Part shown: positions 1 to 64,000 of the stretch, in pieces | Layout: each line of letters opens with the position of its first letter | How positions within the stretch are numbered: position 1 is the first letter of the stretch | Source of the DNA: Lachnospiraceae bacterium | GTDB taxonomy: Bacteria > Bacillota > Clostridia > Lachnospirales > Lachnospiraceae | Assembly (NCBI GenBank): GCA_029068555.1 | Contig: JAIECJ010000094.1 | Location: 62,001 to 126,000, forward strand | Direction: 5' to 3' | Length of the DNA: 64,000 bases | Translations under genes and position numbers: made by a program | Notes under the pieces: generated by a model | Seen by the model: only the letters and a program-made list of their open reading frames with translations | Databases searched by the model: none | Told to the model about the DNA's origin: nothing

Positions 1-156
1 ATGACAATTATATGTGAAAAGAGACATGATAATTTAGTATTTAGGGCGGTAGAGGCTGTAGCGCTGACTGGTTTGCTCCTAGTGTGTATTTCATATAGTA
101 TAAGCGTCACATATAACCCATTTATTTATTTTGACTTTTAAGGAGTCGGTATCATT

Positions 157-1728
157 ATGAAAAAAATGCCTTGTAAGAATATCGGAGTCTGGATTTTACC
201 AGTTTTATTTGCAATAGTATTGTTTTTTTTGGCAGGTGCGAATTTGAAGTCGTTTTATTGTCTGATAAAAGATGGAAAAATTGATAAAAATGCAATTGAG
301 AATGAGTATAAATCGGAATTCTATAGAAAAGACCAGTTTTTGGATTTATATGGGATGTCTTTAAGCGCATTGGGTAAGAAGATGCTGGGGAACTTTGAAT
401 ATGTAAAAGATGAGTCAGGAATTGTGCATTTAATAAGCTCGGCAAGTATCACAGAGGAATCCACGGAACAGTTTCTAAAAGATATACTGAAGCTAAAAGA
501 GTCTTTAGATAAGCAGGGAATCCCATTGGTTTATGTACAAATCCCATCAAGGGAAATGGAGGGATATTCTGATTATCCAAGCAATGCATTTAATAAAACA
601 GATAAGACGATTAAGGATCTAAAAAAGAAGCTGGATGATAACAACATTGATAATATTGACATTGGTGAGAAATGCTTGGATTCTCCAGATGCACTGCCAA
701 AAGATCAGTTCTTTTTTAAAACGGATATACATTTGACAACAGATGCTGAAATGTGGGTAGGGAAACAGTTATTAGCATATCTAAATGAAAATACACCATG
801 TGAGATTGCCCCTGATATTTTTGATATTAACACTTATAGGAAAGAGACATATTCTTTTAGGGGAAATCTTGCTCGTGAGGGAGGAAAGTATTTTACTAAG
901 GCAGATGAATTTATAATATATATTCCGGATTATGAGACCTCTTTTTTATTGTCGAATCCGCTTCAGGGTGTTGAAAAGTCAGGGATATTTGACGATACAG
1001 TTATGAACAGTTACACGAGGCTAGGTGATATAGATGAGTATGTATATTGGGTTACTAATTATTTGCAGTTTACATCGCCTTTCTATAATATAACGAATAA
1101 TTTGAAGGACAAAAATAATATATTAATTATTATGGATTCGATGTGTTTTAGGACAGTTTCATACCTATCTTTAGGCTGCCATAAGGTTACAATCCTTGAT
1201 CCTAGATATTTTGGGGGGACTGATTATATTGATATAGCGCTCAAGGGTGATGAGTATGATGCTGTTATAGTGTGCCATTCTTCAACGTTGTTTGGGAATA
1301 GTTTTTTTCCTGAACAAGAGCAGAAAGAAAGACTAAATATACTAAATTCTGAGAATTCGGTCACTACACATAGTTTAGATTATTGTAATGGTGTATGGAC
1401 GGAAAATACAAATATTTTAAATGCCAGTAGAACCTCACCATATATAGAGTTAAGTGGATGGGCAGCTGATCTTCAGGTGGGACTTCCGGCGAGTAATGTG
1501 TATGTCGCAATTGGAACACATATATTAAAATGCGATTATGGAATTGAGAGCCAGTCTTTGGCAGACTATTTTAATAATATCAATCTACAAAATGCGGGAT
1601 TTAATGTAAAAATCCCTATGGACTTAGTCATAACAGATCAGGCAGATAAGTGTTCACTATGGGTAGTATCAGCTGACGGAACAACTGTATATAAAACGTT
1701 TGATTATGTAATAAACTTAGGAGAATGA
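157..1728 (+). CDS. AlgX/AlgJ-like SGNH-hydrolase-family membrane-anchored protein (putative polysaccharide O-acetylation)
   Basis: N-terminal TM segment; FFKTDIHLTTDAEMWVG segment resembling the AlgX/DltD-type D-x-H region; lies in a glycan operon. Confidence 0.6.
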   Translation: MKKMPCKNIGVWILPVLFAIVLFFLAGANLKSFYCLIKDGKIDKNAIENEYKSEFYRKDQFLDLYGMSLSALGKKMLGNFEYVKDESGIVHLISSASITEESTEQFLKDILKLKESLDKQGIPLVYVQIPSREMEGYSDYPSNAFNKTDKTIKDLKKKLDDNNIDNIDIGEKCLDSPDALPKDQFFFKTDIHLTTDAEMWVGKQLLAYLNENTPCEIAPDIFDINTYRKETYSFRGNLAREGGKYFTKADEFIIYIPDYETSFLLSNPLQGVEKSGIFDDTVMNSYTRLGDIDEYVYWVTNYLQFTSPFYNITNNLKDKNNILIIMDSMCFRTVSYLSLGCHKVTILDPRYFGGTDYIDIALKGDEYDAVIVCHSSTLFGNSFFPEQEQKERLNILNSENSVTTHSLDYCNGVWTENTNILNASRTSPYIELSGWAADLQVGLPASNVYVAIGTHILKCDYGIESQSLADYFNNINLQNAGFNVKIPMDLVITDQADKCSLWVVSADGTTVYKTFDYVINLGE

Positions 1729-4700
1729 GATTAATGAGGATAGTGGAAAGAATTAAGAGCCTGAACAGGTTGAAAAGGAGGGGCTTGCTACTGTTTGCAG
1801 TGGCAATAATTATAATATGTTTTTCAACAGGCTATAGAGATATTGAAATGAATATATACTACAACAGCTATCCTCAAAATGCCACGGTTACTCAGGTATG
1901 CTGGGATACGGGAAAGGGATTTTCTGCTGATGAGGTTAGTACACAAGCGGTTGAACCGGTTACTAAGCTTGTGGTTGATAAGAGCTATGCAGGAAAGTTG
2001 AAAAATATTAGGATTGATTTTGTAGATTCTTCAGGAGCGGTGAACGTCAATCAAATCGTGATAAAAAGACAAGGATTGGTATTAGGGACATATAGAGGTC
2101 AGGAACTTATTGAAAATTTGTTTCCTTTAAATGATATTGAAGTGCTAGGAGATGAAGCAGGCGACTATGTTGTTAAATGTACTTCGGTTGATGGATATGT
2201 AGGATGCAGCTCGGAGTTTGTAACACAAATTAATTCTCTATTCGAAAAACAGCCAATTGAGTATGTCATAAGTGCAATAATTGGGGTGCTTATACTGGTG
2301 GCTATAGCATATTTTATGACATTAGAAATATTCAGTTGGGAAAGATTATTAATTTTGGCAGCTGGTGTAGTAACTTTTATATTTATAGCAATGTATGATG
2401 GTATATCGGGTAGTATTCAGATGGAGATTGTGTATAAAGAATACCCCGAAAATTCAAATATGGTACAGTTGTTGATTGATATGGGCGAATATCCATACAA
2501 ATATCAGGTAATCACAGAGCATATTGCTCCTATAACAAGATTTGAGATTAGTCAGAAATATACAGATAAAATTTCAAAGTTGAGAATAGATTTTACGGAT
2601 TCACAGGGAAAGATAGCGATAGAAAAAATACGGATTAAAAAAAATGGTATTATACTTAAAGACGTTCGGTCAAATGAATTGAGTAGTATGTTGTGTGGAT
2701 TATCTGATTTGGAATTGGAAGAGACAGGGCACACAGGCATATTTGAGATGAACAGTGTATCCGATGATGGATATGCATGGTTTACTGTAGAGTTTGTGAA
2801 AGTTTTAAATGAATATTTTTATGTACAACGGCAGGAAAGATATAGTGCTATTGTCCTTTTGGCATTAAGCTTGATTTTACTCTGGAACAGAAAGCTGTGC
2901 ATGGGATTTATAGCATATTGGTGTACAAAACTGGATGATTTAATTGAAAAGAGAATCACGATTAAAAAGATTTTTATTGTTAGCGGAATATTTTTTTTAG
3001 GAGTTTTATATTGTTATAGGAACTATATTGTAGGAAATGCAGTTTTTGTTTTTCGTGACATAGCTGGAGATTCGATTAATCAGAGTTTTCCTAATCAGTA
3101 CCATTATGCAGATTTGATTTCTAAAGGGGAATGGATATTTGGTTGGGATTTTGCGGAAGGAATGGGAGCGGTGAAGCGCTTTGGATCCGTTACCATTTTC
3201 GATTGGCCCATTTTGTTTGGAACAAAAGCACTTCCGTATCTTTTGGGAATAAGCCAGATTATTAAAATAGTTCTGGCTTATATTATAATGTATTTTTACC
3301 TAAGAACATTGAAAAGAAGGGAGATAACATCCCATATTGGAGCTATGTCATATGCCTTATGCGGGTATATGATGGTAAGGCAGTATTGGAAGTCATATCC
3401 TAATATAGTGGTTTTAACGGCTTTGGTGTTGCTGTGTATGGAGATAGCTATTTCAAAGAAAAAATTTAAGTGGCTTCCAGTTGCTCTATTTGTGTATTGT
3501 ATTAGCTTTAACTCATATAATACTTGCCTTATGTTTGCAATGATGGTTGGATATACATTATTCCGATACTTTCAGTTAAATGATACTTATAAAATGAAAG
3601 AATTAGTGCTTTTGACTGCCAGAGCAGTTAGTGCATATATAGTTGCAATTTTTGCTTCTGCGCTTGTTGTTCTGCCCTCTCTGGCAGTAAATTTGGGAGG
3701 AAGCAGGTTTAAAGAGGGGACTCAATCTGTGAAAGAGCGTTTACTTTCACTTACCAGCCCTGAAATTCTTAAGACAGCTTTTTTTAGAACCATAAGTAAT
3801 GATTGGTTGGGATTTGACCAGTATTTTGTTGGTTGGGATAATATCCTAATATCACCTAGCTTTTACTGTGGCATTTTGCTTTTGGTGTTGGTGCCATTAG
3901 CTGTAATGCGACAGAAAAAAGGGAGAAAGATATCATCAGTAGTCGCAATTGGATTTATTCTTGCTTATACATTTTTGCCGGGTTTGAATTATTTAATGAA
4001 CGGTTTTAGTGAAGTCTCTTTTCGGCTTTCATCGATCTGGGTATTCTATGTTATTATATATCTTGGAACATTAGGAATGGATATATGGATAGCAGAACGA
4101 TCTAAACAAAAGATGGTAACGTTGAGTACACTGTTTTGCATTATGATTATGGCGACTGCGTTAAGTATAGGTACAGAATACTTTGATGCCAAAATATATG
4201 TAAGAACAATAGGGATTTTACTGATGTTTGCATTTCTGGTACTAACAGCAGACAGAATAAATAAGAATGTCTTTTATTGTATTATGGTATTGCTGGTATC
4301 TATTGACTTATTTTCAAATGCATACATTTTTTGCGATACTCCGATAAAAGTAACAGAGGGTAGATTGAGTGCATATAGAGATGAGACGGTAGATCATATA
4401 AAGGAGATGGATGGCAATAGCCTTTATAGAATCGAGAAATCCCCAAAAGTATATTACTGTGACTCGTTATATCAAAATTTTTATGGAACTAATCAGTATT
4501 CCGGGCAAATTAATGATGATTTGTACAAATTTTATTCAAAATTGAATATTCCGGTATACTATGAGTCTTCAAGACATTTTTTGTCAGGATTGAATAACAG
4601 CAATAGCTTATATTCTCTTTTAGGTGTAAAGTATATTATTCCAGAAGCTGTTATAGATAATAATTATGGTCTTGACTTATCGAAAGAAATAGATGGTACA

Positions 4701-5579
4701 TATATAAACAATAAAGTTTTGCCTATTGGATTTTGTTATGATAACATTATTAATTATGAAGATTTTGAGTCTTTAGGCATTAGTGAAAAGCGTAAAGCTA
4801 TATTAGATAGCTGCGTTTTGCAAGCGGAAGAATTGATATATGGCATAAATATAAAAAATGCTTGGGATTATAACGAGCATTTACAGGGAAATACTGTTTC
4901 TTATGTTTATGATGAAGCAGATAAGGCGATATATTTTGACACGATTAATGCAGATAAAGTGGTTGTATTGGATTTTATTACGCAAGGAATTAATGACATG
5001 GCATATAGTCGAGTTTATTATGGAAATATTGAGACAGAAATCGGAACCACATATATAAGTTCTGCAGAGAGTGATAAAGTACAGCATTTAGAGCTTTGCG
5101 GTTTTCCTATATCATATATAAAGATGGACTCATCTAGGATAATGAATATAAGAGATATTAAAATCAGCGCATATGATAAAGATTTGTATTATGAAAAATT
5201 GGACGAATATATAGAAAACCGCCGCCTCCAATCATTTGACTGCAAAAAATTTGCCAAGAACAGAATAGAGGGGAGTGTCAAAAATGATAAAAATTCCATA
5301 TTGTTCTTTTCTATTCCATATGATATAGGATGGAATATTTATGTAGATGGAACCAAGTCTGAATTAATGAAAGTTAATTATGGTTTTATAGGTACATACC
5401 TTCCAGCAGGTGATCATGATGTAGTTCTGCAATATAGAATGCCATATCTAAATATATCAGCTGTAATAACAATAATTGGTTTGGCGGCAATGATTGTATG
5501 GTTTGTATATTGGCGCAAAAGAGAAAAAGGAGATAATGCAAGTGGTGAGAATATCAGTTGTGGTACCAGTGTACAATGA
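1725..5579 (+). CDS. YfhO-family large polytopic membrane protein with two N-terminal extracytoplasmic repeats
   Basis: 1284 aa, many TM segments, FRDIAGDSINQSFPNQYHYADLI and C-terminal extracytoplasmic domain typical of YfhO family; overlaps the upstream gene by 4 nt. Confidence 0.75.
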   Translation: MRLMRIVERIKSLNRLKRRGLLLFAVAIIIICFSTGYRDIEMNIYYNSYPQNATVTQVCWDTGKGFSADEVSTQAVEPVTKLVVDKSYAGKLKNIRIDFVDSSGAVNVNQIVIKRQGLVLGTYRGQELIENLFPLNDIEVLGDEAGDYVVKCTSVDGYVGCSSEFVTQINSLFEKQPIEYVISAIIGVLILVAIAYFMTLEIFSWERLLILAAGVVTFIFIAMYDGISGSIQMEIVYKEYPENSNMVQLLIDMGEYPYKYQVITEHIAPITRFEISQKYTDKISKLRIDFTDSQGKIAIEKIRIKKNGIILKDVRSNELSSMLCGLSDLELEETGHTGIFEMNSVSDDGYAWFTVEFVKVLNEYFYVQRQERYSAIVLLALSLILLWNRKLCMGFIAYWCTKLDDLIEKRITIKKIFIVSGIFFLGVLYCYRNYIVGNAVFVFRDIAGDSINQSFPNQYHYADLISKGEWIFGWDFAEGMGAVKRFGSVTIFDWPILFGTKALPYLLGISQIIKIVLAYIIMYFYLRTLKRREITSHIGAMSYALCGYMMVRQYWKSYPNIVVLTALVLLCMEIAISKKKFKWLPVALFVYCISFNSYNTCLMFAMMVGYTLFRYFQLNDTYKMKELVLLTARAVSAYIVAIFASALVVLPSLAVNLGGSRFKEGTQSVKERLLSLTSPEILKTAFFRTISNDWLGFDQYFVGWDNILISPSFYCGILLLVLVPLAVMRQKKGRKISSVVAIGFILAYTFLPGLNYLMNGFSEVSFRLSSIWVFYVIIYLGTLGMDIWIAERSKQKMVTLSTLFCIMIMATALSIGTEYFDAKIYVRTIGILLMFAFLVLTADRINKNVFYCIMVLLVSIDLFSNAYIFCDTPIKVTEGRLSAYRDETVDHIKEMDGNSLYRIEKSPKVYYCDSLYQNFYGTNQYSGQINDDLYKFYSKLNIPVYYESSRHFLSGLNNSNSLYSLLGVKYIIPEAVIDNNYGLDLSKEIDGTYINNKVLPIGFCYDNIINYEDFESLGISEKRKAILDSCVLQAEELIYGINIKNAWDYNEHLQGNTVSYVYDEADKAIYFDTINADKVVVLDFITQGINDMAYSRVYYGNIETEIGTTYISSAESDKVQHLELCGFPISYIKMDSSRIMNIRDIKISAYDKDLYYEKLDEYIENRRLQSFDCKKFAKNRIEGSVKNDKNSILFFSIPYDIGWNIYVDGTKSELMKVNYGFIGTYLPAGDHDVVLQYRMPYLNISAVITIIGLAAMIVWFVYWRKREKGDNASGENISCGTSVQ

Positions 5580-6489
5580 AGATGGAAACGTTGCAGAATT
5601 GCACAGGGAAATAAAGGAAGTCTGTGAAAGTAACAAATATATATATGAAATCATTTTTGTTAATGACGGATCTTCAGATAAAACAGAAGAAATCTGCAGA
5701 ACATTAAAGCCCCTGAAATATATCGCAATGCGCAGAAATTTTGGACAGACTGCTGCCATGGATGCCGGAATTAAGGCATCACAATATGAATATATTGTAA
5801 CAATGGACGGTGATCGGCAGAATGATCCGGCAGATATTCCAATGATGATCCAGTATCTTGAGGTCAATGATTTGGATGTGGTGTCTGGATGGCGTAAACA
5901 CAGAAAAGATACTTTGATGAAAAATTTTACGTCAAGAGGAGCGAATCTGCTTCGGCACATATTGGTGCATGATGGTATTCATGACAGTGGATGCTCCTTA
6001 AAGGTCTATAAAAGAGAATGTTTTGAACATATTAATCTATATGGGGAACAGCACCGTTTTATTCCGGCAATTCTGAAAATAAAGGGATTCCGTGTGGGCG
6101 AGGTAATTGTAAACCATCGTCCCAGAACTGCCGGAAAGACAAAATATAATTGGAAACGTACCATAAAAGGATTTGTTGATATGATTTCAGTGTGGTTTTG
6201 GAATAAGTACTCTACAAGACCATTACATTTGCTTGGGGGAGTAGGACTGGCATTTTTGCTGCTTGGAGGTGGCTGCGGTATCTGGTCTGTTGTTTTGTTC
6301 TGCATGGGAAGAAAAATGTCAGACAATATTTTTCCACCATTGCTGACCGTGTTCTTTGCCATCATAGGTATATTGCTATTTATTTTTGGATTGATGAGTG
6401 AGATATTGGTAAAGACATATTATGGGACAGGGATAGATTCGTCATATAGTATAAAAGAGTCAGTGGATTTCTCAAATAATGAAGACTAA
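5536..6489 (+). CDS. GT2 glycosyltransferase, DPM1/GtrB-like with C-terminal TM pair
   Basis: VRISVVVPVYNEDGNV, FVNDGSSDKT, MDGDRQNDP; start moved to ATG 5536 (AAAAGGAG RBS) from ORF track 5494. Confidence 0.9.
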   Translation: MQVVRISVVVPVYNEDGNVAELHREIKEVCESNKYIYEIIFVNDGSSDKTEEICRTLKPLKYIAMRRNFGQTAAMDAGIKASQYEYIVTMDGDRQNDPADIPMMIQYLEVNDLDVVSGWRKHRKDTLMKNFTSRGANLLRHILVHDGIHDSGCSLKVYKRECFEHINLYGEQHRFIPAILKIKGFRVGEVIVNHRPRTAGKTKYNWKRTIKGFVDMISVWFWNKYSTRPLHLLGGVGLAFLLLGGGCGIWSVVLFCMGRKMSDNIFPPLLTVFFAIIGILLFIFGLMSEILVKTYYGTGIDSSYSIKESVDFSNNED

Positions 6490-6601
6490 GAGACAATGAT
6501 GCAAAAAAGTGCAGGACAAAGTGGTAATATATATTCTGCAAAGGAAACACATAATTAAAAGAGCCACTTGACATACTGATATACAAATGCAGTTTTTGTA
6601 T

Positions 6602-6630
6602 TTGACAATATAGTATAAGAGGTATACTAT
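6602..6630 (+). promoter_or_regulatory. Candidate sigma70-type promoter upstream of the epimerase gene
   Basis: TTGACA (6602-6607), 17-nt spacer, TACTAT (6625-6630). Confidence 0.5.
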
Positions 6631-6704
6631 TTTGAGTGTAGTTGAAATTTTTGGAAATACGTTGTACTCAAGTGGAATTATTGTGGATGTGTGGAGGTTA
6701 TATT

Positions 6705-7856
6705 GTGAAAAAAATATTAATAACAGGTGGAGCAGGTTTTATAGGAACAGAGATAGTGAAGCAGCTGCACCAAAAGGGCGGATATGAAATTACGGTATTG
6801 GATGTAATGACACAGCAGATACATGGGCAGGATTGGGAAAAATCTTATTTGTATCAGTCTATTAGGGATTTTTGTAAAATTATTAAGGCAGATGTAAGGG
6901 ACTTTGACATGGTTAAGGAAGCTGTCGGTGATAATGAATGCATTATTCATTTGGCGGCGGAAACTGGTACAGGACAGTCGATGTACATGATTAATCAGTA
7001 TAATGAAGTAAATATTATGGGCACATCAAATCTTTTGCAGGCAATATCAAGTCTGGGGGATAGAGGCAGGGTAAAGAAAATTATTTTATCATCATCCAGA
7101 TCGGTATATGGTGAAGGAAAGTACAGGTGCCCTGAATGTGGAATTGTTTATCCATCTGCGCGTAATAAGGAGAATATGCAGAAGGGTGATTTTGGGATGT
7201 ATTGCGATGTGTGTGGACAGAGACTTGAAAAAGAGTATACTTCAGAGGATAGTATGATAAAGCCGGCATCTTTGTATGCATTTACCAAATATGCGCAGGA
7301 AAGAATGCTGGAAACAATGTGCCCCGCGCTTGGGATAGAGTATACGATATTCCGGTTTCAGAATGTATATGGTGTGGGTCAATCGTTAAAAAATCCGTAT
7401 ACTGGTATTTTGTCAATATTTTCAACACTTATGCTGGAGAATAAGCCTGTAAATATATTTGAGGATGGACTGGAAAGCCGAGATTTTATCAATGTTGTGG
7501 ACACTGCTGCGGCAGTGATTAAGTCTATCGACGAGCCAAGAAGTAATTCAGAAATAATTAATATTGGAAGCGGAATTGGGACAAGTGTAATTGAAATTGC
7601 AGCGTTTTTGAAGAAAGCTTATGAGAGCAAGAGTGTTATAAATATAACAGGTGATTTTAGAATTGGTGATATAGCACATAATATAGCGGATATATCTAAG
7701 GCGAAAGCGATACTGGGATTTGAGCAGAGGATTTCACTTGAACAGGGGCTTGAGCAGTTTTGCGCCTGGGTTAAGGGACAAAATATTGATAATAGCGGTT
7801 ATGAAAAATCATTAAAGGAAATGGAAGATTCTGGGATGTTTGTGCGGAAGCTGTAA
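6705..7856 (+). CDS. NAD-dependent sugar epimerase (extended SDR) with zinc-ribbon-like insert
   Basis: KILITGGAGFIGTEIV; YAFTKYAQE; CPEC...CDVCG insert; GTG start 6705 preceded by GGAGG. Confidence 0.85.
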   Translation: MKKILITGGAGFIGTEIVKQLHQKGGYEITVLDVMTQQIHGQDWEKSYLYQSIRDFCKIIKADVRDFDMVKEAVGDNECIIHLAAETGTGQSMYMINQYNEVNIMGTSNLLQAISSLGDRGRVKKIILSSSRSVYGEGKYRCPECGIVYPSARNKENMQKGDFGMYCDVCGQRLEKEYTSEDSMIKPASLYAFTKYAQERMLETMCPALGIEYTIFRFQNVYGVGQSLKNPYTGILSIFSTLMLENKPVNIFEDGLESRDFINVVDTAAAVIKSIDEPRSNSEIINIGSGIGTSVIEIAAFLKKAYESKSVINITGDFRIGDIAHNIADISKAKAILGFEQRISLEQGLEQFCAWVKGQNIDNSGYEKSLKEMEDSGMFVRKL

Positions 7857-7870
7857 GGTGAGTATTGAAA

Positions 7871-10021
7871 ATGGGAAAAAGAAAGTTTTACAAAAATTCT
7901 TTTTTAATAGTCTGGTTTATGTTGACTATTTTCGGTTTTATCTATATAAGGGGAACGCGGTACGCTTCATTTTCAGGTGATTACAATAGAAGCATTCAAT
8001 TAAATGAATGTTTGGGTGAAGTGAATCAATATGAAACTTCGGATGGCTATAATTTTGTGGTGCAAGGTGATGACCCTTGGATTTTATTGGATTTTAGTTC
8101 ATTAACTGGCAACGGGATAAGGGGAGTTGCGATTGAGCTGAATTCTTCTATAGCTTTGTCATCTGTTAAGATGTTTTATGGAAGAGAATCAGCTGATTTC
8201 ACAGAGCTGGATAAAACCGTTCTGGAGGGACAAGGTAGTGTAATCGAGACAAACTTTCCGGAAGCTTTCAAATATTTAAGGCTTAATATCAGTCAGGATT
8301 TTGGTATTGCTAGTATTAGTATTGCGGATGATTATAAAATACAATATAAAAATGTTCATTTTAAGTATATGTGCATGCTGCTAATCAATTTGTTGATTTC
8401 TGCATTAATTGCTTATAGTGAGAGATTTAACAGGAAGCTAATAAAAGTTGATGCACAGCTAAAAAGTTTTGGAAAGCTGTTATTTATTAATAAATTAAAA
8501 GTATTTATAAGGGTTATTATACCTTTTGCCATATTTATTTTGCTTTTTGTCTGCGAATATATTTTTGGCAGTAGGAGGGGGACCTTGTATTTTAATATAT
8601 ATCGCGTGCTGGTTTTTACATGTATAATAAGCATTTTAATTTTTGCCTACTTATATCGAAATATATGTATGCAGTATGTTCATATCTATTATTTTATCCT
8701 TGTAATGAGTATTGGGACATGTACAATACTGACAATTCCGGCAGTTGCCGGAACAACTTGGGACGACGAGACACATTATTCCAGGACAGCAGTTGTGTCG
8801 TGGGGACAAAATGGCTTAATTTCCTACGCGGATAATGAAGTTTCCTATCCATATATATTTCGATTTTGGATGGACGAAAGCAGTATATATAAGCATGAGA
8901 TAAGAGAATATTGGGAGGAGTCGATAGACACAAAAGCGGAAATTAATCCAGTGCTGGAAAAGTCCGAGAATGCAGGGGGACTCGGGGCAACATTTGTATC
9001 ATATATTCCGGGAGCTGTAGGTTTGGTGATCGGGAGAGGATTAGGATTAAGTTTTACACACACATATATGCTTGGCAAATGGATGAATTTGTTATGTTAT
9101 TCAGCTCTCTTTAGTTTGTCAATAAAAATGGTTAAAGAGAGAGGAAAACTGTTAATTGCTGTAATTGGCATGATTCCAACCAGTCTGTGTCTGGCTTCCG
9201 CATATGCATATGATTGGTGGGTCGTAAGTTTTGTTATATTTGGATATGCAATGTGTATTAGGGAAGTGCGGCTATTTCAGGAAATACGTATGCCTCAGCT
9301 CGTGAAAATACTTTTTATTATGGTAATTGGAATATTACCTAAGGCTGTATATTTTCCATTGCTGTTTCCGGTCATGTTTATGGATTATAAAAAGGATAAA
9401 CATACTCATGTTAAGCGATTTGCCGTAGTTTTTGCTATGGTTATATTAATAGCTACATTTGCTTTGCCCATATTATTTAACGGTGCTGGAACAGGTGATA
9501 CTAGAGGCGGAGAGGCGGTAAATTCTTCGGAACAGATTAAGTATATACTTAATAATCCCCTGCAATATACACTTATTTTGCTTAAATTTTTAAAAACGTA
9601 TTTGTCACCGGATCAGGCACATGATTATCTGACATATATGGCTTATTACGGAAAGGCAGAATATCATACTTTATGTATGCTTATAATAGGTGTAATTGCA
9701 GTCATTGACAACGGTAAGCTAAGTGAGAAGTCACGGATTATAATTTGTCAGCGGTGTGCGGCGGCAGCTGCATGTTTTGCGTCAATGGCATTGGCAGCCA
9801 CAGCTCTTTATGTGTCATTTACACCTGTTGGATATGACACAGTGCTGGGATGTCAGTACCGATATATACTTCCAGTTCTTTTCCCATTTTTGTATTTTAT
9901 AGGGAAAATGGATATAGATGTTGGTGAGAAAATTAAGAGTAATATATTTGCAATAGCGACAACAATTATGGCTATAATATTTTTATATGGCTTATATAGT
10001 TTGCGAGTATGTAATTTTTAG
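7871..10021 (+). CDS. DUF2142-family membrane protein
   Basis: Polytopic; AGTTWDDETHYSRTAVVSWG and PKAVYFPLLFPV typical of DUF2142; ATG at 7871 (track uses TTG 7865). Confidence 0.75.
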   Translation: MGKRKFYKNSFLIVWFMLTIFGFIYIRGTRYASFSGDYNRSIQLNECLGEVNQYETSDGYNFVVQGDDPWILLDFSSLTGNGIRGVAIELNSSIALSSVKMFYGRESADFTELDKTVLEGQGSVIETNFPEAFKYLRLNISQDFGIASISIADDYKIQYKNVHFKYMCMLLINLLISALIAYSERFNRKLIKVDAQLKSFGKLLFINKLKVFIRVIIPFAIFILLFVCEYIFGSRRGTLYFNIYRVLVFTCIISILIFAYLYRNICMQYVHIYYFILVMSIGTCTILTIPAVAGTTWDDETHYSRTAVVSWGQNGLISYADNEVSYPYIFRFWMDESSIYKHEIREYWEESIDTKAEINPVLEKSENAGGLGATFVSYIPGAVGLVIGRGLGLSFTHTYMLGKWMNLLCYSALFSLSIKMVKERGKLLIAVIGMIPTSLCLASAYAYDWWVVSFVIFGYAMCIREVRLFQEIRMPQLVKILFIMVIGILPKAVYFPLLFPVMFMDYKKDKHTHVKRFAVVFAMVILIATFALPILFNGAGTGDTRGGEAVNSSEQIKYILNNPLQYTLILLKFLKTYLSPDQAHDYLTYMAYYGKAEYHTLCMLIIGVIAVIDNGKLSEKSRIIICQRCAAAAACFASMALAATALYVSFTPVGYDTVLGCQYRYILPVLFPFLYFIGKMDIDVGEKIKSNIFAIATTIMAIIFLYGLYSLRVCNF

Positions 10022-10188
10022 AGGCGAGTCTATATATAGCATGAATAAGTAATCTCATGTGTAGGCGCTGGTGAAACAAAACAGTGACGTACAGGGTATT
10101 GGCTTTCGGATATTATTTAATGGATTAATGCTTTGGAAGCCCTCTGTACGTTTTATTTATGCAAAAAATAACGCTACGCCTCTAAAAA
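10015..10188. repeat. Intergenic element with nested inverted repeats
   Basis: 12-bp perfect outer IR TTTTTAGAGGCG (10015-10026)/CGCCTCTAAAAA (10177-10188); inner ACGTACAG (10087-10094)/CTGTACGT (10144-10151) and GGCTTTC/GGAAGCC. Confidence 0.6.
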
Positions 10189-10347
10189 CATAAAATCTTG
10201 ATTGGTTAATCTAGGAATATTACATATTTTAGTCGCATTTTGAAAGGTTTTGTGATAAAATACGTTTGTGCGTTAAAGAGGTAAGGTTCAGAATATGGAG
10301 ATTATGCTTCATTTTAAGATGATAATAGGAGATAGCAGGTAGGGATT

Positions 10348-11040
10348 ATGAAAATACTGATTATCATTCCAGCATACAATGAGGCTGAGAATATTGTAAA
10401 TGTTGTAGAAAACCTAAAAAATAATTATGCCATGTTTGATTATGTGGTAATCAATGATGGCTCAAACGATGACACAGCAAAAGTCTGTAAAGAAAATAAC
10501 TATAATTTAGTAGACTTACCGATTAATCTTGGTTTGGCAGGTGCATTTCAAACGGGCATGAAATATGCAATGTACCATGGATATGATTATGCAATACAGT
10601 ACGACGGGGATGGACAGCATAATCCGCAATATATACAGGGAATGGTTGAGTTTGCTGAGAAAAACAATTTGAATGTGGTGATAGGAAGCCGATTTGCAAA
10701 AGAGAAGAAACCAAAGTCAATGCGAATGATGGGAAGTCTGCTGATAGAATTATGTATATTAATGACAACGGGTAAGATAATTAAAGACTCCACATCCGGA
10801 ATGCGGCTGTATGACAGGCAGATGATCAGGAAGCTTGCCACCTCAATGAATTATGGGCCGGAGCCGGATACAATTGCTTACTTGATACGGTGTGGAGCTA
10901 AGGTGGAAGAATATCAGGTTCATATGAATGAGCGAACAGCTGGAGAGAGTTATTTGAATTTGTCAAGGAGTATTAAGTATATGTTCCATATGTGTTCCTC
11001 TATATTGATAGTGCAATGGTTTAGAAAGAAAGGGATATGA
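10348..11040 (+). CDS. GT2 glycosyltransferase
   Basis: MKILIIIPAYNEAENI, VINDGSNDDT, YDGDGQH. Confidence 0.9.
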   Translation: MKILIIIPAYNEAENIVNVVENLKNNYAMFDYVVINDGSNDDTAKVCKENNYNLVDLPINLGLAGAFQTGMKYAMYHGYDYAIQYDGDGQHNPQYIQGMVEFAEKNNLNVVIGSRFAKEKKPKSMRMMGSLLIELCILMTTGKIIKDSTSGMRLYDRQMIRKLATSMNYGPEPDTIAYLIRCGAKVEEYQVHMNERTAGESYLNLSRSIKYMFHMCSSILIVQWFRKKGI

Positions 11041-11041
11041 T

Positions 11042-11377
11042 ATGTCGATTGCGTTGAGAGTCATGCTGTTTGCTGCTTCAATACTGACTTGTGGGTATAT
11101 TGCACGAAAATTGAAAAAGTCTCAAGTGCAAGTGATGGATACAGTATTTTGGATTGGCCTGTCCGTGCTTTTTATTGTTTTAAGCGTATTTCCGGATATA
11201 GCAAGTTTTCTTTCGGAGCTTATGGGATTTCAGGCTCCGGTTAATTTTATTTTTCTATTAATGATATTTTTGCTCTTAATAAGATGCTTTTTATTATCTG
11301 TGAGAGTGTCGCAGTTAGAAGATAAAGTGAGAAATTTGGTAGAAGAATTGGCTATACGTGAAAATAATAGGAAATAA
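11042..11377 (+). CDS. DUF2304-family small membrane protein
   Basis: 111 aa, three TM segments, immediately follows the GT2 gene as DUF2304 genes usually do. Confidence 0.75.
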   Translation: MSIALRVMLFAASILTCGYIARKLKKSQVQVMDTVFWIGLSVLFIVLSVFPDIASFLSELMGFQAPVNFIFLLMIFLLLIRCFLLSVRVSQLEDKVRNLVEELAIRENNRK

Positions 11378-11421
11378 TAACAATGCGAATCCAGTAGATG
11401 GTAGCGGAAAGAAGTAATAAT

Positions 11422-12213
11422 ATGAAAAATAAGCATACATTTGCAATCTGCGCGTATAAAGAAAGTCCTTATTTGGAAGAATGTATTCGATCTGTAGTAC
11501 ACCAGACAATCCCATCGAATATTATTTTAGTGACATCGACCCCGTGTGATTATATTACAAATCTCTGCAATAAATATAATATTACGTTTTTTTTAAACGA
11601 AGGGGAAAGCGGTATTACACAGGATTGGAACTTTGCATATTCAAAATGTAATACACCACTTCTTACTATTGCACATCAGGATGATGTTTACTTTGAAAAA
11701 TATACAGAGACTTTAGAAAAAATGGCTCAGACAGCAAAGAACCCTTTAATTTTTTTTACAGATTATTATGAACTGAGAAATGGGGAAATGATAAGGGAAA
11801 ACAGGTTGTTGAAGATAAAACGAATGTTATTGTTTCCACTGGGATTAAAATTTTTGCGGAGCAGTATTTTTGTGCGTAGAAGAATATTGTCATTAGGAAA
11901 TTCAATCTGTTGTCCTTCTGTTGCGTATTTTAGGAGCAATCTTCCAGAACCAGTTTTTAAAAATCACTTTCGCTCAAACGAAGACTGGGAGGCGTGGGAG
12001 ATGATTTCCAGACGGAAGGGACAGTTTTTATATTGCAAAAAACCATTGATGGCGCATCGCATACATGAGGATTCGGAGACATCTGCCATGATTCAGGAGA
12101 GTGGAAGAACATGGGAAGATATTGAAATGTTTCAAAAGTTTTGGCCCAATTGGATGGCTGTAAGGATTGCAAAGTACTATAGAAAAAGTGAAGAGTCAAA
12201 TTCGCTGGAATAA
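11422..12213 (+). CDS. GT2-like glycosyltransferase
   Basis: FAICAYKESPYLEECIRSVVHQT; IAHQDDVYFEKY. Confidence 0.8.
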   Translation: MKNKHTFAICAYKESPYLEECIRSVVHQTIPSNIILVTSTPCDYITNLCNKYNITFFLNEGESGITQDWNFAYSKCNTPLLTIAHQDDVYFEKYTETLEKMAQTAKNPLIFFTDYYELRNGEMIRENRLLKIKRMLLFPLGLKFLRSSIFVRRRILSLGNSICCPSVAYFRSNLPEPVFKNHFRSNEDWEAWEMISRRKGQFLYCKKPLMAHRIHEDSETSAMIQESGRTWEDIEMFQKFWPNWMAVRIAKYYRKSEESNSLE

Positions 12214-12262
12214 ATATGCTGGATAGGAATACAATCTTTGAAAAGAAAGAACATGGTATTAT

Positions 12263-13525
12263 ATGAAAACATGGATAACTGAATCACTATGGAAAGAAAC
12301 GAATCACCAAAAAGAAAACGGGTATAAATGGTATGCATTAGGCAGCACGCTGTTTGCGTTATCTACATTGGTAACAACGATTATTGTAACACGGTTTACG
12401 GATGAGAGTACTGGTGGAATGTTTTCAATTGGTCTTTCACTTGCACAGTGGATGTCTACTATTGCATACTTTGAAATTAGGACATTTCAGGTTACGGATG
12501 TAAAGAGAGAATATAAATTAAGCCAATATGTACAAATGAGGTTTTTGACATGCATAGCTGCATTTTGTGCTGCGATTGCCATTATTGCTTTCAGCGATTA
12601 TACTATATTAAAAGCGCAGATAGTGGGACTGCTTTGTTTTTATAAAATATGTGAAGGAGTTTCTGATGTATACGAAGGGGAATATCAGCGAAGTAATCGC
12701 ATAGACATATCTGGAAAGTCGATGTTTTTTAGAACGCTGATTTGCACAGCGGCACTGATTTTGGGAATATTAATAACAAAAAACATAATATGGAGTCTTG
12801 TAGTTATGGATATGCTTGAAATTGTAGCTATTTATTATCTGGATATTGTACCAACACGGATGCTTGATAAGAAAAAGAGTGAAATTGAAAAAAACAGTCT
12901 TTTGCAATTAGTGAGCAGTTGCATTCCATTGGCTACATGCAATTTTTTAAATACTTACCTGATAAATTCTTCAAAATTTTCTGTTGACAGAATGCTCGGA
13001 GACAGGATGCAGATTTATTATTCGGCAGTATTTATGCCTAATTTTGTAATAAATTTATTCTGTGGCATTGTTTTAAGACCGATAGAAACAAAACTTGCAA
13101 TATATTATGTTGAAAATAAGAAAAGAGAACTTATAATAACAGTTAGTAGACTGTGTGGTATAATTATGATATTTACACTTGTCTGCATTATTGGGGCATA
13201 TTTGATAGGGATTCCAATATTATCACTTCTATATGGAATAGACTTATCAGAATGTAAATTAGTATTGATTGTTTTGCTTTTTGCCGGTGGCATAAATGCA
13301 ATAAGTGTGGTTTTTTACTATGTAATTACAATAATGAGAAAACAGAAGTATATGTTTGCAATATATGCATTGACAACAGTGTTTTCGCTAATGCTGTTGG
13401 ACAGGTGTGTTGAAACGAAAGGGCTTATGGGGGCAGCAACAGGGTACTTGGCAATTCTTTTGTTCTTGTGTTTATTATTATTCATATTAATGATTTGTAA
13501 GAAAAAATATAACAGATGCGGATAA
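12263..13525 (+). CDS. Wzx-like polysaccharide flippase (MOP superfamily)
   Basis: About 12 TM segments, 420 aa, glycan operon context. Confidence 0.65.
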   Translation: MKTWITESLWKETNHQKENGYKWYALGSTLFALSTLVTTIIVTRFTDESTGGMFSIGLSLAQWMSTIAYFEIRTFQVTDVKREYKLSQYVQMRFLTCIAAFCAAIAIIAFSDYTILKAQIVGLLCFYKICEGVSDVYEGEYQRSNRIDISGKSMFFRTLICTAALILGILITKNIIWSLVVMDMLEIVAIYYLDIVPTRMLDKKKSEIEKNSLLQLVSSCIPLATCNFLNTYLINSSKFSVDRMLGDRMQIYYSAVFMPNFVINLFCGIVLRPIETKLAIYYVENKKRELIITVSRLCGIIMIFTLVCIIGAYLIGIPILSLLYGIDLSECKLVLIVLLFAGGINAISVVFYYVITIMRKQKYMFAIYALTTVFSLMLLDRCVETKGLMGAATGYLAILLFLCLLLFILMICKKKYNRCG

Positions 13526-13567
13526 TCAGTAATAAAATGGTATTATTTTGAGGTAAGGAAGATAATT

Positions 13568-14413
13568 ATGGGTGAATATGATGAGAAAACGTTAAAGAAA
13601 TTACAGGCGCTAGAATTGGAAATACTCAAAGACTTTATTCGGATCTGCAAAGAGTTTGGGTTGACATATTTTGCTTTGGCAGGTACAGGCATAGGTGCAT
13701 TGCGGCATAAGGGATTTATTCCATGGGATGATGATATAGATGTAGGGTTGCCCAGAAAGGATTATGAGAGACTATTACAAATAGTTGAAGAAAGATATTC
13801 AGATAAATATGTGATAGGTAATGCTGAACATTTTCGCAACTATCCACTAATGACTACTCGTATTATGATAAAGGGAACCAGGTTTGTAGAGGAGCCGCTC
13901 AAGAATATAGACTGTGAATTGGGGATATTTCTTGATGTATATGCGTTTGATAATATTTCTGATGATGATAAACAGATGAGAAGGCAGGCTAGAACAGCTT
14001 GGTTTTGGAGCAAAGTCCTCATTTTACGGCATATTGCTTTTCCAGTGCTTCCGTTTAGAGGCGCTAAGCGAAAAATTGCCCATATGATATGTGCAATAGT
14101 ACATTTTATACTGGTGGTATTTAGAATATCTCCTCAATGGATATATGGCAAATGCAAAAAGGCGAGTTGCAGGTATAATGATATTGAAACAGACAGATTA
14201 GCCTTTTTATGTGATACGAGTCCTTATACAAATATAATAAGCAGAAGGAAATCATTTCCAGTGATTGAACTGGATTTCGAAGATATCAAGCTTTGTTTTC
14301 CGAGGAACATTGATGAAATACTCAGGTTTATGTTTGGCGATTATATGCAGCTGCCGCCTGTGGAAAAACGAAAAAATCATTATCCGCACTGTCTGGATTT
14401 CGGGGATAGATGA
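13568..14413 (+). CDS. LicD-family phosphotransferase
   Basis: FALAGTGIGALRHKGFIPWDDDIDVGLPRKDYERL is the LicD motif. Confidence 0.92.
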   Translation: MGEYDEKTLKKLQALELEILKDFIRICKEFGLTYFALAGTGIGALRHKGFIPWDDDIDVGLPRKDYERLLQIVEERYSDKYVIGNAEHFRNYPLMTTRIMIKGTRFVEEPLKNIDCELGIFLDVYAFDNISDDDKQMRRQARTAWFWSKVLILRHIAFPVLPFRGAKRKIAHMICAIVHFILVVFRISPQWIYGKCKKASCRYNDIETDRLAFLCDTSPYTNIISRRKSFPVIELDFEDIKLCFPRNIDEILRFMFGDYMQLPPVEKRKNHYPHCLDFGDR

Positions 14414-14473
14414 TTAATACAAAAACATGTCATGGTAAAAATATTACAGCGAAAGGAGAACAGGGACGATATA

Positions 14474-15202
14474 ATGAAAATCCTTATAATGTCGGATATA
14501 CATGGAAATAAAGAGGCTCTAAAAGCTGTTATTTACAAGGCAGCGCAAACAAAAGATATAAAGGCCTGCATTCTGCTGGGTGATATGATTGATTATGGTA
14601 TGCATTCTAATGAGGTCATTCAGATGGTGAAATCATTGCCATATACAGTTTTGTGTAATATATGCGGAAATCATGAAAATGCAGTATTGTGGGATGAATA
14701 CGGTCGTTTTTCATCAGAACGAGGGAGAGTCAGTGCGCAATATACGAGAAGCATATTGAGTCAGGAATCGTGGGATTATATTCATAATGAGATGGATGAA
14801 TGCGGATGTTGTGAGTTTGAGTGTGGGGGGAAAAAATGTCTCGCTATACATGGAAGCTTAGAGAATTATTATTGGAAAAGTATAAAACTTGAAGATACTC
14901 TGTTGGGGTATGAAAAGTATGATTATGTTTTTTCTGGACATTCGCATATTCCACACTGTTTTGAAAAATATTATGAGGTAAATAATCCGGTTTACAGAAA
15001 TAGGAAGAAAACGATTTTTATTAATCCGGGTTCTGTTGGTCAGCCGAGAAACCATAATCCGATGGCACAATATGCTGTTTTGGATGTGGAGATAGAGGAA
15101 ATGCAGCTATGTAAAGTACAATATAACATAGCAAGTGAACAAAAATCGTTTACAAATAAAGTAGATACATTTTATAAAGACAGATTGTCAATTGGAATAT
15201 AA
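14474..15202 (+). CDS. Metallophosphoesterase (calcineurin-like)
   Basis: MKILIMSDIHGN, LLGDMIDYG, CGNHE, FSGHSHIP, INPGSVGQPR; start moved to ATG 14474. Confidence 0.88.
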   Translation: MKILIMSDIHGNKEALKAVIYKAAQTKDIKACILLGDMIDYGMHSNEVIQMVKSLPYTVLCNICGNHENAVLWDEYGRFSSERGRVSAQYTRSILSQESWDYIHNEMDECGCCEFECGGKKCLAIHGSLENYYWKSIKLEDTLLGYEKYDYVFSGHSHIPHCFEKYYEVNNPVYRNRKKTIFINPGSVGQPRNHNPMAQYAVLDVEIEEMQLCKVQYNIASEQKSFTNKVDTFYKDRLSIGI

Positions 15203-15269
15203 GTTGCAATAATGATTGGAGAGATGTAATTATACTTTACATTATCATAGAAATTGGAGGAGATATATA

Positions 15270-16259
15270 ATGAGTAATTTATATGTAATCAGCGGCGTTA
15301 CCGGAATGACTGGAAACGAATTGGCAAGAAAGCTGATAGCAACAGGCAATAAAGTCATTGGATTTGATAATTTTTTTGCATCGTCTATCAAGACAGTGGA
15401 AGACATTCTGGACAGTGAATTATTCTGCTTTTATGAGTACGATTTGAATTCCATAGAACAGATGCAGCAATTAAAACAGCAGGTTCAGACTGACGGGGCT
15501 GCATTCGATAAATTGGTTTATATAAATTGTGCTGCGGTTGTACATACGGAGCATTTTTACCATGTAAACAGAACATTTGAAACAAACGTACTGGGAATGA
15601 AGTCATTTCTGGATCAGGCGATTGAGCTGGGAGCAGACATTTTTATCAATTGTTCAACATCGGAGGTTTATTCCATGAACTCATGGGGGGAGAATGGTGT
15701 ATCAGAATCCGACTATATTACTTTGGCAAATGCAGAGCATAGTCAGAGGACGAGCTACGCAGCGGGGAAGCTTATGACAGAGTTTTTCATGAAAGATGCA
15801 GTGATGGAAAATAAGATAAAGGGCTGTTCTATTCGTTTTGCAAATGTATACAGCAAAAATGAGTTATATCCAAAACACATTATTCCTCATATTATTACAC
15901 AGCTGAAAGAAAAAGGAAGTGTGGAGCTTCTGGAAAATTCAAAAGTCAATTACCGTACTTTCCTGCATAATGAGGACAGCTGTGCAGCAGTGATTGCCTT
16001 GGTTCAGTCGGAAAGTGCGTTGGATGGTTCTGTTTATAATGTAGCAACAGACGAAGAAATCTCCATTGTGGATCTTGTTAAGCTGTGCGCAAAAAAAATT
16101 GGGATTGAGAACCCGCTCATTACATTTAATGGCTACAGGGAGTCTGACCCAGTCAGAAGACTGTTAAATACAGAGAAATTGAGAACAAGAACCGGATGGA
16201 AACCGCAGATTATGCTGGATCAGGGAATTGAAATGTGTTTGAAGGAGAAGGAAAGTTGA
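15270..16259 (+). CDS. NAD(P)-dependent SDR oxidoreductase/epimerase
   Basis: LYVISGVTGMTGNELARKL; TSYAAGKLMTEFF; ATG 15270 after TTGGAGGAG. Confidence 0.85.
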   Translation: MSNLYVISGVTGMTGNELARKLIATGNKVIGFDNFFASSIKTVEDILDSELFCFYEYDLNSIEQMQQLKQQVQTDGAAFDKLVYINCAAVVHTEHFYHVNRTFETNVLGMKSFLDQAIELGADIFINCSTSEVYSMNSWGENGVSESDYITLANAEHSQRTSYAAGKLMTEFFMKDAVMENKIKGCSIRFANVYSKNELYPKHIIPHIITQLKEKGSVELLENSKVNYRTFLHNEDSCAAVIALVQSESALDGSVYNVATDEEISIVDLVKLCAKKIGIENPLITFNGYRESDPVRRLLNTEKLRTRTGWKPQIMLDQGIEMCLKEKES

Positions 16260-17011
16260 GAATACTGATTGTAACTGTTGCAGGCATGTCAAGCAGATTC
16301 AGTGAATCGTTGGGGCATCCCTGCCTCAAATGTCTTTATTATGAGAATGGTATAGAGGATTCCCTTCTATACAATATGCTTCATCAGGATGGGGAATTTG
16401 ATTATTATGTGATTGTGGGCGGATTTATGTATAACACATTAAAAGCCGCATTGGATAATGATTTTATATGTTTAAAGGAAAAAATTATTCTTGTCAAAAA
16501 TGAGCATTATGCTGATTATGGATCAGGATATAGTTTATATCTTGCACTTCAGCAAATTCAGGGAATGAATTTTGATGAAGTAATTTTTGCGGAGGGTGAT
16601 TTGTTTGTGGACAGAGAGAGTTTTCGAAAAATCTGTGATAATACCACAAATGTTATTACTTGCAATACAGAACCGATTGTAGCCAGCAAGGCAGTGGCAT
16701 TTTATTTTGACAGGGATTATGGGATTCACTATATCTATGATACAGATCATAGCATACTAGAAATCAAGGAACCGTTTCAGGGGATTTATAACTCTGGTCA
16801 AATATGGAAATTTGCAGATGCAGACAGGCTAAAGAAAATGATGAAGCGGATTCCGGAAAAGGCGTGGGAGGGGACAAACCTTGTGCTGATACAGGAGTAT
16901 TTTGGACCGCTTACAAAGAATGAGTACGACATTGTTACATTTCGAAAGTGGGTTAACTGTAATACGATTTATGATTATAAAAAATGTGATATGAGAGGTG
17001 ATACAAAATGA
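16256..17011 (+). CDS. Nucleotidyltransferase (LicC/PntC-like NTP_transferase)
   Basis: RILIVTVAGMSSRFSE..., FAEGDLFVD; TTG start at 16256 after AAGGAGAAGGAAAG. Confidence 0.7.
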   Translation: MRILIVTVAGMSSRFSESLGHPCLKCLYYENGIEDSLLYNMLHQDGEFDYYVIVGGFMYNTLKAALDNDFICLKEKIILVKNEHYADYGSGYSLYLALQQIQGMNFDEVIFAEGDLFVDRESFRKICDNTTNVITCNTEPIVASKAVAFYFDRDYGIHYIYDTDHSILEIKEPFQGIYNSGQIWKFADADRLKKMMKRIPEKAWEGTNLVLIQEYFGPLTKNEYDIVTFRKWVNCNTIYDYKKCDMRGDTK

Positions 17012-18183
17012 AAACACTTGAGGAAAAGCTGGATATACTTAGGGGCAGCATATCAGACAGAAAAGTACGGATTATGATAATGGGACTGGGAAGTGTCGGG
17101 GCGTATCTGTTGGATTATCTGTTGTCAACAGGCGACGAAGGAATGGAAATTTATGTAGTAGGGCGTAATAGGGTAAAAATCATCTCTGATGTGAACATTG
17201 CAAAGGTTGCCTCTCTGATAAGAAACCAAAACAGGGCGGCAGTTATCATACAGGACAATGTGGATTTCAACGATATTGCATCTATTGCAGCATGCATTCG
17301 GGACTGTCAGCCAGATATTATCGTAAATTCAAGCCGCGCTTATTCTGGATTAAAATACGGAAGCATATCTTGGAAAAATGTAAGGGCATATGGAATATGG
17401 GCGCCTTTGGCAATTAAGTATATCAGAAACATTATGGAGGCATATGAGGAAGCGCAGAGTAATGCAATTGTGATTAACACATCGTATTCTGATGCTGTAA
17501 TACCATGGCTTAAATCAGCAGAAAAAGCATATCCTGATTTTGGAAGTGGAAATATTAACCATCTTATTCCCAGAATTAAGATGGCTGTCGCAGAAAAATA
17601 TGGGATTCAGGAATACTGGAATATTGATATAACTTATGCTGTAAGTCATTTTCATGATGTTGTTATCAGTAAGGAGGGGCATACAGAGGGTATAAGCCAG
17701 CTGATTAATATACAATATGGCGGAAAGAAGCTGAACCCCGATATGGACAAGATTTTTGATGCCTGCAAGATTCCGATGCCTGTGGATGCAAAACGTAACA
17801 TGATGAATGCCTCAAGTAATTTTGAGATTATTTATAATATTTTGACCGCAGTGCGGGAAAAGAAGAAGCTGAAAATGCATTGTCCAGGCGTATTTGGCGA
17901 GATTGGTGGGTATCCGGTTATCATTGATGGAACAGGCGATAAAATGAAAGCTTATATCGACGAAGAATATTTTGACCTTGAATCAATGCGCAAAAAGAAC
18001 CGAGAATCAATCTATCTGGACGGCATAAAAAATGTTGAGGATGGAATATTGTATTATACGGATGAACTGATTGCGAAGTGTAAAAACGCATTTGGTGTTT
18101 CGTTGATGGGTAAGGTTGCGTTCGATGATATAGAAAAGGCTGCTCAGTTTTTGATTACCGAGGTTATTGAAAAAAATATTTAA
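17008..18183 (+). CDS. Rossmann-fold NAD(P)-binding protein, saccharopine-dehydrogenase-like
   Basis: RIMIMGLGSVGAYLLDYLL; VVGRN; operon context. Confidence 0.55.
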   Translation: MKTLEEKLDILRGSISDRKVRIMIMGLGSVGAYLLDYLLSTGDEGMEIYVVGRNRVKIISDVNIAKVASLIRNQNRAAVIIQDNVDFNDIASIAACIRDCQPDIIVNSSRAYSGLKYGSISWKNVRAYGIWAPLAIKYIRNIMEAYEEAQSNAIVINTSYSDAVIPWLKSAEKAYPDFGSGNINHLIPRIKMAVAEKYGIQEYWNIDITYAVSHFHDVVISKEGHTEGISQLINIQYGGKKLNPDMDKIFDACKIPMPVDAKRNMMNASSNFEIIYNILTAVREKKKLKMHCPGVFGEIGGYPVIIDGTGDKMKAYIDEEYFDLESMRKKNRESIYLDGIKNVEDGILYYTDELIAKCKNAFGVSLMGKVAFDDIEKAAQFLITEVIEKNI

Positions 18184-18209
18184 TCAGGAAAAAAGATAGG
18201 AGAAATGCA

Positions 18210-19505
18210 ATGAAAAAGGTGTATACATGTTTCTGCACAGACATAATACATGAAGGGCATTTAAATATTCTACGGGAAGCAAATAAGTATGGAGAGGTAA
18301 TTGTCGGAATTTTAAGTGATGCGGCAATGATTAAGTATAATCGGTTTCCCACAATTACACTCGAAGATCGGATGAAAATTGTGGAAGATACAGGTTTAGT
18401 GCAATCAGTAATAATCCAGAATGAAATTATGTATGATAATGTAATTAAAAACATACGTCCGGATTATGTGATTCATGGGGACAATTGGTGTCACGGGCCG
18501 GAGAATGCGATTCGCCGGAATGTTATTGATAACCTGAATAAATACGGTGGAGAACTGTTGGAAGTCGGGTACACATACAATGAAAATGTAAAAAAGATAG
18601 ATGACAATATCAAAGAAAAGCTGGCTATGCCTGAATACCGCAGAAAGCGCCTTCGTCAGCTTTTGGAGTTATGTCCAGTTGTGAAAACTATTGAGGTTCA
18701 TAGTGGGATTACAGGGCTTATCGCGGAGAAAACAGTTGTGGAACACAATGGGGAGTTCAACCAGTTTGATGCGATGTGGCTGTCAAGCCTGTGTGATTCG
18801 ACAGCGAAAGGGAAACCGGATATTGAACTTGTGGACATGTCGTCAAGAATACGCACGATAGATGATGTCATGGAAGTCACGACAAAGCCGATTATTCTTG
18901 ACGGTGATACAGGTGGATTGGTGGAGCATTTTGTGTATAATGTGCGGACGCTGGAGCGCATGGGGGTATCTGCTGTAATTATTGAAGACAAAACCGGATT
19001 AAAGAAAAATTCTCTGTTTGGAACAGAGGTGGAACAAACGCAGGATTCAATCGAGAATTTTTGCGAGAAAATACGTGCGGGTAAAAATGCACAGAGGACA
19101 GAGGAGTTCATGATTATAGCACGCATTGAAAGCCTGATTTTGGAAAAAGGGCAGGAGGATGCGCTGAAACGTGCATTTGCCTATGTAGAAGCCGGCGCTG
19201 ACGGAATTATGATTCATTCCAGAAAAAAGTCGCCGGATGAAATTTTTGCTTTTTGCGATGCATTTAGAAAAGAGAATACACAGACTCCGATTGTAGTAGT
19301 TCCTACTTCATTTAACAGTGTGACGGAATCCGAGCTTGCACAGCATGGGGTGAACATTGTGATTTATGCGAACCAGCTTACGCGCAGTGCATTTCCTGCG
19401 ATGCAGAGTACGGCAGTGGAAATTCTGAAAAACCACAGGGCACTGGAAGTTGATGCGAAATTGATGCCGTTTAAGGAGATTATTACATTGATAGATGATA
19501 TTTAA
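18210..19505 (+). CDS. aepX: Cytidylyltransferase-phosphoenolpyruvate phosphomutase fusion
   Basis: N-term CTDIIHEGHLNIL cytidylyltransferase motif; C-term ILDGDTGG and IIEDKTGLKKNSLFG PEP mutase motifs. Confidence 0.92.
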   Translation: MKKVYTCFCTDIIHEGHLNILREANKYGEVIVGILSDAAMIKYNRFPTITLEDRMKIVEDTGLVQSVIIQNEIMYDNVIKNIRPDYVIHGDNWCHGPENAIRRNVIDNLNKYGGELLEVGYTYNENVKKIDDNIKEKLAMPEYRRKRLRQLLELCPVVKTIEVHSGITGLIAEKTVVEHNGEFNQFDAMWLSSLCDSTAKGKPDIELVDMSSRIRTIDDVMEVTTKPIILDGDTGGLVEHFVYNVRTLERMGVSAVIIEDKTGLKKNSLFGTEVEQTQDSIENFCEKIRAGKNAQRTEEFMIIARIESLILEKGQEDALKRAFAYVEAGADGIMIHSRKKSPDEIFAFCDAFRKENTQTPIVVVPTSFNSVTESELAQHGVNIVIYANQLTRSAFPAMQSTAVEILKNHRALEVDAKLMPFKEIITLIDDI

Positions 19506-19609
19506 GATTAGCTCATATTAAAAGTGCAATATGAAAAATGGGAGAGTAGTTTGAAAGAAAGCTGCTTTCAAATTATTGATTGGTACACGTGCTTTTGCAT
19601 GTAAGGGGT

Positions 19610-20764
19610 ATGAAAATGAAAGCAAGTATTTTTTTAAAAGAAATTTTGGATATAGGAATCCGCACCATCACGGGTGTACCCGATTCTACATTAAAGCAGT
19701 TCTGTGATGCAGTACAGCTTGATGGAGGTAAGGTGTTTCGGCATTACGTGACGGCAAACGAGGGAGCAGCTGTTGGACTTGCCACAGGGGAGTATCTGGC
19801 ATCCAGGCGGCCTTGTCTGGTATATCTGCAAAATTCAGGTCTGGGAAATATCATTAACCCGTTGGCTTCAATTGCAAATCAGGAAGTATATGGAATCCCA
19901 ATGCTGTTCGTTGTTGGCTGGCGCGGCGAGCCAGGGCAAAAGGATGAACCGCAGCATATTTATCAGGGAAAGGTAACCTGTGAACTGTTAGAGGTGATGG
20001 ATGTACATTATTCTATCATTGACGAGGCAACAACTCAGGAACAGATTAAAGCGATGCTGTCAAGGGCAAAAGAACTGTTGAGTGATAACCGGCAGTACGC
20101 CTTTATAGTTAAAAAGGGTACATTTGATAAAGAAAATGAATATGCATGGCAAAATGGACATACATTAGTGCGTGAACAGGCGTTGAAAACAATACTGGAA
20201 AATGTTTATAACGATTCATATATTGTTTCAACTACCGGAAAAATATCAAGAGAACTTTACGAGCAGAGTGATGCCCTGTATGGAAATCATGAGAAACTTT
20301 TTATGACAGTTGGGGGTATGGGGCATGCATCCATGATTGCATATGGTATGGCACAGGCTGATGAATCAAGATCGATCGTATGTATTGACGGAGACGGAGC
20401 GGTGATGATGCACATGGGGGCATTAGCATTTATTGCCAAGCAGGCGCCGAAGAATTTTTTACATATTGTTATTAACAATGCGGCACATGAGTCGGTTGGG
20501 GCAATGCCGACGGGATTTAGCGGACAGACATATTCTCAGATTGCAGCGGCTTGCGGCTATAAAAATACTTATACTGCTAGAACAGAAACAGAGATTGTAG
20601 CTGCAATCTCAGATGCTAAGAGGAAAAGTGAGCTTTCAATGATTGAAGTACTGGTATCGCTTGAGTCAAGATCTGATCTTGGCAGACCAAAAGAAAGTGC
20701 GAGGGAGAATAAAGTTCATTTTATGGGTGCAGTACTGAGAAGTGAATTTAAGGATAGGACTTAG
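19610..20764 (+). CDS. aepY: Phosphonopyruvate decarboxylase (TPP enzyme)
   Basis: ITGVPDSTLKQFCDAV; ANEGAAVGLATGEYLA; GRWGEP-like region; IDGDGAVMMHMG...INN TPP-binding motif. Confidence 0.92.
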   Translation: MKMKASIFLKEILDIGIRTITGVPDSTLKQFCDAVQLDGGKVFRHYVTANEGAAVGLATGEYLASRRPCLVYLQNSGLGNIINPLASIANQEVYGIPMLFVVGWRGEPGQKDEPQHIYQGKVTCELLEVMDVHYSIIDEATTQEQIKAMLSRAKELLSDNRQYAFIVKKGTFDKENEYAWQNGHTLVREQALKTILENVYNDSYIVSTTGKISRELYEQSDALYGNHEKLFMTVGGMGHASMIAYGMAQADESRSIVCIDGDGAVMMHMGALAFIAKQAPKNFLHIVINNAAHESVGAMPTGFSGQTYSQIAAACGYKNTYTARTETEIVAAISDAKRKSELSMIEVLVSLESRSDLGRPKESARENKVHFMGAVLRSEFKDRT

Positions 20765-20779
20765 GTTTTGAATTTGAGA

Positions 20780-20820
20780 GGGGCAGAATTGACCAACGAG
20801 ACATGGAGCAATTCTGCCCC
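20780..20820. repeat. Palindrome, variant of the GGGACAGAATTG repeat family; may also act as aepY terminator
   Basis: GGGGCAGAATTG (20780-20791)/CAATTCTGCCCC (20809-20820), followed by TTTT. Confidence 0.7.
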
Positions 20821-21009
20821 TTTTAGAAAATTTGCTGTCCCTTTCTAAAAACAAAACTATCCAGGCGCAGGTCGTGGAACGTGCAAAAGTTTTCCCGCAG
20901 AAAGAAGCCGGTAAACCAGATAAGTCTGTTGCAGAAGAATGTAGATAAGAGTAGCCGTTTTCGGCTGCGTGTACAGGGCTGCACGACCCTGAGAAAATAA
21001 ATAAAGTTA

Positions 21010-21339
21010 TTATAAAATAATAATACAATTTAAGCACTTTTTCCCAGAATTCTGATAGGAAATCCATACAATTAAATGAACATTGTCTGCTGCCATTAGA
21101 TATTGATGGAAAATCAGACGGCAGATTTCGGCTTTTCCGATATCCTTTGTGCGGTCCAGATCATGGTTTCCAGGCACGAAATGAATGTTGGAGGGATTTA
21201 TGTTTGCATTACAAACAGTTGGATAGTTTCCAAGTACATTGTAACAAGGAATGGAATATATGACAAGCAGTGGACAGGAATTTTTCTGGATATGACTGAT
21301 GGCTGTCAAGGTTGATTGCAAAAGAAATTTTTTGGTCAA
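21010..21339 (-). pseudogene. Remnant of a calcineurin-like metallophosphoesterase
   Basis: Minus-strand ORF contains IHFVPGNHDLDRTKDIGKAEICRLIFHQYL, an MPE VPGNHD motif with no N-terminal metal motifs and no remaining C-terminus. Confidence 0.5.
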
Positions 21340-21351
21340 TTCTGTCCCTTG
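21332..21351 (+). repeat. Repeat-family half-site TTGGTCAATTCTGTCCCTTG
   Basis: Exact match to the family consensus. Confidence 0.85.
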
Positions 21352-21436
21352 TCCGCGTTAAGCGGAAATGTTATTCTTATAAATGATGCTTTAAGATTGG
21401 AAAATGAAAGAATTTTATGAAATGGGAGGAAAACAT

Positions 21437-22120
21437 ATGAAAAAACTATCAATTTTGTTATTTATTTTATTAAGTGTACAACTATATGGCTGTTCAAGTA
21501 ATCTGCCGGAAAATAATGAAGTTATTTCATTTGCGCCCGAAGCTTCTTCGCCAGAGTTTGAATCACTTGTGAACGAAGAAAATAGCATAAAAGAGAATGA
21601 TTTGCCTGCTGAAGAATATAGCGATGATAACGCTGCGGTATCTGTGGAAACGGGAAATAGTCCGGTATCCATCAATAGCACAGATACAGAGAACATAGGT
21701 GAGCTCTCTCAGCGTACAACTGCTCAACAGGAAGAAGGTATAACAGCTGACAATGGTTACTATAGTATTGCAACAGATATTCCTTCTAATGAGGTAGAAC
21801 ACTATGCAGCTAACGTCAGGCAGCAGTTTTTGGATCATGATTGGTCAGCGATTTCTTCTGAAATATCTTATCCTATTACAATATCAGGGGTAACCTATAA
21901 TAGCGGCACAGATTTTCTTGACGCGTGCAGTAATGTTGATAGCAATTTGAATAATGCTTTTTTTTCGGCTCTTGAAAGTGAGGACTGTGTGGAAATGTTT
22001 TGCAACTATGAAGGCATTATGATGGGTGAAACTGGGCAAATCTGGATTGGTGAAGTTTTAGATGCGGACTTCACTTCCCAGGGGCTAAAAATAATTGGTA
22101 TTAATGGCCTTTTTAATTAA
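21437..22120 (+). CDS. Secreted lipoprotein of unknown function
   Basis: MKKLSILLFILLSVQLYGCSS lipobox; ATG 21437 after GGGAGGA. Confidence 0.75.
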   Translation: MKKLSILLFILLSVQLYGCSSNLPENNEVISFAPEASSPEFESLVNEENSIKENDLPAEEYSDDNAAVSVETGNSPVSINSTDTENIGELSQRTTAQQEEGITADNGYYSIATDIPSNEVEHYAANVRQQFLDHDWSAISSEISYPITISGVTYNSGTDFLDACSNVDSNLNNAFFSALESEDCVEMFCNYEGIMMGETGQIWIGEVLDADFTSQGLKIIGINGLFN

Positions 22121-22209
22121 ATCTTTATTTTGAAGTTTACAAATTAACTTTTGTCTCCTTATTTATTTGTGTACATGTACAAAATACAATATAAATGGAG
22201 GTCAAAAAA

Positions 22210-23049
22210 ATGGCATTTGTAACTTCACAAAAAGGAATTAACTTAATTAAGGAATTTGAGTCATGCCGTCTTACAGCATATCAGGATATTGCCGGGGTAT
22301 GGACCATCGGTTATGGTCATACTGGAGGCGTATCTTCTGGCATGACGATTTCTCAGGCACAGGCAGAAGCTTATTTGAAAAGTGATCTTGCAAGATTTGA
22401 AAAGGCGGTCAATAAGTATGTAACTGTCGGAATCACTCAGAATATGTTTGATGCCCTCGTATCTTTTACTTTTAATCTCGGAGAGGGTTCTCTTGCAAAT
22501 AGCACCCTGTTAAAGAAATTGAACGCAGGAGATGTTTCTGGAGCAGCAAACGAGTTTGATAAATGGGTATATGCCAGTGGCAAGGTTTCGAATGGGCTTG
22601 TAAGACGGCGTGCAGCCGAAAAGGCTCTGTTTTTAAATGGAGCCGGCGTCAGCGGCGGAACGACTACACCTTCTGCAAATTCTACTATCAAAAGTTTTCA
22701 GAGCTGGCTCAACTCAACTTATGCTGCTGGTCTTAGCACGGATGGTTGTTACGGACCAAACACCAAAAAGGCAGCAACGATCGCCTACCAGAAAGAACTG
22801 AAGGTTACTGCTGACGGTATTTTCGGCGCCAATTCCAAAGCAGCTGTTGTTGTTTTAAAGTCTGGAAGCCGCGGTAATAGTGTTCATATTCTTCAGGGCA
22901 TGTTGTATTGCCTTGGCTATGATCCAAACGGTGTTGACGGTATTTATGGTACCGGTACTGTGAATGCAGTGAAGAAATTCCAGTCAGGCAGGGGACTTAC
23001 ATCAGACGGTATTGCGGGTGCGAACACTATGTACGCATTATATAATTAG
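22210..23049 (+). CDS. Phage-type lysozyme (GH24-like) with two C-terminal peptidoglycan-binding domains
   Basis: LIKEFESCRLTAYQDIAGVWTIGYGHT; VSFTFNLGEGSL; DGIFGANSK and DGIYGTGTVNAVKKFQ PG_binding_1 motifs; no signal peptide; RBS GGAGG for ATG 22210. Confidence 0.92.
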   Translation: MAFVTSQKGINLIKEFESCRLTAYQDIAGVWTIGYGHTGGVSSGMTISQAQAEAYLKSDLARFEKAVNKYVTVGITQNMFDALVSFTFNLGEGSLANSTLLKKLNAGDVSGAANEFDKWVYASGKVSNGLVRRRAAEKALFLNGAGVSGGTTTPSANSTIKSFQSWLNSTYAAGLSTDGCYGPNTKKAATIAYQKELKVTADGIFGANSKAAVVVLKSGSRGNSVHILQGMLYCLGYDPNGVDGIYGTGTVNAVKKFQSGRGLTSDGIAGANTMYALYN

Positions 23050-23063
23050 TATTTCTGTTCATA

Positions 23064-23105
23064 GGAGTGTTGTTCTATAGTTATGGGGCAGCACTCCATT
23101 TTTAA
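23064..23105 (+). terminator. Rho-independent terminator after lysozyme gene
   Basis: GGAGTGTTG (23064-23072)/CAGCACTCC (23089-23097), then ATTTTT. Confidence 0.75.
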
Positions 23106-23182
23106 ATTGTCTATAAGTGTTTTTGGTATTTCAAATATCTGGTAAATTTAGAAAATAATTCCTATATTGTAGTTTTTGTGTT

Positions 23183-23262
23183 ATGATAAGGTTACAAAAT
23201 ATTGTAGAAGATTAGAATATACTAGAGCATTTTTCAAACACGCTCTAGTACAGTGAAAATTA
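23183..23262 (+). repeat. Flanking direct repeat, copy A
   Basis: ATGATAAGGTTACAAAATATTGTAGAAGATTAG...AAACACGCTCTAGTACAGTGAAAATTAAG; contains a perfect 9-bp IR TACTAGAGC/GCTCTAGTA. Confidence 0.7.
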
Positions 23263-23266
23263 AGTT

Positions 23267-23473
23267 TTGGATAGTTTGGCGCAGAATATTTTTCTGAGCG
23301 TGCTGCTTCACAAACGCAGGCGTAGCGGTGGTTACGTCGAGGCTTGGGGAATAGTGCTATCAGGAAGGGATGGAGGCGGAGCAGAGGCTGACAGATATGC
23401 GGTTACCTCGAAACGTGAGATCGGGTTCGGACGCTATGATGTGATGCTCGATCCGTGGACAGAAAGAAGATGA
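23267..23473 (+). pseudogene. C-terminal remnant of an AAA-ATPase/PDDEXK_9 (DUF1703-type) protein
   Basis: DRYAVTSKREIGFGRYDVMLDP resembles the family motif SNRESGxGRYDxMLxP; only 68 aa remain. Confidence 0.55.
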
Positions 23474-23476
23474 AAA

Positions 23477-25012
23477 ATGAAACGGGAAGAATACATAAAA
23501 AACATCATAAGCGCTTTGGCTGAAATTCAGGCACAGGTGGGATTAAATAATAACATATGCCTATATGATATCAATCATATGGCAGAGGATTTCTTTTGCG
23601 GACTGCTCAACCTTGTATATGGATATAAACTGAAAAATTTGAACCACATAGAGAAAAACGCAAAAGCGATAGATTTGTATGATGAGAAAAACAGAGTCTC
23701 TGTCCAGGTAACAGTGCAAAACACTGCCGCCAAGATACAGGAGACAATTGACAAATTTATATCCGGTGAAAGATATAAAAAGTATGATCGTCTGTTTTTC
23801 GTTCTCTTGAAAGACAAGGAGAGTTATAATAAAAACTTTATAACAAATGGCAAGTTTGAATTTGATAAAGGGACTGACATTTTAGATATTAAAGATTTCA
23901 TGGCAGAGATTCAAAAGCTGGACACCGCTGCACTGAAAAAAATAAATGTATACATGACTGAAGAAATAGGAAAAAGGAGATATCGCCCCAAGTCATTTTG
24001 GGCGTGTGCGGTCATACTATTGGCTTTTACAGCGTTGGCTATCCTGACAATGAAAGACAGTCGTTCGGCAAAGGTAGAATTTTCGGAAATTCTTCCCTTT
24101 GAAGATGCGGGGTACTATGAGAATTATGACGACCTTCCTGCCATTGAGAAGACAAAGATAGAAACATGGAAGGCATTTTCCCTTTTAAGTTTTGTATACA
24201 GCGATGGTGATAAACCGTCGGTCGTTGAAAAGGTATCCTGTGAAATTCAGAATCTGGAACCGATTCACAAGCCTAGTGTTAGTTTGGATGCAGATATTGT
24301 AGACAATACGCTTAAGGTGTTTGCATTTAATGACGGATGGGGAGATGCCGATGCGCTTGCAATAACAAGTGCGGTAGTGCATGATTATAATTCGTCTGAG
24401 GATTTAGAATCTATTTGTCAGAATGTGCATTTTGAGAGTAATCATGGATTGCGATCGTCTAAAGCAGTGCTTTTAGCGGAATATGCCTTGGATGGAGCAA
24501 AATTTCAGGAACTTTGTGCTGCGAATGGAGGTCCGTTGTATAGTATTGAAATTAAGATAAATGACGATATGGCTTATTCTATTGGTTTTTTAAAGTATAA
24601 AGACGGAAAATTCTATCTGGAATATGGCGGTATGGGGGGACACACACCGTCAATGACGCTTTTTGCGGTTTTGGATGTAGATAAAAGGCCGTCGGCAATA
24701 AACTTTACAGTCAGGAATGAGCCCAATATTGTAAATGATATTTTGCGCATTGAGACAGTGATTGCACCGACGAAATCCTGCACTGTCACATGCAAAAATG
24801 TATTCTGTATTAATGGGAAAAAATACGCAACGACCGAATATACGGCGGAAGTGTATGTGCCAGTATTTACAGATAGCGCCATAGGATTTACGGGGGCATT
24901 GACAAAGGAACTGGCACAGCTGGACAAATTTGACGAATATCAGGCAAATATATTAATTGAGAAATATTTATACAATCCGGAGAGCATTCGGGATATCTAT
25001 TTATCGGAATAG
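23477..25012 (+). CDS. SMEK-domain protein with central TM segment
   Basis: N-term DINHMAEDFFCGLLNLVYG...AIDLYDEKNRVSVQVTVQNTAAKIQETIDKF; TM FWACAVILLAFTALAILTM. Confidence 0.7.
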   Translation: MKREEYIKNIISALAEIQAQVGLNNNICLYDINHMAEDFFCGLLNLVYGYKLKNLNHIEKNAKAIDLYDEKNRVSVQVTVQNTAAKIQETIDKFISGERYKKYDRLFFVLLKDKESYNKNFITNGKFEFDKGTDILDIKDFMAEIQKLDTAALKKINVYMTEEIGKRRYRPKSFWACAVILLAFTALAILTMKDSRSAKVEFSEILPFEDAGYYENYDDLPAIEKTKIETWKAFSLLSFVYSDGDKPSVVEKVSCEIQNLEPIHKPSVSLDADIVDNTLKVFAFNDGWGDADALAITSAVVHDYNSSEDLESICQNVHFESNHGLRSSKAVLLAEYALDGAKFQELCAANGGPLYSIEIKINDDMAYSIGFLKYKDGKFYLEYGGMGGHTPSMTLFAVLDVDKRPSAINFTVRNEPNIVNDILRIETVIAPTKSCTVTCKNVFCINGKKYATTEYTAEVYVPVFTDSAIGFTGALTKELAQLDKFDEYQANILIEKYLYNPESIRDIYLSE

Positions 25013-25033
25013 GTGGAAAGGAAAGCGGATTCT

Positions 25034-26425
25034 ATGTGTAAAAGACAGAATTTTATTGCTTTACTGATATTTCTGTGGTTTCTGATGGCAGGGGGATGTG
25101 GACGGATGGAGAGCGCTCCGAGTGTTTTGCATAAAGTGAATGTATTTCGTCCGAACGCCTCTGGTGATATTGCATTTTATATTGACTGGGAGAATGTGAC
25201 AAATGATAGAAGCATTGATTCCCTGATTTTGTCGGTCACATGCAGTCCGGGGGGAGAGCGCTTTCGCTATCGCGTTTTGGAGACGGATGCTGTGATGCCG
25301 GGCAAGCACAATAGTACCAATATTTATCTCATGGCGGAGTACGATTTGCCAGCACCAGAAATCACCTCTTTGGAAGTTTCCCTGGCACAAGTCAACTTCA
25401 CGAACGGCACTGCGTGGGAAGGTGACAAACAACCAGTTATATTTGCACAAATAGATGGGGACAAAGGGGGCGGAGATTTTCCGGTCAGGGTAAATGAGGT
25501 ACTTTTTTATGATGAGGCGGCGAATCCGGCATTTGATATTCCGACACGGTTTCAGATAGACTGGACAAACATATCTGTGAAAAATGATATAATAGGGATC
25601 ATATACCGAGTAACGGTGAAATCGGCAGATGGAAATGTAATTTCTTATAATGGAATGGATGCATTTTACATTTTTGACTACTACAATGATTCCTCTGAGT
25701 GGATACCACCTGCTTCGGAAAACCGTGATTTTAACAAAGACTTGTCAAGTTACAGCTATGGTCTTCGGCAGGAAGGCGCTGCCATATACGAAGTGTCAGT
25801 GTGGAAAGCGATCGATTCGGAGGGTGTGGTATGGGAAAACACAGATGAGGGCAATGTGATAAAAGCAGTGGTTTGTGGTAAGAAAGAATATGCTTTTGGA
25901 GATTATTCTTCGAATGAATCCATTCGGGAACTGGTTGACCGTATTGAAAAAGAGGCAAAGAAAAACGGACTGGAATTGAAGGAACCACAGATTTTTGTCA
26001 GAAACCGGGAATATTGTGTTTTGCGATTTGATAATGTCGATGTCCGTGTAGCGTTATCTGATGCCAACGAAGTGCTTGCTGATAGAGTGGTGTTTATCTA
26101 TTACGCCAGAGTAACTCAGGAACTGGAGATAAATTTATTCTATGACATGATGAAATTATTGCGTATATCTATCTGTGCGGCGGTACTGACAGAGCTTCCA
26201 TATACGGATGTCGTGGAAAAAGTCAATGAATATAATAACAATAATGCAGACCGCATTGATTTTGATGATTCAGATTATAATACTTTTGAGGAACATGTTA
26301 AAATTTTGGATGAATATGCTGATTTAATTAACTGCGGGGTGTTTGCAGCTGGCAGGTATTTAGACAATCCTGTTGAGGGGTTATTTTGGGTTCGGGAGAG
26401 CCCATATAATTCTGAGATAAAATAG
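25034..26425 (+). CDS. Lipoprotein of unknown function, coupled to the SMEK gene
   Basis: MCKRQNFIALLIFLWFLMAGGCGR lipobox; follows SMEK gene directly. Confidence 0.7.
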   Translation: MCKRQNFIALLIFLWFLMAGGCGRMESAPSVLHKVNVFRPNASGDIAFYIDWENVTNDRSIDSLILSVTCSPGGERFRYRVLETDAVMPGKHNSTNIYLMAEYDLPAPEITSLEVSLAQVNFTNGTAWEGDKQPVIFAQIDGDKGGGDFPVRVNEVLFYDEAANPAFDIPTRFQIDWTNISVKNDIIGIIYRVTVKSADGNVISYNGMDAFYIFDYYNDSSEWIPPASENRDFNKDLSSYSYGLRQEGAAIYEVSVWKAIDSEGVVWENTDEGNVIKAVVCGKKEYAFGDYSSNESIRELVDRIEKEAKKNGLELKEPQIFVRNREYCVLRFDNVDVRVALSDANEVLADRVVFIYYARVTQELEINLFYDMMKLLRISICAAVLTELPYTDVVEKVNEYNNNNADRIDFDDSDYNTFEEHVKILDEYADLINCGVFAAGRYLDNPVEGLFWVRESPYNSEIK

Positions 26426-26534
26426 TCCCCGCATGGGAGTTTTTATGCTATAAGATTATGAGAAAGAAATGTTAAAAACGGCAACCGATTGTGAGCGAAG
26501 CGCTTGGTTTTTGTTTGGAAAATGGGTATGGTAC

Positions 26535-27062
26535 ATGGAAAAAATAGTATTTATTATTAATGGCAACGGCGGTGCTGGCAAAGATACATTATGTGATTTT
26601 GCTGCCAGACATTTTAAGGTACAAAGTATATCTTCGATTACACCGATCAAAGAGATTGCACGAAAATACGGTGGATGGGATGGTGAAAAGGACGATAAAT
26701 CTCGAAAATTTTTGGCGGGTTTAAAACAATTATTTGTTGACTATAATGATCTTCCGTTTCAGTATTTGTGCTCGGAATATAATAAATTTTTAAAAAGCAA
26801 GTCTCAGATTTTATTTGTTCATATTCGTGAAGGCGCCGAAATAGATAAGTTTAAAGAGCACATATCAGGGATATGCTACACGCTTTTGATTACAAGAGAG
26901 ATGAATGAGGCGATTCGATGGGGAAATGCATCTGATGATAATGTAAAGATGTATAACTATGATTTAGTCTATGAAAATAATAAGCCGCTTAAAGAATCAG
27001 AACAGGATTTTTGTGAGTTTCTGATAAAGAATACACAGGGAAAACTGCGCAGAGCGGATTAG
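26535..27062 (+). CDS. P-loop nucleotide kinase, deoxynucleoside-monophosphate-kinase-like
   Basis: MEKIVFIINGNGGAGKDTLCDFAARHF Walker A; likely start ATG 26535 rather than 26469. Confidence 0.6.
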   Translation: MEKIVFIINGNGGAGKDTLCDFAARHFKVQSISSITPIKEIARKYGGWDGEKDDKSRKFLAGLKQLFVDYNDLPFQYLCSEYNKFLKSKSQILFVHIREGAEIDKFKEHISGICYTLLITREMNEAIRWGNASDDNVKMYNYDLVYENNKPLKESEQDFCEFLIKNTQGKLRRAD

Positions 27063-27104
27063 GAAATATGGATTTTCAGTTGAGGGAGAGAATGAGGAAT
27101 AGTT

Positions 27105-27124
27105 TTGGTCAATTCTGTCCCTTG
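27105..27124 (+). repeat. Repeat-family half-site TTGGTCAATTCTGTCCCTTG
   Basis: Exact match. Confidence 0.85.
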
Positions 27125-27183
27125 CTTTGTTTGGTAAAAAATGATAGTTTTATAGTAGATGGTATTATGCTTTTTGTGAATAG

Positions 27184-27222
27184 TGCCAGTGTTTTCGTAA
27201 ATAGTAAGTGAAAACACTGGCA
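27184..27222. other. Strong hairpin upstream of rdrA
   Basis: 13-bp perfect IR TGCCAGTGTTTTC (27184-27196)/GAAAACACTGGCA (27210-27222), 13-nt loop. Confidence 0.7.
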
Positions 27223-27383
27223 TCTGAACGTTTTTGACAGTTATGTAAATTCACAGATTCTGACGGGAAGGGAGGACTTTTGAAATGGAAATTGAGGTAA
27301 AGATATAACAGAGCGGGAAGAATAGGAAAGCGTTGGAAACGCTTATGTACTGCAATGAATAAACAGAAAGATTGGAGATTAAC

Positions 27384-30146
27384 ATGGAACGGACAAATGA
27401 AAAAAATTTAACAATTATAAAAGATAATGAATTTCGCATTTTTGTCAATGAGCATATTGACAGTGATGATGTATTTCTTGAGCAGTATAGACGGGCTGCA
27501 TCAATGATGAACGAGATTATTGGCGCATCGGGTGATACGAAACATATGTGGAAAGACCATGAGTATGAAAATAATATAATTGCATTTTGCGGCGGCAGGG
27601 GAGAAGGAAAAAGTAGTGTTATGACTACTTTTGTCAATGCAGCATGCAATTATGCCAGGGATGCGAACTATGGGAATAGTAAGTTTTTTGAGGCGTATGG
27701 AAAGGAACATATGAATAATATCTATTTGGCTGATCCTGTCATAATAGATCCATCGACTTTTGATAATGTGCATAATGTGCTCGATATTATACTGGCTAAA
27801 ATATTCAGCAAATTTAATGATAAGTATGTAGAGGATAATGAATGTGTTGATTCAAGAATGAGGGAAGCAATGATAGACCAATTTCAGAAGGTCTATAAAT
27901 GTGTATCTTTGATTAATAATCAGACAAAAATGCTGGATGACGAGTTTGATTATGAGGGAAATATCAGCAAGCTTTCTAAATTGGGAGAGAGCACCAACTT
28001 GAAAAGGGAGTTAAAAAAGCTGGTTACAGACTACTTGGATTTTATGGAAAAGTGCCAGAAAAACACAAGCACATCCAAGAAAAAGTTTCTTATGATTGCT
28101 ATAGATGACTTAGATTTGTGCAATTCAAATGTCTATAAAATGGCGGAGCAGATTAGAAAATATTTGATTGTACCACAGGTAATAATCGTTATGGCTGTCC
28201 GGATTGAACAGCTCAAGCTTTGTGTGCAGGAAATGAATCTGCATGATTTTGAAATGTTGTCGAAATCAGGATTTAACGCCATGATTGCAGACGAAACAAA
28301 GACAATGGCTGAGCGATATGTCGCGAAGCTAATTCCCATCGCAAGAAGAATATACTTACCCAGCGTGCAGGAGCTTGTGGACACACATATCACATATAAA
28401 AAATCGGTAAACGGAGAGACAATCTGGGATTCGAAGATCAAAGAAAACGCTGGGCAGGATGGTTCTTATAAGCTAGTCCTGCCGATTCTTGACCTGATTT
28501 ATGCAAAGACAGGAATGTGCTTTTTACCGGAGAGAAATGGAAACAGTTTTTTACTTCCATATAATCTGCGCGATATGATCAATCTGATTGTTATGTTGAT
28601 TGACATGGAAAATCCGTCAGGTAATGATGGAATCTATTATAAAAATATAGAGCGGTTTCGCCGCTATTTCGAGAAAGAGTGGGTTGGCAATCTGCAATAT
28701 GTGGAGCTGGCAGAGGAGATGCAGGAGATGATTGGTATGGATGTTGACAGTCTGCATTTTAATACTTACTGGTGGCTCGAAAAAATTTTCAAAAATTCTG
28801 AGCGGCGAAAGGATGATGAGAATATTTCTGTTATAGCAAATTCGATAAGCGCCCCTGAAAAAATCAAACAGAACCAGAATAATAATTTTTATGAGTCACT
28901 TGAATGGTTTGAAGTGTTTGACAAAAATGTTTATGAGCAGCGGGAAAAAAGGTATTCGTATGGATTTCGAACTTTATATACAATAAGGCTTAGTGAACTG
29001 CTAAGACAGGGAAAATATGGCGGATTATCATTTATGATCAATGGTTATATATGGGGAACCCGATTTGCCAATATTCTTCCCGCAGAACAGACTGAAAAAA
29101 TAGACAGAACGCGCTTTATGTTTGACACATATGAATGTTTTTTGGAAATTTACCGTTTTATAAACAAGGATACAAAAGGAATTGGTATTAACGTGCCTGC
29201 GGACAGATATATGATTTCATCAATTGCGGCAGAAGATATTGATAAGAATATTTTACCGTGGACACTTTTGGGATTATTGGCAAATGTGTATAAGAATGGT
29301 ACTTATCAGGGATCGTATTCTGCAGAAGGTGTAATTATATATGACAATTATCAGCTTGTTTCGGAGGTTCAAATAAGCCTTGAAAATTACCTGGCAGGAA
29401 TGGTCGATTTGGATATGATTTATGAGAAAGTCAATATGTCTAAACTTGGAATTGATAAAAATAAGTTTATGGCTAAGGCTGAGGGTTGGAAAAAGTATAA
29501 TGAAGATGCGATTGATTTAGTAAGAAATTTGGTCTCCAATGTAGATGTACTGCTGGAAATAATAGATTACTGTATAGAAAACAGGGACTATAAAGAGGCG
29601 TCTGAGGGCAGGCGCACCCAAAAGCTGGTTGAGAAGTTTTTTGACAATATCGAAGATTTCATGAAAAAGCAGGGATTTTCAAAAGGTGTTGATAAACTAA
29701 GGTATTTTTATTATGGCGATAATGCAGCAATAAACATCAGTGATATATATGCGCAGCTTTTTGACACCAATATTTTGTTGGCAAAAACAAGAAAAAAGAC
29801 CAAAACTATGGTAGAGGAGTTTGCAGCGAAACTAAGAGGAACATCAAAAGAAAGAGATGGGAAAAATAACTATGAAAAGGTTTCTTTGTATTTGATGACG
29901 CAGACTGCAAAAAATGCGAAGAAGAATCTGGATACACTTGCGTCAAATGTAAATCATAGTTTTTCTGCCAGCAATGAAAAGCTTGGTGAAAAGATGGTTA
30001 AAGAGCTGAGTGATTTTTACAGGTCAATTATAGAAATCTATCAGCGGGATAATGAGGAAGTACTGCCTGCCAAGCTATTGGAAGAATATAAGGAAATAAT
30101 GAGAACAATGCAAGACGTAAATCCCAAATATGTTGGTTTGGAATAA
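27384..30146 (+). CDS. rdrA: RADAR ATPase RdrA (KAP-like P-loop NTPase)
   Basis: Walker A CGGRGEGKSS; Walker B KFLMIAIDDLDLC; ~920 aa; adjacent to an RdrB-like deaminase; ATG 27384. Confidence 0.85.
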   Translation: MERTNEKNLTIIKDNEFRIFVNEHIDSDDVFLEQYRRAASMMNEIIGASGDTKHMWKDHEYENNIIAFCGGRGEGKSSVMTTFVNAACNYARDANYGNSKFFEAYGKEHMNNIYLADPVIIDPSTFDNVHNVLDIILAKIFSKFNDKYVEDNECVDSRMREAMIDQFQKVYKCVSLINNQTKMLDDEFDYEGNISKLSKLGESTNLKRELKKLVTDYLDFMEKCQKNTSTSKKKFLMIAIDDLDLCNSNVYKMAEQIRKYLIVPQVIIVMAVRIEQLKLCVQEMNLHDFEMLSKSGFNAMIADETKTMAERYVAKLIPIARRIYLPSVQELVDTHITYKKSVNGETIWDSKIKENAGQDGSYKLVLPILDLIYAKTGMCFLPERNGNSFLLPYNLRDMINLIVMLIDMENPSGNDGIYYKNIERFRRYFEKEWVGNLQYVELAEEMQEMIGMDVDSLHFNTYWWLEKIFKNSERRKDDENISVIANSISAPEKIKQNQNNNFYESLEWFEVFDKNVYEQREKRYSYGFRTLYTIRLSELLRQGKYGGLSFMINGYIWGTRFANILPAEQTEKIDRTRFMFDTYECFLEIYRFINKDTKGIGINVPADRYMISSIAAEDIDKNILPWTLLGLLANVYKNGTYQGSYSAEGVIIYDNYQLVSEVQISLENYLAGMVDLDMIYEKVNMSKLGIDKNKFMAKAEGWKKYNEDAIDLVRNLVSNVDVLLEIIDYCIENRDYKEASEGRRTQKLVEKFFDNIEDFMKKQGFSKGVDKLRYFYYGDNAAINISDIYAQLFDTNILLAKTRKKTKTMVEEFAAKLRGTSKERDGKNNYEKVSLYLMTQTAKNAKKNLDTLASNVNHSFSASNEKLGEKMVKELSDFYRSIIEIYQRDNEEVLPAKLLEEYKEIMRTMQDVNPKYVGLE

Positions 30147-30163
30147 TACAATGAGGAAAATAA

Positions 30164-32716
30164 ATGGATATCGAAAGAGGAAATCTTGAAATCGTATTTA
30201 AAGAAATCTTTTATACAAATATAACATATAATTGTCCAGATCCAAGGAAGCGGCATGATTATGCAAGGGTTAACAAGGATCTCTATATGTGGCATTCACA
30301 AAAGGTTTTCAGGCATCAGTCAGAGGATGAACGACTGAATAATTTTCAGTTGATGACACAGACAATGCAGTCTGGTTCAAAATATGAGCCAAGTGTTTTC
30401 CAGCTGATTACAGATGCATCGAAAAAAATGTTGATTTATGGAAACAATGAAATTCGCTGCAGGTTTGATGAGATGCTAAGGTGGAGAGAGATATCCCTTC
30501 AGATGGGGCAGGATTTTTTTACATGTGCTTTTTTGGCGGACTATGATTTGAACAGAGGCGGCACAACACAGTTTTTCGCATGGATTCCGATTATAATGAG
30601 CGACAATGACAGGCTGCATAACATTTTGAAAAAAGGGATGGCAGAAAACCATTTTCATCTAAACGGTTCCACGAAAGTATTTGAACTCAATTGGATGTGC
30701 CTGATGAATCTGATAGAAGGGCGCAGACATGATTTCAAGAAAATACGCGGTGCTTTACAGGAATCCAGTATTGACAGAATAATGGAAGGAGGGCATAAAG
30801 AAAATCTTTATGCGGAATGCCAGAGAGCGGCATTATACAGGGTATATTTGTTTGCACAGCTCAGAAAGGACGAGTACTTAATTGAAAAAACCACAGGAAT
30901 TTTAAATAAAGTAAGACGCGGCATGTGCATTGAGGTATATACGTCAGAGATTCAGGATGCAATTGTACTGGCTAAGAGCTTGTATGGGGCAAGAGTGGAC
31001 GGGAAGGCATTGCTTGATTATGCGTTACAGAAAGATATGATTGACAGGAACAATAATGCATGCCGTTTGTTAGCGGGTGAGAGAAAATTTCTTTATGAGT
31101 GTTATAAAGCGTGTTTTGATAATGCGTTTAATAGTTATCAAAAAAATATGTTTTACCAATATTTATTAATTCGCACACATTTTAGGGGAGAGCTGATTCA
31201 GATTAACCGCCAGGTTGGTTTTGCAAATTTTTCAAACTATCAGGACAGGAAAGAATATTTTATTGAAGGGCAGCGCGAATATGAAAAGGAACTTATAAAA
31301 CTGGCTGTGTGCGAACCCCTCGAAAAGAAGAATATGATTTCCCTCGAGGCCCGCATTTGTCCGAAAAATACAGCGGTGAAATTGTACAGATGCATAAAGG
31401 AAAATGAAAAGGTCATTGATGGAAAGAACGGTGCTGATAACAGGAAAGTGAGTGACAAATTAATATATGTTTTACACTTTCCGAAATGCTATGACTTGGG
31501 ATTTGCCCGCGGCATGCCGCGAAACTATAATGTGCGTTCGGCGACGATGAAACAGACGAAGGCGCTAGTCAGTCTCCTTGAGCGGGGGACAAGCGTTAAC
31601 AGATACATTCGTGGAATAGATGCATGCTCTAGTGAGCTGGCGTGCCGTCCGGAGGTTTTTGCACAAGCTTTTCGGTATTTGACCGGCATAACCTATGATT
31701 ACAGTGCTGAAAATAACGATATGCCTTTCGGACAGCTAAGGAAGGGGGCAAGACTACATACAACATATCATGCCGGAGAAGACTTTTTTGACATTGCAGA
31801 CGGACTCCGGGCAATAGACGAAACGATACTTTTTTGCGGGCTTGGAAGAGGCAGCAGGATTGGACATGCTCTAGCGTTGGGGATCAATCCATATGAGTAT
31901 TATAAGTACAAGGGAAACAAACTGGTAATTTCAAAGCAGGTTATGCTGGATGATATTGCATGGATACTATGCACGGCTGATGAATGGGGATGCAGCATGG
32001 ATAGTCAGCTGCGTGCAGAGCTAAATGAAAAATATTATGAAATCTATAATCAGATATATCAGGAAAACAACAGTAAATGCAGCGTGTCAGTACTGGATTA
32101 TTTTCAGAGCTGGAAATTAAGGGGAGACAACCCGGCGGTATACCGCCTGGAAGCAAAAGCATTTCAGAAAAGACTCCGGCGTACTGAGCTGCAGAAAATA
32201 AAACGTTATGAATTTAACGATAAGGTCAATGACAGCATTAGGAAGAATGATAAATTTAGGAAATTGTATTACGATTATCACTATAATGAGAATGTGCGAA
32301 AAAAGGGTGACGAGATGGAAGAACTGAAAGTTGACTACCGCTATGCGGATATCATATATCAGCTTCAGGAGAAAATGATTTCCAAATTAGTCACAGAGGG
32401 AATCGGCATTGAAACAAATCCATCCTCAAACTATCTGATTGGAACAATCACAAAATATGAGGAACATCCAATATTGCGATTCAATTCTAAGATTCTCAAG
32501 ACGGACATCAAAAATAATATGTCGTTAAGTGTGTCTATAAATACAGATGATCAGGGAGTTTTTGATACTTTGCTGGAAAATGAATATGCCTTGATGGCGC
32601 TGGCGCTAAAGAAATCAAAGGATGAAAAAAGACAGGCAATATATGACGCCGAGGATATTTACAAATGGATTGACTACGTGCGGGAAATGGGGGTAGAACA
32701 AGTTTTTATCAATTAA
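30164..32716 (+). CDS. rdrB: RADAR adenosine deaminase RdrB
   Basis: 850 aa with ADA motifs in order: ENHFHLNGST, TYHAGEDF, RIGHALALG, SINTDDQGVF; adjacent to rdrA. Confidence 0.87.
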   Translation: MDIERGNLEIVFKEIFYTNITYNCPDPRKRHDYARVNKDLYMWHSQKVFRHQSEDERLNNFQLMTQTMQSGSKYEPSVFQLITDASKKMLIYGNNEIRCRFDEMLRWREISLQMGQDFFTCAFLADYDLNRGGTTQFFAWIPIIMSDNDRLHNILKKGMAENHFHLNGSTKVFELNWMCLMNLIEGRRHDFKKIRGALQESSIDRIMEGGHKENLYAECQRAALYRVYLFAQLRKDEYLIEKTTGILNKVRRGMCIEVYTSEIQDAIVLAKSLYGARVDGKALLDYALQKDMIDRNNNACRLLAGERKFLYECYKACFDNAFNSYQKNMFYQYLLIRTHFRGELIQINRQVGFANFSNYQDRKEYFIEGQREYEKELIKLAVCEPLEKKNMISLEARICPKNTAVKLYRCIKENEKVIDGKNGADNRKVSDKLIYVLHFPKCYDLGFARGMPRNYNVRSATMKQTKALVSLLERGTSVNRYIRGIDACSSELACRPEVFAQAFRYLTGITYDYSAENNDMPFGQLRKGARLHTTYHAGEDFFDIADGLRAIDETILFCGLGRGSRIGHALALGINPYEYYKYKGNKLVISKQVMLDDIAWILCTADEWGCSMDSQLRAELNEKYYEIYNQIYQENNSKCSVSVLDYFQSWKLRGDNPAVYRLEAKAFQKRLRRTELQKIKRYEFNDKVNDSIRKNDKFRKLYYDYHYNENVRKKGDEMEELKVDYRYADIIYQLQEKMISKLVTEGIGIETNPSSNYLIGTITKYEEHPILRFNSKILKTDIKNNMSLSVSINTDDQGVFDTLLENEYALMALALKKSKDEKRQAIYDAEDIYKWIDYVREMGVEQVFIN

Positions 32717-32729
32717 ATGAATAGGCGCT

Positions 32730-32788
32730 ATGGTAAGGTTACAAAATATCAAAGAAGATTGAAACACGCTCTAGCACAGTGAGAATTA
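32730..32788 (+). repeat. Flanking direct repeat, copy B
   Basis: ATGGTAAGGTTACAAAATATCAAAGAAGATTG...AAACACGCTCTAGCACAGTGAGAATTAG; about 20-nt deletion relative to copy A. Confidence 0.7.
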
Positions 32789-32881
32789 GTCAGCAGGGTT
32801 TTGCATCTGGTAATATAAATGAGTATTTCTGTATAGATAAGGCGAGATTTACAGGGAATGGCAGGAGTGTCTAAAATGTAT

Positions 32882-32927
32882 AAGGGACAGAATTGACATA
32901 ATGGGTGTTGGTCAATTCTGTCCCTTG
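32882..32927. repeat. Palindromic repeat-family element (both arms)
   Basis: AAGGGACAGAATTGAC (32882-32897)/GTCAATTCTGTCCCTT (32911-32926), perfect 16-bp arms. Confidence 0.9.
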
Positions 32928-33066
32928 AATATGTTAGATAATAGTGATGTAATATTTATAAGAAATTTGTCAGAATATGTACTGTAAAGAATATCATAAC
33001 TTTATAAGGCGTTGCGAAGCCTAAAGCTTTATGAATACCGGGATAAACATATTAAGGAGTAATAGC

Positions 33067-34368
33067 GTGGCGAGAGGAAATGATGCAATTCCAACTTGGA
33101 GCGGATTTAATTACCAGGGAAAGATAATGCTGCTCTATATTATTAATTTAATGAATCAGGCAGCAGCCGATAAGGACAAAAGAGAATATTCCGTAGAATT
33201 GGAAAAAACAGAAGATTTCTGTATTCTTTGTGATAGAAAATACATATCCTTTCATCAGGTCAAAGCATGGTTGTCGACAAACAAATGGAGGAGCTACATT
33301 GATGCAATGGATAAGCTGCTAAAGCATAGAAACGATTGTAATGTATTAAATGCGAAATGCTATCTCGTGACAGCAAAGGAGATAAAAGACTGGAATGATA
33401 CGGCAAATACATACAGCCCGGAAATAGAACCATATAAGTATCAGTCGAATGTTGTGAGCGTTTGTGATGTTGGGAAGTTTATTGTGGAGGAAATTAAGAC
33501 GTATTTGAACAATAAGGGACATGCGGCAGCACACGCGGAGATTGTGTATGGTGAATTGTGCCTGTATCTGGATGACCTGATAGCCGCAATGCATAAAAAA
33601 GGAGCAAAAAATAGATGCTATACGATTCTGTTTTCTGAGATTGCCGGAAAAATGGAAGAAGCTGTTAATAAGACAACTGTGCGGGAGGAATTCTATTTAA
33701 AAGAAAAAGTGTATGAATATATTATGGGTAATATAGAGCGTGTGTTCGGGGAGTTTTGTCAGGATGAATGCGGAATGGTTTTAACAGATTGTGGTAAAAA
33801 GTGTGCGGCGAAGGAAGCCCATGACAAGATGATGGAAATCTCCGATTATACAAATTTCTGCAAAATACTGAATCCGAGTAAAATAGATGGGTGGAACAAT
33901 GCACTGACCATGGCTGCAAATTTTCCGGAAGACAAATTACAAAGTGAAATTTACGAATTGCTTTATCAAAGCAAAAGTCCAAAAAAGGTTTCAGGGGATG
34001 AGAACAGCATATATCTGGAATCAAAATTTTCAAAATCCCCCAATGGCAGGATTATGCCTACTTTTCTGGATTTGTCAAGGGTGAACGGAAAAGAAGAAGC
34101 TTTACAGAGGAAATTTCAAAACATAATAAAAAATACGGATATTTCACATCTTTTAGAAGGTAACAGTATTACTGTGATACCTGGAAATTATATGGGAAAA
34201 TTATCCCAGGCAAAAATAACTTCCGGCTGGCAAAAAAGTAACCCGGAAAAAGGCAGTGAGGAAAAAAATAATCCGGAAGAAAGCATAAGTCATTATTATA
34301 GGGACATAGAACTGATTTCCTCAGAAGAACTGCGCCAATATTTTGAGAAGAACGGAGGCAATCAATGA
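33067..34368 (+). CDS. ABC-three component system subunit with N-terminal restriction-endonuclease-like domain
   Basis: IPTWSGFNYQGKIMLL...VELEKTEDFCILCDRKYISFHQVKAW (QxK nuclease-like motif); gene order; GTG 33067 with AAGGAG RBS. Confidence 0.65.
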   Translation: MARGNDAIPTWSGFNYQGKIMLLYIINLMNQAAADKDKREYSVELEKTEDFCILCDRKYISFHQVKAWLSTNKWRSYIDAMDKLLKHRNDCNVLNAKCYLVTAKEIKDWNDTANTYSPEIEPYKYQSNVVSVCDVGKFIVEEIKTYLNNKGHAAAHAEIVYGELCLYLDDLIAAMHKKGAKNRCYTILFSEIAGKMEEAVNKTTVREEFYLKEKVYEYIMGNIERVFGEFCQDECGMVLTDCGKKCAAKEAHDKMMEISDYTNFCKILNPSKIDGWNNALTMAANFPEDKLQSEIYELLYQSKSPKKVSGDENSIYLESKFSKSPNGRIMPTFLDLSRVNGKEEALQRKFQNIIKNTDISHLLEGNSITVIPGNYMGKLSQAKITSGWQKSNPEKGSEEKNNPEESISHYYRDIELISSEELRQYFEKNGGNQ

Positions 34369-35084
34369 TAAATACCATAATAGACATTATTCATTCGCTA
34401 AATGGAGGCAGTGTCATTCCATTCCAATCAGATGAAACAACGACGGTTGATTTAGGGAATGACGCGGTAAAATTGTTTGTCGACTCATCGGGAACAGAAA
34501 AAAAATACTATTACTTTGCTGCATATAAAATGGATGATGAGAAAAAAGATAATTTAGGGCAGATTGAAAGGAATGTATTTGGGAGTGAGGTGCACAAAGG
34601 CGGCGAAAAACCCAATCCGAGTGATTCTTATATGATTTTATTTTGGAAAGTTGACGCAATTGATGAGAAAATTTTCCCATATGTTATCAACGTCGAAGAA
34701 AACGAATTTTTTTATAAAAAATATGTTTTTTACTATACTGAACAGGAACTTGCCGGTTTTAAAAAATGGTATAGGGACATGCAAATGAAAGGGGACGTTA
34801 ACCTTGAGAACGTTCTGAATTTAGTAAGGAATTTGGATGAGGAATCAGATCATGTAAAATTTTTCATTCGTTTACTGATAAAAGTCCCTTTTTTAAATCC
34901 AGTATTTCCAAAGGCAGTTATGGAAGACTTTGACAAAATGGTACAGGCAAAAATAAATGTAAGTAAAAAGAAACAACAAGAGGTTAAAAGTGTAAATGAT
35001 ATTTTTTTGAGAGCAATAAATGATGATGAAGACATGGAAAAACTATCTGATATAATATATCAGAAATTCATGGAGGAAAAATAG
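34365..35084 (+). CDS. ABC-three component system middle component
   Basis: ATGA overlap with the upstream gene; lies between subunit 1 and an SMC-like ATPase. Confidence 0.6.
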   Translation: MINTIIDIIHSLNGGSVIPFQSDETTTVDLGNDAVKLFVDSSGTEKKYYYFAAYKMDDEKKDNLGQIERNVFGSEVHKGGEKPNPSDSYMILFWKVDAIDEKIFPYVINVEENEFFYKKYVFYYTEQELAGFKKWYRDMQMKGDVNLENVLNLVRNLDEESDHVKFFIRLLIKVPFLNPVFPKAVMEDFDKMVQAKINVSKKKQQEVKSVNDIFLRAINDDEDMEKLSDIIYQKFMEEK

Positions 35085-35085
35085 T

Positions 35086-37392
35086 ATGGGTTATACGTTC
35101 AAGCAGTTGTGCCTGAAAAATTTCAAATATATTACGGACGAAAGACCGCTGGAATTTCAATTTGACAACAGGAATATTGTAATTTTAGACGGACAGAACG
35201 GATATGGTAAAACAACTCTGTTTGATGCAATTGAAATATTATTGACAGGAAAAATCAAACATTTTAATGAAGCGCTACAGAACAGGGGATTAGAAAATTT
35301 AGGGACCTTGGCAAATGACATCAATAAAGATATTACGATATCTGCAATCCTGTTATCTGATGAAGCGGATGAGCTGAAGATAGAAAGAAGGCTGTTATGT
35401 GGGAGAAATTTTGAGAGTGAAATTTCCTTAAATGGGGAGAAAGCAGAACAAGATGATTTGTATGGGAAATTAAAATTCAGCCTGAATATGTTTGATATCG
35501 GTACATATATTTCCCAGAGTGAGTCGCTGAATTTTTTGCAGAATAAATATAAAGAAAGAAAAGCCTGTGTCACATCTTTATCCGAGAATTTTGAGTTGGA
35601 AAGCAAAATACAAAAACTGAAACAGCTTCAGGATTTTTTGGAGCAAAGGGTTTCATCCGAGACTAGTCAAAAAGAAAAAGAGATAACGGATATTGAAGAG
35701 AAAATAGTTTCTATACAAAATCAGGTAAATAACATTTCCCTGAATTTGGAATTGCCAGGTGAGGATGTCAGGCTGTTTGAAGAAAAAGATTACCCTTTTG
35801 ATGTTATAAAATTAGATGATTCAATTATTTATGAAGCAGTTGCCGCGCCGCTAAGGCAGATAAGGAATTTTGTGGAGCACTATGAGGAATACATGAAATA
35901 CATGAATAATGCCACGCTGTCTGAGCTTGAAAATATTTCGAAAAATACCTATATGGCATTGTTTTATAAAAAAGAGATTGAGCTGCTTAATTCAAATGAA
36001 GAACTGCTTCAGAAATTAGTTCGGTGCAGGCAGTTGTTAAAAAATTATAATGATTATAAATGGTCAATTGACGAGGAGCTTTTTGAAAAAGCCGCTGTAG
36101 ATAAGGGTACTGTCCTGCAGCTAATACAATTGTTGGCAAATCAGCAGACGCAGCGAAGCCAGCTTGAAGAAGCTGATAAAGCGCTGGAACAGATGACAAC
36201 AGTAAGAAGGGCTTTTATCAGCCAGTATAACGATGTTGTAGATGCTGGAAAGTTCGAAAAGGATGTATGTCCTTTGTGCGGTACAAGGCGCAATGACATT
36301 CAACAAGCTATTGCAGAGACAGAAAAATTTATAAAAAACATACACACAGAAGACGTGAAGAAAATTGACGATACAGAAAAAGAAATAACAAATACATTTC
36401 TCGCAGAGATAGTACCAAAGCTAAGGCAGTTTCTTAAGTTGAATGAACATTTACTTCAGATTTACAATTCATTGGCGGAGTGTAGAACGCTTTCCACTGA
36501 CAACCTGCAGACAATGCTTGATAAAGTGGGACTGGCAGAGCTGATGACACAAAGAAAAGAAGAATTTGATATCAATGACTTTTTGCAACAATATGAGATA
36601 ATGGCAATGGAAATCCATAAAATAGCACAGCCCGTTCAAATTGATTTCGGCAAAGAGCAGATTGATTTGTACAAGTCGATTCATAGCACATATTATCATG
36701 ATAAAAAGCCAAAACATTCAGTGGAGCAGCTTCGTAGCAAAGAGCAGTATATTGCAAAACTGTTTAATGATAAACTATTAATGCAGCTTTCCGCAGAAAC
36801 AGAGAAAGTTGAAAAGTTAAAGGAACGTTACGAAGAATACTGTGTCAAAAAGAACAACATGACAGAAACGATAAAAGTGCTGGTGTCAAAATATGATGCT
36901 GCCAATAAAGATTACCAGACACAGCTTGCAAATGCAATAAAGATTCCCTTGCTTGTATATAGTGGGAGAATTATACAAAATTATCCTCTGGGACTTGGAA
37001 TTAAGGCAGTTGTCAGGACAAACCAACTGGTATTTGAAGCGGATTCAAAAAGTGGGAATGATGTCTATAATATTTTAAGTACAGGACAGTTAAACGGGCT
37101 TTCCATAGCATTTCTGCTGGCAATAAAAAATGTATACGGCAGAACGGACGGACTGGATATATTGTTAATAGACGACCCATTACAGACAATAGATGATATT
37201 AGTGCCATATCATTAGCGGATTTACTGACACAGCAGGACATTGGACAGATTGTTTTATCAACGCATGAGGACGGCAAGGCAGCCCTTCTCAAATACAAGT
37301 TCATAAGGGCAGGACTGACCGTCAAGGAACAGGATATGCAGCAGCAGTATATGTCGGTGGTTCTGAACAGTGATCGTTTGTCAGTTGGATAG
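35086..37392 (+). CDS. SMC/Rad50-like ABC ATPase of an ABC-three component system
   Basis: Walker A DGQNGYGKTTLFDAIEILLTGK; coiled coil with CPLCGTRR zinc hook; LSTGQLNGLSIAFLLAIKN; Walker B LDILLIDDPLQTIDD. Confidence 0.88.
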   Translation: MGYTFKQLCLKNFKYITDERPLEFQFDNRNIVILDGQNGYGKTTLFDAIEILLTGKIKHFNEALQNRGLENLGTLANDINKDITISAILLSDEADELKIERRLLCGRNFESEISLNGEKAEQDDLYGKLKFSLNMFDIGTYISQSESLNFLQNKYKERKACVTSLSENFELESKIQKLKQLQDFLEQRVSSETSQKEKEITDIEEKIVSIQNQVNNISLNLELPGEDVRLFEEKDYPFDVIKLDDSIIYEAVAAPLRQIRNFVEHYEEYMKYMNNATLSELENISKNTYMALFYKKEIELLNSNEELLQKLVRCRQLLKNYNDYKWSIDEELFEKAAVDKGTVLQLIQLLANQQTQRSQLEEADKALEQMTTVRRAFISQYNDVVDAGKFEKDVCPLCGTRRNDIQQAIAETEKFIKNIHTEDVKKIDDTEKEITNTFLAEIVPKLRQFLKLNEHLLQIYNSLAECRTLSTDNLQTMLDKVGLAELMTQRKEEFDINDFLQQYEIMAMEIHKIAQPVQIDFGKEQIDLYKSIHSTYYHDKKPKHSVEQLRSKEQYIAKLFNDKLLMQLSAETEKVEKLKERYEEYCVKKNNMTETIKVLVSKYDAANKDYQTQLANAIKIPLLVYSGRIIQNYPLGLGIKAVVRTNQLVFEADSKSGNDVYNILSTGQLNGLSIAFLLAIKNVYGRTDGLDILLIDDPLQTIDDISAISLADLLTQQDIGQIVLSTHEDGKAALLKYKFIRAGLTVKEQDMQQQYMSVVLNSDRLSVG

Positions 37393-37432
37393 TGAAATGG
37401 TGCATATAACATGCTTTTGAGAGGAGAAAAAT

Positions 37433-38134
37433 ATGTATTTGCAAATGGAAAGGAAAAGTCTAAAGATACCGTTAAACCATAAGAAAGATATCCAAAGAAG
37501 TCAAAGCTCCCAAAAGAAAACCATATTTAACAAGTGTGGAAACGCCTGTATTCAGAGAGCGGCTGGGGATTTACTATGTGGTGCAAAAGTATGGTATGTG
37601 GATAAAAAAGGCAAAAACTGTGAAACCAGTTTTCGGACTGGTGTAAATAATGGTGCACAGGGGAGCGTCAGCGCGGTATTGGACACGTGCGATCGCTAAT
37701 ATTTAGGAAATATGAGGAATATGAAGGGACAAAATCCTCCAGGACAATGTGCTGAACCGCATGCAGTGAGTAATTGCTTACAGGAAATTGACATAAACAA
37801 TTTTTCGCGTATCACACATATATCTGTATCGGATGCAACATTCACACAACAATGTGGAACAAATGTTAGTAAAGCACTCAAAAAGGAAAAAGATCAGGAA
37901 CAGGCCAGAAGACCAGTAGGAAGTGTAATGCCGCAAGGGTGTATTCCACTGACAACAGCAAGTGAGTACCAGACATTTGTAGAACATTTTTTGTCCAAAA
38001 AAGCTCTGCGAGAGTTGCAGCCAGATGAGGCAGGCGCAAGAGTAGTTGGCAAAAAATTTCCGAGGTGTACCACCTGCCAGCAATGGATTAACGAGGAAAA
38101 TCGGGTTATTCTTTCCCAAATTAGCTCAAGATAA
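37433..38134 (+). pseudogene. YwqJ-like deaminase-domain ORF interrupted by one in-frame TAA (37697-37699)
   Basis: ORFs 37433-37699 and 37712-38134 share a frame; GQCAEPHAVSNC and FPRCTTC resemble C-A-E and CxxC deaminase motifs; AGAGGAG RBS at 37433. Confidence 0.5.
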
Positions 38135-38354
38135 CGAGAACGCAGTTAATACTTTGGCGGTTAAATATCGTGACAGATTGTGCCGGACAAATCTTCATAT
38201 GCACGGCAGATGATTGAGCTGTAGCAAGTGCTATGGCGATTGATGAGAACGCAGCAGATGGAGATTTGAGCAAGTAAGACGTTGCGATACTTAGCTGCCA
38301 GCGTAAAAACACTTGAATGATTTAAAAACTCGATATATGGATGATTCGCGGGTT

Positions 38355-38374
38355 TTGGTCAATTGTGTCCCTTG
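38355..38374 (+). repeat. Repeat-family half-site TTGGTCAATTGTGTCCCTTG (one mismatch)
   Basis: 19/20 match to consensus. Confidence 0.8.
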
Positions 38375-38442
38375 AATAAAGAGTGGAATGGTAATATTAT
38401 AGAATTGTAAGAGGTTTTAAAGAGAAATATGGGATAATTGAT

Positions 38443-38471
38443 TGATAATCCTGTATTATCTGTTGAAAATC
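38443..38471 (+). promoter_or_regulatory. 29-bp shared upstream element, copy 1
   Basis: TGATAATCCTGTATTATCTGTTGAAAATC, ends ~80 bp before the ORF at 38552; perfect inverted copy at 42683-42711. Confidence 0.75.
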
Positions 38472-38551
38472 GAACGTTACCCATTTACCATCGTTTCTAT
38501 AAATAAAATAATATAAAATATCCATGATAAAAATGCTTAGTTTGAGGTAAT

Positions 38552-40882
38552 ATGATGGAAGACTTTAAATTCGTCTGCCGCGACAATGAGCTTGCATGTG
38601 CAAAAAATGCATTGGCAAGCAACGATTTGGTTATATACTATTATTTTGATAATAGTGGAGTTTCTCATTATCTAAAAAAACTTGCAATGGACTTATGCGT
38701 AGATGAGCAACGATGTTTTTACATTGATTGTGCACGTCCTGAAAGTGTGGCAATACAGATTGCAGAACAAGTACTTTCTAATTGTGAAAAGAGTGAAATA
38801 GATAAATATACCAGAAGTGGGAATGAGGTTTTTCGTAGTGTAGTACTAACCCTGTTTTCAGCAGTTGATTTGGTTCCTGTTGTAAATATTGGAATGCTTG
38901 CCAAAGGCCTGATCGGGGCGATTAAGGATACTGTTGATGTAGACATTGATCATATCTCGGATTATAAGATTGAAAAAGCATTAATTAATATGTTCCAGAA
39001 AATCAATAACACAAAAAAAAGTGATATATATATATTACTGGATAATGCAGATATGCTTTCACCCACTTCATTAGATTTTCTTGCCAAGATGTTAACTTTA
39101 GATATATCGAAAATAATGTTTACAATACCCCAAAATGCTATGGATTCAGGAATTGAAATTATATCAAAACTGCTCATGGAAGGTCAAAATGTACATAAAA
39201 TTGATGATATTTTTCAACGCCCCGACAATCAGTTTATTTGTGGTTTGTTTGAGTGTTACAAACAAAAAATAAAGGATGAATATTTTAACATATTTGACCA
39301 GCATGAGCGCAATATTCATATTATTATGTCTTTTATCAGAGGCTTTAATATGGATTTTTTGCAATTGAATCCTGAACTTATCTGCATATTAAAAATATTA
39401 TTAATATTAAATACTAACTTAGCAATAAATATATTAAAGAATGTTTATGAAAAATCAGCATACCTATTAAAAGAAATTTCTGATGCTGAATTTATGCAAT
39501 ATATAGTTCAATTAAGAAATTTTGGTTTTTTAGATTATCCCTCGGATAATGTCATTCATTTGAATAAAAATATTGTGACAGAGAGAAATATCAAAATATC
39601 TCTGGTAGAGAAACTGACGATTTCCAGACATATAGTTGATGTATTTGAGCAGTATAGAGAAACATTGACTATACCGCAACTAAAATTTGCAATACATAAT
39701 TTAGATAAGGATTATAATCGGAGAAAAAGATATATACTTTTACTGTTACAAAAACAAAAAGGAAATGATGAAATAGATCAGCAATATTTAGATCAGCTTT
39801 TTTATTTGGAGAATAAGAATGAATTATTGCAGGTCTGCTCTATGTATTATAATTTGCAGGTATATGATGTCCCATATCTGCGAATGAAACAACACCCAGA
39901 TTTGTGCAATGAACATGAGTGTCAAATACTTTTGGCGTTATTACAGGAAAGAATGCATAAAGGCAATTATTGTGATAATTTATGGGATTTGATACGCTGC
40001 AATAATAATCGTGATGAATCCTGTTTAATTATTGCTATATTATTCACAGCATTATATAACAATGGCGAAAATGAACAATGTCACAAAATCTTAAATGAAG
40101 AAACTTATGAATATTATTATAAAAATTATGAACATTCTCGCTATTTTCCTTTTCTTTTGCGAAATATAAGTTACTATATAGAAGATGTAAATAACGGTAT
40201 TGAAAACTATAACTATTGTCTTGCAAAATTTAAAAACCATGATTGTGTTAATTATAATCGAACACTTTCTAATTTTATTGGGTATCTGATGAATCATGAT
40301 GATGATAAATATGCCCAAATTTTTCTAAAACAAAAGATCCAAGAAGCTTTTAAGATTTTAGAATTTAATGATTCTAAATATTTATATTTAAATATAAATT
40401 ATGGAATTTATTTAATGCGCGAATTAGATGAGGATCCTACTAAATATTTTGATGCCATATTGTATAATTCTGGAACAACAGAGACACCATATATCTATGC
40501 AAAAATAAATCAGGCGCTCTATGTATCAAAAAAAGATCCCGCCAAAGCGCTTGTTCTGCTTGACGAGATTTTTAATGAATCAATTAGGGAAACCTGTGTT
40601 GTACCCACAAAGATATTTTACAAAATTAACCGAATTCTTGTTGAGTATATGAATGGTATTAATGATGAAAATTTGCTTGAAGAAATAAGGCAAAATCCTT
40701 TGCGGGGAAATACCAAATATGCACAAAAATTGTATAGCATTTACAAATACAAATTTACAAATAAAATTAAATATAGTAAATTGGACTGGAAGAGGCTGTC
40801 TTTGCCCGGTTATATTTTTTATCACGGATTTGATGCACAGTTGCTATTATCAAGTTTTGACAATCCCAATTGTAATATATGA
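38552..40882 (+). CDS. STAND-like NTPase-fold protein with degenerate P-loop and helical-repeat C-terminus
   Basis: FVCRDNELACAKNAL STAND-style N-term; YYYFDNSGVSHYLKKLA in P-loop position lacks GK[ST]; DIYILLDNADML Walker B-like. Confidence 0.6.
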   Translation: MMEDFKFVCRDNELACAKNALASNDLVIYYYFDNSGVSHYLKKLAMDLCVDEQRCFYIDCARPESVAIQIAEQVLSNCEKSEIDKYTRSGNEVFRSVVLTLFSAVDLVPVVNIGMLAKGLIGAIKDTVDVDIDHISDYKIEKALINMFQKINNTKKSDIYILLDNADMLSPTSLDFLAKMLTLDISKIMFTIPQNAMDSGIEIISKLLMEGQNVHKIDDIFQRPDNQFICGLFECYKQKIKDEYFNIFDQHERNIHIIMSFIRGFNMDFLQLNPELICILKILLILNTNLAINILKNVYEKSAYLLKEISDAEFMQYIVQLRNFGFLDYPSDNVIHLNKNIVTERNIKISLVEKLTISRHIVDVFEQYRETLTIPQLKFAIHNLDKDYNRRKRYILLLLQKQKGNDEIDQQYLDQLFYLENKNELLQVCSMYYNLQVYDVPYLRMKQHPDLCNEHECQILLALLQERMHKGNYCDNLWDLIRCNNNRDESCLIIAILFTALYNNGENEQCHKILNEETYEYYYKNYEHSRYFPFLLRNISYYIEDVNNGIENYNYCLAKFKNHDCVNYNRTLSNFIGYLMNHDDDKYAQIFLKQKIQEAFKILEFNDSKYLYLNINYGIYLMRELDEDPTKYFDAILYNSGTTETPYIYAKINQALYVSKKDPAKALVLLDEIFNESIRETCVVPTKIFYKINRILVEYMNGINDENLLEEIRQNPLRGNTKYAQKLYSIYKYKFTNKIKYSKLDWKRLSLPGYIFYHGFDAQLLLSSFDNPNCNI

Positions 40883-41820
40883 TTTATAAGCTCATCATAT
40901 GTATTAAAATGTTTTTCTAAAAAACTATTTACAAAACCACCTTGAACGCCAAGGTTCATTAGAGTATTTACTTCTAAAAAGTATGGTATGGAACTGTTTT
41001 TTTCAACAATAAAATCAATACGTGCATAATCACATGGTTGCATTTCTTGGAAGTATAGTTTTGATAAATAATAAAGCTGATTGTTGAGCCCCTCATCTGT
41101 ACTTGTATTCCGTGACATTCCCCTTTCTGCAAAGCGTTTTTGTGAATGCGTCATGATATTTCCAATTTTGTCAGACCGGGTATAATGAGGAGGGGCAATT
41201 AATGGATCCCCCTTTGTTGTATTAAGTATCGAGACACCATAACATAATCCATCAATATACTTTTCTACAATGACGTCAATATCTTTATGGAAATAACCTT
41301 CTGATTTTTGTATTGCTTCTTCCCATGTCTGACAAAGTGAACTTTCATCAATATTGATTGAAGCGCTGCCAAACCGGGGTTTCACAAAATAAGGACCAGG
41401 AAAAGGTGCAATCTTTATCAATGGGTAATCCCTGGAGGCAGTCACCCATGGAGCAGTCCTGAGCTCAACATGTTCAGCGAGTTGTTTAGACATACTTTTA
41501 TCTTCAACAAGAGCACGTATATTTGGGGCAGCTCCAATGTATTTTATTTTATAAAATTCGCATAATGATTGAATAAATATTTCACTGTTCTTAAATCCCA
41601 GACGATTATAAACAGACCAGACTAATTGATATTTTTCATGGTTTTGTATAAAATAATTCACATCACTTGCTGTTTCATAGTCGTAATTTGATTTTTTTAG
41701 TACATCAACGATTTTCCAATGATAAGTTTCTGCATAGAATCTTTCTTCGGGTGTTTGAGGTGGAACCAAAACGGTTCCGTTTGTGGGCGCAAATTGCGCT
41801 AGAAATAATATTTTGGCCAT
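40822..41820 (-). CDS. ATP-grasp ligase, D-Ala-D-Ala-ligase-like
   Basis: GPYFVKPRFGSASINI, VIVEKYIDG, YARIDFIVE...PYFLEVNTLMNLG. Confidence 0.8.
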   Translation of the reverse strand: MAKILFLAQFAPTNGTVLVPPQTPEERFYAETYHWKIVDVLKKSNYDYETASDVNYFIQNHEKYQLVWSVYNRLGFKNSEIFIQSLCEFYKIKYIGAAPNIRALVEDKSMSKQLAEHVELRTAPWVTASRDYPLIKIAPFPGPYFVKPRFGSASINIDESSLCQTWEEAIQKSEGYFHKDIDVIVEKYIDGLCYGVSILNTTKGDPLIAPPHYTRSDKIGNIMTHSQKRFAERGMSRNTSTDEGLNNQLYYLSKLYFQEMQPCDYARIDFIVEKNSSIPYFLEVNTLMNLGVQGGFVNSFLEKHFNTYDELINHILQLGLSKLDNSNCASNP

Positions 41821-41848
41821 AGCAATTCCATTTATTTAATCAGTTATT

Positions 41849-42601
41849 TTATAGTGTTCCAACATAGCAACAGGTTTTGTTGGGTAAGATCAATTGCCCC
41901 GCTGTACTATGTAAATCAAAATAATGAGACAATTCTCCTATGTAATTGAAATAATCTGGATTGTCTTCACTGAGGCGGTAAGATGCTGATTGGTGCAATC
42001 CAACAAAACGCTCTTTATCAAAAATAATATCATTGGCAACTATTTTAGTTGTATATCCATTTACAAAAAAATCCTGATAAGCATTCTCACTATTTGCTCC
42101 TCTCATTCCATTTGTAGCTCCAGAAAACAAAGGACAATATTTATGACTGATAGCATCTATTTCTTGTACCATTGTGTTTGTCTCATCACGACGATTCCAA
42201 ATTAAAATAATCTTACCGCAAGGCTTTAAAATGCGTAAACACTCAGCCCTAAAAGCTTGCTTATCAAACCAATGAAACGATTGCGCTGCTGTAATAAAAT
42301 CCACACTATTATTTGAAAGTGTAGTATTTTCTGCTGTTGCATTTATGGCATGAAATTTTGGATTTCCATTATGAGTTTTTTCGGATATATTTCGCATATC
42401 ATCATTTGGCTCTATGGCATATACTTTTGCACAAAGATTTAATAGATGGTTTGTTAATATACCAGTACCTGCACCTATATCTGCTACAATGCTGTCTGAG
42501 TTTAAACCAATATATTTAAGATAGTTCATTAGGGAAGCAGGATAATCAGGGCGGTATTTGGCGTAAATCTCACTTACACCTACAAATATATTTTCATTCA
42601 T
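41849..42601 (-). CDS. Class I SAM-dependent methyltransferase
   Basis: YAKYRPDYP...VADIGAGTGILT; FHWFD. Confidence 0.9.
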   Translation of the reverse strand: MNENIFVGVSEIYAKYRPDYPASLMNYLKYIGLNSDSIVADIGAGTGILTNHLLNLCAKVYAIEPNDDMRNISEKTHNGNPKFHAINATAENTTLSNNSVDFITAAQSFHWFDKQAFRAECLRILKPCGKIILIWNRRDETNTMVQEIDAISHKYCPLFSGATNGMRGANSENAYQDFFVNGYTTKIVANDIIFDKERFVGLHQSASYRLSEDNPDYFNYIGELSHYFDLHSTAGQLILPNKTCCYVGTL

Positions 42602-42682
42602 ACGTTTGCATCCTTAATAAAAGAGAATAATTTTTTATTATTTTATTTCCGTACTTGGTTGATAACTTCTGATTATCAATCA

Positions 42683-42711
42683 GATTTTCAACAGATAATA
42701 CAGGATTATCA
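42683..42711 (-). promoter_or_regulatory. 29-bp shared upstream element, copy 2
   Basis: Reverse complement of 38443-38471, 29/29; ends ~81 bp before the methyltransferase start. Confidence 0.75.
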
Positions 42712-42869
42712 GTTATTTTAGCTTTGTAATTTACATTTTATGTAAGCTTATGAAAAGCAATTTATAGAAAAAGCAATTATTTAACAGTAAATGGAAGAAA
42801 TATGTAGAATTTTGTAGTAGAATGTATTGTATAATAACATTTTATTACAGAAGGAGTAAGACTGACCAG

Positions 42870-44729
42870 ATGCAGATGAACAAGGATTTCCAAAAGGCAC
42901 CGTTGGAATCCGATCAGGATTTCGCGAATTTTTTACAGAGGGTTCGGAAAGAACGGGATATACATTTCGAGCAGTTGGCTGAGGGATTGATGTCGATAAG
43001 TCAGCTTTCAAGAATAGAAAAAGGACAGCGTCCGGTTCATAAAAATATGAGGGATCGGTTGCTGGGGCGGCTGGGGATTGCAAGTGATTTGTATGAAAAT
43101 CTACTGGATATTGACGATTACAGGGCGTGGGAATGCCAGCGAAATATTTTGTTAGCGGTGGAGCAAAGGGAAACACAGAAGGCACAGCGGTTGATTGCGG
43201 AGTATGAGAGAAAAATGTCGTCAAATAGTAAATTGAAACAGCAGTTTTGTCTTGTGATGAAAGCGGAGGCTTTGAAACAACAAAATGCAGATTCGGTGGA
43301 AATTGGTGCTTGTTATGAAAAGGCAGTGAAAATGACCGTTCCCAAAATAGAGGATTTGTGTCTGGCAAAAAGTTTGCTATCCATACAGGAAATCAATATG
43401 GTTTTGGAATACGAGTTCTACACTAAGGATAAGGGAAGAAATTTTTTGGAAAAGAGCAGGGCGTTAATGGCGTTTGTGGAGAATACTGTTTATGACGAAC
43501 TGTCAAAGGTAAAAATTTATCCCAAGATTGCATATTATTATTTGCGGGAAGTATTTTCAGACCAGAGCAGGCAGACAGCGGGTGCACTAAACGAAAGTCT
43601 ACGAATCTGCAATCAGGCGATTGAGATGCTGCGGGACACTGGGAGGGCATTCTACTTGCTTGAATTGTTGGAAGTAAAGTGCAAAATACTGGAAATTATT
43701 GAGGAAGGCACGGATGAATACAGGGAGAGCAGGGAGTTGGAAAATTTGTTGAGAAAGCTCTATGAGGAATATGGGATTCCGGCATATATGCAGGATTGTG
43801 TTTATCTGTATCGGCAAAGATGGATATTTTACATTGGTGATGTTCTGCGTATTCGCAGGAAAATGTATGGTCTGACGCAGGAGGAGCTTTGCAAGGGAAT
43901 CTGTGCGACAAAGACGTTGCGCAGGACAGAGAAAATGGAAAGAAATATGCATCAGGATCTGCTGAAAACGCTGATGCGCAGGCTTGGGTTATCTAAAGAG
44001 TACCAGAGGGCGCGGCTTGTGACAAATGATAGGGAAGTGTTAAAGTTAAGGGATGAATTGCTGATTTGCCGCAATAATCATGATATTGCAAGATGTAGAG
44101 ATATATTGAACTTAATGAAAGAGAAGCTTTTACTTGAGATTCCGGAGAATCAGCAATATATTATAGAATTAGAAACATCTCTAGATTGGATGGAGAATAA
44201 AATAACCAAAGAAGAACTTGTTATAAGAGAAGAAAAGGCTCTTAAATGTACATTGGATATTGATAAATTATTTTTGGCAGATGAAATTTATCTGACGGAG
44301 ATGGAAATGTCATGTATCCGTAAAATGATACAAGGCATTGAGGGGGAAAAGAAACGAAGGTATATTAATTTATTGTGGCGATTTTTTGATTGTTATGAGA
44401 AAAAGTATGTTCTGTCAGACTATATTGCTATGTACGAGTTTGTCATGATTCGCATGGCAAGTGAATTGGCAAATATGGGAGAGTTTAATATAGCAACTGA
44501 TATAGACAATAAGATACTGAAAGAATCATTGAAGTGCAATAGGGTTTGGGCAGTCAGTAATATTTTGTATGACATATTATGGAATGATAAAGAACAGAAG
44601 GAGCAAAGTGGACAGGATTTAGAAAAAGAAAAAATGACTGAAAGATTAAAACAATGCATTTTACTCAGTCATTTTTGCAAACAAACATTTGAAGAAAAAT
44701 TTTATAATAATAAGTTATACCAAGAATAA
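42870..44729 (+). CDS. Dual-HTH regulator with TPR-like helical region (RRNPP/Rgg-like architecture)
   Basis: XRE-type HTH at N-term (FLQRVRKERDIHFEQLAEGLMSISQLSRIEKGQRP) and second HTH (RIRRKMYGLTQEELCKGICATKTLRRTEKMERN); helical remainder. Confidence 0.75.
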   Translation: MQMNKDFQKAPLESDQDFANFLQRVRKERDIHFEQLAEGLMSISQLSRIEKGQRPVHKNMRDRLLGRLGIASDLYENLLDIDDYRAWECQRNILLAVEQRETQKAQRLIAEYERKMSSNSKLKQQFCLVMKAEALKQQNADSVEIGACYEKAVKMTVPKIEDLCLAKSLLSIQEINMVLEYEFYTKDKGRNFLEKSRALMAFVENTVYDELSKVKIYPKIAYYYLREVFSDQSRQTAGALNESLRICNQAIEMLRDTGRAFYLLELLEVKCKILEIIEEGTDEYRESRELENLLRKLYEEYGIPAYMQDCVYLYRQRWIFYIGDVLRIRRKMYGLTQEELCKGICATKTLRRTEKMERNMHQDLLKTLMRRLGLSKEYQRARLVTNDREVLKLRDELLICRNNHDIARCRDILNLMKEKLLLEIPENQQYIIELETSLDWMENKITKEELVIREEKALKCTLDIDKLFLADEIYLTEMEMSCIRKMIQGIEGEKKRRYINLLWRFFDCYEKKYVLSDYIAMYEFVMIRMASELANMGEFNIATDIDNKILKESLKCNRVWAVSNILYDILWNDKEQKEQSGQDLEKEKMTERLKQCILLSHFCKQTFEEKFYNNKLYQE

Positions 44730-44773
44730 TTTATCTTGAATTATCAAAGGGTTTTGACGTACAAAAAATGAAA

Positions 44774-44941
44774 TTAGTTATAGCTTTCGTCATGCCCCGG
44801 AAAATCACTACAAGGAGCAACTCCGTTCTCTGAGCCGGTTTCTGTACCATTACCTGTGTTTTGCACAATGATGATCCCATTTTGGATAATAATAACAAGT
44901 GCAAAAAGTACCAATAGTTTTCTTAATTTAGAATTTTTCAT
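44774..44941 (-). CDS. 55-aa hydrophobic-leader peptide, candidate secreted signal
   Basis: MKNSKLRKLLVLFALVIIIQNGIIIVQNTGNGTETGSENGVAPCSDFPGHDESYN; GGAGG 11 nt upstream of ATG 44941. Confidence 0.65.
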   Translation of the reverse strand: MKNSKLRKLLVLFALVIIIQNGIIIVQNTGNGTETGSENGVAPCSDFPGHDESYN

Positions 44942-45002
44942 TTGCAATAAAACCTCCATTTCTTAAATCTATATTTAATGTTATCAGATATCCAACAAAT
45001 TA

Positions 45003-45050
45003 CAAGGGACAGAATTGGCCAACGGAGCAATTGGTCAATTCTGTCCCTTG
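45003..45050. repeat. Palindromic repeat-family element (both arms)
   Basis: CAAGGGACAGAATTGGCCAA (45003-45022)/TTGGTCAATTCTGTCCCTTG (45031-45050), 20-bp arms with one mismatch. Confidence 0.9.
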
Positions 45051-45225
45051 TTTGGTTTGGCAGAAAATAATAAAATTAGTCGTATCAAGCGAAGAAATAA
45101 ATTCAGAGTTTATATAGTCATAGCTCCTGCCATATTTTACTGCCTTGACACATCGCCCATTACGATATAGAATGAGTCATATCGACATAGTGAACGGACC
45201 ATAGATGTCGGAGGGCAGAAGAGAA

Positions 45226-46209
45226 ATGAAGTTAATCATACAAATCCCCTGTTACAATGAGGCGGAGACACTGGAAATTGCGTTAAATGACCTGCCGCGC
45301 CAGATAGACGGCATAGACGAGATCGAATATCTGATTATCAACGACGGAAGCGATGACGACACCGAGCGCATTGCCAGGGAGTGGGGTGTGCAGCACATAG
45401 TCCATTTCAAGAGAAACCTGGGACTGGCAAAAGGATTCCTCGCGGGAATCGACCTTGCCCTGCGAAACGGCGCGGACATTATTGTAAATACGGACGCGGA
45501 CAACCAGTACAGCGGCGCAGATATTGAAAAGCTTGTGCGGCCCATACTGGAAAAAAAGGCGGATATCGTAATCGGTGAACGCCCGATAGATGAGATCGAA
45601 GAATTTTCATGGATAAAAAAGAAATTACAGCGTTTTGGCAGCTGGGTCGTGCGCGCGGCGTCCAAGACAAATATACCTGACGCACCGAGCGGCTTCCGCG
45701 CATACAGCAGGAAAGCTGCGATGCGGGTAAACGTGCACAATGAATATACATACACGCTCGAGACAATCGTGCAGGCGGGCAGAAACAAGATGGCAATCAC
45801 ATCAGTGCCTGTCCACACCAATCCGGAACTGCGCAAATCAAGACTGATGAATTCCATGGGCGCCTATATCAAGAAGTCCATGCTCACCATACTCCGCGCA
45901 GTACTGATGTACAAACCTATGAAAATTTTTACATTGATAGGAAGTGTCTTTATTATAGGAGGAACTGCAATTGGCGTGCGTTTTTTGTGCTTTTTTTTCA
46001 GTGGAAACGGTTCAGGGCACACACAGTCCCTGATTCTTGCGGCGATGATGATTATTATAGGATTCCAGACGCTTGTGTCTGGTATGCAGGCGGACATCAT
46101 ATCTGCGAACCGCAAACTGCTTGAGGATATTCAGTTCCGGATGAAGAAGCTGGAATTTGGGCTGCTCGACCCCGAAGGGGAAAAAAGGAAAGATGACGAT
46201 GAAATATGA
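45226..46209 (+). CDS. GT2 glycosyltransferase, polyprenyl-phosphate type with C-terminal TM pair
   Basis: LIIQIPCYNEAETLEIAL, INDGSDDDTE, NTDADNQY. Confidence 0.9.
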   Translation: MKLIIQIPCYNEAETLEIALNDLPRQIDGIDEIEYLIINDGSDDDTERIAREWGVQHIVHFKRNLGLAKGFLAGIDLALRNGADIIVNTDADNQYSGADIEKLVRPILEKKADIVIGERPIDEIEEFSWIKKKLQRFGSWVVRAASKTNIPDAPSGFRAYSRKAAMRVNVHNEYTYTLETIVQAGRNKMAITSVPVHTNPELRKSRLMNSMGAYIKKSMLTILRAVLMYKPMKIFTLIGSVFIIGGTAIGVRFLCFFFSGNGSGHTQSLILAAMMIIIGFQTLVSGMQADIISANRKLLEDIQFRMKKLEFGLLDPEGEKRKDDDEI

Positions 46210-48362
46210 CAAAAAATATTGCCTTAAAAAGTTTTACCATTAAAAGGATAATCAGTAAGGAGCGCATGATGGCGGTTGTGCGCAGCAGGGAGTTTTGGCT
46301 TGAGTGTATACTGGCGGCTGCATTATTCTGGCTCTACAGCTATAAGCTGGATGAGTCTGTGATGCCTATACTGTTGGACGATGAATACGGCTACTGGGCA
46401 AACAGCTCTTATTTTATGGGGCTGGACTGGTCATCTATTACGGGAAATATTGCATACTATTCCTATGGATATAGTCTGATTCTTCTGGGGCTTCGCATTA
46501 TAGCGCCCTGGCTGGGGGTTGGGGGCTGGGATGGCATATATCAGCTTGCGACAACGTTCAACCTGCTTATGCTTGTGGCAAGTTTCTTTATCGCAGTGAA
46601 GCTGTGCAGACGATACATGAAGAACATGAACTGGATTGTCAGATGTGCCGCATGTTTTGTGGTGATGCTTTATCCGGCATATAAAATATATTCGCACATT
46701 ACCCTTTCAGAGTGTGCGCTTACCTTTTTCTTTTGGGTATTTCTCTATACGATGCACCGCGTGACGGATAAGCCAAGTGTCCCCAATCACGCGGCGTTTG
46801 CATTGGTTTCGGTATATATGTATACGATACACCAGCGGACGCTGGCACAGTTTATAACTGCTGTGATGATAGTGCTCCTTATCCGGCTGCGGAGAATGAG
46901 CAGGCTGCGGGAGACGACAGCTTTCGGGGTGGTAATGTGCGTGAGTCTCATGATTCATTCTGTAATAAAACAGAATCTTCAGAATACGCTGTATATGGGA
47001 AAACCTCCCGTGGGATTTTCAGAACTGCTTTCCTATGCATGCACAAAGAAAACAGCTTTGATGATAGTGCTTCTGCTCATTGCACTGCTGATACTGTACC
47101 TTGTTGACCAGGGGAAGGTTCGCCTGGTATTTGTGCTGGCTGCGGCCGGGACGGTGGCTGCGGTCATCTATGTGGTGAGCAGGGCTGGGCAGGGGAGTGC
47201 TGCAGCAGAGGCGCTTCCGGACAGACTTGCCATGAATGATTTTGCAGGACAGTGGGGAAAAGTCAGAAACATATTTACGCGGCCTGGTCTGATACGCCTG
47301 GGTACCAGCATTGTAGGAAAGTGGTTTTACCTGGCGGCAGGAAGCGGGCTGGTTATCTGCTGGGGCATGCGCAATCTTATCGCAAATGCATTCTGGATAA
47401 CAGTAGACAGCGTCAGAAGGGCGGTCAGCGCGCTTCTGGGAAAAAAGGATGAAGGCCTGAGGCGCCTTGGCGGGGATCCGGCGCGGCATCTGTGGTTTTT
47501 CGGTGTATTTCTGGCGTGGGCAGGTACTTTTATGATTTGCGCCATATATAAGGAAGGTTTGTTCAAGGTAGATGACCTTGTCCATGGACGTTATATTGAG
47601 TACACGATAGCAATACTTCTTATATATAGTGTCGATATTTTGCTGGCGGAGAAGCACTGGCTAATCATGCTTGGTATCTGCGGGGCGCTGTATGGCGCTG
47701 CGGGAATGTACTGTCAGTACGTGTATGATGAACTGCAGCGCACACATTTTGAGCTTGCCCATGCAGTTATGTTTGGACGTGTATTCTGGAACTATGAGTC
47801 TCCCACAGGCAAGATACAGCAGCTCACGGGATATATTCTGCCGTTAACAGTGTTGTTTTTTATGATATTTAAGCTGTTTGGCAATCGCATTGCAAAAATA
47901 CCGGGACAGATGCGGCTGAACACTGCCATAGTCACGGTGCGGTGCGTTCTGGCTCTGATGATTCCGCTTGCAGCATGGAACCATTTGTCCGATGCCATTA
48001 TCAACAATTACGTAAACTCTAGGAATATGAAGCAGTCAGGAGCGCTTCCCGATGTCGCTGCATGGGCAAATGTCATAAGCAGGGAAAGTGATGTGTATTT
48101 TGTCAATGACGCGCTTAACTACAAACAGGCATCGCTGCTTCAGTTTATGCTGATGGATCGTGAGGTCAGTCTGGTGCCGATGTCGGAAGTGGATTTTGAC
48201 CGGGATGACATATTCATTATAAATAACAGGTATCTGGGCGATCCGGAAATTATGGAGAAGTGTGAGGTTGTGCTGACAGTAGGCAGCTATGCACTGGTCA
48301 TTAACAACAGTCAGGAGCTCGTGAAGACATGGAACATATATAAGGAGGTGTTGCCGGAATAA
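46206..48362 (+). CDS. Large polytopic membrane protein, GT39/GT-C-like
   Basis: 718 aa, ~12 TM segments, coupled to GT2 gene; LLDDEYGYWANSSYF acidic pair in first loop. Confidence 0.55.
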   Translation: MTKNIALKSFTIKRIISKERMMAVVRSREFWLECILAAALFWLYSYKLDESVMPILLDDEYGYWANSSYFMGLDWSSITGNIAYYSYGYSLILLGLRIIAPWLGVGGWDGIYQLATTFNLLMLVASFFIAVKLCRRYMKNMNWIVRCAACFVVMLYPAYKIYSHITLSECALTFFFWVFLYTMHRVTDKPSVPNHAAFALVSVYMYTIHQRTLAQFITAVMIVLLIRLRRMSRLRETTAFGVVMCVSLMIHSVIKQNLQNTLYMGKPPVGFSELLSYACTKKTALMIVLLLIALLILYLVDQGKVRLVFVLAAAGTVAAVIYVVSRAGQGSAAAEALPDRLAMNDFAGQWGKVRNIFTRPGLIRLGTSIVGKWFYLAAGSGLVICWGMRNLIANAFWITVDSVRRAVSALLGKKDEGLRRLGGDPARHLWFFGVFLAWAGTFMICAIYKEGLFKVDDLVHGRYIEYTIAILLIYSVDILLAEKHWLIMLGICGALYGAAGMYCQYVYDELQRTHFELAHAVMFGRVFWNYESPTGKIQQLTGYILPLTVLFFMIFKLFGNRIAKIPGQMRLNTAIVTVRCVLALMIPLAAWNHLSDAIINNYVNSRNMKQSGALPDVAAWANVISRESDVYFVNDALNYKQASLLQFMLMDREVSLVPMSEVDFDRDDIFIINNRYLGDPEIMEKCEVVLTVGSYALVINNSQELVKTWNIYKEVLPE

Positions 48363-48659
48363 AATAATGATAAGTACTAATGAATAAACATTTTCGAACC
48401 GATATAATATTTGCTGATAATATCAGGGGAAGAAATGTGCAACTTCACAAAACGGAACCGCAGGCAGCTGACGAAACATAGCCGGTGGCGGCAGGTTGAC
48501 AGGCAAATGCGTGGAAGATAGCGAGAAAATGCATCAGATTGCACAAAGGACAGAAAGATAACAAGTCTGGAAAAATGATGAAAATGAAAAAAAAGCTTGC
48601 ACAAATGCAATATTAGGTGTATGCTGAATTAGTAAATCTATAACGGAGGAGAAGGTGCT

Positions 48660-51197
48660 ATGAAAGTTAAAGTTATTAAAAAATTAATGGCATATTTGTT
48701 GGTGGGTGCCATGGTTATCTCTACACCAATAACTGCTTCAGCGACAGAAGCATCAATTGCTGATGTATATACCTCAACAGATGACGCCGATAAAAGCAGC
48801 GGCACAGCGACACTGTCCAGCACAGAGACAGGTACATACAAATTTGAGGATATATTAAAGGATCCGGAGAGAGAGGCACAGGTTATCGGGCTTGCGCTGG
48901 ATAAGACCAGTCTTTCACTTGAGGTAAACGGTGCAGTTGACAGAGACAGACTGCAGGCAAGGGTTCTTTACAGCGACTATGACCCAAGCAATGAGGAGAT
49001 GGTTCTCCAGGCAGATGAGAAGACAAAAGAGATTATTGACAAATACCTGAGATGGGAAGTTCTCGGCAATGAAGATCAGACTGTTGGTATTTCATATTAT
49101 CAGAATACAGATGGCTCCGAAGATACCAGCATGGTTAATGTAAGAGCAAAAAAAGGTGGTCAGGTGACTGTCCGTGCTTTTATTGACTACAATGCAAACA
49201 CAAAGCTCGATAGCGGCGAGTTCTATGCAGACGCAGTAGTTTCTGTAAAAGAGTTTGCAAGCAGCATTGCGTTCAGCAATCTTCCTGAGAAGTTTTATCT
49301 TAAGCAGACATATGATTTGAATCAGTTTATTACAGTGACTCCTAGTACTGCAACATGCAATGTGTCTTTTTATGTTGGTAAGGATGATCAGAAGAAAGTA
49401 ACAATTGCTGACAACGGAAAGATGACAGTTAAGAAAGCACCGGCAGAAGAGACGATTAAGCTTTATGCAGTGACAGAAAACGGCTGCAAGGCAGAGACAG
49501 AAATTGTTCTTAATCCGGGTGTTGCGGCTAATAAGGTTGAAATTAAACCTGTTGAAGGCGACAACATACTTGACTATGGTAAGTTAAAGGATAGAACTGT
49601 TACACTGCAAGTTAACCTTATACCTAAGAATACTGGTGATGTGGTAACCGATTCTGTAGAGTGGTCTGTAAAGAACCCGAAGACACCAGTTGTAAGGATG
49701 ACTGAACTTAAGTCTGATAGCGATTCCAGAATACTGCAGGTTCAGATTGACGTCGCAGAGGGTGTAGGTACAGCGACAGTTACAGCCAAAGCTTCAAGCG
49801 GCAAGAAGGCTACATATAAGATTACTGTTAATTCCACACCATCTGGAGTAGCAGTAGCAGATATTGAAACTTGGACAGGTGCAAAGCCTTCGTTGACGGC
49901 TGTTCTTTATGCAGATGATTGTAAGAAAGACAGCGACGGAAATGTAATAGGCGGTACAGTAATTCCTGTGGGCAAGACAAAGGTTTCTTTTAGCGCTCTT
50001 AAAGGTAATGCGGCTGAGCCGGATACGGCAGCAAAAAACGTTAAGAATATTAAGGTTAATGGAAAAGGTGTTGTGACATCTGCAAATCTCTTGGTTGATA
50101 CAACTAAGAATCCTATAGATGAAGATAACCGTACTATTAAGGTTTCGGCTAAATTTAAAGATGGAACGAATAAAGAGGAAACAGCTAAATGTAATGTCAA
50201 GGTAAAACAGGCTGATATTAAAAATATTACAGTAACTGATGTTACACATGGCGCTCCTGGTACAGTAATTGCTTTTAATAAGAATGCAGCAACTGCTAGC
50301 GCTGTATCTGGTGGAAAATATCGTTATCAGGCACTTGCATTTGGCAATGAAGCGTGCACAACTCCTACTCCGGAGTATAATGATGCAATTGTTTGGGCTT
50401 CATCAAGTGCTAAGGTAGGTACTATCAGTGAGAATGGTCAGCTCTCAGTCCTGAAGGGTGGTACAACAAAAGTTACAGCAAGCTATGTTACAATTAATGA
50501 AAAGAATGGCAAGAAATCTGCAAAAGTAAACAAGAAGACAATTACAGTTAAGGCTGTTCAGAAGGCAACATCCCTTACACTGAATAAGAATGTATTTGTT
50601 GTAGTTGCGAACAGCAATGCAAAGGATATTGCAATTAATGTAAAGAAGCAGCTTCCGAGTGGGTCAAAGGATCTGATTACATGGAAGAAAATAGTCGGAG
50701 AAATTGATGAAAACGGAAATACAGTAGTAAAAGAGGGAACAACTACTATTCAGAATGCGTCTGTTAAGAAAACGACTGCAGTAAAGGTTCCTGTAAAACA
50801 GTACAGCGCAGGTACAGTAATTAAGGTTGGCGCTTATGCTGATGGCGGTGCAGTTGCATATGCATATATCTATGTAGTTGGCAACAAGACAAAAGCTGTA
50901 AGAGCTACAGAGAATGGAACTGCTATTAAGAAGAAGACAGTAAATGCAGGTGATCAGTTTACAATTGTTCCTCAGATTCAGTCATCTGTAAGGGGTGCTG
51001 ATTTTGCAAATGCTACTGTTTATACAAAGGAAAACATTGGATATGGTGAAGATCCTGTTACATATTCATTCAACAAGGCTGGAATTGCTTCCATAGATAA
51101 TAATGGTGTGATTACAGCAATGAAGCCAGGTAAGACAACACTTACTATTAAAACATTATCAGGAAAGAAAGCGACTGTAGCAATTACAGTTCAGTAA
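48660..51197 (+). CDS. Secreted multi-domain Ig-like (BIG2-type) surface protein
   Basis: Signal peptide KKLMAYLLVGAMVISTPITASA; repeated Ig-like patterns ending ITAMKPGKTTLTIKTLSGKKATVAITVQ. Confidence 0.8.
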   Translation: MKVKVIKKLMAYLLVGAMVISTPITASATEASIADVYTSTDDADKSSGTATLSSTETGTYKFEDILKDPEREAQVIGLALDKTSLSLEVNGAVDRDRLQARVLYSDYDPSNEEMVLQADEKTKEIIDKYLRWEVLGNEDQTVGISYYQNTDGSEDTSMVNVRAKKGGQVTVRAFIDYNANTKLDSGEFYADAVVSVKEFASSIAFSNLPEKFYLKQTYDLNQFITVTPSTATCNVSFYVGKDDQKKVTIADNGKMTVKKAPAEETIKLYAVTENGCKAETEIVLNPGVAANKVEIKPVEGDNILDYGKLKDRTVTLQVNLIPKNTGDVVTDSVEWSVKNPKTPVVRMTELKSDSDSRILQVQIDVAEGVGTATVTAKASSGKKATYKITVNSTPSGVAVADIETWTGAKPSLTAVLYADDCKKDSDGNVIGGTVIPVGKTKVSFSALKGNAAEPDTAAKNVKNIKVNGKGVVTSANLLVDTTKNPIDEDNRTIKVSAKFKDGTNKEETAKCNVKVKQADIKNITVTDVTHGAPGTVIAFNKNAATASAVSGGKYRYQALAFGNEACTTPTPEYNDAIVWASSSAKVGTISENGQLSVLKGGTTKVTASYVTINEKNGKKSAKVNKKTITVKAVQKATSLTLNKNVFVVVANSNAKDIAINVKKQLPSGSKDLITWKKIVGEIDENGNTVVKEGTTTIQNASVKKTTAVKVPVKQYSAGTVIKVGAYADGGAVAYAYIYVVGNKTKAVRATENGTAIKKKTVNAGDQFTIVPQIQSSVRGADFANATVYTKENIGYGEDPVTYSFNKAGIASIDNNGVITAMKPGKTTLTIKTLSGKKATVAITVQ

Positions 51198-51217
51198 TCT
51201 GACAATGAAATGAAGTG

Positions 51218-51249
51218 AAAAAGGAATTCCTTTAGAGGGATTCCTTTTT
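51218..51249 (+). terminator. Rho-independent terminator
   Basis: AAAAAGGAAT (51218-51227)/ATTCCTTTTT (51240-51249). Confidence 0.75.
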
Positions 51250-51343
51250 CTTTTGCATGGATTTTTATCTGTTTCCTGTTTTTTCAGCCTTGAAATATAT
51301 ATTAAAATTGATATAATTACATTGACAGAGGAGGAAATAAGTG

Positions 51344-54300
51344 ATGTATGGCAGTGTAAAAAGATTATTGGCGTTTTTTTTGTGTATAACGGTATGCATG
51401 ACAAGTGCGGATATATATGCTGTGGCGGCAGAAACGGATAATGTTGTTTCAGGCAGCCTGGAAAATGAAACTGAGAAAGCTGCGGATGGAACCGTGGAGC
51501 CAGAAACGGACAGTTCGGGGTTTACAGAGCCAGAAACGGACAGTCCGCGATTTACAGAGCCAGAAACAGAAGAAAACGATGAAACAGCAGATAAAACAGA
51601 GGCAGAAGCGGCAGAATCCTCAGAAGCTGAAACGGTTGAAATAAGTGAGCCAGAAACAACAGAAATGACCGAAGTGGAGACAACGCAGGTAACCCAGACA
51701 GAGACTCTGGAGACAGAAATCGGGGAGGCAGAGACTCTGGAGACAGAAACAATGGAGACAGAAACATTTGAAACGGAAACGACGGACGAGGAATCAGAGG
51801 AGTCTGTCTCTGAGATACTCTCCGAACTTCAAGCTGAACTGGACAGACAGTTTCAGGAGGATGGGTATTGTGCAAGCGGTTATATTGACAGTGGATTTGA
51901 GGCAGACCGTCTTGGAAACGCTGCTACCGGGTACAGGACATTTGGACTGTATGCGGACACGGAAACGCTGCCGGCAGCCTATTCGGCAGTGGAAGCCGGA
52001 CAGGTCTCTGCAATCAGGAATCAGGGCGGATGGGGAACATGCTGGGCATTTGCAGCGATGGCGACAGCGGAGAGTGCATATAAGAAACTGTATGGAAGCG
52101 AGGCTGACCTCTCGGAGACACACCTTGTAAACTTCTTTTATCATGATGGGCTGACAGGTCCTGACGGGGGACTGGAAGGGGATAAAGTGATTCCGCTGAC
52201 CAGCCCCAAGGTAATGCAGGGAGGGAACAATGTATTTACTGCATTTGCCCTTGCCAGATGGACTGGCGCTGCTGATGAGGCGCTCGACAGCAGTCTTGTC
52301 TATCCGCTTGAGGAATCCTATCAGACAAAAGAACTGACAATAGCAGATGAATATGCATATAAAGATGTGCTGCACATGCAGAATGCATACTGGCTGAACA
52401 AGAACGATCGCGACAGTGTGAAACGGGCGGTCATGGATAAAGGCGTTGTGAGCATCTACTATAAATACAGTAAAAATAATGACAGCAGATATGTCGATGT
52501 GATATTGGAGAAATACGGACAGGACAAATATGAAGGTCCTGCGGTTTACTACTATGAGCCGATGAATGACGAGGAAGGTCATGGTGTCGCTATAGTGGGA
52601 TGGGATGACAATTTTGACAGAAACAATTTTGCTTATACCTTTATCAACCAGCAGGAGGTTCTTGCATTCGAAGGAAAACCCCGCCTGCCCAAGGAGAATG
52701 GGGCATGGCTTGTCAAGAACAGCTGGGGAAGCGGATACGGCGATGATGGGTATTTCTGGATGTCCTATGAGGACGCATCGCTGTCCGATACGATGCTTGT
52801 ATTTGATTTTGAGAAGGCTGACAATTATGACCATATCTATCAGTATGATGGTGCAGTTGGCGTTCAGTATCAGAAAGGCGACGAGATAACGGCTGCTGCA
52901 GTATACAAGAGCACAGGGAACCAGATGATTGAGGCGGCAGGTATTGGTATTGCATCGGTGGAGACGGACTATACTGTGGAAGTCTATACAGATTTAACAG
53001 ATGTAAATAATCCGCAGTCGGGCAGGCTTTGTTCGAGGACGGAGGGAACCACAGCGTTTCAGGGGTATCATACCATTGAGCTTGACGAGTATGTTGTCAT
53101 ACCAGAGGGCAGTACATTTAGTATTGTAGTCACATTGTCCGGCGGAAAGATAAACGACGGGCAGGGAGCGGCAATCTTTGTGGATCAGACATATGATAAC
53201 GGCGGTGCGGTGCGTTTTGTAGCAAAGACAAATTCTGGTGAGACATTTGTGAAAGCGGGTGATGCATGGAAGGATGCCGCGGGTGAAGATGCGGAAACAA
53301 AAGTTACATACAGAATTAAAGCGTATACGACAGATGGAGCATTTAATCCTCCGCAGGAAAACGTTTTGCTGACTACGGAGATGGTAAAGGAGATAGACGC
53401 TCAGGAATTTAACGGTATCCATAATGAGCCGCCTGTTGAGATTCGTTATATGGGCGAAGCGCTTGTCAGGGATGTCGATTTTCAGGTTGTATATTTCAAC
53501 AATGACAGGGCGGCAGATCGGGACAGCGAAACAGCGCCGAAGGCTGTTATAACAGGTATCGGCAAATACGCAGGAACGGTTGAACAGACATTTACAATCC
53601 TGCCCAAAGAGATAACAGAGGAAATGGCAGCCTCAGCCACGATGTTATATAATGGGGCTGTTCAGGATGATTTGGTGATACACAACGATGGACGCCGGCT
53701 TGTTAAAGGAACCGATTATACAATTACATTTGACAAAGAACCACGCAATGCAGGAACGTATACGGCAAGCATTACAGGAGTCAACAATTATGCTGGCGAG
53801 TTAAATGTCCCTGTCACGATTACCAAGGCGGTGATAACAGAGGAGATGGTTATCGCGGCAGACGGGACAGGCACAATTCCGGCACAGGAGTACACCGGAA
53901 CCGCGGTGAAACCGACTGTACGGGTGCTTGTAAACGGTATTGAACTGCCTGCTGACAGCTATTCTGTATCATACAAAAACAACATAAACACGGGAACAAA
54001 CGCGACAATAACTGTCACTGGCAAAGGGCAGTGTCAGGGAAAAGTGACAAAGACCTTTGCAATCATGCCCAGGAGTATCGAGCCTGACTGTGCGGTTACC
54101 GTTGCAAAGGCAGTGTATTCCGGCAAAGTACTGACACCGACAGTCACTGTGAAAAGGGGTAGTAAAACATTAAAAAAGGGAAAAGACTACACGCTTTCCT
54201 ATGAAAAGAACACATACGCAGCTGACATGTCAGCAGAGGAGGCGCCATGCGTGACAGTCACAGGCATCGGGAATTACACAGGTAAAATCACGCAGCCCTT

Positions 54301-56026
54301 TACCATACAGCCCAAAGAGATAGCCGAGGGCAGCATCAGCGTGCAGATTGCATATGACGAAGCTGGCAGCAGGCTGCGGGTGACTGCGGGCAAGGAAGAC
54401 CTTGACGAGACGCAGTACAGGAAAGATACCCTTGCGATTTACAAAGCCGGAACGGGCGCCCGTGTCAGGATGGATGAGCTGGCGCTGGGCGAAAAATATG
54501 ACATAGAAATTGCGCTCTGTGGGAATTACAGGGTAAAAAGTAAGGACACGGCATTAAAAAAGAATGTTGTGAGCAAAAGAGATATCAACGCCCTCAATAT
54601 ACGGTTTGCGGATGAAAACGCGGTCTATACGTACAATGCCAAGACGCAGAAACCAAAGCTTGTGATACAGGACGCAGCGGGAAATACACTGTCTTCCGCC
54701 AATTATACACTCACATACAGTAATAATGTCAATGCAGGAAAAGGCACTGCCATCGTGACGGTCACGGGAAAGGGCGCCTACGCAGGAACACGCAGGATGG
54801 CGTTCACAATCGAAAAGAAAAAGCTGGAAAACACAGCAGTGCAGTCAATAAAAGACCAGACATACACACAGAAAGAGATATGTCCCACAGTCAGAGTGCT
54901 TGACGGCAAAAAGGCATTGAAAGCCGGGGCGGGAAAAGACTATACAGTAGTATATGGAAGCAATGTAAATGTGGCATATGACGAAAATGGCAGTGTGACA
55001 GCGGACGCATATGCACAGGTGCTGCTGTCTGATAATTACGAAATGGATGAGACGGCGGCAGTCATGCATTTTAAGATAGTCCCCGCGTCCATTTCATCCG
55101 TGACACTTTCCGATGCATACTATACGGGCAGCTCAGTATTGCCGGACAAAGTAACGGTAAAGGCTGGAAAGCTGGTAGTTCCGGCAGAATGTTATGACAT
55201 GGCAGCAGAAAATAACACCGCTGTCTCGACAAAAGCAGCACTTACAGTGACAGCCAAGGCAGGTTCAAACTATAAGGGCAGCAAGACAAAAAAATTCCGT
55301 GTTGTCAAACAGGAATTAAAAAAGCTGGTGCTGCCAGTCATACCTGACCAGCCATATTTGAATCAGCCGGTAACGTTCGCGGGATATCCGATCAAGGATT
55401 TGAATGGTCAGGATATTGGGACAGACCAGTATGACATCACATTTAAAAACAACAAAAAGCCTGGAAAGGCGTCTGTGACCTATAAGGCAAAAAGCGATGG
55501 ACTATATAAGGGGAGCGCGACGGTCAGGTTCAATATCACAAAGGCGACAATGGCACAAGCGATTGATTATGACGCGGCGCGCGCCATTGAGAAGCCATAT
55601 ACCGGAAGCGAAATCACACTTACCGACGAGGAACTTAGGCAGCTTGCGCCTATAAAAGATGCGGCAGACGGGTATACACTCCCCTACACAGCAGCCTACA
55701 GCAAAAATATCAGTGCGGGAACGGCGGTTGTGTGTCTGACCGGAACAGACTATCTCCAAGGCAGCAAGAATATGTATTTCACGATTACGCCAAAGTCCGT
55801 GGAGACGCTTCAGATCTCGACGGGAACGAAGCAGCTAAAGTACAATGACGGTCAGCCTGTGTATCTGGAACTTAAAGAGGTGCGTGACAATGGTACTGTG
55901 CTCAGACAAGGCAAGGATTATATCTGTTCCTATGCCAACGCCGCACAGAAAGGGATTGCATGTCTCACGATTACAGGAGTCGGCAGTTATACAGGGACAC
56001 GATATATTTACTACAGTATCATTTGA
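51344..56026 (+). CDS. Secreted papain-like (C1A) peptidase with Thr/Glu-rich linker, lectin-like domain and Ig-like repeats
   Basis: QGGWGTCWAFAAMATAES, GHGVAIVGWDD, WLVKNSWGSGYGDDGYFWMSY catalytic motifs; signal peptide. Confidence 0.92.
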   Translation: MYGSVKRLLAFFLCITVCMTSADIYAVAAETDNVVSGSLENETEKAADGTVEPETDSSGFTEPETDSPRFTEPETEENDETADKTEAEAAESSEAETVEISEPETTEMTEVETTQVTQTETLETEIGEAETLETETMETETFETETTDEESEESVSEILSELQAELDRQFQEDGYCASGYIDSGFEADRLGNAATGYRTFGLYADTETLPAAYSAVEAGQVSAIRNQGGWGTCWAFAAMATAESAYKKLYGSEADLSETHLVNFFYHDGLTGPDGGLEGDKVIPLTSPKVMQGGNNVFTAFALARWTGAADEALDSSLVYPLEESYQTKELTIADEYAYKDVLHMQNAYWLNKNDRDSVKRAVMDKGVVSIYYKYSKNNDSRYVDVILEKYGQDKYEGPAVYYYEPMNDEEGHGVAIVGWDDNFDRNNFAYTFINQQEVLAFEGKPRLPKENGAWLVKNSWGSGYGDDGYFWMSYEDASLSDTMLVFDFEKADNYDHIYQYDGAVGVQYQKGDEITAAAVYKSTGNQMIEAAGIGIASVETDYTVEVYTDLTDVNNPQSGRLCSRTEGTTAFQGYHTIELDEYVVIPEGSTFSIVVTLSGGKINDGQGAAIFVDQTYDNGGAVRFVAKTNSGETFVKAGDAWKDAAGEDAETKVTYRIKAYTTDGAFNPPQENVLLTTEMVKEIDAQEFNGIHNEPPVEIRYMGEALVRDVDFQVVYFNNDRAADRDSETAPKAVITGIGKYAGTVEQTFTILPKEITEEMAASATMLYNGAVQDDLVIHNDGRRLVKGTDYTITFDKEPRNAGTYTASITGVNNYAGELNVPVTITKAVITEEMVIAADGTGTIPAQEYTGTAVKPTVRVLVNGIELPADSYSVSYKNNINTGTNATITVTGKGQCQGKVTKTFAIMPRSIEPDCAVTVAKAVYSGKVLTPTVTVKRGSKTLKKGKDYTLSYEKNTYAADMSAEEAPCVTVTGIGNYTGKITQPFTIQPKEIAEGSISVQIAYDEAGSRLRVTAGKEDLDETQYRKDTLAIYKAGTGARVRMDELALGEKYDIEIALCGNYRVKSKDTALKKNVVSKRDINALNIRFADENAVYTYNAKTQKPKLVIQDAAGNTLSSANYTLTYSNNVNAGKGTAIVTVTGKGAYAGTRRMAFTIEKKKLENTAVQSIKDQTYTQKEICPTVRVLDGKKALKAGAGKDYTVVYGSNVNVAYDENGSVTADAYAQVLLSDNYEMDETAAVMHFKIVPASISSVTLSDAYYTGSSVLPDKVTVKAGKLVVPAECYDMAAENNTAVSTKAALTVTAKAGSNYKGSKTKKFRVVKQELKKLVLPVIPDQPYLNQPVTFAGYPIKDLNGQDIGTDQYDITFKNNKKPGKASVTYKAKSDGLYKGSATVRFNITKATMAQAIDYDAARAIEKPYTGSEITLTDEELRQLAPIKDAADGYTLPYTAAYSKNISAGTAVVCLTGTDYLQGSKNMYFTITPKSVETLQISTGTKQLKYNDGQPVYLELKEVRDNGTVLRQGKDYICSYANAAQKGIACLTITGVGSYTGTRYIYYSII
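51497..51570 (+). repeat. In-gene 30-bp tandem repeat encoding EPETDSxxFT
   Basis: Units 51497-51526 and 51527-51556, partial third from 51557. Confidence 0.8.
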
Positions 56027-56082
56027 CTTTGAATTTGGACACCATAAATAGCGCACATGCAAAGGACGTCTCCGGCGTTTCC

Positions 56083-56113
56083 AGACCAAGGGAATAAAGC
56101 CCTTGGTCTTTTT
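56083..56113 (+). terminator. Rho-independent terminator
   Basis: AGACCAAGGG (56083-56092)/CCCTTGGTCT (56100-56109) plus T-run. Confidence 0.9.
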
Positions 56114-56481
56114 ATGTCTGTATGGTGAAAGATTGTTACTTCGGTAGTGAAATACCTAACATATTGTGATATTTGGCTGTCGGAGTAATATATTGAAACG
56201 GCTGCTTAGATAGGCAAATAGAGACGGAAATATCGTACAAAATTTGTGCATAATAGGTAAAAAAAGAAAAGAAATGTACAAAGCAACTAATTTTTATGCT
56301 GATAACATAAAAAAGATTGTTGAATGAAGCATAAAAAATATGCCCAAAAGGGGTTACCAAAAAGCATAATGTTAAGTATAATCATTTATGTGGGACTGGT
56401 ATTTATTTCCAGTATGTTTATTTGAAATTGCAATAAATGACACGTGATACTGATTAACCTAATAAAACATGGAAGGAGACT

Positions 56482-59400
56482 ATGAAAATGTTTAGACGAA
56501 AACTGTTTAAACATGCTTTGTTAAAGCATGCCCTGCCAATTATACTAAGTGTGGCGATGGCATTCCAGTCAATGCCGGCGACAGCACTGGCGTCAGAAAG
56601 CCAGACAGTGGAAGATGCAGTTCTGAACGAAAACACACAGGCACACGGTGCTGGTGAAGCTGCTGGGAATGTACCGGAAACAGACGCTGAACAGGACACC
56701 GCAGCGGAGACAGTGACTGGAAGTGAGAGCGATACTCCAGTATCTGACGGGAAGCCGGAGTCTGAGGAGGAGTCTGGGCAGCAGGTGGAGGAGTCCGATG
56801 CTGGGGAAATGTTATCAACAGCGGTTGAGACAGCGACTGTTGAGACAGCGATCACCGATACAGAAAACATGGTTGAAATAGCCGCGGAGGATGAGACGCC
56901 AAACCAGTCAGAGGAGAACGCGAAAAATGTCGCAAAAATAATTGTTGACGACAAAAAAGCGGATGCATACGCGCAGACGGATAATGGATTTACCCGTGTA
57001 CTTGGCGAAAAGGATTTGCATTTCTGCACAGAGTATGTACAGGACAGCAAATGCAGTGATTTCCAGCAGGCGGTGGACAGCTGGATTCGTGTGGAGGTTG
57101 ATGGGGAAACGATAGATACGCTGAAGGACAGGCTTACATACAGCTGGGTAAGAAAAGCGGAAGCCGAGGGGGAGACAGATACGCCCCTTGTCAATGCTTT
57201 TCCAAAGGATGCAGGCGACTATGTGCTGACAGTCTCCATGGACTTATCCAATCTGGACGGTCTCTGCAAAAAACTGGAAAGTGACTTGACGGTTTCTCTA
57301 ACCATTGAGAAGGCAGATGTCGGGATTGTGTTTGATAAGACAACGGCACCCGGTAAAACCGCGGCAGAGTTTATAGATACAGTGAACAAAAATTATACAG
57401 TCAGCTATAAAGATAAAAAATACGATGTCAGCAGGGATATCCTTGTGACAAAGGATGCCGAGGGAAAAGATGACCCGGATAAAAAGCTTCCGCTTTATCT
57501 CTACGTGATAGATGAGAACGGCGCGCGCAAGCCGATGGACGCGTTAGATAAGTTTGCAAGAGACAAAGACTACGTCCTGACCATCGGCAGTGTCGGCCTC
57601 GCGGAGAACGCATCCGGAAACTACAAGTTGTCGGTTAATATGTACTACATTATTGAAGTAGACGAGCGACAGAAAACAGAAGTCCGTTTCAGCAGGAAAG
57701 ATGCAGGCGAGGATTTAATTCAGGTGTATGTTCCGGAGAAAGCCTGGGCAATTGACGAGGTGACAAAGGATCTTTTTACTGAAGCTGTGACAGATGAGTC
57801 GGGAACCGTCACAAAAGCGAGCGGTGTACCGACAGTGTTTGTGCTGGGAAAAGACGGTGAAAGCGATAGGGTTCTCGATGGAGCAGCTCTGGAGGCAAAG
57901 TGGTATACACGCATCCGTCTGAATAGCGGCAGCGCATATGACGTTGACGAGGAAGCAGGCGAAATCAAGGAGGGCCAGTGGTATATCTACAAACCAATGG
58001 ATTTAGATCCTGTGGATGCAGGGGAGTACTATATCATATGGAGCTATGCCGGTGACGACGGTGCATATGAGAAGTCGCACAGCGAGGCAGTCCGGTTTAC
58101 CGTTGACCCCGCACCCGTCGTTATCAGGGTAAATCCGGAAAGCTTAACAACAGCTAATTTCCGCGACGGAATGGCCGCGGATGACGTCACAAAAGCACTG
58201 TCTGAGATTACCTATGGTGTCTACCCATTGGTAAAGAATGAGACGGCAGGCATAATGGAAGCAGGCAGTACCGCGCTGGAAATATCTCCTGATTTTTGGG
58301 GCACATCTTACAGTGGGAATGTTACGGATACGGACAAAGACAAGACACAATATTATGTGCCTGAATTTATCCTTGAGCGACGTATTGTGGAGGTGACATA
58401 CAAAGATCAGGAGCCAGTCGATGTTGACCCAGAGACAGTAATATGGGAAGAAGTTACAGGAGCACTTAAAGTCGTGGTGGATGACGCGGAGGAGCTAAAG
58501 GCATGTGCTTTGCCGCATGGTGTGAAAGCAAATGAGCTGGAATCGGCAGCGTTTGCGTTCAGGGTTCGCTTTACAGGAAATAAGGTTCTGTATGATAATG
58601 ATGGCAGCAAACTGCAGGTTGGAAATCAGAAAATACCGATAACGGATGTGACCACCAACTCCGCCAACAAAAACTATCTTGCAGACATTACGACAAAGAC
58701 GCTTGAGGACACTGCAATGTCCGTTCCTGTTGAAGGGATGCGGACTGAGAGCGTACAGATTGTAACGGATAGTATCGTGGATGCATTTAAGACGGACAAC
58801 AAGGATATGCTGGATTCTGGTGCGGCAGATGATATCCGGCAGGGGACGCTGGAAAATCCGGCTGTAAAGATTTACGACCAGAGTGCACTTTTCAGAGACC
58901 GCGCTTCATATAAGCAGGCAAAGATTCACAAATTCAGTGCAGACGGCGGAATCGGCGATGCGCTTCCGGTTTTGCCTACAGATGATTCGCTTTCCTATAC
59001 ATGGAGTTATACGACACTGGATAAATATGAAGCATATCTGGAAAAATGGGATGAAGTACAGAGACAGTACATAGATTTTAACGCTTACGATGAGAAAAAT
59101 TCGGATAAGCTTGGCTGGACAGATGCGGCGGACGGCTCATTTGACACCTTTAAAAATGCGGGGTTATACCGCCTGACGGTGGTTTACAATGATCCAGAAT
59201 ACGTGTATCAGTCTGCGGAGACGGAAGTATTTTTCAAGGTAGCCCGTCAGGAAGTCGTTGTCGTTCCGGCAGAGCGGTATGTCAAAGACGGTGAGAATAT
59301 TTTAACCATGGCAGGCGGACTGGGTAAAGTCAATACGGTAGACTTTACCATATACAAACTGCCCCACAACAGTATGGATGCATATAATGCGCTTACGGAT

Positions 59401-62400
59401 GCGGAAAAGAAAAGCTATGTTCTTCCGACGGAGGAGGAAATAGCCGATTACGAGATGAAAAATGGGCATAAGCCCGAGATGAATCTTGACAGTCTGACAT
59501 GGCAGGTTATGAGAAAAGAGAAGGATCCTGTGTCAGGGCAGGACAAGGAACCAGCGGAATGGATTCTGGCGGACGGCGTGTCTTTTGATGCGGATTTTAC
59601 TTATGGCATAGCAGCGCGCTGGACTGGCAGTATAGACTGGCTTGCCGGCGCGGACTACAATTATGACAGTAACTATACAACCCGGGATGAAAAGACATAT
59701 AAGCTGACTGGTGAGGAGAAGCATTATGAATCAGTAAGCGCTGTCAGATTTTATGACCAGCAGATTTACGTCGAAGTTGACGCGGAGAAAATTAAGGCGC
59801 TGGGGCATGTGTATGACGGAGAGCCGGTTGACCTGAAAGCGGCGGCGCAGGCGCTGCGCTTTTACACAGACGAGGCGCTGACGGAGGACAGCAGGCTTTC
59901 GACGGAAAACATCGTAAATACAGATGAGGGCTACGATCCTGCAAAGATAAATATTTACTGGATAAAGAACGGGAAATGGTACGCAAATAAAAATGCGGTA
60001 TACGGCGGGATCTACACCCTTGGACTGCGATATGAGGGCGGCGAACTAAAGACATCAGATGCGGCGGATACAGCACAGGAGAATGCCGCGTCGATGATAT
60101 ATGCGCCATTGTCCGATAACGGGCAGAAGGTATGTGCAGATATGACATTTACAGTGAGTCCGCGCGAAATCACTGCCACACCAAAGACATTGCCGGCGGA
60201 TATCCTTTATGCAGGCGAGAAGGCGGATGCGCTTTTGACAGAGGAAATTGACATTCAGGGCATAGTCGGGAAAGATCAGAAGTATTTTGACTATGCAGAG
60301 ATAGCTGCCGGAGATTTTGATATATGCTGGGATGGCAAAAATGAAGATGGAACAGACAAGGAAAGTCCTGTATATATATACAAAATTGACAAAAAGGGCG
60401 GATATCCGGCATTTAACGGAGCAGCGGCATATATTATCCAGACAGATGACAGGGAAATCAGGGAGGCAGACAAGGAATACCTGCGGTTTGGCAGCAAATA
60501 TACCATTAAGCTGACAAATGACCTTGTGTCACCGTTGAAGGAGAGCTACAGTATTACTTACGGGACTGCAGAAGTCAGGATAGAAAAAAGGGGAAGTGCA
60601 GATATTACTGCGATTAGCGCGACCAATACACTTTCTGCAAAAGGCATTGGCTTTGAGCTGACAGACGGCACATATACCATAAGGCCACGCGGGGCGATTA
60701 AGTTTTTTGATAACGCTTCCCCCCAGACGGTAATAGGCAGGAACGGAAATGAAATATTAAAGAATGCCAATATCCTTGGCTTTCGAATTTATGCGCCAAA
60801 GGAGTTTATGAATGATTTCCGTGCTGCCAAAGCAAATTTTGTGTACCAGAATGCGATTTGGAATGCAGGCGGATATTTCCGGAGTACGGCTGAGTGGAAC
60901 AACAATAGCGGCTATGTAGACGTAGTGTTCCCGCTTACACAGGAGGACACGGTGAAGTCGTTCTGCATCACATGGGAGGACGGGTATACAGAGAACTTTA
61001 CGCTGGCAGACATTGTGCTGGAAGAAGACTTCACGAAGGCCGTTGCGCCGAAATCAATCGCGTTTAACGGTGTGTCATCCAAGATGGCGGTAGGTGAGAG
61101 ACAGCAGCTGAATCTCAAAATTACAAAGGCTCAGCTGGGGGATGTGATTACTATCAGATACCGCATCAAGGGCGGAGAGACAAAAAACGAGTACATCAGT
61201 ATTGACCCGGAGACTGGTGCAGTGACAGCGCTCAAGGTGGGAAAGGCAGCCACCATAGTGGAGGCATACCCTGTATATAAAAACGCCAAGGGGGACTTCG
61301 TACCTGTCAGGGACAGTAAAGGAAAGGAAGCAAAAGCGGCTTCGGCAAAGATTACGGTCAGAGAAGTAACAGCGTCCGCCGTAAAGAAAATCACAGTGTT
61401 GGATGAGTCGGTAAAACTGTACTTTACCGTGCCGGATGACGGGTACCGCAGAGAGATTTATGTGGTGGATGTCACAAAGGGAACGGAATATGAGAGCAGA
61501 AAGAAATGGAAACCGGATGATTTTGACAAGGCGATTGATGACGTGAAAAACGGTCAGTGGAAAGCTGCCGGATTTGCAGTGAAGCCAGTCTATACCTATG
61601 TAAAAAATAAGGACTTAGATGCAAAGGAAATCAGAAAAGAATATGACAAGAAGCTGAAAGCACATATCCAGAAAATAGCTGGAATCGAGGCAGGGCATGA
61701 GTATGCCATATATGTAAGAAATGTCAGTGCGGCGAGGACGCTCGATGACGGCTCGGCGGTAACGCTGTCTACAAGCGGTGTAGTCAGGAGTTTTAAGACC
61801 ACAAAGCCGCAGGTACAGGGTCTGGAGCTTGACTTTACAGTTAAGACAAGTGATTCGGACAAGAAAAATACGGTGACACATCCTGTAAATCCGGATGGAA
61901 CGATTGACGTGGACGCATACACAGTTGAGCTGTCTGCAAAGAAGGCACAACTGAACGTGTACGGATATTTTTCCGACAGGGCAGGCGGAAACGATGCTGC
62001 CGAGGAACCTGACCAGCGCAGATATTCGCTTGTCCCGGTTTTGAAGGAGGAGAAAGCTGCGCTGAAAAATTATCTCTTGCCGAAGCTGTCATACACAATG
62101 TATGACAGCAGGGTGAGTAAACCGTTTCAGCCTGGCCTGGAACAGTCAAAATATGCCCAGATTAGCAATAAGGGTGTGATTACCCTGAAAGGTGTTGACC
62201 TGAATGGCAGGAAGACTGTATACATTTATGTAAGGGACAATACCCAGCATGAGGATGACTATGGCTATGATGCGCAGATCGCGCTTACCATTACGGCGGA
62301 GCCGGCTTCGTTTACCGGAAAAAAGGTAAAGATGACAGTGGGACAGACGATTAAGCTGTCGGATTGTCTTGCGTACAGGGACGCAAAGAAGAAGAAAATA

Positions 62401-64000
62401 CCGGCGTATCGTTCATGTGGTGTTACAATCACAAAGGAGATGCTTGCGGCGGCAAAAGCGAATGGCTACGAAATTACGGATGTGGGTGGCAGCAAGTTAG
62501 CGCATGACTGGGAAATTACAGCAGTATCTCCAAATAAAGCGGCTTTTGATCTTGCAGTGACGGACTTTGACGCGGATGGAAGCCAGATGGAGACAACGGT
62601 GAAGCTGACAGCGGCACAAATCGGCGCGGTGAAAGCGCTGAAAGTGACTTATGTGGATAACAGATATATTACAATTAACTTTACACATTCTGCAAACAGC
62701 AATGAGGCGGATGATGGCAGGGTATACGATTATGCGCTGGAAGTGAAGGATGCAAGAGGGAATGTTGTTGATAAAATAGTCCTTAGCAACCCGCATCGGA
62801 TTTTTGATATTGACAATGTGAATGCAAAAGAGCTTAAGAACGCGCTGTCATGGATTCAGTATACGAAAACGGATATAGACGAGGCGACTGGGAAAATGAA
62901 AGTCGACGGAAATTCGGCACGTAGTGCATTTAACTACTATACCGGAACCAGGACAAAGACAAAAACGTTTGCATATACATATTACAATGAAAAGATTGTC
63001 AAACTTTCTTCTTATACAATCTCTGTGACACCGCTGTATAAGAACCAGAAAGCGGATAAGACAGCGACAGTCAGGACAAAGACAACAAATACACCTGCAA
63101 GTTACCACAATGTAGATTTGACAGGGGATGTAGAGCACAGGCTTGGCGGGTATGATATAAAAATAAACAGTTCTCAGTTGCACAAAGATGACCTGAGCCA
63201 GAACAATAACGGCAAGTCGATTACGATACCGTATAGGTTTATCTCTGGAAATATTTATACATTAAGTCTTGGCACATATATCGCAACAACAAAAGATAGA
63301 GCTTCTGACCCTCTGGTATGGAAAAGCAGTAACACGAAAGTTGCTACTGTCAAGGCAAATCCGGGAACTTATTATGCGACCTTTAAGGCACTGAATCAGG
63401 GGACGACGACGATATCACTGACATCAACGGTGACAAAAAAAGTGATAGCGCGGTGGAAAGTTACTGTGTATGCAGTCAAGGACGGCAGCGGTTACGGGGG
63501 TGACTATGAGCCGGCATGGGTTGGATTTTACGAGAAGATTCTGGCATTATATGACCCGGACTACGAGGGAAGGCTGGAAGTGCTGTCAGAGAATGTACCG
63601 CTCGTAATCAGCAATGAGGATGAGGAGATAGAGACATGGGTGTCGTTTACAGCGCCGCATTATGGCAGGTATCATTTTAAGCTGAATAATGCAAATTTTT
63701 ATGGTCCGTATTATGACAGCAGTGACGGAAGGAAGATAGCAAATGGCGCCAGCGCCATTTACCTTGAGAAAAACCAGAAGATTTACTGCAGGGTTAAAGG
63801 CAATGGTACACTGACAGTGGCAGGCAGCGAGCTTGTAAGGCTGACAAAAGCGCATACTAAGGAAGCGCCGCTCGAAATAAAGGCAGAAAGCTATGTCACC
63901 TTTACTGCGTGGGAAGATAATGTTTATACGTTTTATTTAAATGGAAGGAAGCATTCGGACGCAGGGCTGAAAGCGGGCGAGACGCATATTATCAGCGTGC
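56482..64000 (+). CDS. Giant secreted surface protein, partial; runs off the window
   Basis: ATG 56482 after GGAAGGAG; signal peptide-like KHALPIILSVAMAFQSMPATALA; frame consistent at sampled points up to 64000 (not in the ORF track because no stop lies in the window). Confidence 0.85.
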   Translation, partial: MKMFRRKLFKHALLKHALPIILSVAMAFQSMPATALASESQTVEDAVLNENTQAHGAGEAAGNVPETDAEQDTAAETVTGSESDTPVSDGKPESEEESGQQVEESDAGEMLSTAVETATVETAITDTENMVEIAAEDETPNQSEENAKNVAKIIVDDKKADAYAQTDNGFTRVLGEKDLHFCTEYVQDSKCSDFQQAVDSWIRVEVDGETIDTLKDRLTYSWVRKAEAEGETDTPLVNAFPKDAGDYVLTVSMDLSNLDGLCKKLESDLTVSLTIEKADVGIVFDKTTAPGKTAAEFIDTVNKNYTVSYKDKKYDVSRDILVTKDAEGKDDPDKKLPLYLYVIDENGARKPMDALDKFARDKDYVLTIGSVGLAENASGNYKLSVNMYYIIEVDERQKTEVRFSRKDAGEDLIQVYVPEKAWAIDEVTKDLFTEAVTDESGTVTKASGVPTVFVLGKDGESDRVLDGAALEAKWYTRIRLNSGSAYDVDEEAGEIKEGQWYIYKPMDLDPVDAGEYYIIWSYAGDDGAYEKSHSEAVRFTVDPAPVVIRVNPESLTTANFRDGMAADDVTKALSEITYGVYPLVKNETAGIMEAGSTALEISPDFWGTSYSGNVTDTDKDKTQYYVPEFILERRIVEVTYKDQEPVDVDPETVIWEEVTGALKVVVDDAEELKACALPHGVKANELESAAFAFRVRFTGNKVLYDNDGSKLQVGNQKIPITDVTTNSANKNYLADITTKTLEDTAMSVPVEGMRTESVQIVTDSIVDAFKTDNKDMLDSGAADDIRQGTLENPAVKIYDQSALFRDRASYKQAKIHKFSADGGIGDALPVLPTDDSLSYTWSYTTLDKYEAYLEKWDEVQRQYIDFNAYDEKNSDKLGWTDAADGSFDTFKNAGLYRLTVVYNDPEYVYQSAETEVFFKVARQEVVVVPAERYVKDGENILTMAGGLGKVNTVDFTIYKLPHNSMDAYNALTDAEKKSYVLPTEEEIADYEMKNGHKPEMNLDSLTWQVMRKEKDPVSGQDKEPAEWILADGVSFDADFTYGIAARWTGSIDWLAGADYNYDSNYTTRDEKTYKLTGEEKHYESVSAVRFYDQQIYVEVDAEKIKALGHVYDGEPVDLKAAAQALRFYTDEALTEDSRLSTENIVNTDEGYDPAKINIYWIKNGKWYANKNAVYGGIYTLGLRYEGGELKTSDAADTAQENAASMIYAPLSDNGQKVCADMTFTVSPREITATPKTLPADILYAGEKADALLTEEIDIQGIVGKDQKYFDYAEIAAGDFDICWDGKNEDGTDKESPVYIYKIDKKGGYPAFNGAAAYIIQTDDREIREADKEYLRFGSKYTIKLTNDLVSPLKESYSITYGTAEVRIEKRGSADITAISATNTLSAKGIGFELTDGTYTIRPRGAIKFFDNASPQTVIGRNGNEILKNANILGFRIYAPKEFMNDFRAAKANFVYQNAIWNAGGYFRSTAEWNNNSGYVDVVFPLTQEDTVKSFCITWEDGYTENFTLADIVLEEDFTKAVAPKSIAFNGVSSKMAVGERQQLNLKITKAQLGDVITIRYRIKGGETKNEYISIDPETGAVTALKVGKAATIVEAYPVYKNAKGDFVPVRDSKGKEAKAASAKITVREVTASAVKKITVLDESVKLYFTVPDDGYRREIYVVDVTKGTEYESRKKWKPDDFDKAIDDVKNGQWKAAGFAVKPVYTYVKNKDLDAKEIRKEYDKKLKAHIQKIAGIEAGHEYAIYVRNVSAARTLDDGSAVTLSTSGVVRSFKTTKPQVQGLELDFTVKTSDSDKKNTVTHPVNPDGTIDVDAYTVELSAKKAQLNVYGYFSDRAGGNDAAEEPDQRRYSLVPVLKEEKAALKNYLLPKLSYTMYDSRVSKPFQPGLEQSKYAQISNKGVITLKGVDLNGRKTVYIYVRDNTQHEDDYGYDAQIALTITAEPASFTGKKVKMTVGQTIKLSDCLAYRDAKKKKIPAYRSCGVTITKEMLAAAKANGYEITDVGGSKLAHDWEITAVSPNKAAFDLAVTDFDADGSQMETTVKLTAAQIGAVKALKVTYVDNRYITINFTHSANSNEADDGRVYDYALEVKDARGNVVDKIVLSNPHRIFDIDNVNAKELKNALSWIQYTKTDIDEATGKMKVDGNSARSAFNYYTGTRTKTKTFAYTYYNEKIVKLSSYTISVTPLYKNQKADKTATVRTKTTNTPASYHNVDLTGDVEHRLGGYDIKINSSQLHKDDLSQNNNGKSITIPYRFISGNIYTLSLGTYIATTKDRASDPLVWKSSNTKVATVKANPGTYYATFKALNQGTTTISLTSTVTKKVIARWKVTVYAVKDGSGYGGDYEPAWVGFYEKILALYDPDYEGRLEVLSENVPLVISNEDEEIETWVSFTAPHYGRYHFKLNNANFYGPYYDSSDGRKIANGASAIYLEKNQKIYCRVKGNGTLTVAGSELVRLTKAHTKEAPLEIKAESYVTFTAWEDNVYTFYLNGRKHSDAGLKAGETHIISV

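Follow-up and report, generated by a model that had tools for sequence, protein, structure and literature searches.

In phage Mu, the kilobase-sized G segment encodes tail fibres; short inverted sites enclose its two alternative gene sets, which converge, and the recombinase gene, located just outside the segment, encodes the serine recombinase Gin. The pdif modules of Acinetobacter plasmids are framed by inverted Xer-type sites with a fixed 28-bp dif consensus, on which recombinases act in trans. To our knowledge, the known tyrosine-recombinase inversion systems flip promoters or parts of hsdS. Tyrosine-recombinase-mediated DNA inversion underlies phase variation by PsrA of Streptococcus pneumoniae (PMC7096588) and RecV of Clostridioides difficile (PMC7446863), and XerC/D recombination has been described in Acinetobacter plasmids carrying pdif modules (PMC9947245). 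The PhaseFinderDC survey of gut-bacterial invertons gives inverted repeats of 10-40 nt and a median of 3 invertons per Clostridia-type genome (PMC11892184).

The window analyzed here, a 64,000-nucleotide stretch of a Lachnospiraceae genome, contains a three-gene cassette (ST, AG and MT) between two inverted copies of a 29-bp sequence:

38443..38471, + strand: left inverted site, 29 bp, pointing inward; core dyad GATAAT-CCTGT-ATTATC at 38444-38460
38501..38512, + strand: AT-rich block, left, common to the other side; possible -10 region of an internal promoter
38552..40882, + strand: ST, 776-aa STAND-like protein; NTPase-like N-terminus, winged-helix-like middle, TPR-like helical repeats
40822..40882, no strand: tail-to-tail overlap of the ST and AG reading frames, 61 bp
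40822..41820, - strand: AG, 332-aa ATP-grasp ligase, distant from D-Ala-D-Ala ligases
41849..42601, - strand: MT, 250-aa class I SAM-dependent methyltransferase (Methyltransf_11); motif VADIGAGTG intact
42637..42648, - strand: AT-rich block, right, partner of 38501-38512
42661..42677, - strand: second dyad of the same form, GATAAT-CAGAA-GTTATC, methyltransferase side only
42683..42711, - strand: right inverted site, exact reverse complement of the left site; core dyad at 42694-42710

We consider it likely that the 29-bp copies are inverted tyrosine-recombinase core sites and that they enclose an invertible 4.2-kb cassette whose two arms converge (ST on one side, MT-AG on the other). Such a system would share with PsrA and RecV a tyrosine recombinase and short inverted repeats, often with the recombinase gene nearby. 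In contrast to those systems, the framed unit here is an entire cassette of 4-5 kb with two convergent gene sets, the sites combine the frame GATAAT-N5-RTTATC with a centre specific to each cassette, and the cargo varies by genome. The arrangement resembles the Mu G segment in its kilobase size, two convergent gene sets, short inverted sites and, in relatives, a recombinase just outside, but the recombinase is tyrosine-type instead of serine-type and the cargo is not tail fibres. As in pdif modules, genes lie between inverted sites, here of putative Xer type, on which a recombinase would act in trans; unlike in pdif modules, each cassette has its own centre and outer flanks, and the recombinases belong to a separate family. 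Short inverted repeats around flippable DNA are also described for the gut invertons of the survey, Clostridia included.

The ST/AG/MT cassette is one real unit, as the initial annotation had supposed. Relatives of AG were found in four further genomes, and all five loci, including the window, carry ST, AG and MT homologs. The ST and AG reading frames overlap by 61 bp in four of the five cassettes and by 18 bp in the fifth. An ATP-grasp fold of AG is supported, while its score against the curated Ddl model TIGR01205 (79.7 bits) was below the cut-off of 245.65 for a D-alanine--D-alanine ligase. The initial description of ST as a helical-repeat protein with an NTPase fold agrees with a STAND-like assignment: the AlphaFold2 model, although modest (pLDDT 64, pTM 0.46), suggests the order NTPase core, winged helix, helical repeats, and the best Foldseek match was a STAND-TPR protein (6mfv, E 3e-7). 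ST has no canonical Walker A motif (GxxxxGK[ST]). The corresponding region is degenerate in the window protein (FDNSGVSHYL), and the lysine is absent from all three versions compared (FDNSGVSHYL / FSNSGLSHYL / FNDSGLTHYL), suggesting that ST is probably not a normal ATPase. ST had no match in Pfam or NCBIfam. Single-sequence searches of genome contigs, viral contigs and plasmids returned no relative, an alignment-based search of viral contigs was likewise negative, and BLASTP did not relate ST to either the G313 cassette's STAND protein or the 775-aa protein found in G317. No PADLOC model matched ST or AG, and MT matched only the generic methyltransferase part of mad2; the proposal of a defence module thus found no backing in PADLOC.

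The 29-mer, TGATAATCCTGTATTATCTGTTGAAAATC, occurs at 38443-38471 (+) and as its exact reverse complement at 42683-42711. The perfect inverted pair reported initially was reproduced and is the sole exact inverted pair of its sequence in the 4.1-Mb genome. With up to 3 mismatches allowed, no third copy was present in the window or in the whole genome (4,136,062 bases). No copy was expected from dinucleotide shuffles, and an exact search of viral contigs gave no match. The distance to the start codon is 80 bases for 38552 (+) and 81 bases for 42601 (-), bearing out the near-equal spacing noted before. The AT-rich block AAATAAAATAAT was indeed present on both sides, as part of an inverted pair of 19 nt matching at 95% (38501-38519 / 42630-42648), but its distances from the 29-mer are unequal (about 30 and about 35 bases), and its consensus match as a -10 region is near chance level. 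Inside the 29-mer sits the 17-bp dyad GATAAT-CCTGT-ATTATC, 91-92 bases from the start codons. Both dyads had been missed initially; the second one (42661-42677) has no partner on the ST side. Note that a transposon with terminal inverted repeats was rejected: there is no transposase between the sites, the unit has a single genomic copy, and the bases flanking the two 29-mer copies differ. The mobile unit suggested earlier fits the window insofar as it is a unit framed by terminal inverted sites and lacking its own recombinase.

Among the relatives the 29-mer is not conserved, even where the cassette genes share 55-79% identity. Every cassette has a matching pair of its own, and only GATAAT-N5-RTTATC is common between genomes. 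For each of the seven cassettes whose two ends were both available, the dyad spacer was the same within the pair, and among these seven it nearly always differed between genomes: CCTGT in the window, TGGAA in G311, TAAAA in G336, AAGAA in L010, ATATG in G313 and CAAGT in G300; the G317 cassette has two dyads. The exact repeats framing these cassettes are 21-95 bp long. Identical inverted dyads also frame other cargo, namely radical-SAM/TIR/STAND/ATP-grasp and pentapeptide/radical-SAM genes. A spacer that is specific to the genome yet identical within the pair is unlike an operator and is expected of a tyrosine-recombinase core site with its overlap.

These data bear on the earlier suggestion of a shared operator or promoter, in which one regulator would bind the dyad and co-regulate both arms. 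The symmetry of the dyad, the position of the sites upstream of both outer genes in the same pointing direction and the AT-rich block on both sides agree with it. However, the identity of the two copies extends across the non-symmetric spacer, but spacer and flanks vary between genomes, whereas a regulator site would stay constant across genes that are this similar. In addition, the dyad adjoins recombinase genes, and dyads of this type occur only about 8 times in the window's genome, most of the other copies with no visible regulon downstream. Since the two copies always match each other while their sequence varies from genome to genome, we rejected the operator as quite improbable; an inverted pair of recombination sites is the better reading.

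The link to a recombinase came from the genus. At 13 of the 21 loci of one Xer-like recombinase family the dyad lies within 300 bp downstream of the stop codon, and at 11 of these 13 it is within about 75 bp of the stop codon or overlaps it; from the dyad density of the window's genome, about 0.01 such neighbourhoods would be expected. The family matches Pfam Phage_integrase and has the catalytic R-K-HxxR-H-Y residues. In several relatives a terminator-like hairpin is visible by eye between recombinase and dyad, which speaks against the inversion reading. Intact recombinases adjoin the cassettes in G311, G336, G313, G300 and others. The window contains neither a recombinase nor a remnant (tblastn best E 0.03). 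Two paralogs, C36 and C125, are encoded away from the cassette in the same genome; C36 has one dyad, 47 bp from a contig end, and no complete inverted partner dyad was found beside either paralog.

The missing recombinase in the window would also suit a mobile cassette resembling pdif modules: the dyads would mark the termini of a unit that the Xer-like recombinase, or some other enzyme, integrates or exchanges in trans, and flipping would be a side reaction with no role of its own. The five cassette genomes have five unrelated gene surroundings, the cassette is rare (1 of 397 family genomes, 2 of 38 genus genomes), and the same frame is used by different cargo, all consistent with mobility. 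However, excision and insertion by a tyrosine recombinase need directly repeated sites, and the sites here are inverted; neither an empty site nor a target duplication was found, and the recombinase, where present, is fixed outside one end. We regard this explanation as unlikely.

Possible signs of both orientations were seen. In G311 the recombinase lies upstream of the cassette's ST end, and G336 has it upstream of the MT end, indicating opposite cassette orientations, a difference between species and not within one. A contig end within about 120 bp inside the dyad was found at 7 of the 13 recombinase-dyad loci versus 0 of the 8 dyad-free loci (Fisher test with 13/21 dyad-bearing recombinase loci, about 0.015, calculated by hand). 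Shared contig ends were flush with the dyad over exactly 55 bases in G316 and 127 bases in G334, and in G329 the contig end was 77 bases from the dyad edge. Inverted repeats that exceed the assembler's k could also cause such breaks. In L010, a 77-base copy was present nowhere else in the genome; the lack of a third copy leans against a long static repeat in L010, where a missing contig could hide one. A repeated element in G335, resembling the cassettes in the dyad only, has a 500-bp core in both orientations at similar dyads, its four junction types occurring 9, 9, 8 and 10 times. For the window pair, a static inverted repeat left by an insertion or duplication, with no present function, would fit the contig, which is unbroken across both sites, and the lack of an adjoining recombinase. 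However, pair identity was held in every two-ended cassette, at different sequences, and short repeats do not remain identical unaided, making a static relic highly improbable.

What the sequences themselves establish is pair identity, the common frame, the link between dyad and recombinase, the other bracketed cargo and the opposite positions in two species. In the proposed mechanism, the Xer-like recombinase would bind the GATAAT/RTTATC arms and exchange strands across a 5-7-bp centre, which would have to match in both sites; recombination between the inverted sites would then flip the segment. The enzyme would be supplied in relatives by the gene just outside one site, and in the window genome C36 or C125 would have to act in trans. 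Flipping would likely swap the arm that faces a promoter or read-through transcript from outside; cells would then express either the ST arm or the ligase/methyltransferase arm, as in the Mu G segment. The dyad is only 27-46 bases from the start codon at five gene ends (L010 ST, G313 ATP-grasp, L008 MT, G300 radical-SAM, G311 ST), leaving too little room for a separate promoter inside. In the window, in contrast, the 91-92 bases leave room for internal promoters, of which there are weak AATAAT matches; with such promoters, a flip would not have to alter expression. Judged from its sequence, the cassette is probably phase-variable; for the window strain we infer inversion, action of the recombinase in trans and an effect on expression.

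DNA inversion as such is already known. The combination of recombinase, site and cargo was not found in the open-licence papers searched, where nothing turned up on the GATAAT-N5-RTTATC site or on a Lachnospiraceae inversion system using it; no description of the dyad was found in the text of the PhaseFinderDC survey either (PMC11892184).

If the inversion reading is true, the dyad, inverted, with an identical five-base centre and near a recognisable recombinase, would provide a search handle for invertible multi-gene cassettes in a major gut family with few reported invertible loci per genome. It would further account for how a population could maintain on/off mixtures of cassettes that encode unknown enzymes and, in some cases, TIR/STAND proteins of the conflict type. 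More tentatively, and with the odds rather against it, one Xer-like family and the GATAAT-N5-RTTATC frame may form a genus-wide Lachnospiraceae platform that carries exchangeable kilobase cassettes (STAND/TIR proteins, ATP-grasp, radical-SAM, methyltransferase and PLP enzymes) between inverted, cassette-specific sites, with cells flipping between two gene sets. Such a platform would combine alternative expression of the Mu G type with cassette exchange around conflict or small-molecule modules.

The initial annotation had placed a 29-base element in exact inverted orientation at window positions 38443-38471 (+) and 42683-42711 (-), and both placement and orientation were confirmed. Neither the window nor its own 4.14-Mb genome has a further copy at ≤3 mismatches. 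The pair encloses two convergent units, a STAND-like gene (ST) facing a methyltransferase (MT) and an ATP-grasp ligase (AG), with ST and AG tail to tail and their reading frames overlapping by 61 bp. Searches with the ST sequence alone returned no relatives. The AG search led to a 71% relative in G311, a genome of the same genus, and the alignment of these two to three more loci in public genomes.

Genes of the window cassette and loci found with the AG alignment
38552-40882, + strand: ST, 776 residues
42601 to 40822, - strand: MT plus AG pair
L008: cassette locus, uncultured Lachnospiraceae MAG
L009: cassette locus, Butyrivibrio MAG (genome G336)
L010: cassette locus, strain D16-36 (genome G335)

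The co-occurrence of the three genes held up: all five loci carry ST, AG and MT in an identical arrangement (in L008 and L009 the contig ends within ST). Note that AG relatives were found by patterns from two relatives followed by tblastn, which favours close relatives, so that a distant AG relative without ST or MT could have escaped. The tail-to-tail overlap is kept, at 61 bp in four of the five cassettes and 18 bp in one, in unrelated genomic surroundings. The cassette is rare: of 397 genomes sampled from the family, one has it.

ST had no match in Pfam, NCBIfam, PADLOC or PDB sequences. Its AlphaFold2 model (pLDDT 64, pTM 0.46; modest confidence) runs from strand-helix-strand...strand-helix-strand through a winged-helix-like part to helical repeats. 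The best Foldseek match was the STAND-TPR protein 6mfv (E 3e-7), with Avs4 and Avs5 lower in the list. All three full-length sequences lack the Walker A lysine; ST is thus STAND-like but probably does not work as a normal ATPase. AG belongs to the ATP-grasp proteins, its score lying far below the cut-off for D-Ala-D-Ala ligases, and MT is a class I methyltransferase.

Left of the cassette lies a three-gene ABC-three-component/Lamassu-like operon (33031-37392; CTD1/LmuA-like, MComp1, LmuB-like SMC ATPase). Between it and the left site, what looks like a decayed gene region (37433-38134) contains short reading frames, of which one weakly matches YwqJ-deaminase. A 635-residue protein with two HTH domains, possibly a regulator, is encoded divergently from MT at 42822-44729 and is not conserved with the cassette.

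Of the two readings proposed for the repeat, the relatives speak against that of an operator shared by both units. The G311 cassette is framed by its own exact inverted pair, which differs from the window 29-mer (GGTACTGATAATTGGAAATTATCGGGCTGA); the G336 pair is GATAATTAAAAGTTATCCGTT, at L009 and, on a separate contig, at L051; and the L010 pair comprises 77 bases around GATAATAAGAAATTATC. Only GATAAT-N5-RTTATC is common to all cassette pairs. Within a genome, the two copies agree even in the non-symmetric centre of five bases and in part of the flanks; between genomes this identity is lost, whereas a regulator site would give the opposite pattern. In tyrosine recombinase sites the overlap (crossover) region must match between partners and may vary between site pairs. 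When twenty dyads were aligned, the frame extended to roughly TGATT-GATAAT-N5-RTTATC-YGTTGA, and the window site conforms to it; a reversed control pattern had 0 to 1 matches per genome.

We therefore favour inversion of the cassette by an Xer-like tyrosine recombinase. In G311, such a gene ends on the ST side, 12 bp short of the left dyad; in G336, a recombinase 48% identical to it sits on the MT side, 38 bp ahead of the dyad, so relative to the recombinase the cassette is oppositely oriented in the two genomes. The analysis covered 21 loci of this recombinase family in 38 genomes of the genus. A dyad lay within 300 bp downstream of the stop codon at 13 loci (about 0.01 expected from own-genome dyad density), and within ~75 bp or overlapping at 11 of these. 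Catalytic residues were intact in all 10 aligned recombinases. The most divergent enzymes (G311, G313) pair with the sites whose outer flanks deviate most; in this small sample, that is the pattern that co-variation of enzyme and site would give. The window holds no recombinase or recombinase remnant; two paralogs on contigs C36 and C125 of its own genome, which share 86% identity, could recombine its sites in trans. At C125 (L031, 7388-12244) the paralog lies downstream of secA; next come a Dam-like methylase gene and one of HNH type, both absent from the equivalent locus in G301 (L113); L031 is possibly an insertion hotspot.

Contigs ended within ~120 bp inside the dyad at 7 of the 13 recombinase-dyad loci, against 0 of 8 loci without a dyad (p ~0.015). 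In G334 and G316, both flanks end in shared inner sequence that starts right at the dyad and measures exactly 127 and 55 bases, respectively; the G329 contig stops 77 bases from the edge of its dyad. The two inner ends of L010 share outer sequence over exactly 77 bases, with no third copy in the genome. Since 55, 77 and 127 are usual assembler k values, the dyads are branch points of the assembly graph. This fits a mixture of both orientations but is suggestive only, because the pattern also arises from any inverted repeat that exceeds k in length. In G335, a repeated ~700-bp element carries dyads GATAACTCCCTGTTATC, with a 500-bp core in both orientations and four junction types occurring 9, 9, 8 and 10 times. 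This supports site-specific inversion at similar-looking dyads, though the element may belong to another enzyme. Its copies (L052-L062, L068-L087) are interspersed, with near-palindromic arms. The window contig is unbroken through the cassette, so either one orientation predominated in the culture that was sequenced or the cassette is locked.

Such dyads also frame other cargo. G313 has an identical inverted pair (spacer ATATG) with a recombinase at one end, enclosing:

L111 (G313:C32), 2099-7575: lysine-aminomutase-like radical-SAM, TIR, STAND-TPR and ATP-grasp genes

The next gene outside this pair (7672-9510) encodes TIR and SLOG-like domains. In G300 (L110, G300:C15, 9142-16204), the stretch enclosed by three identical dyads contains two oppositely directed copies of a pentapeptide-repeat gene, together with genes for an IS-type transposase and a radical-SAM protein; this one locus holds both inverted and direct site copies. 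In G317, double dyads lie at both ends of a segment that convergently encodes an ATP-grasp/radical-SAM fusion and a pentapeptide protein; like the window, it has no adjacent recombinase. In G326, a methyltransferase with 34% identity to the window MT and an SHMT-like gene come after the recombinase and dyad, and a same-centre dyad on another contig adjoins a cytidylyltransferase-like gene. At L030 (G000:C36, 1966-10178, in the window's own genome) and L114 (G320:C56, 1292-8423), MBL-fold, protease-like and 1170-1185-residue SMC-like genes adjoin the recombinase; in both genomes a dyad lies upstream of the first of these genes, ≤50 bp from the contig end. They are likely another framed defence-type cargo.

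A conflict role for the cargo is suggested by the STAND-like ST, the TIR/STAND cargo of G313 and the adjoining Lamassu-like operon, and has at best an even chance of being correct. ATP-grasp, radical-SAM, methyltransferase, SHMT-like and cytidylyltransferase-like genes suggest a biosynthetic or surface-modifying role, to which we likewise give no better than balanced odds.

Inversion by tyrosine recombinases is already known (PMC7096588, PMC7446863), and recombinases adjoining anti-phage genes have been remarked on (PMC12529663). An inverton survey reports few invertons in Clostridia-type genomes (PMC11892184). The searchable literature held no description of the GATAAT-N5-RTTATC dyad, of this recombinase family as an inverter or of the ST/AG/MT cassette.

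A flip would swap which arm adjoins which flank. Only 27-46 bases separate dyad and start codon at five gene ends (ST of L010 and G311, ATP-grasp of G313, MT of L008, radical-SAM of G300), so at these ends transcription must start outside or within the site. In the window, the start codons lie 91-92 bases from the dyads with weak promoter-like matches inside, which makes arm choice by flipping uncertain there. Where transcription does start outside or within the site, inversion would select the arm to be read, much like the flipping of the Mu G segment, and simultaneous reading of both arms would be disfavoured by their tail-to-tail overlap.
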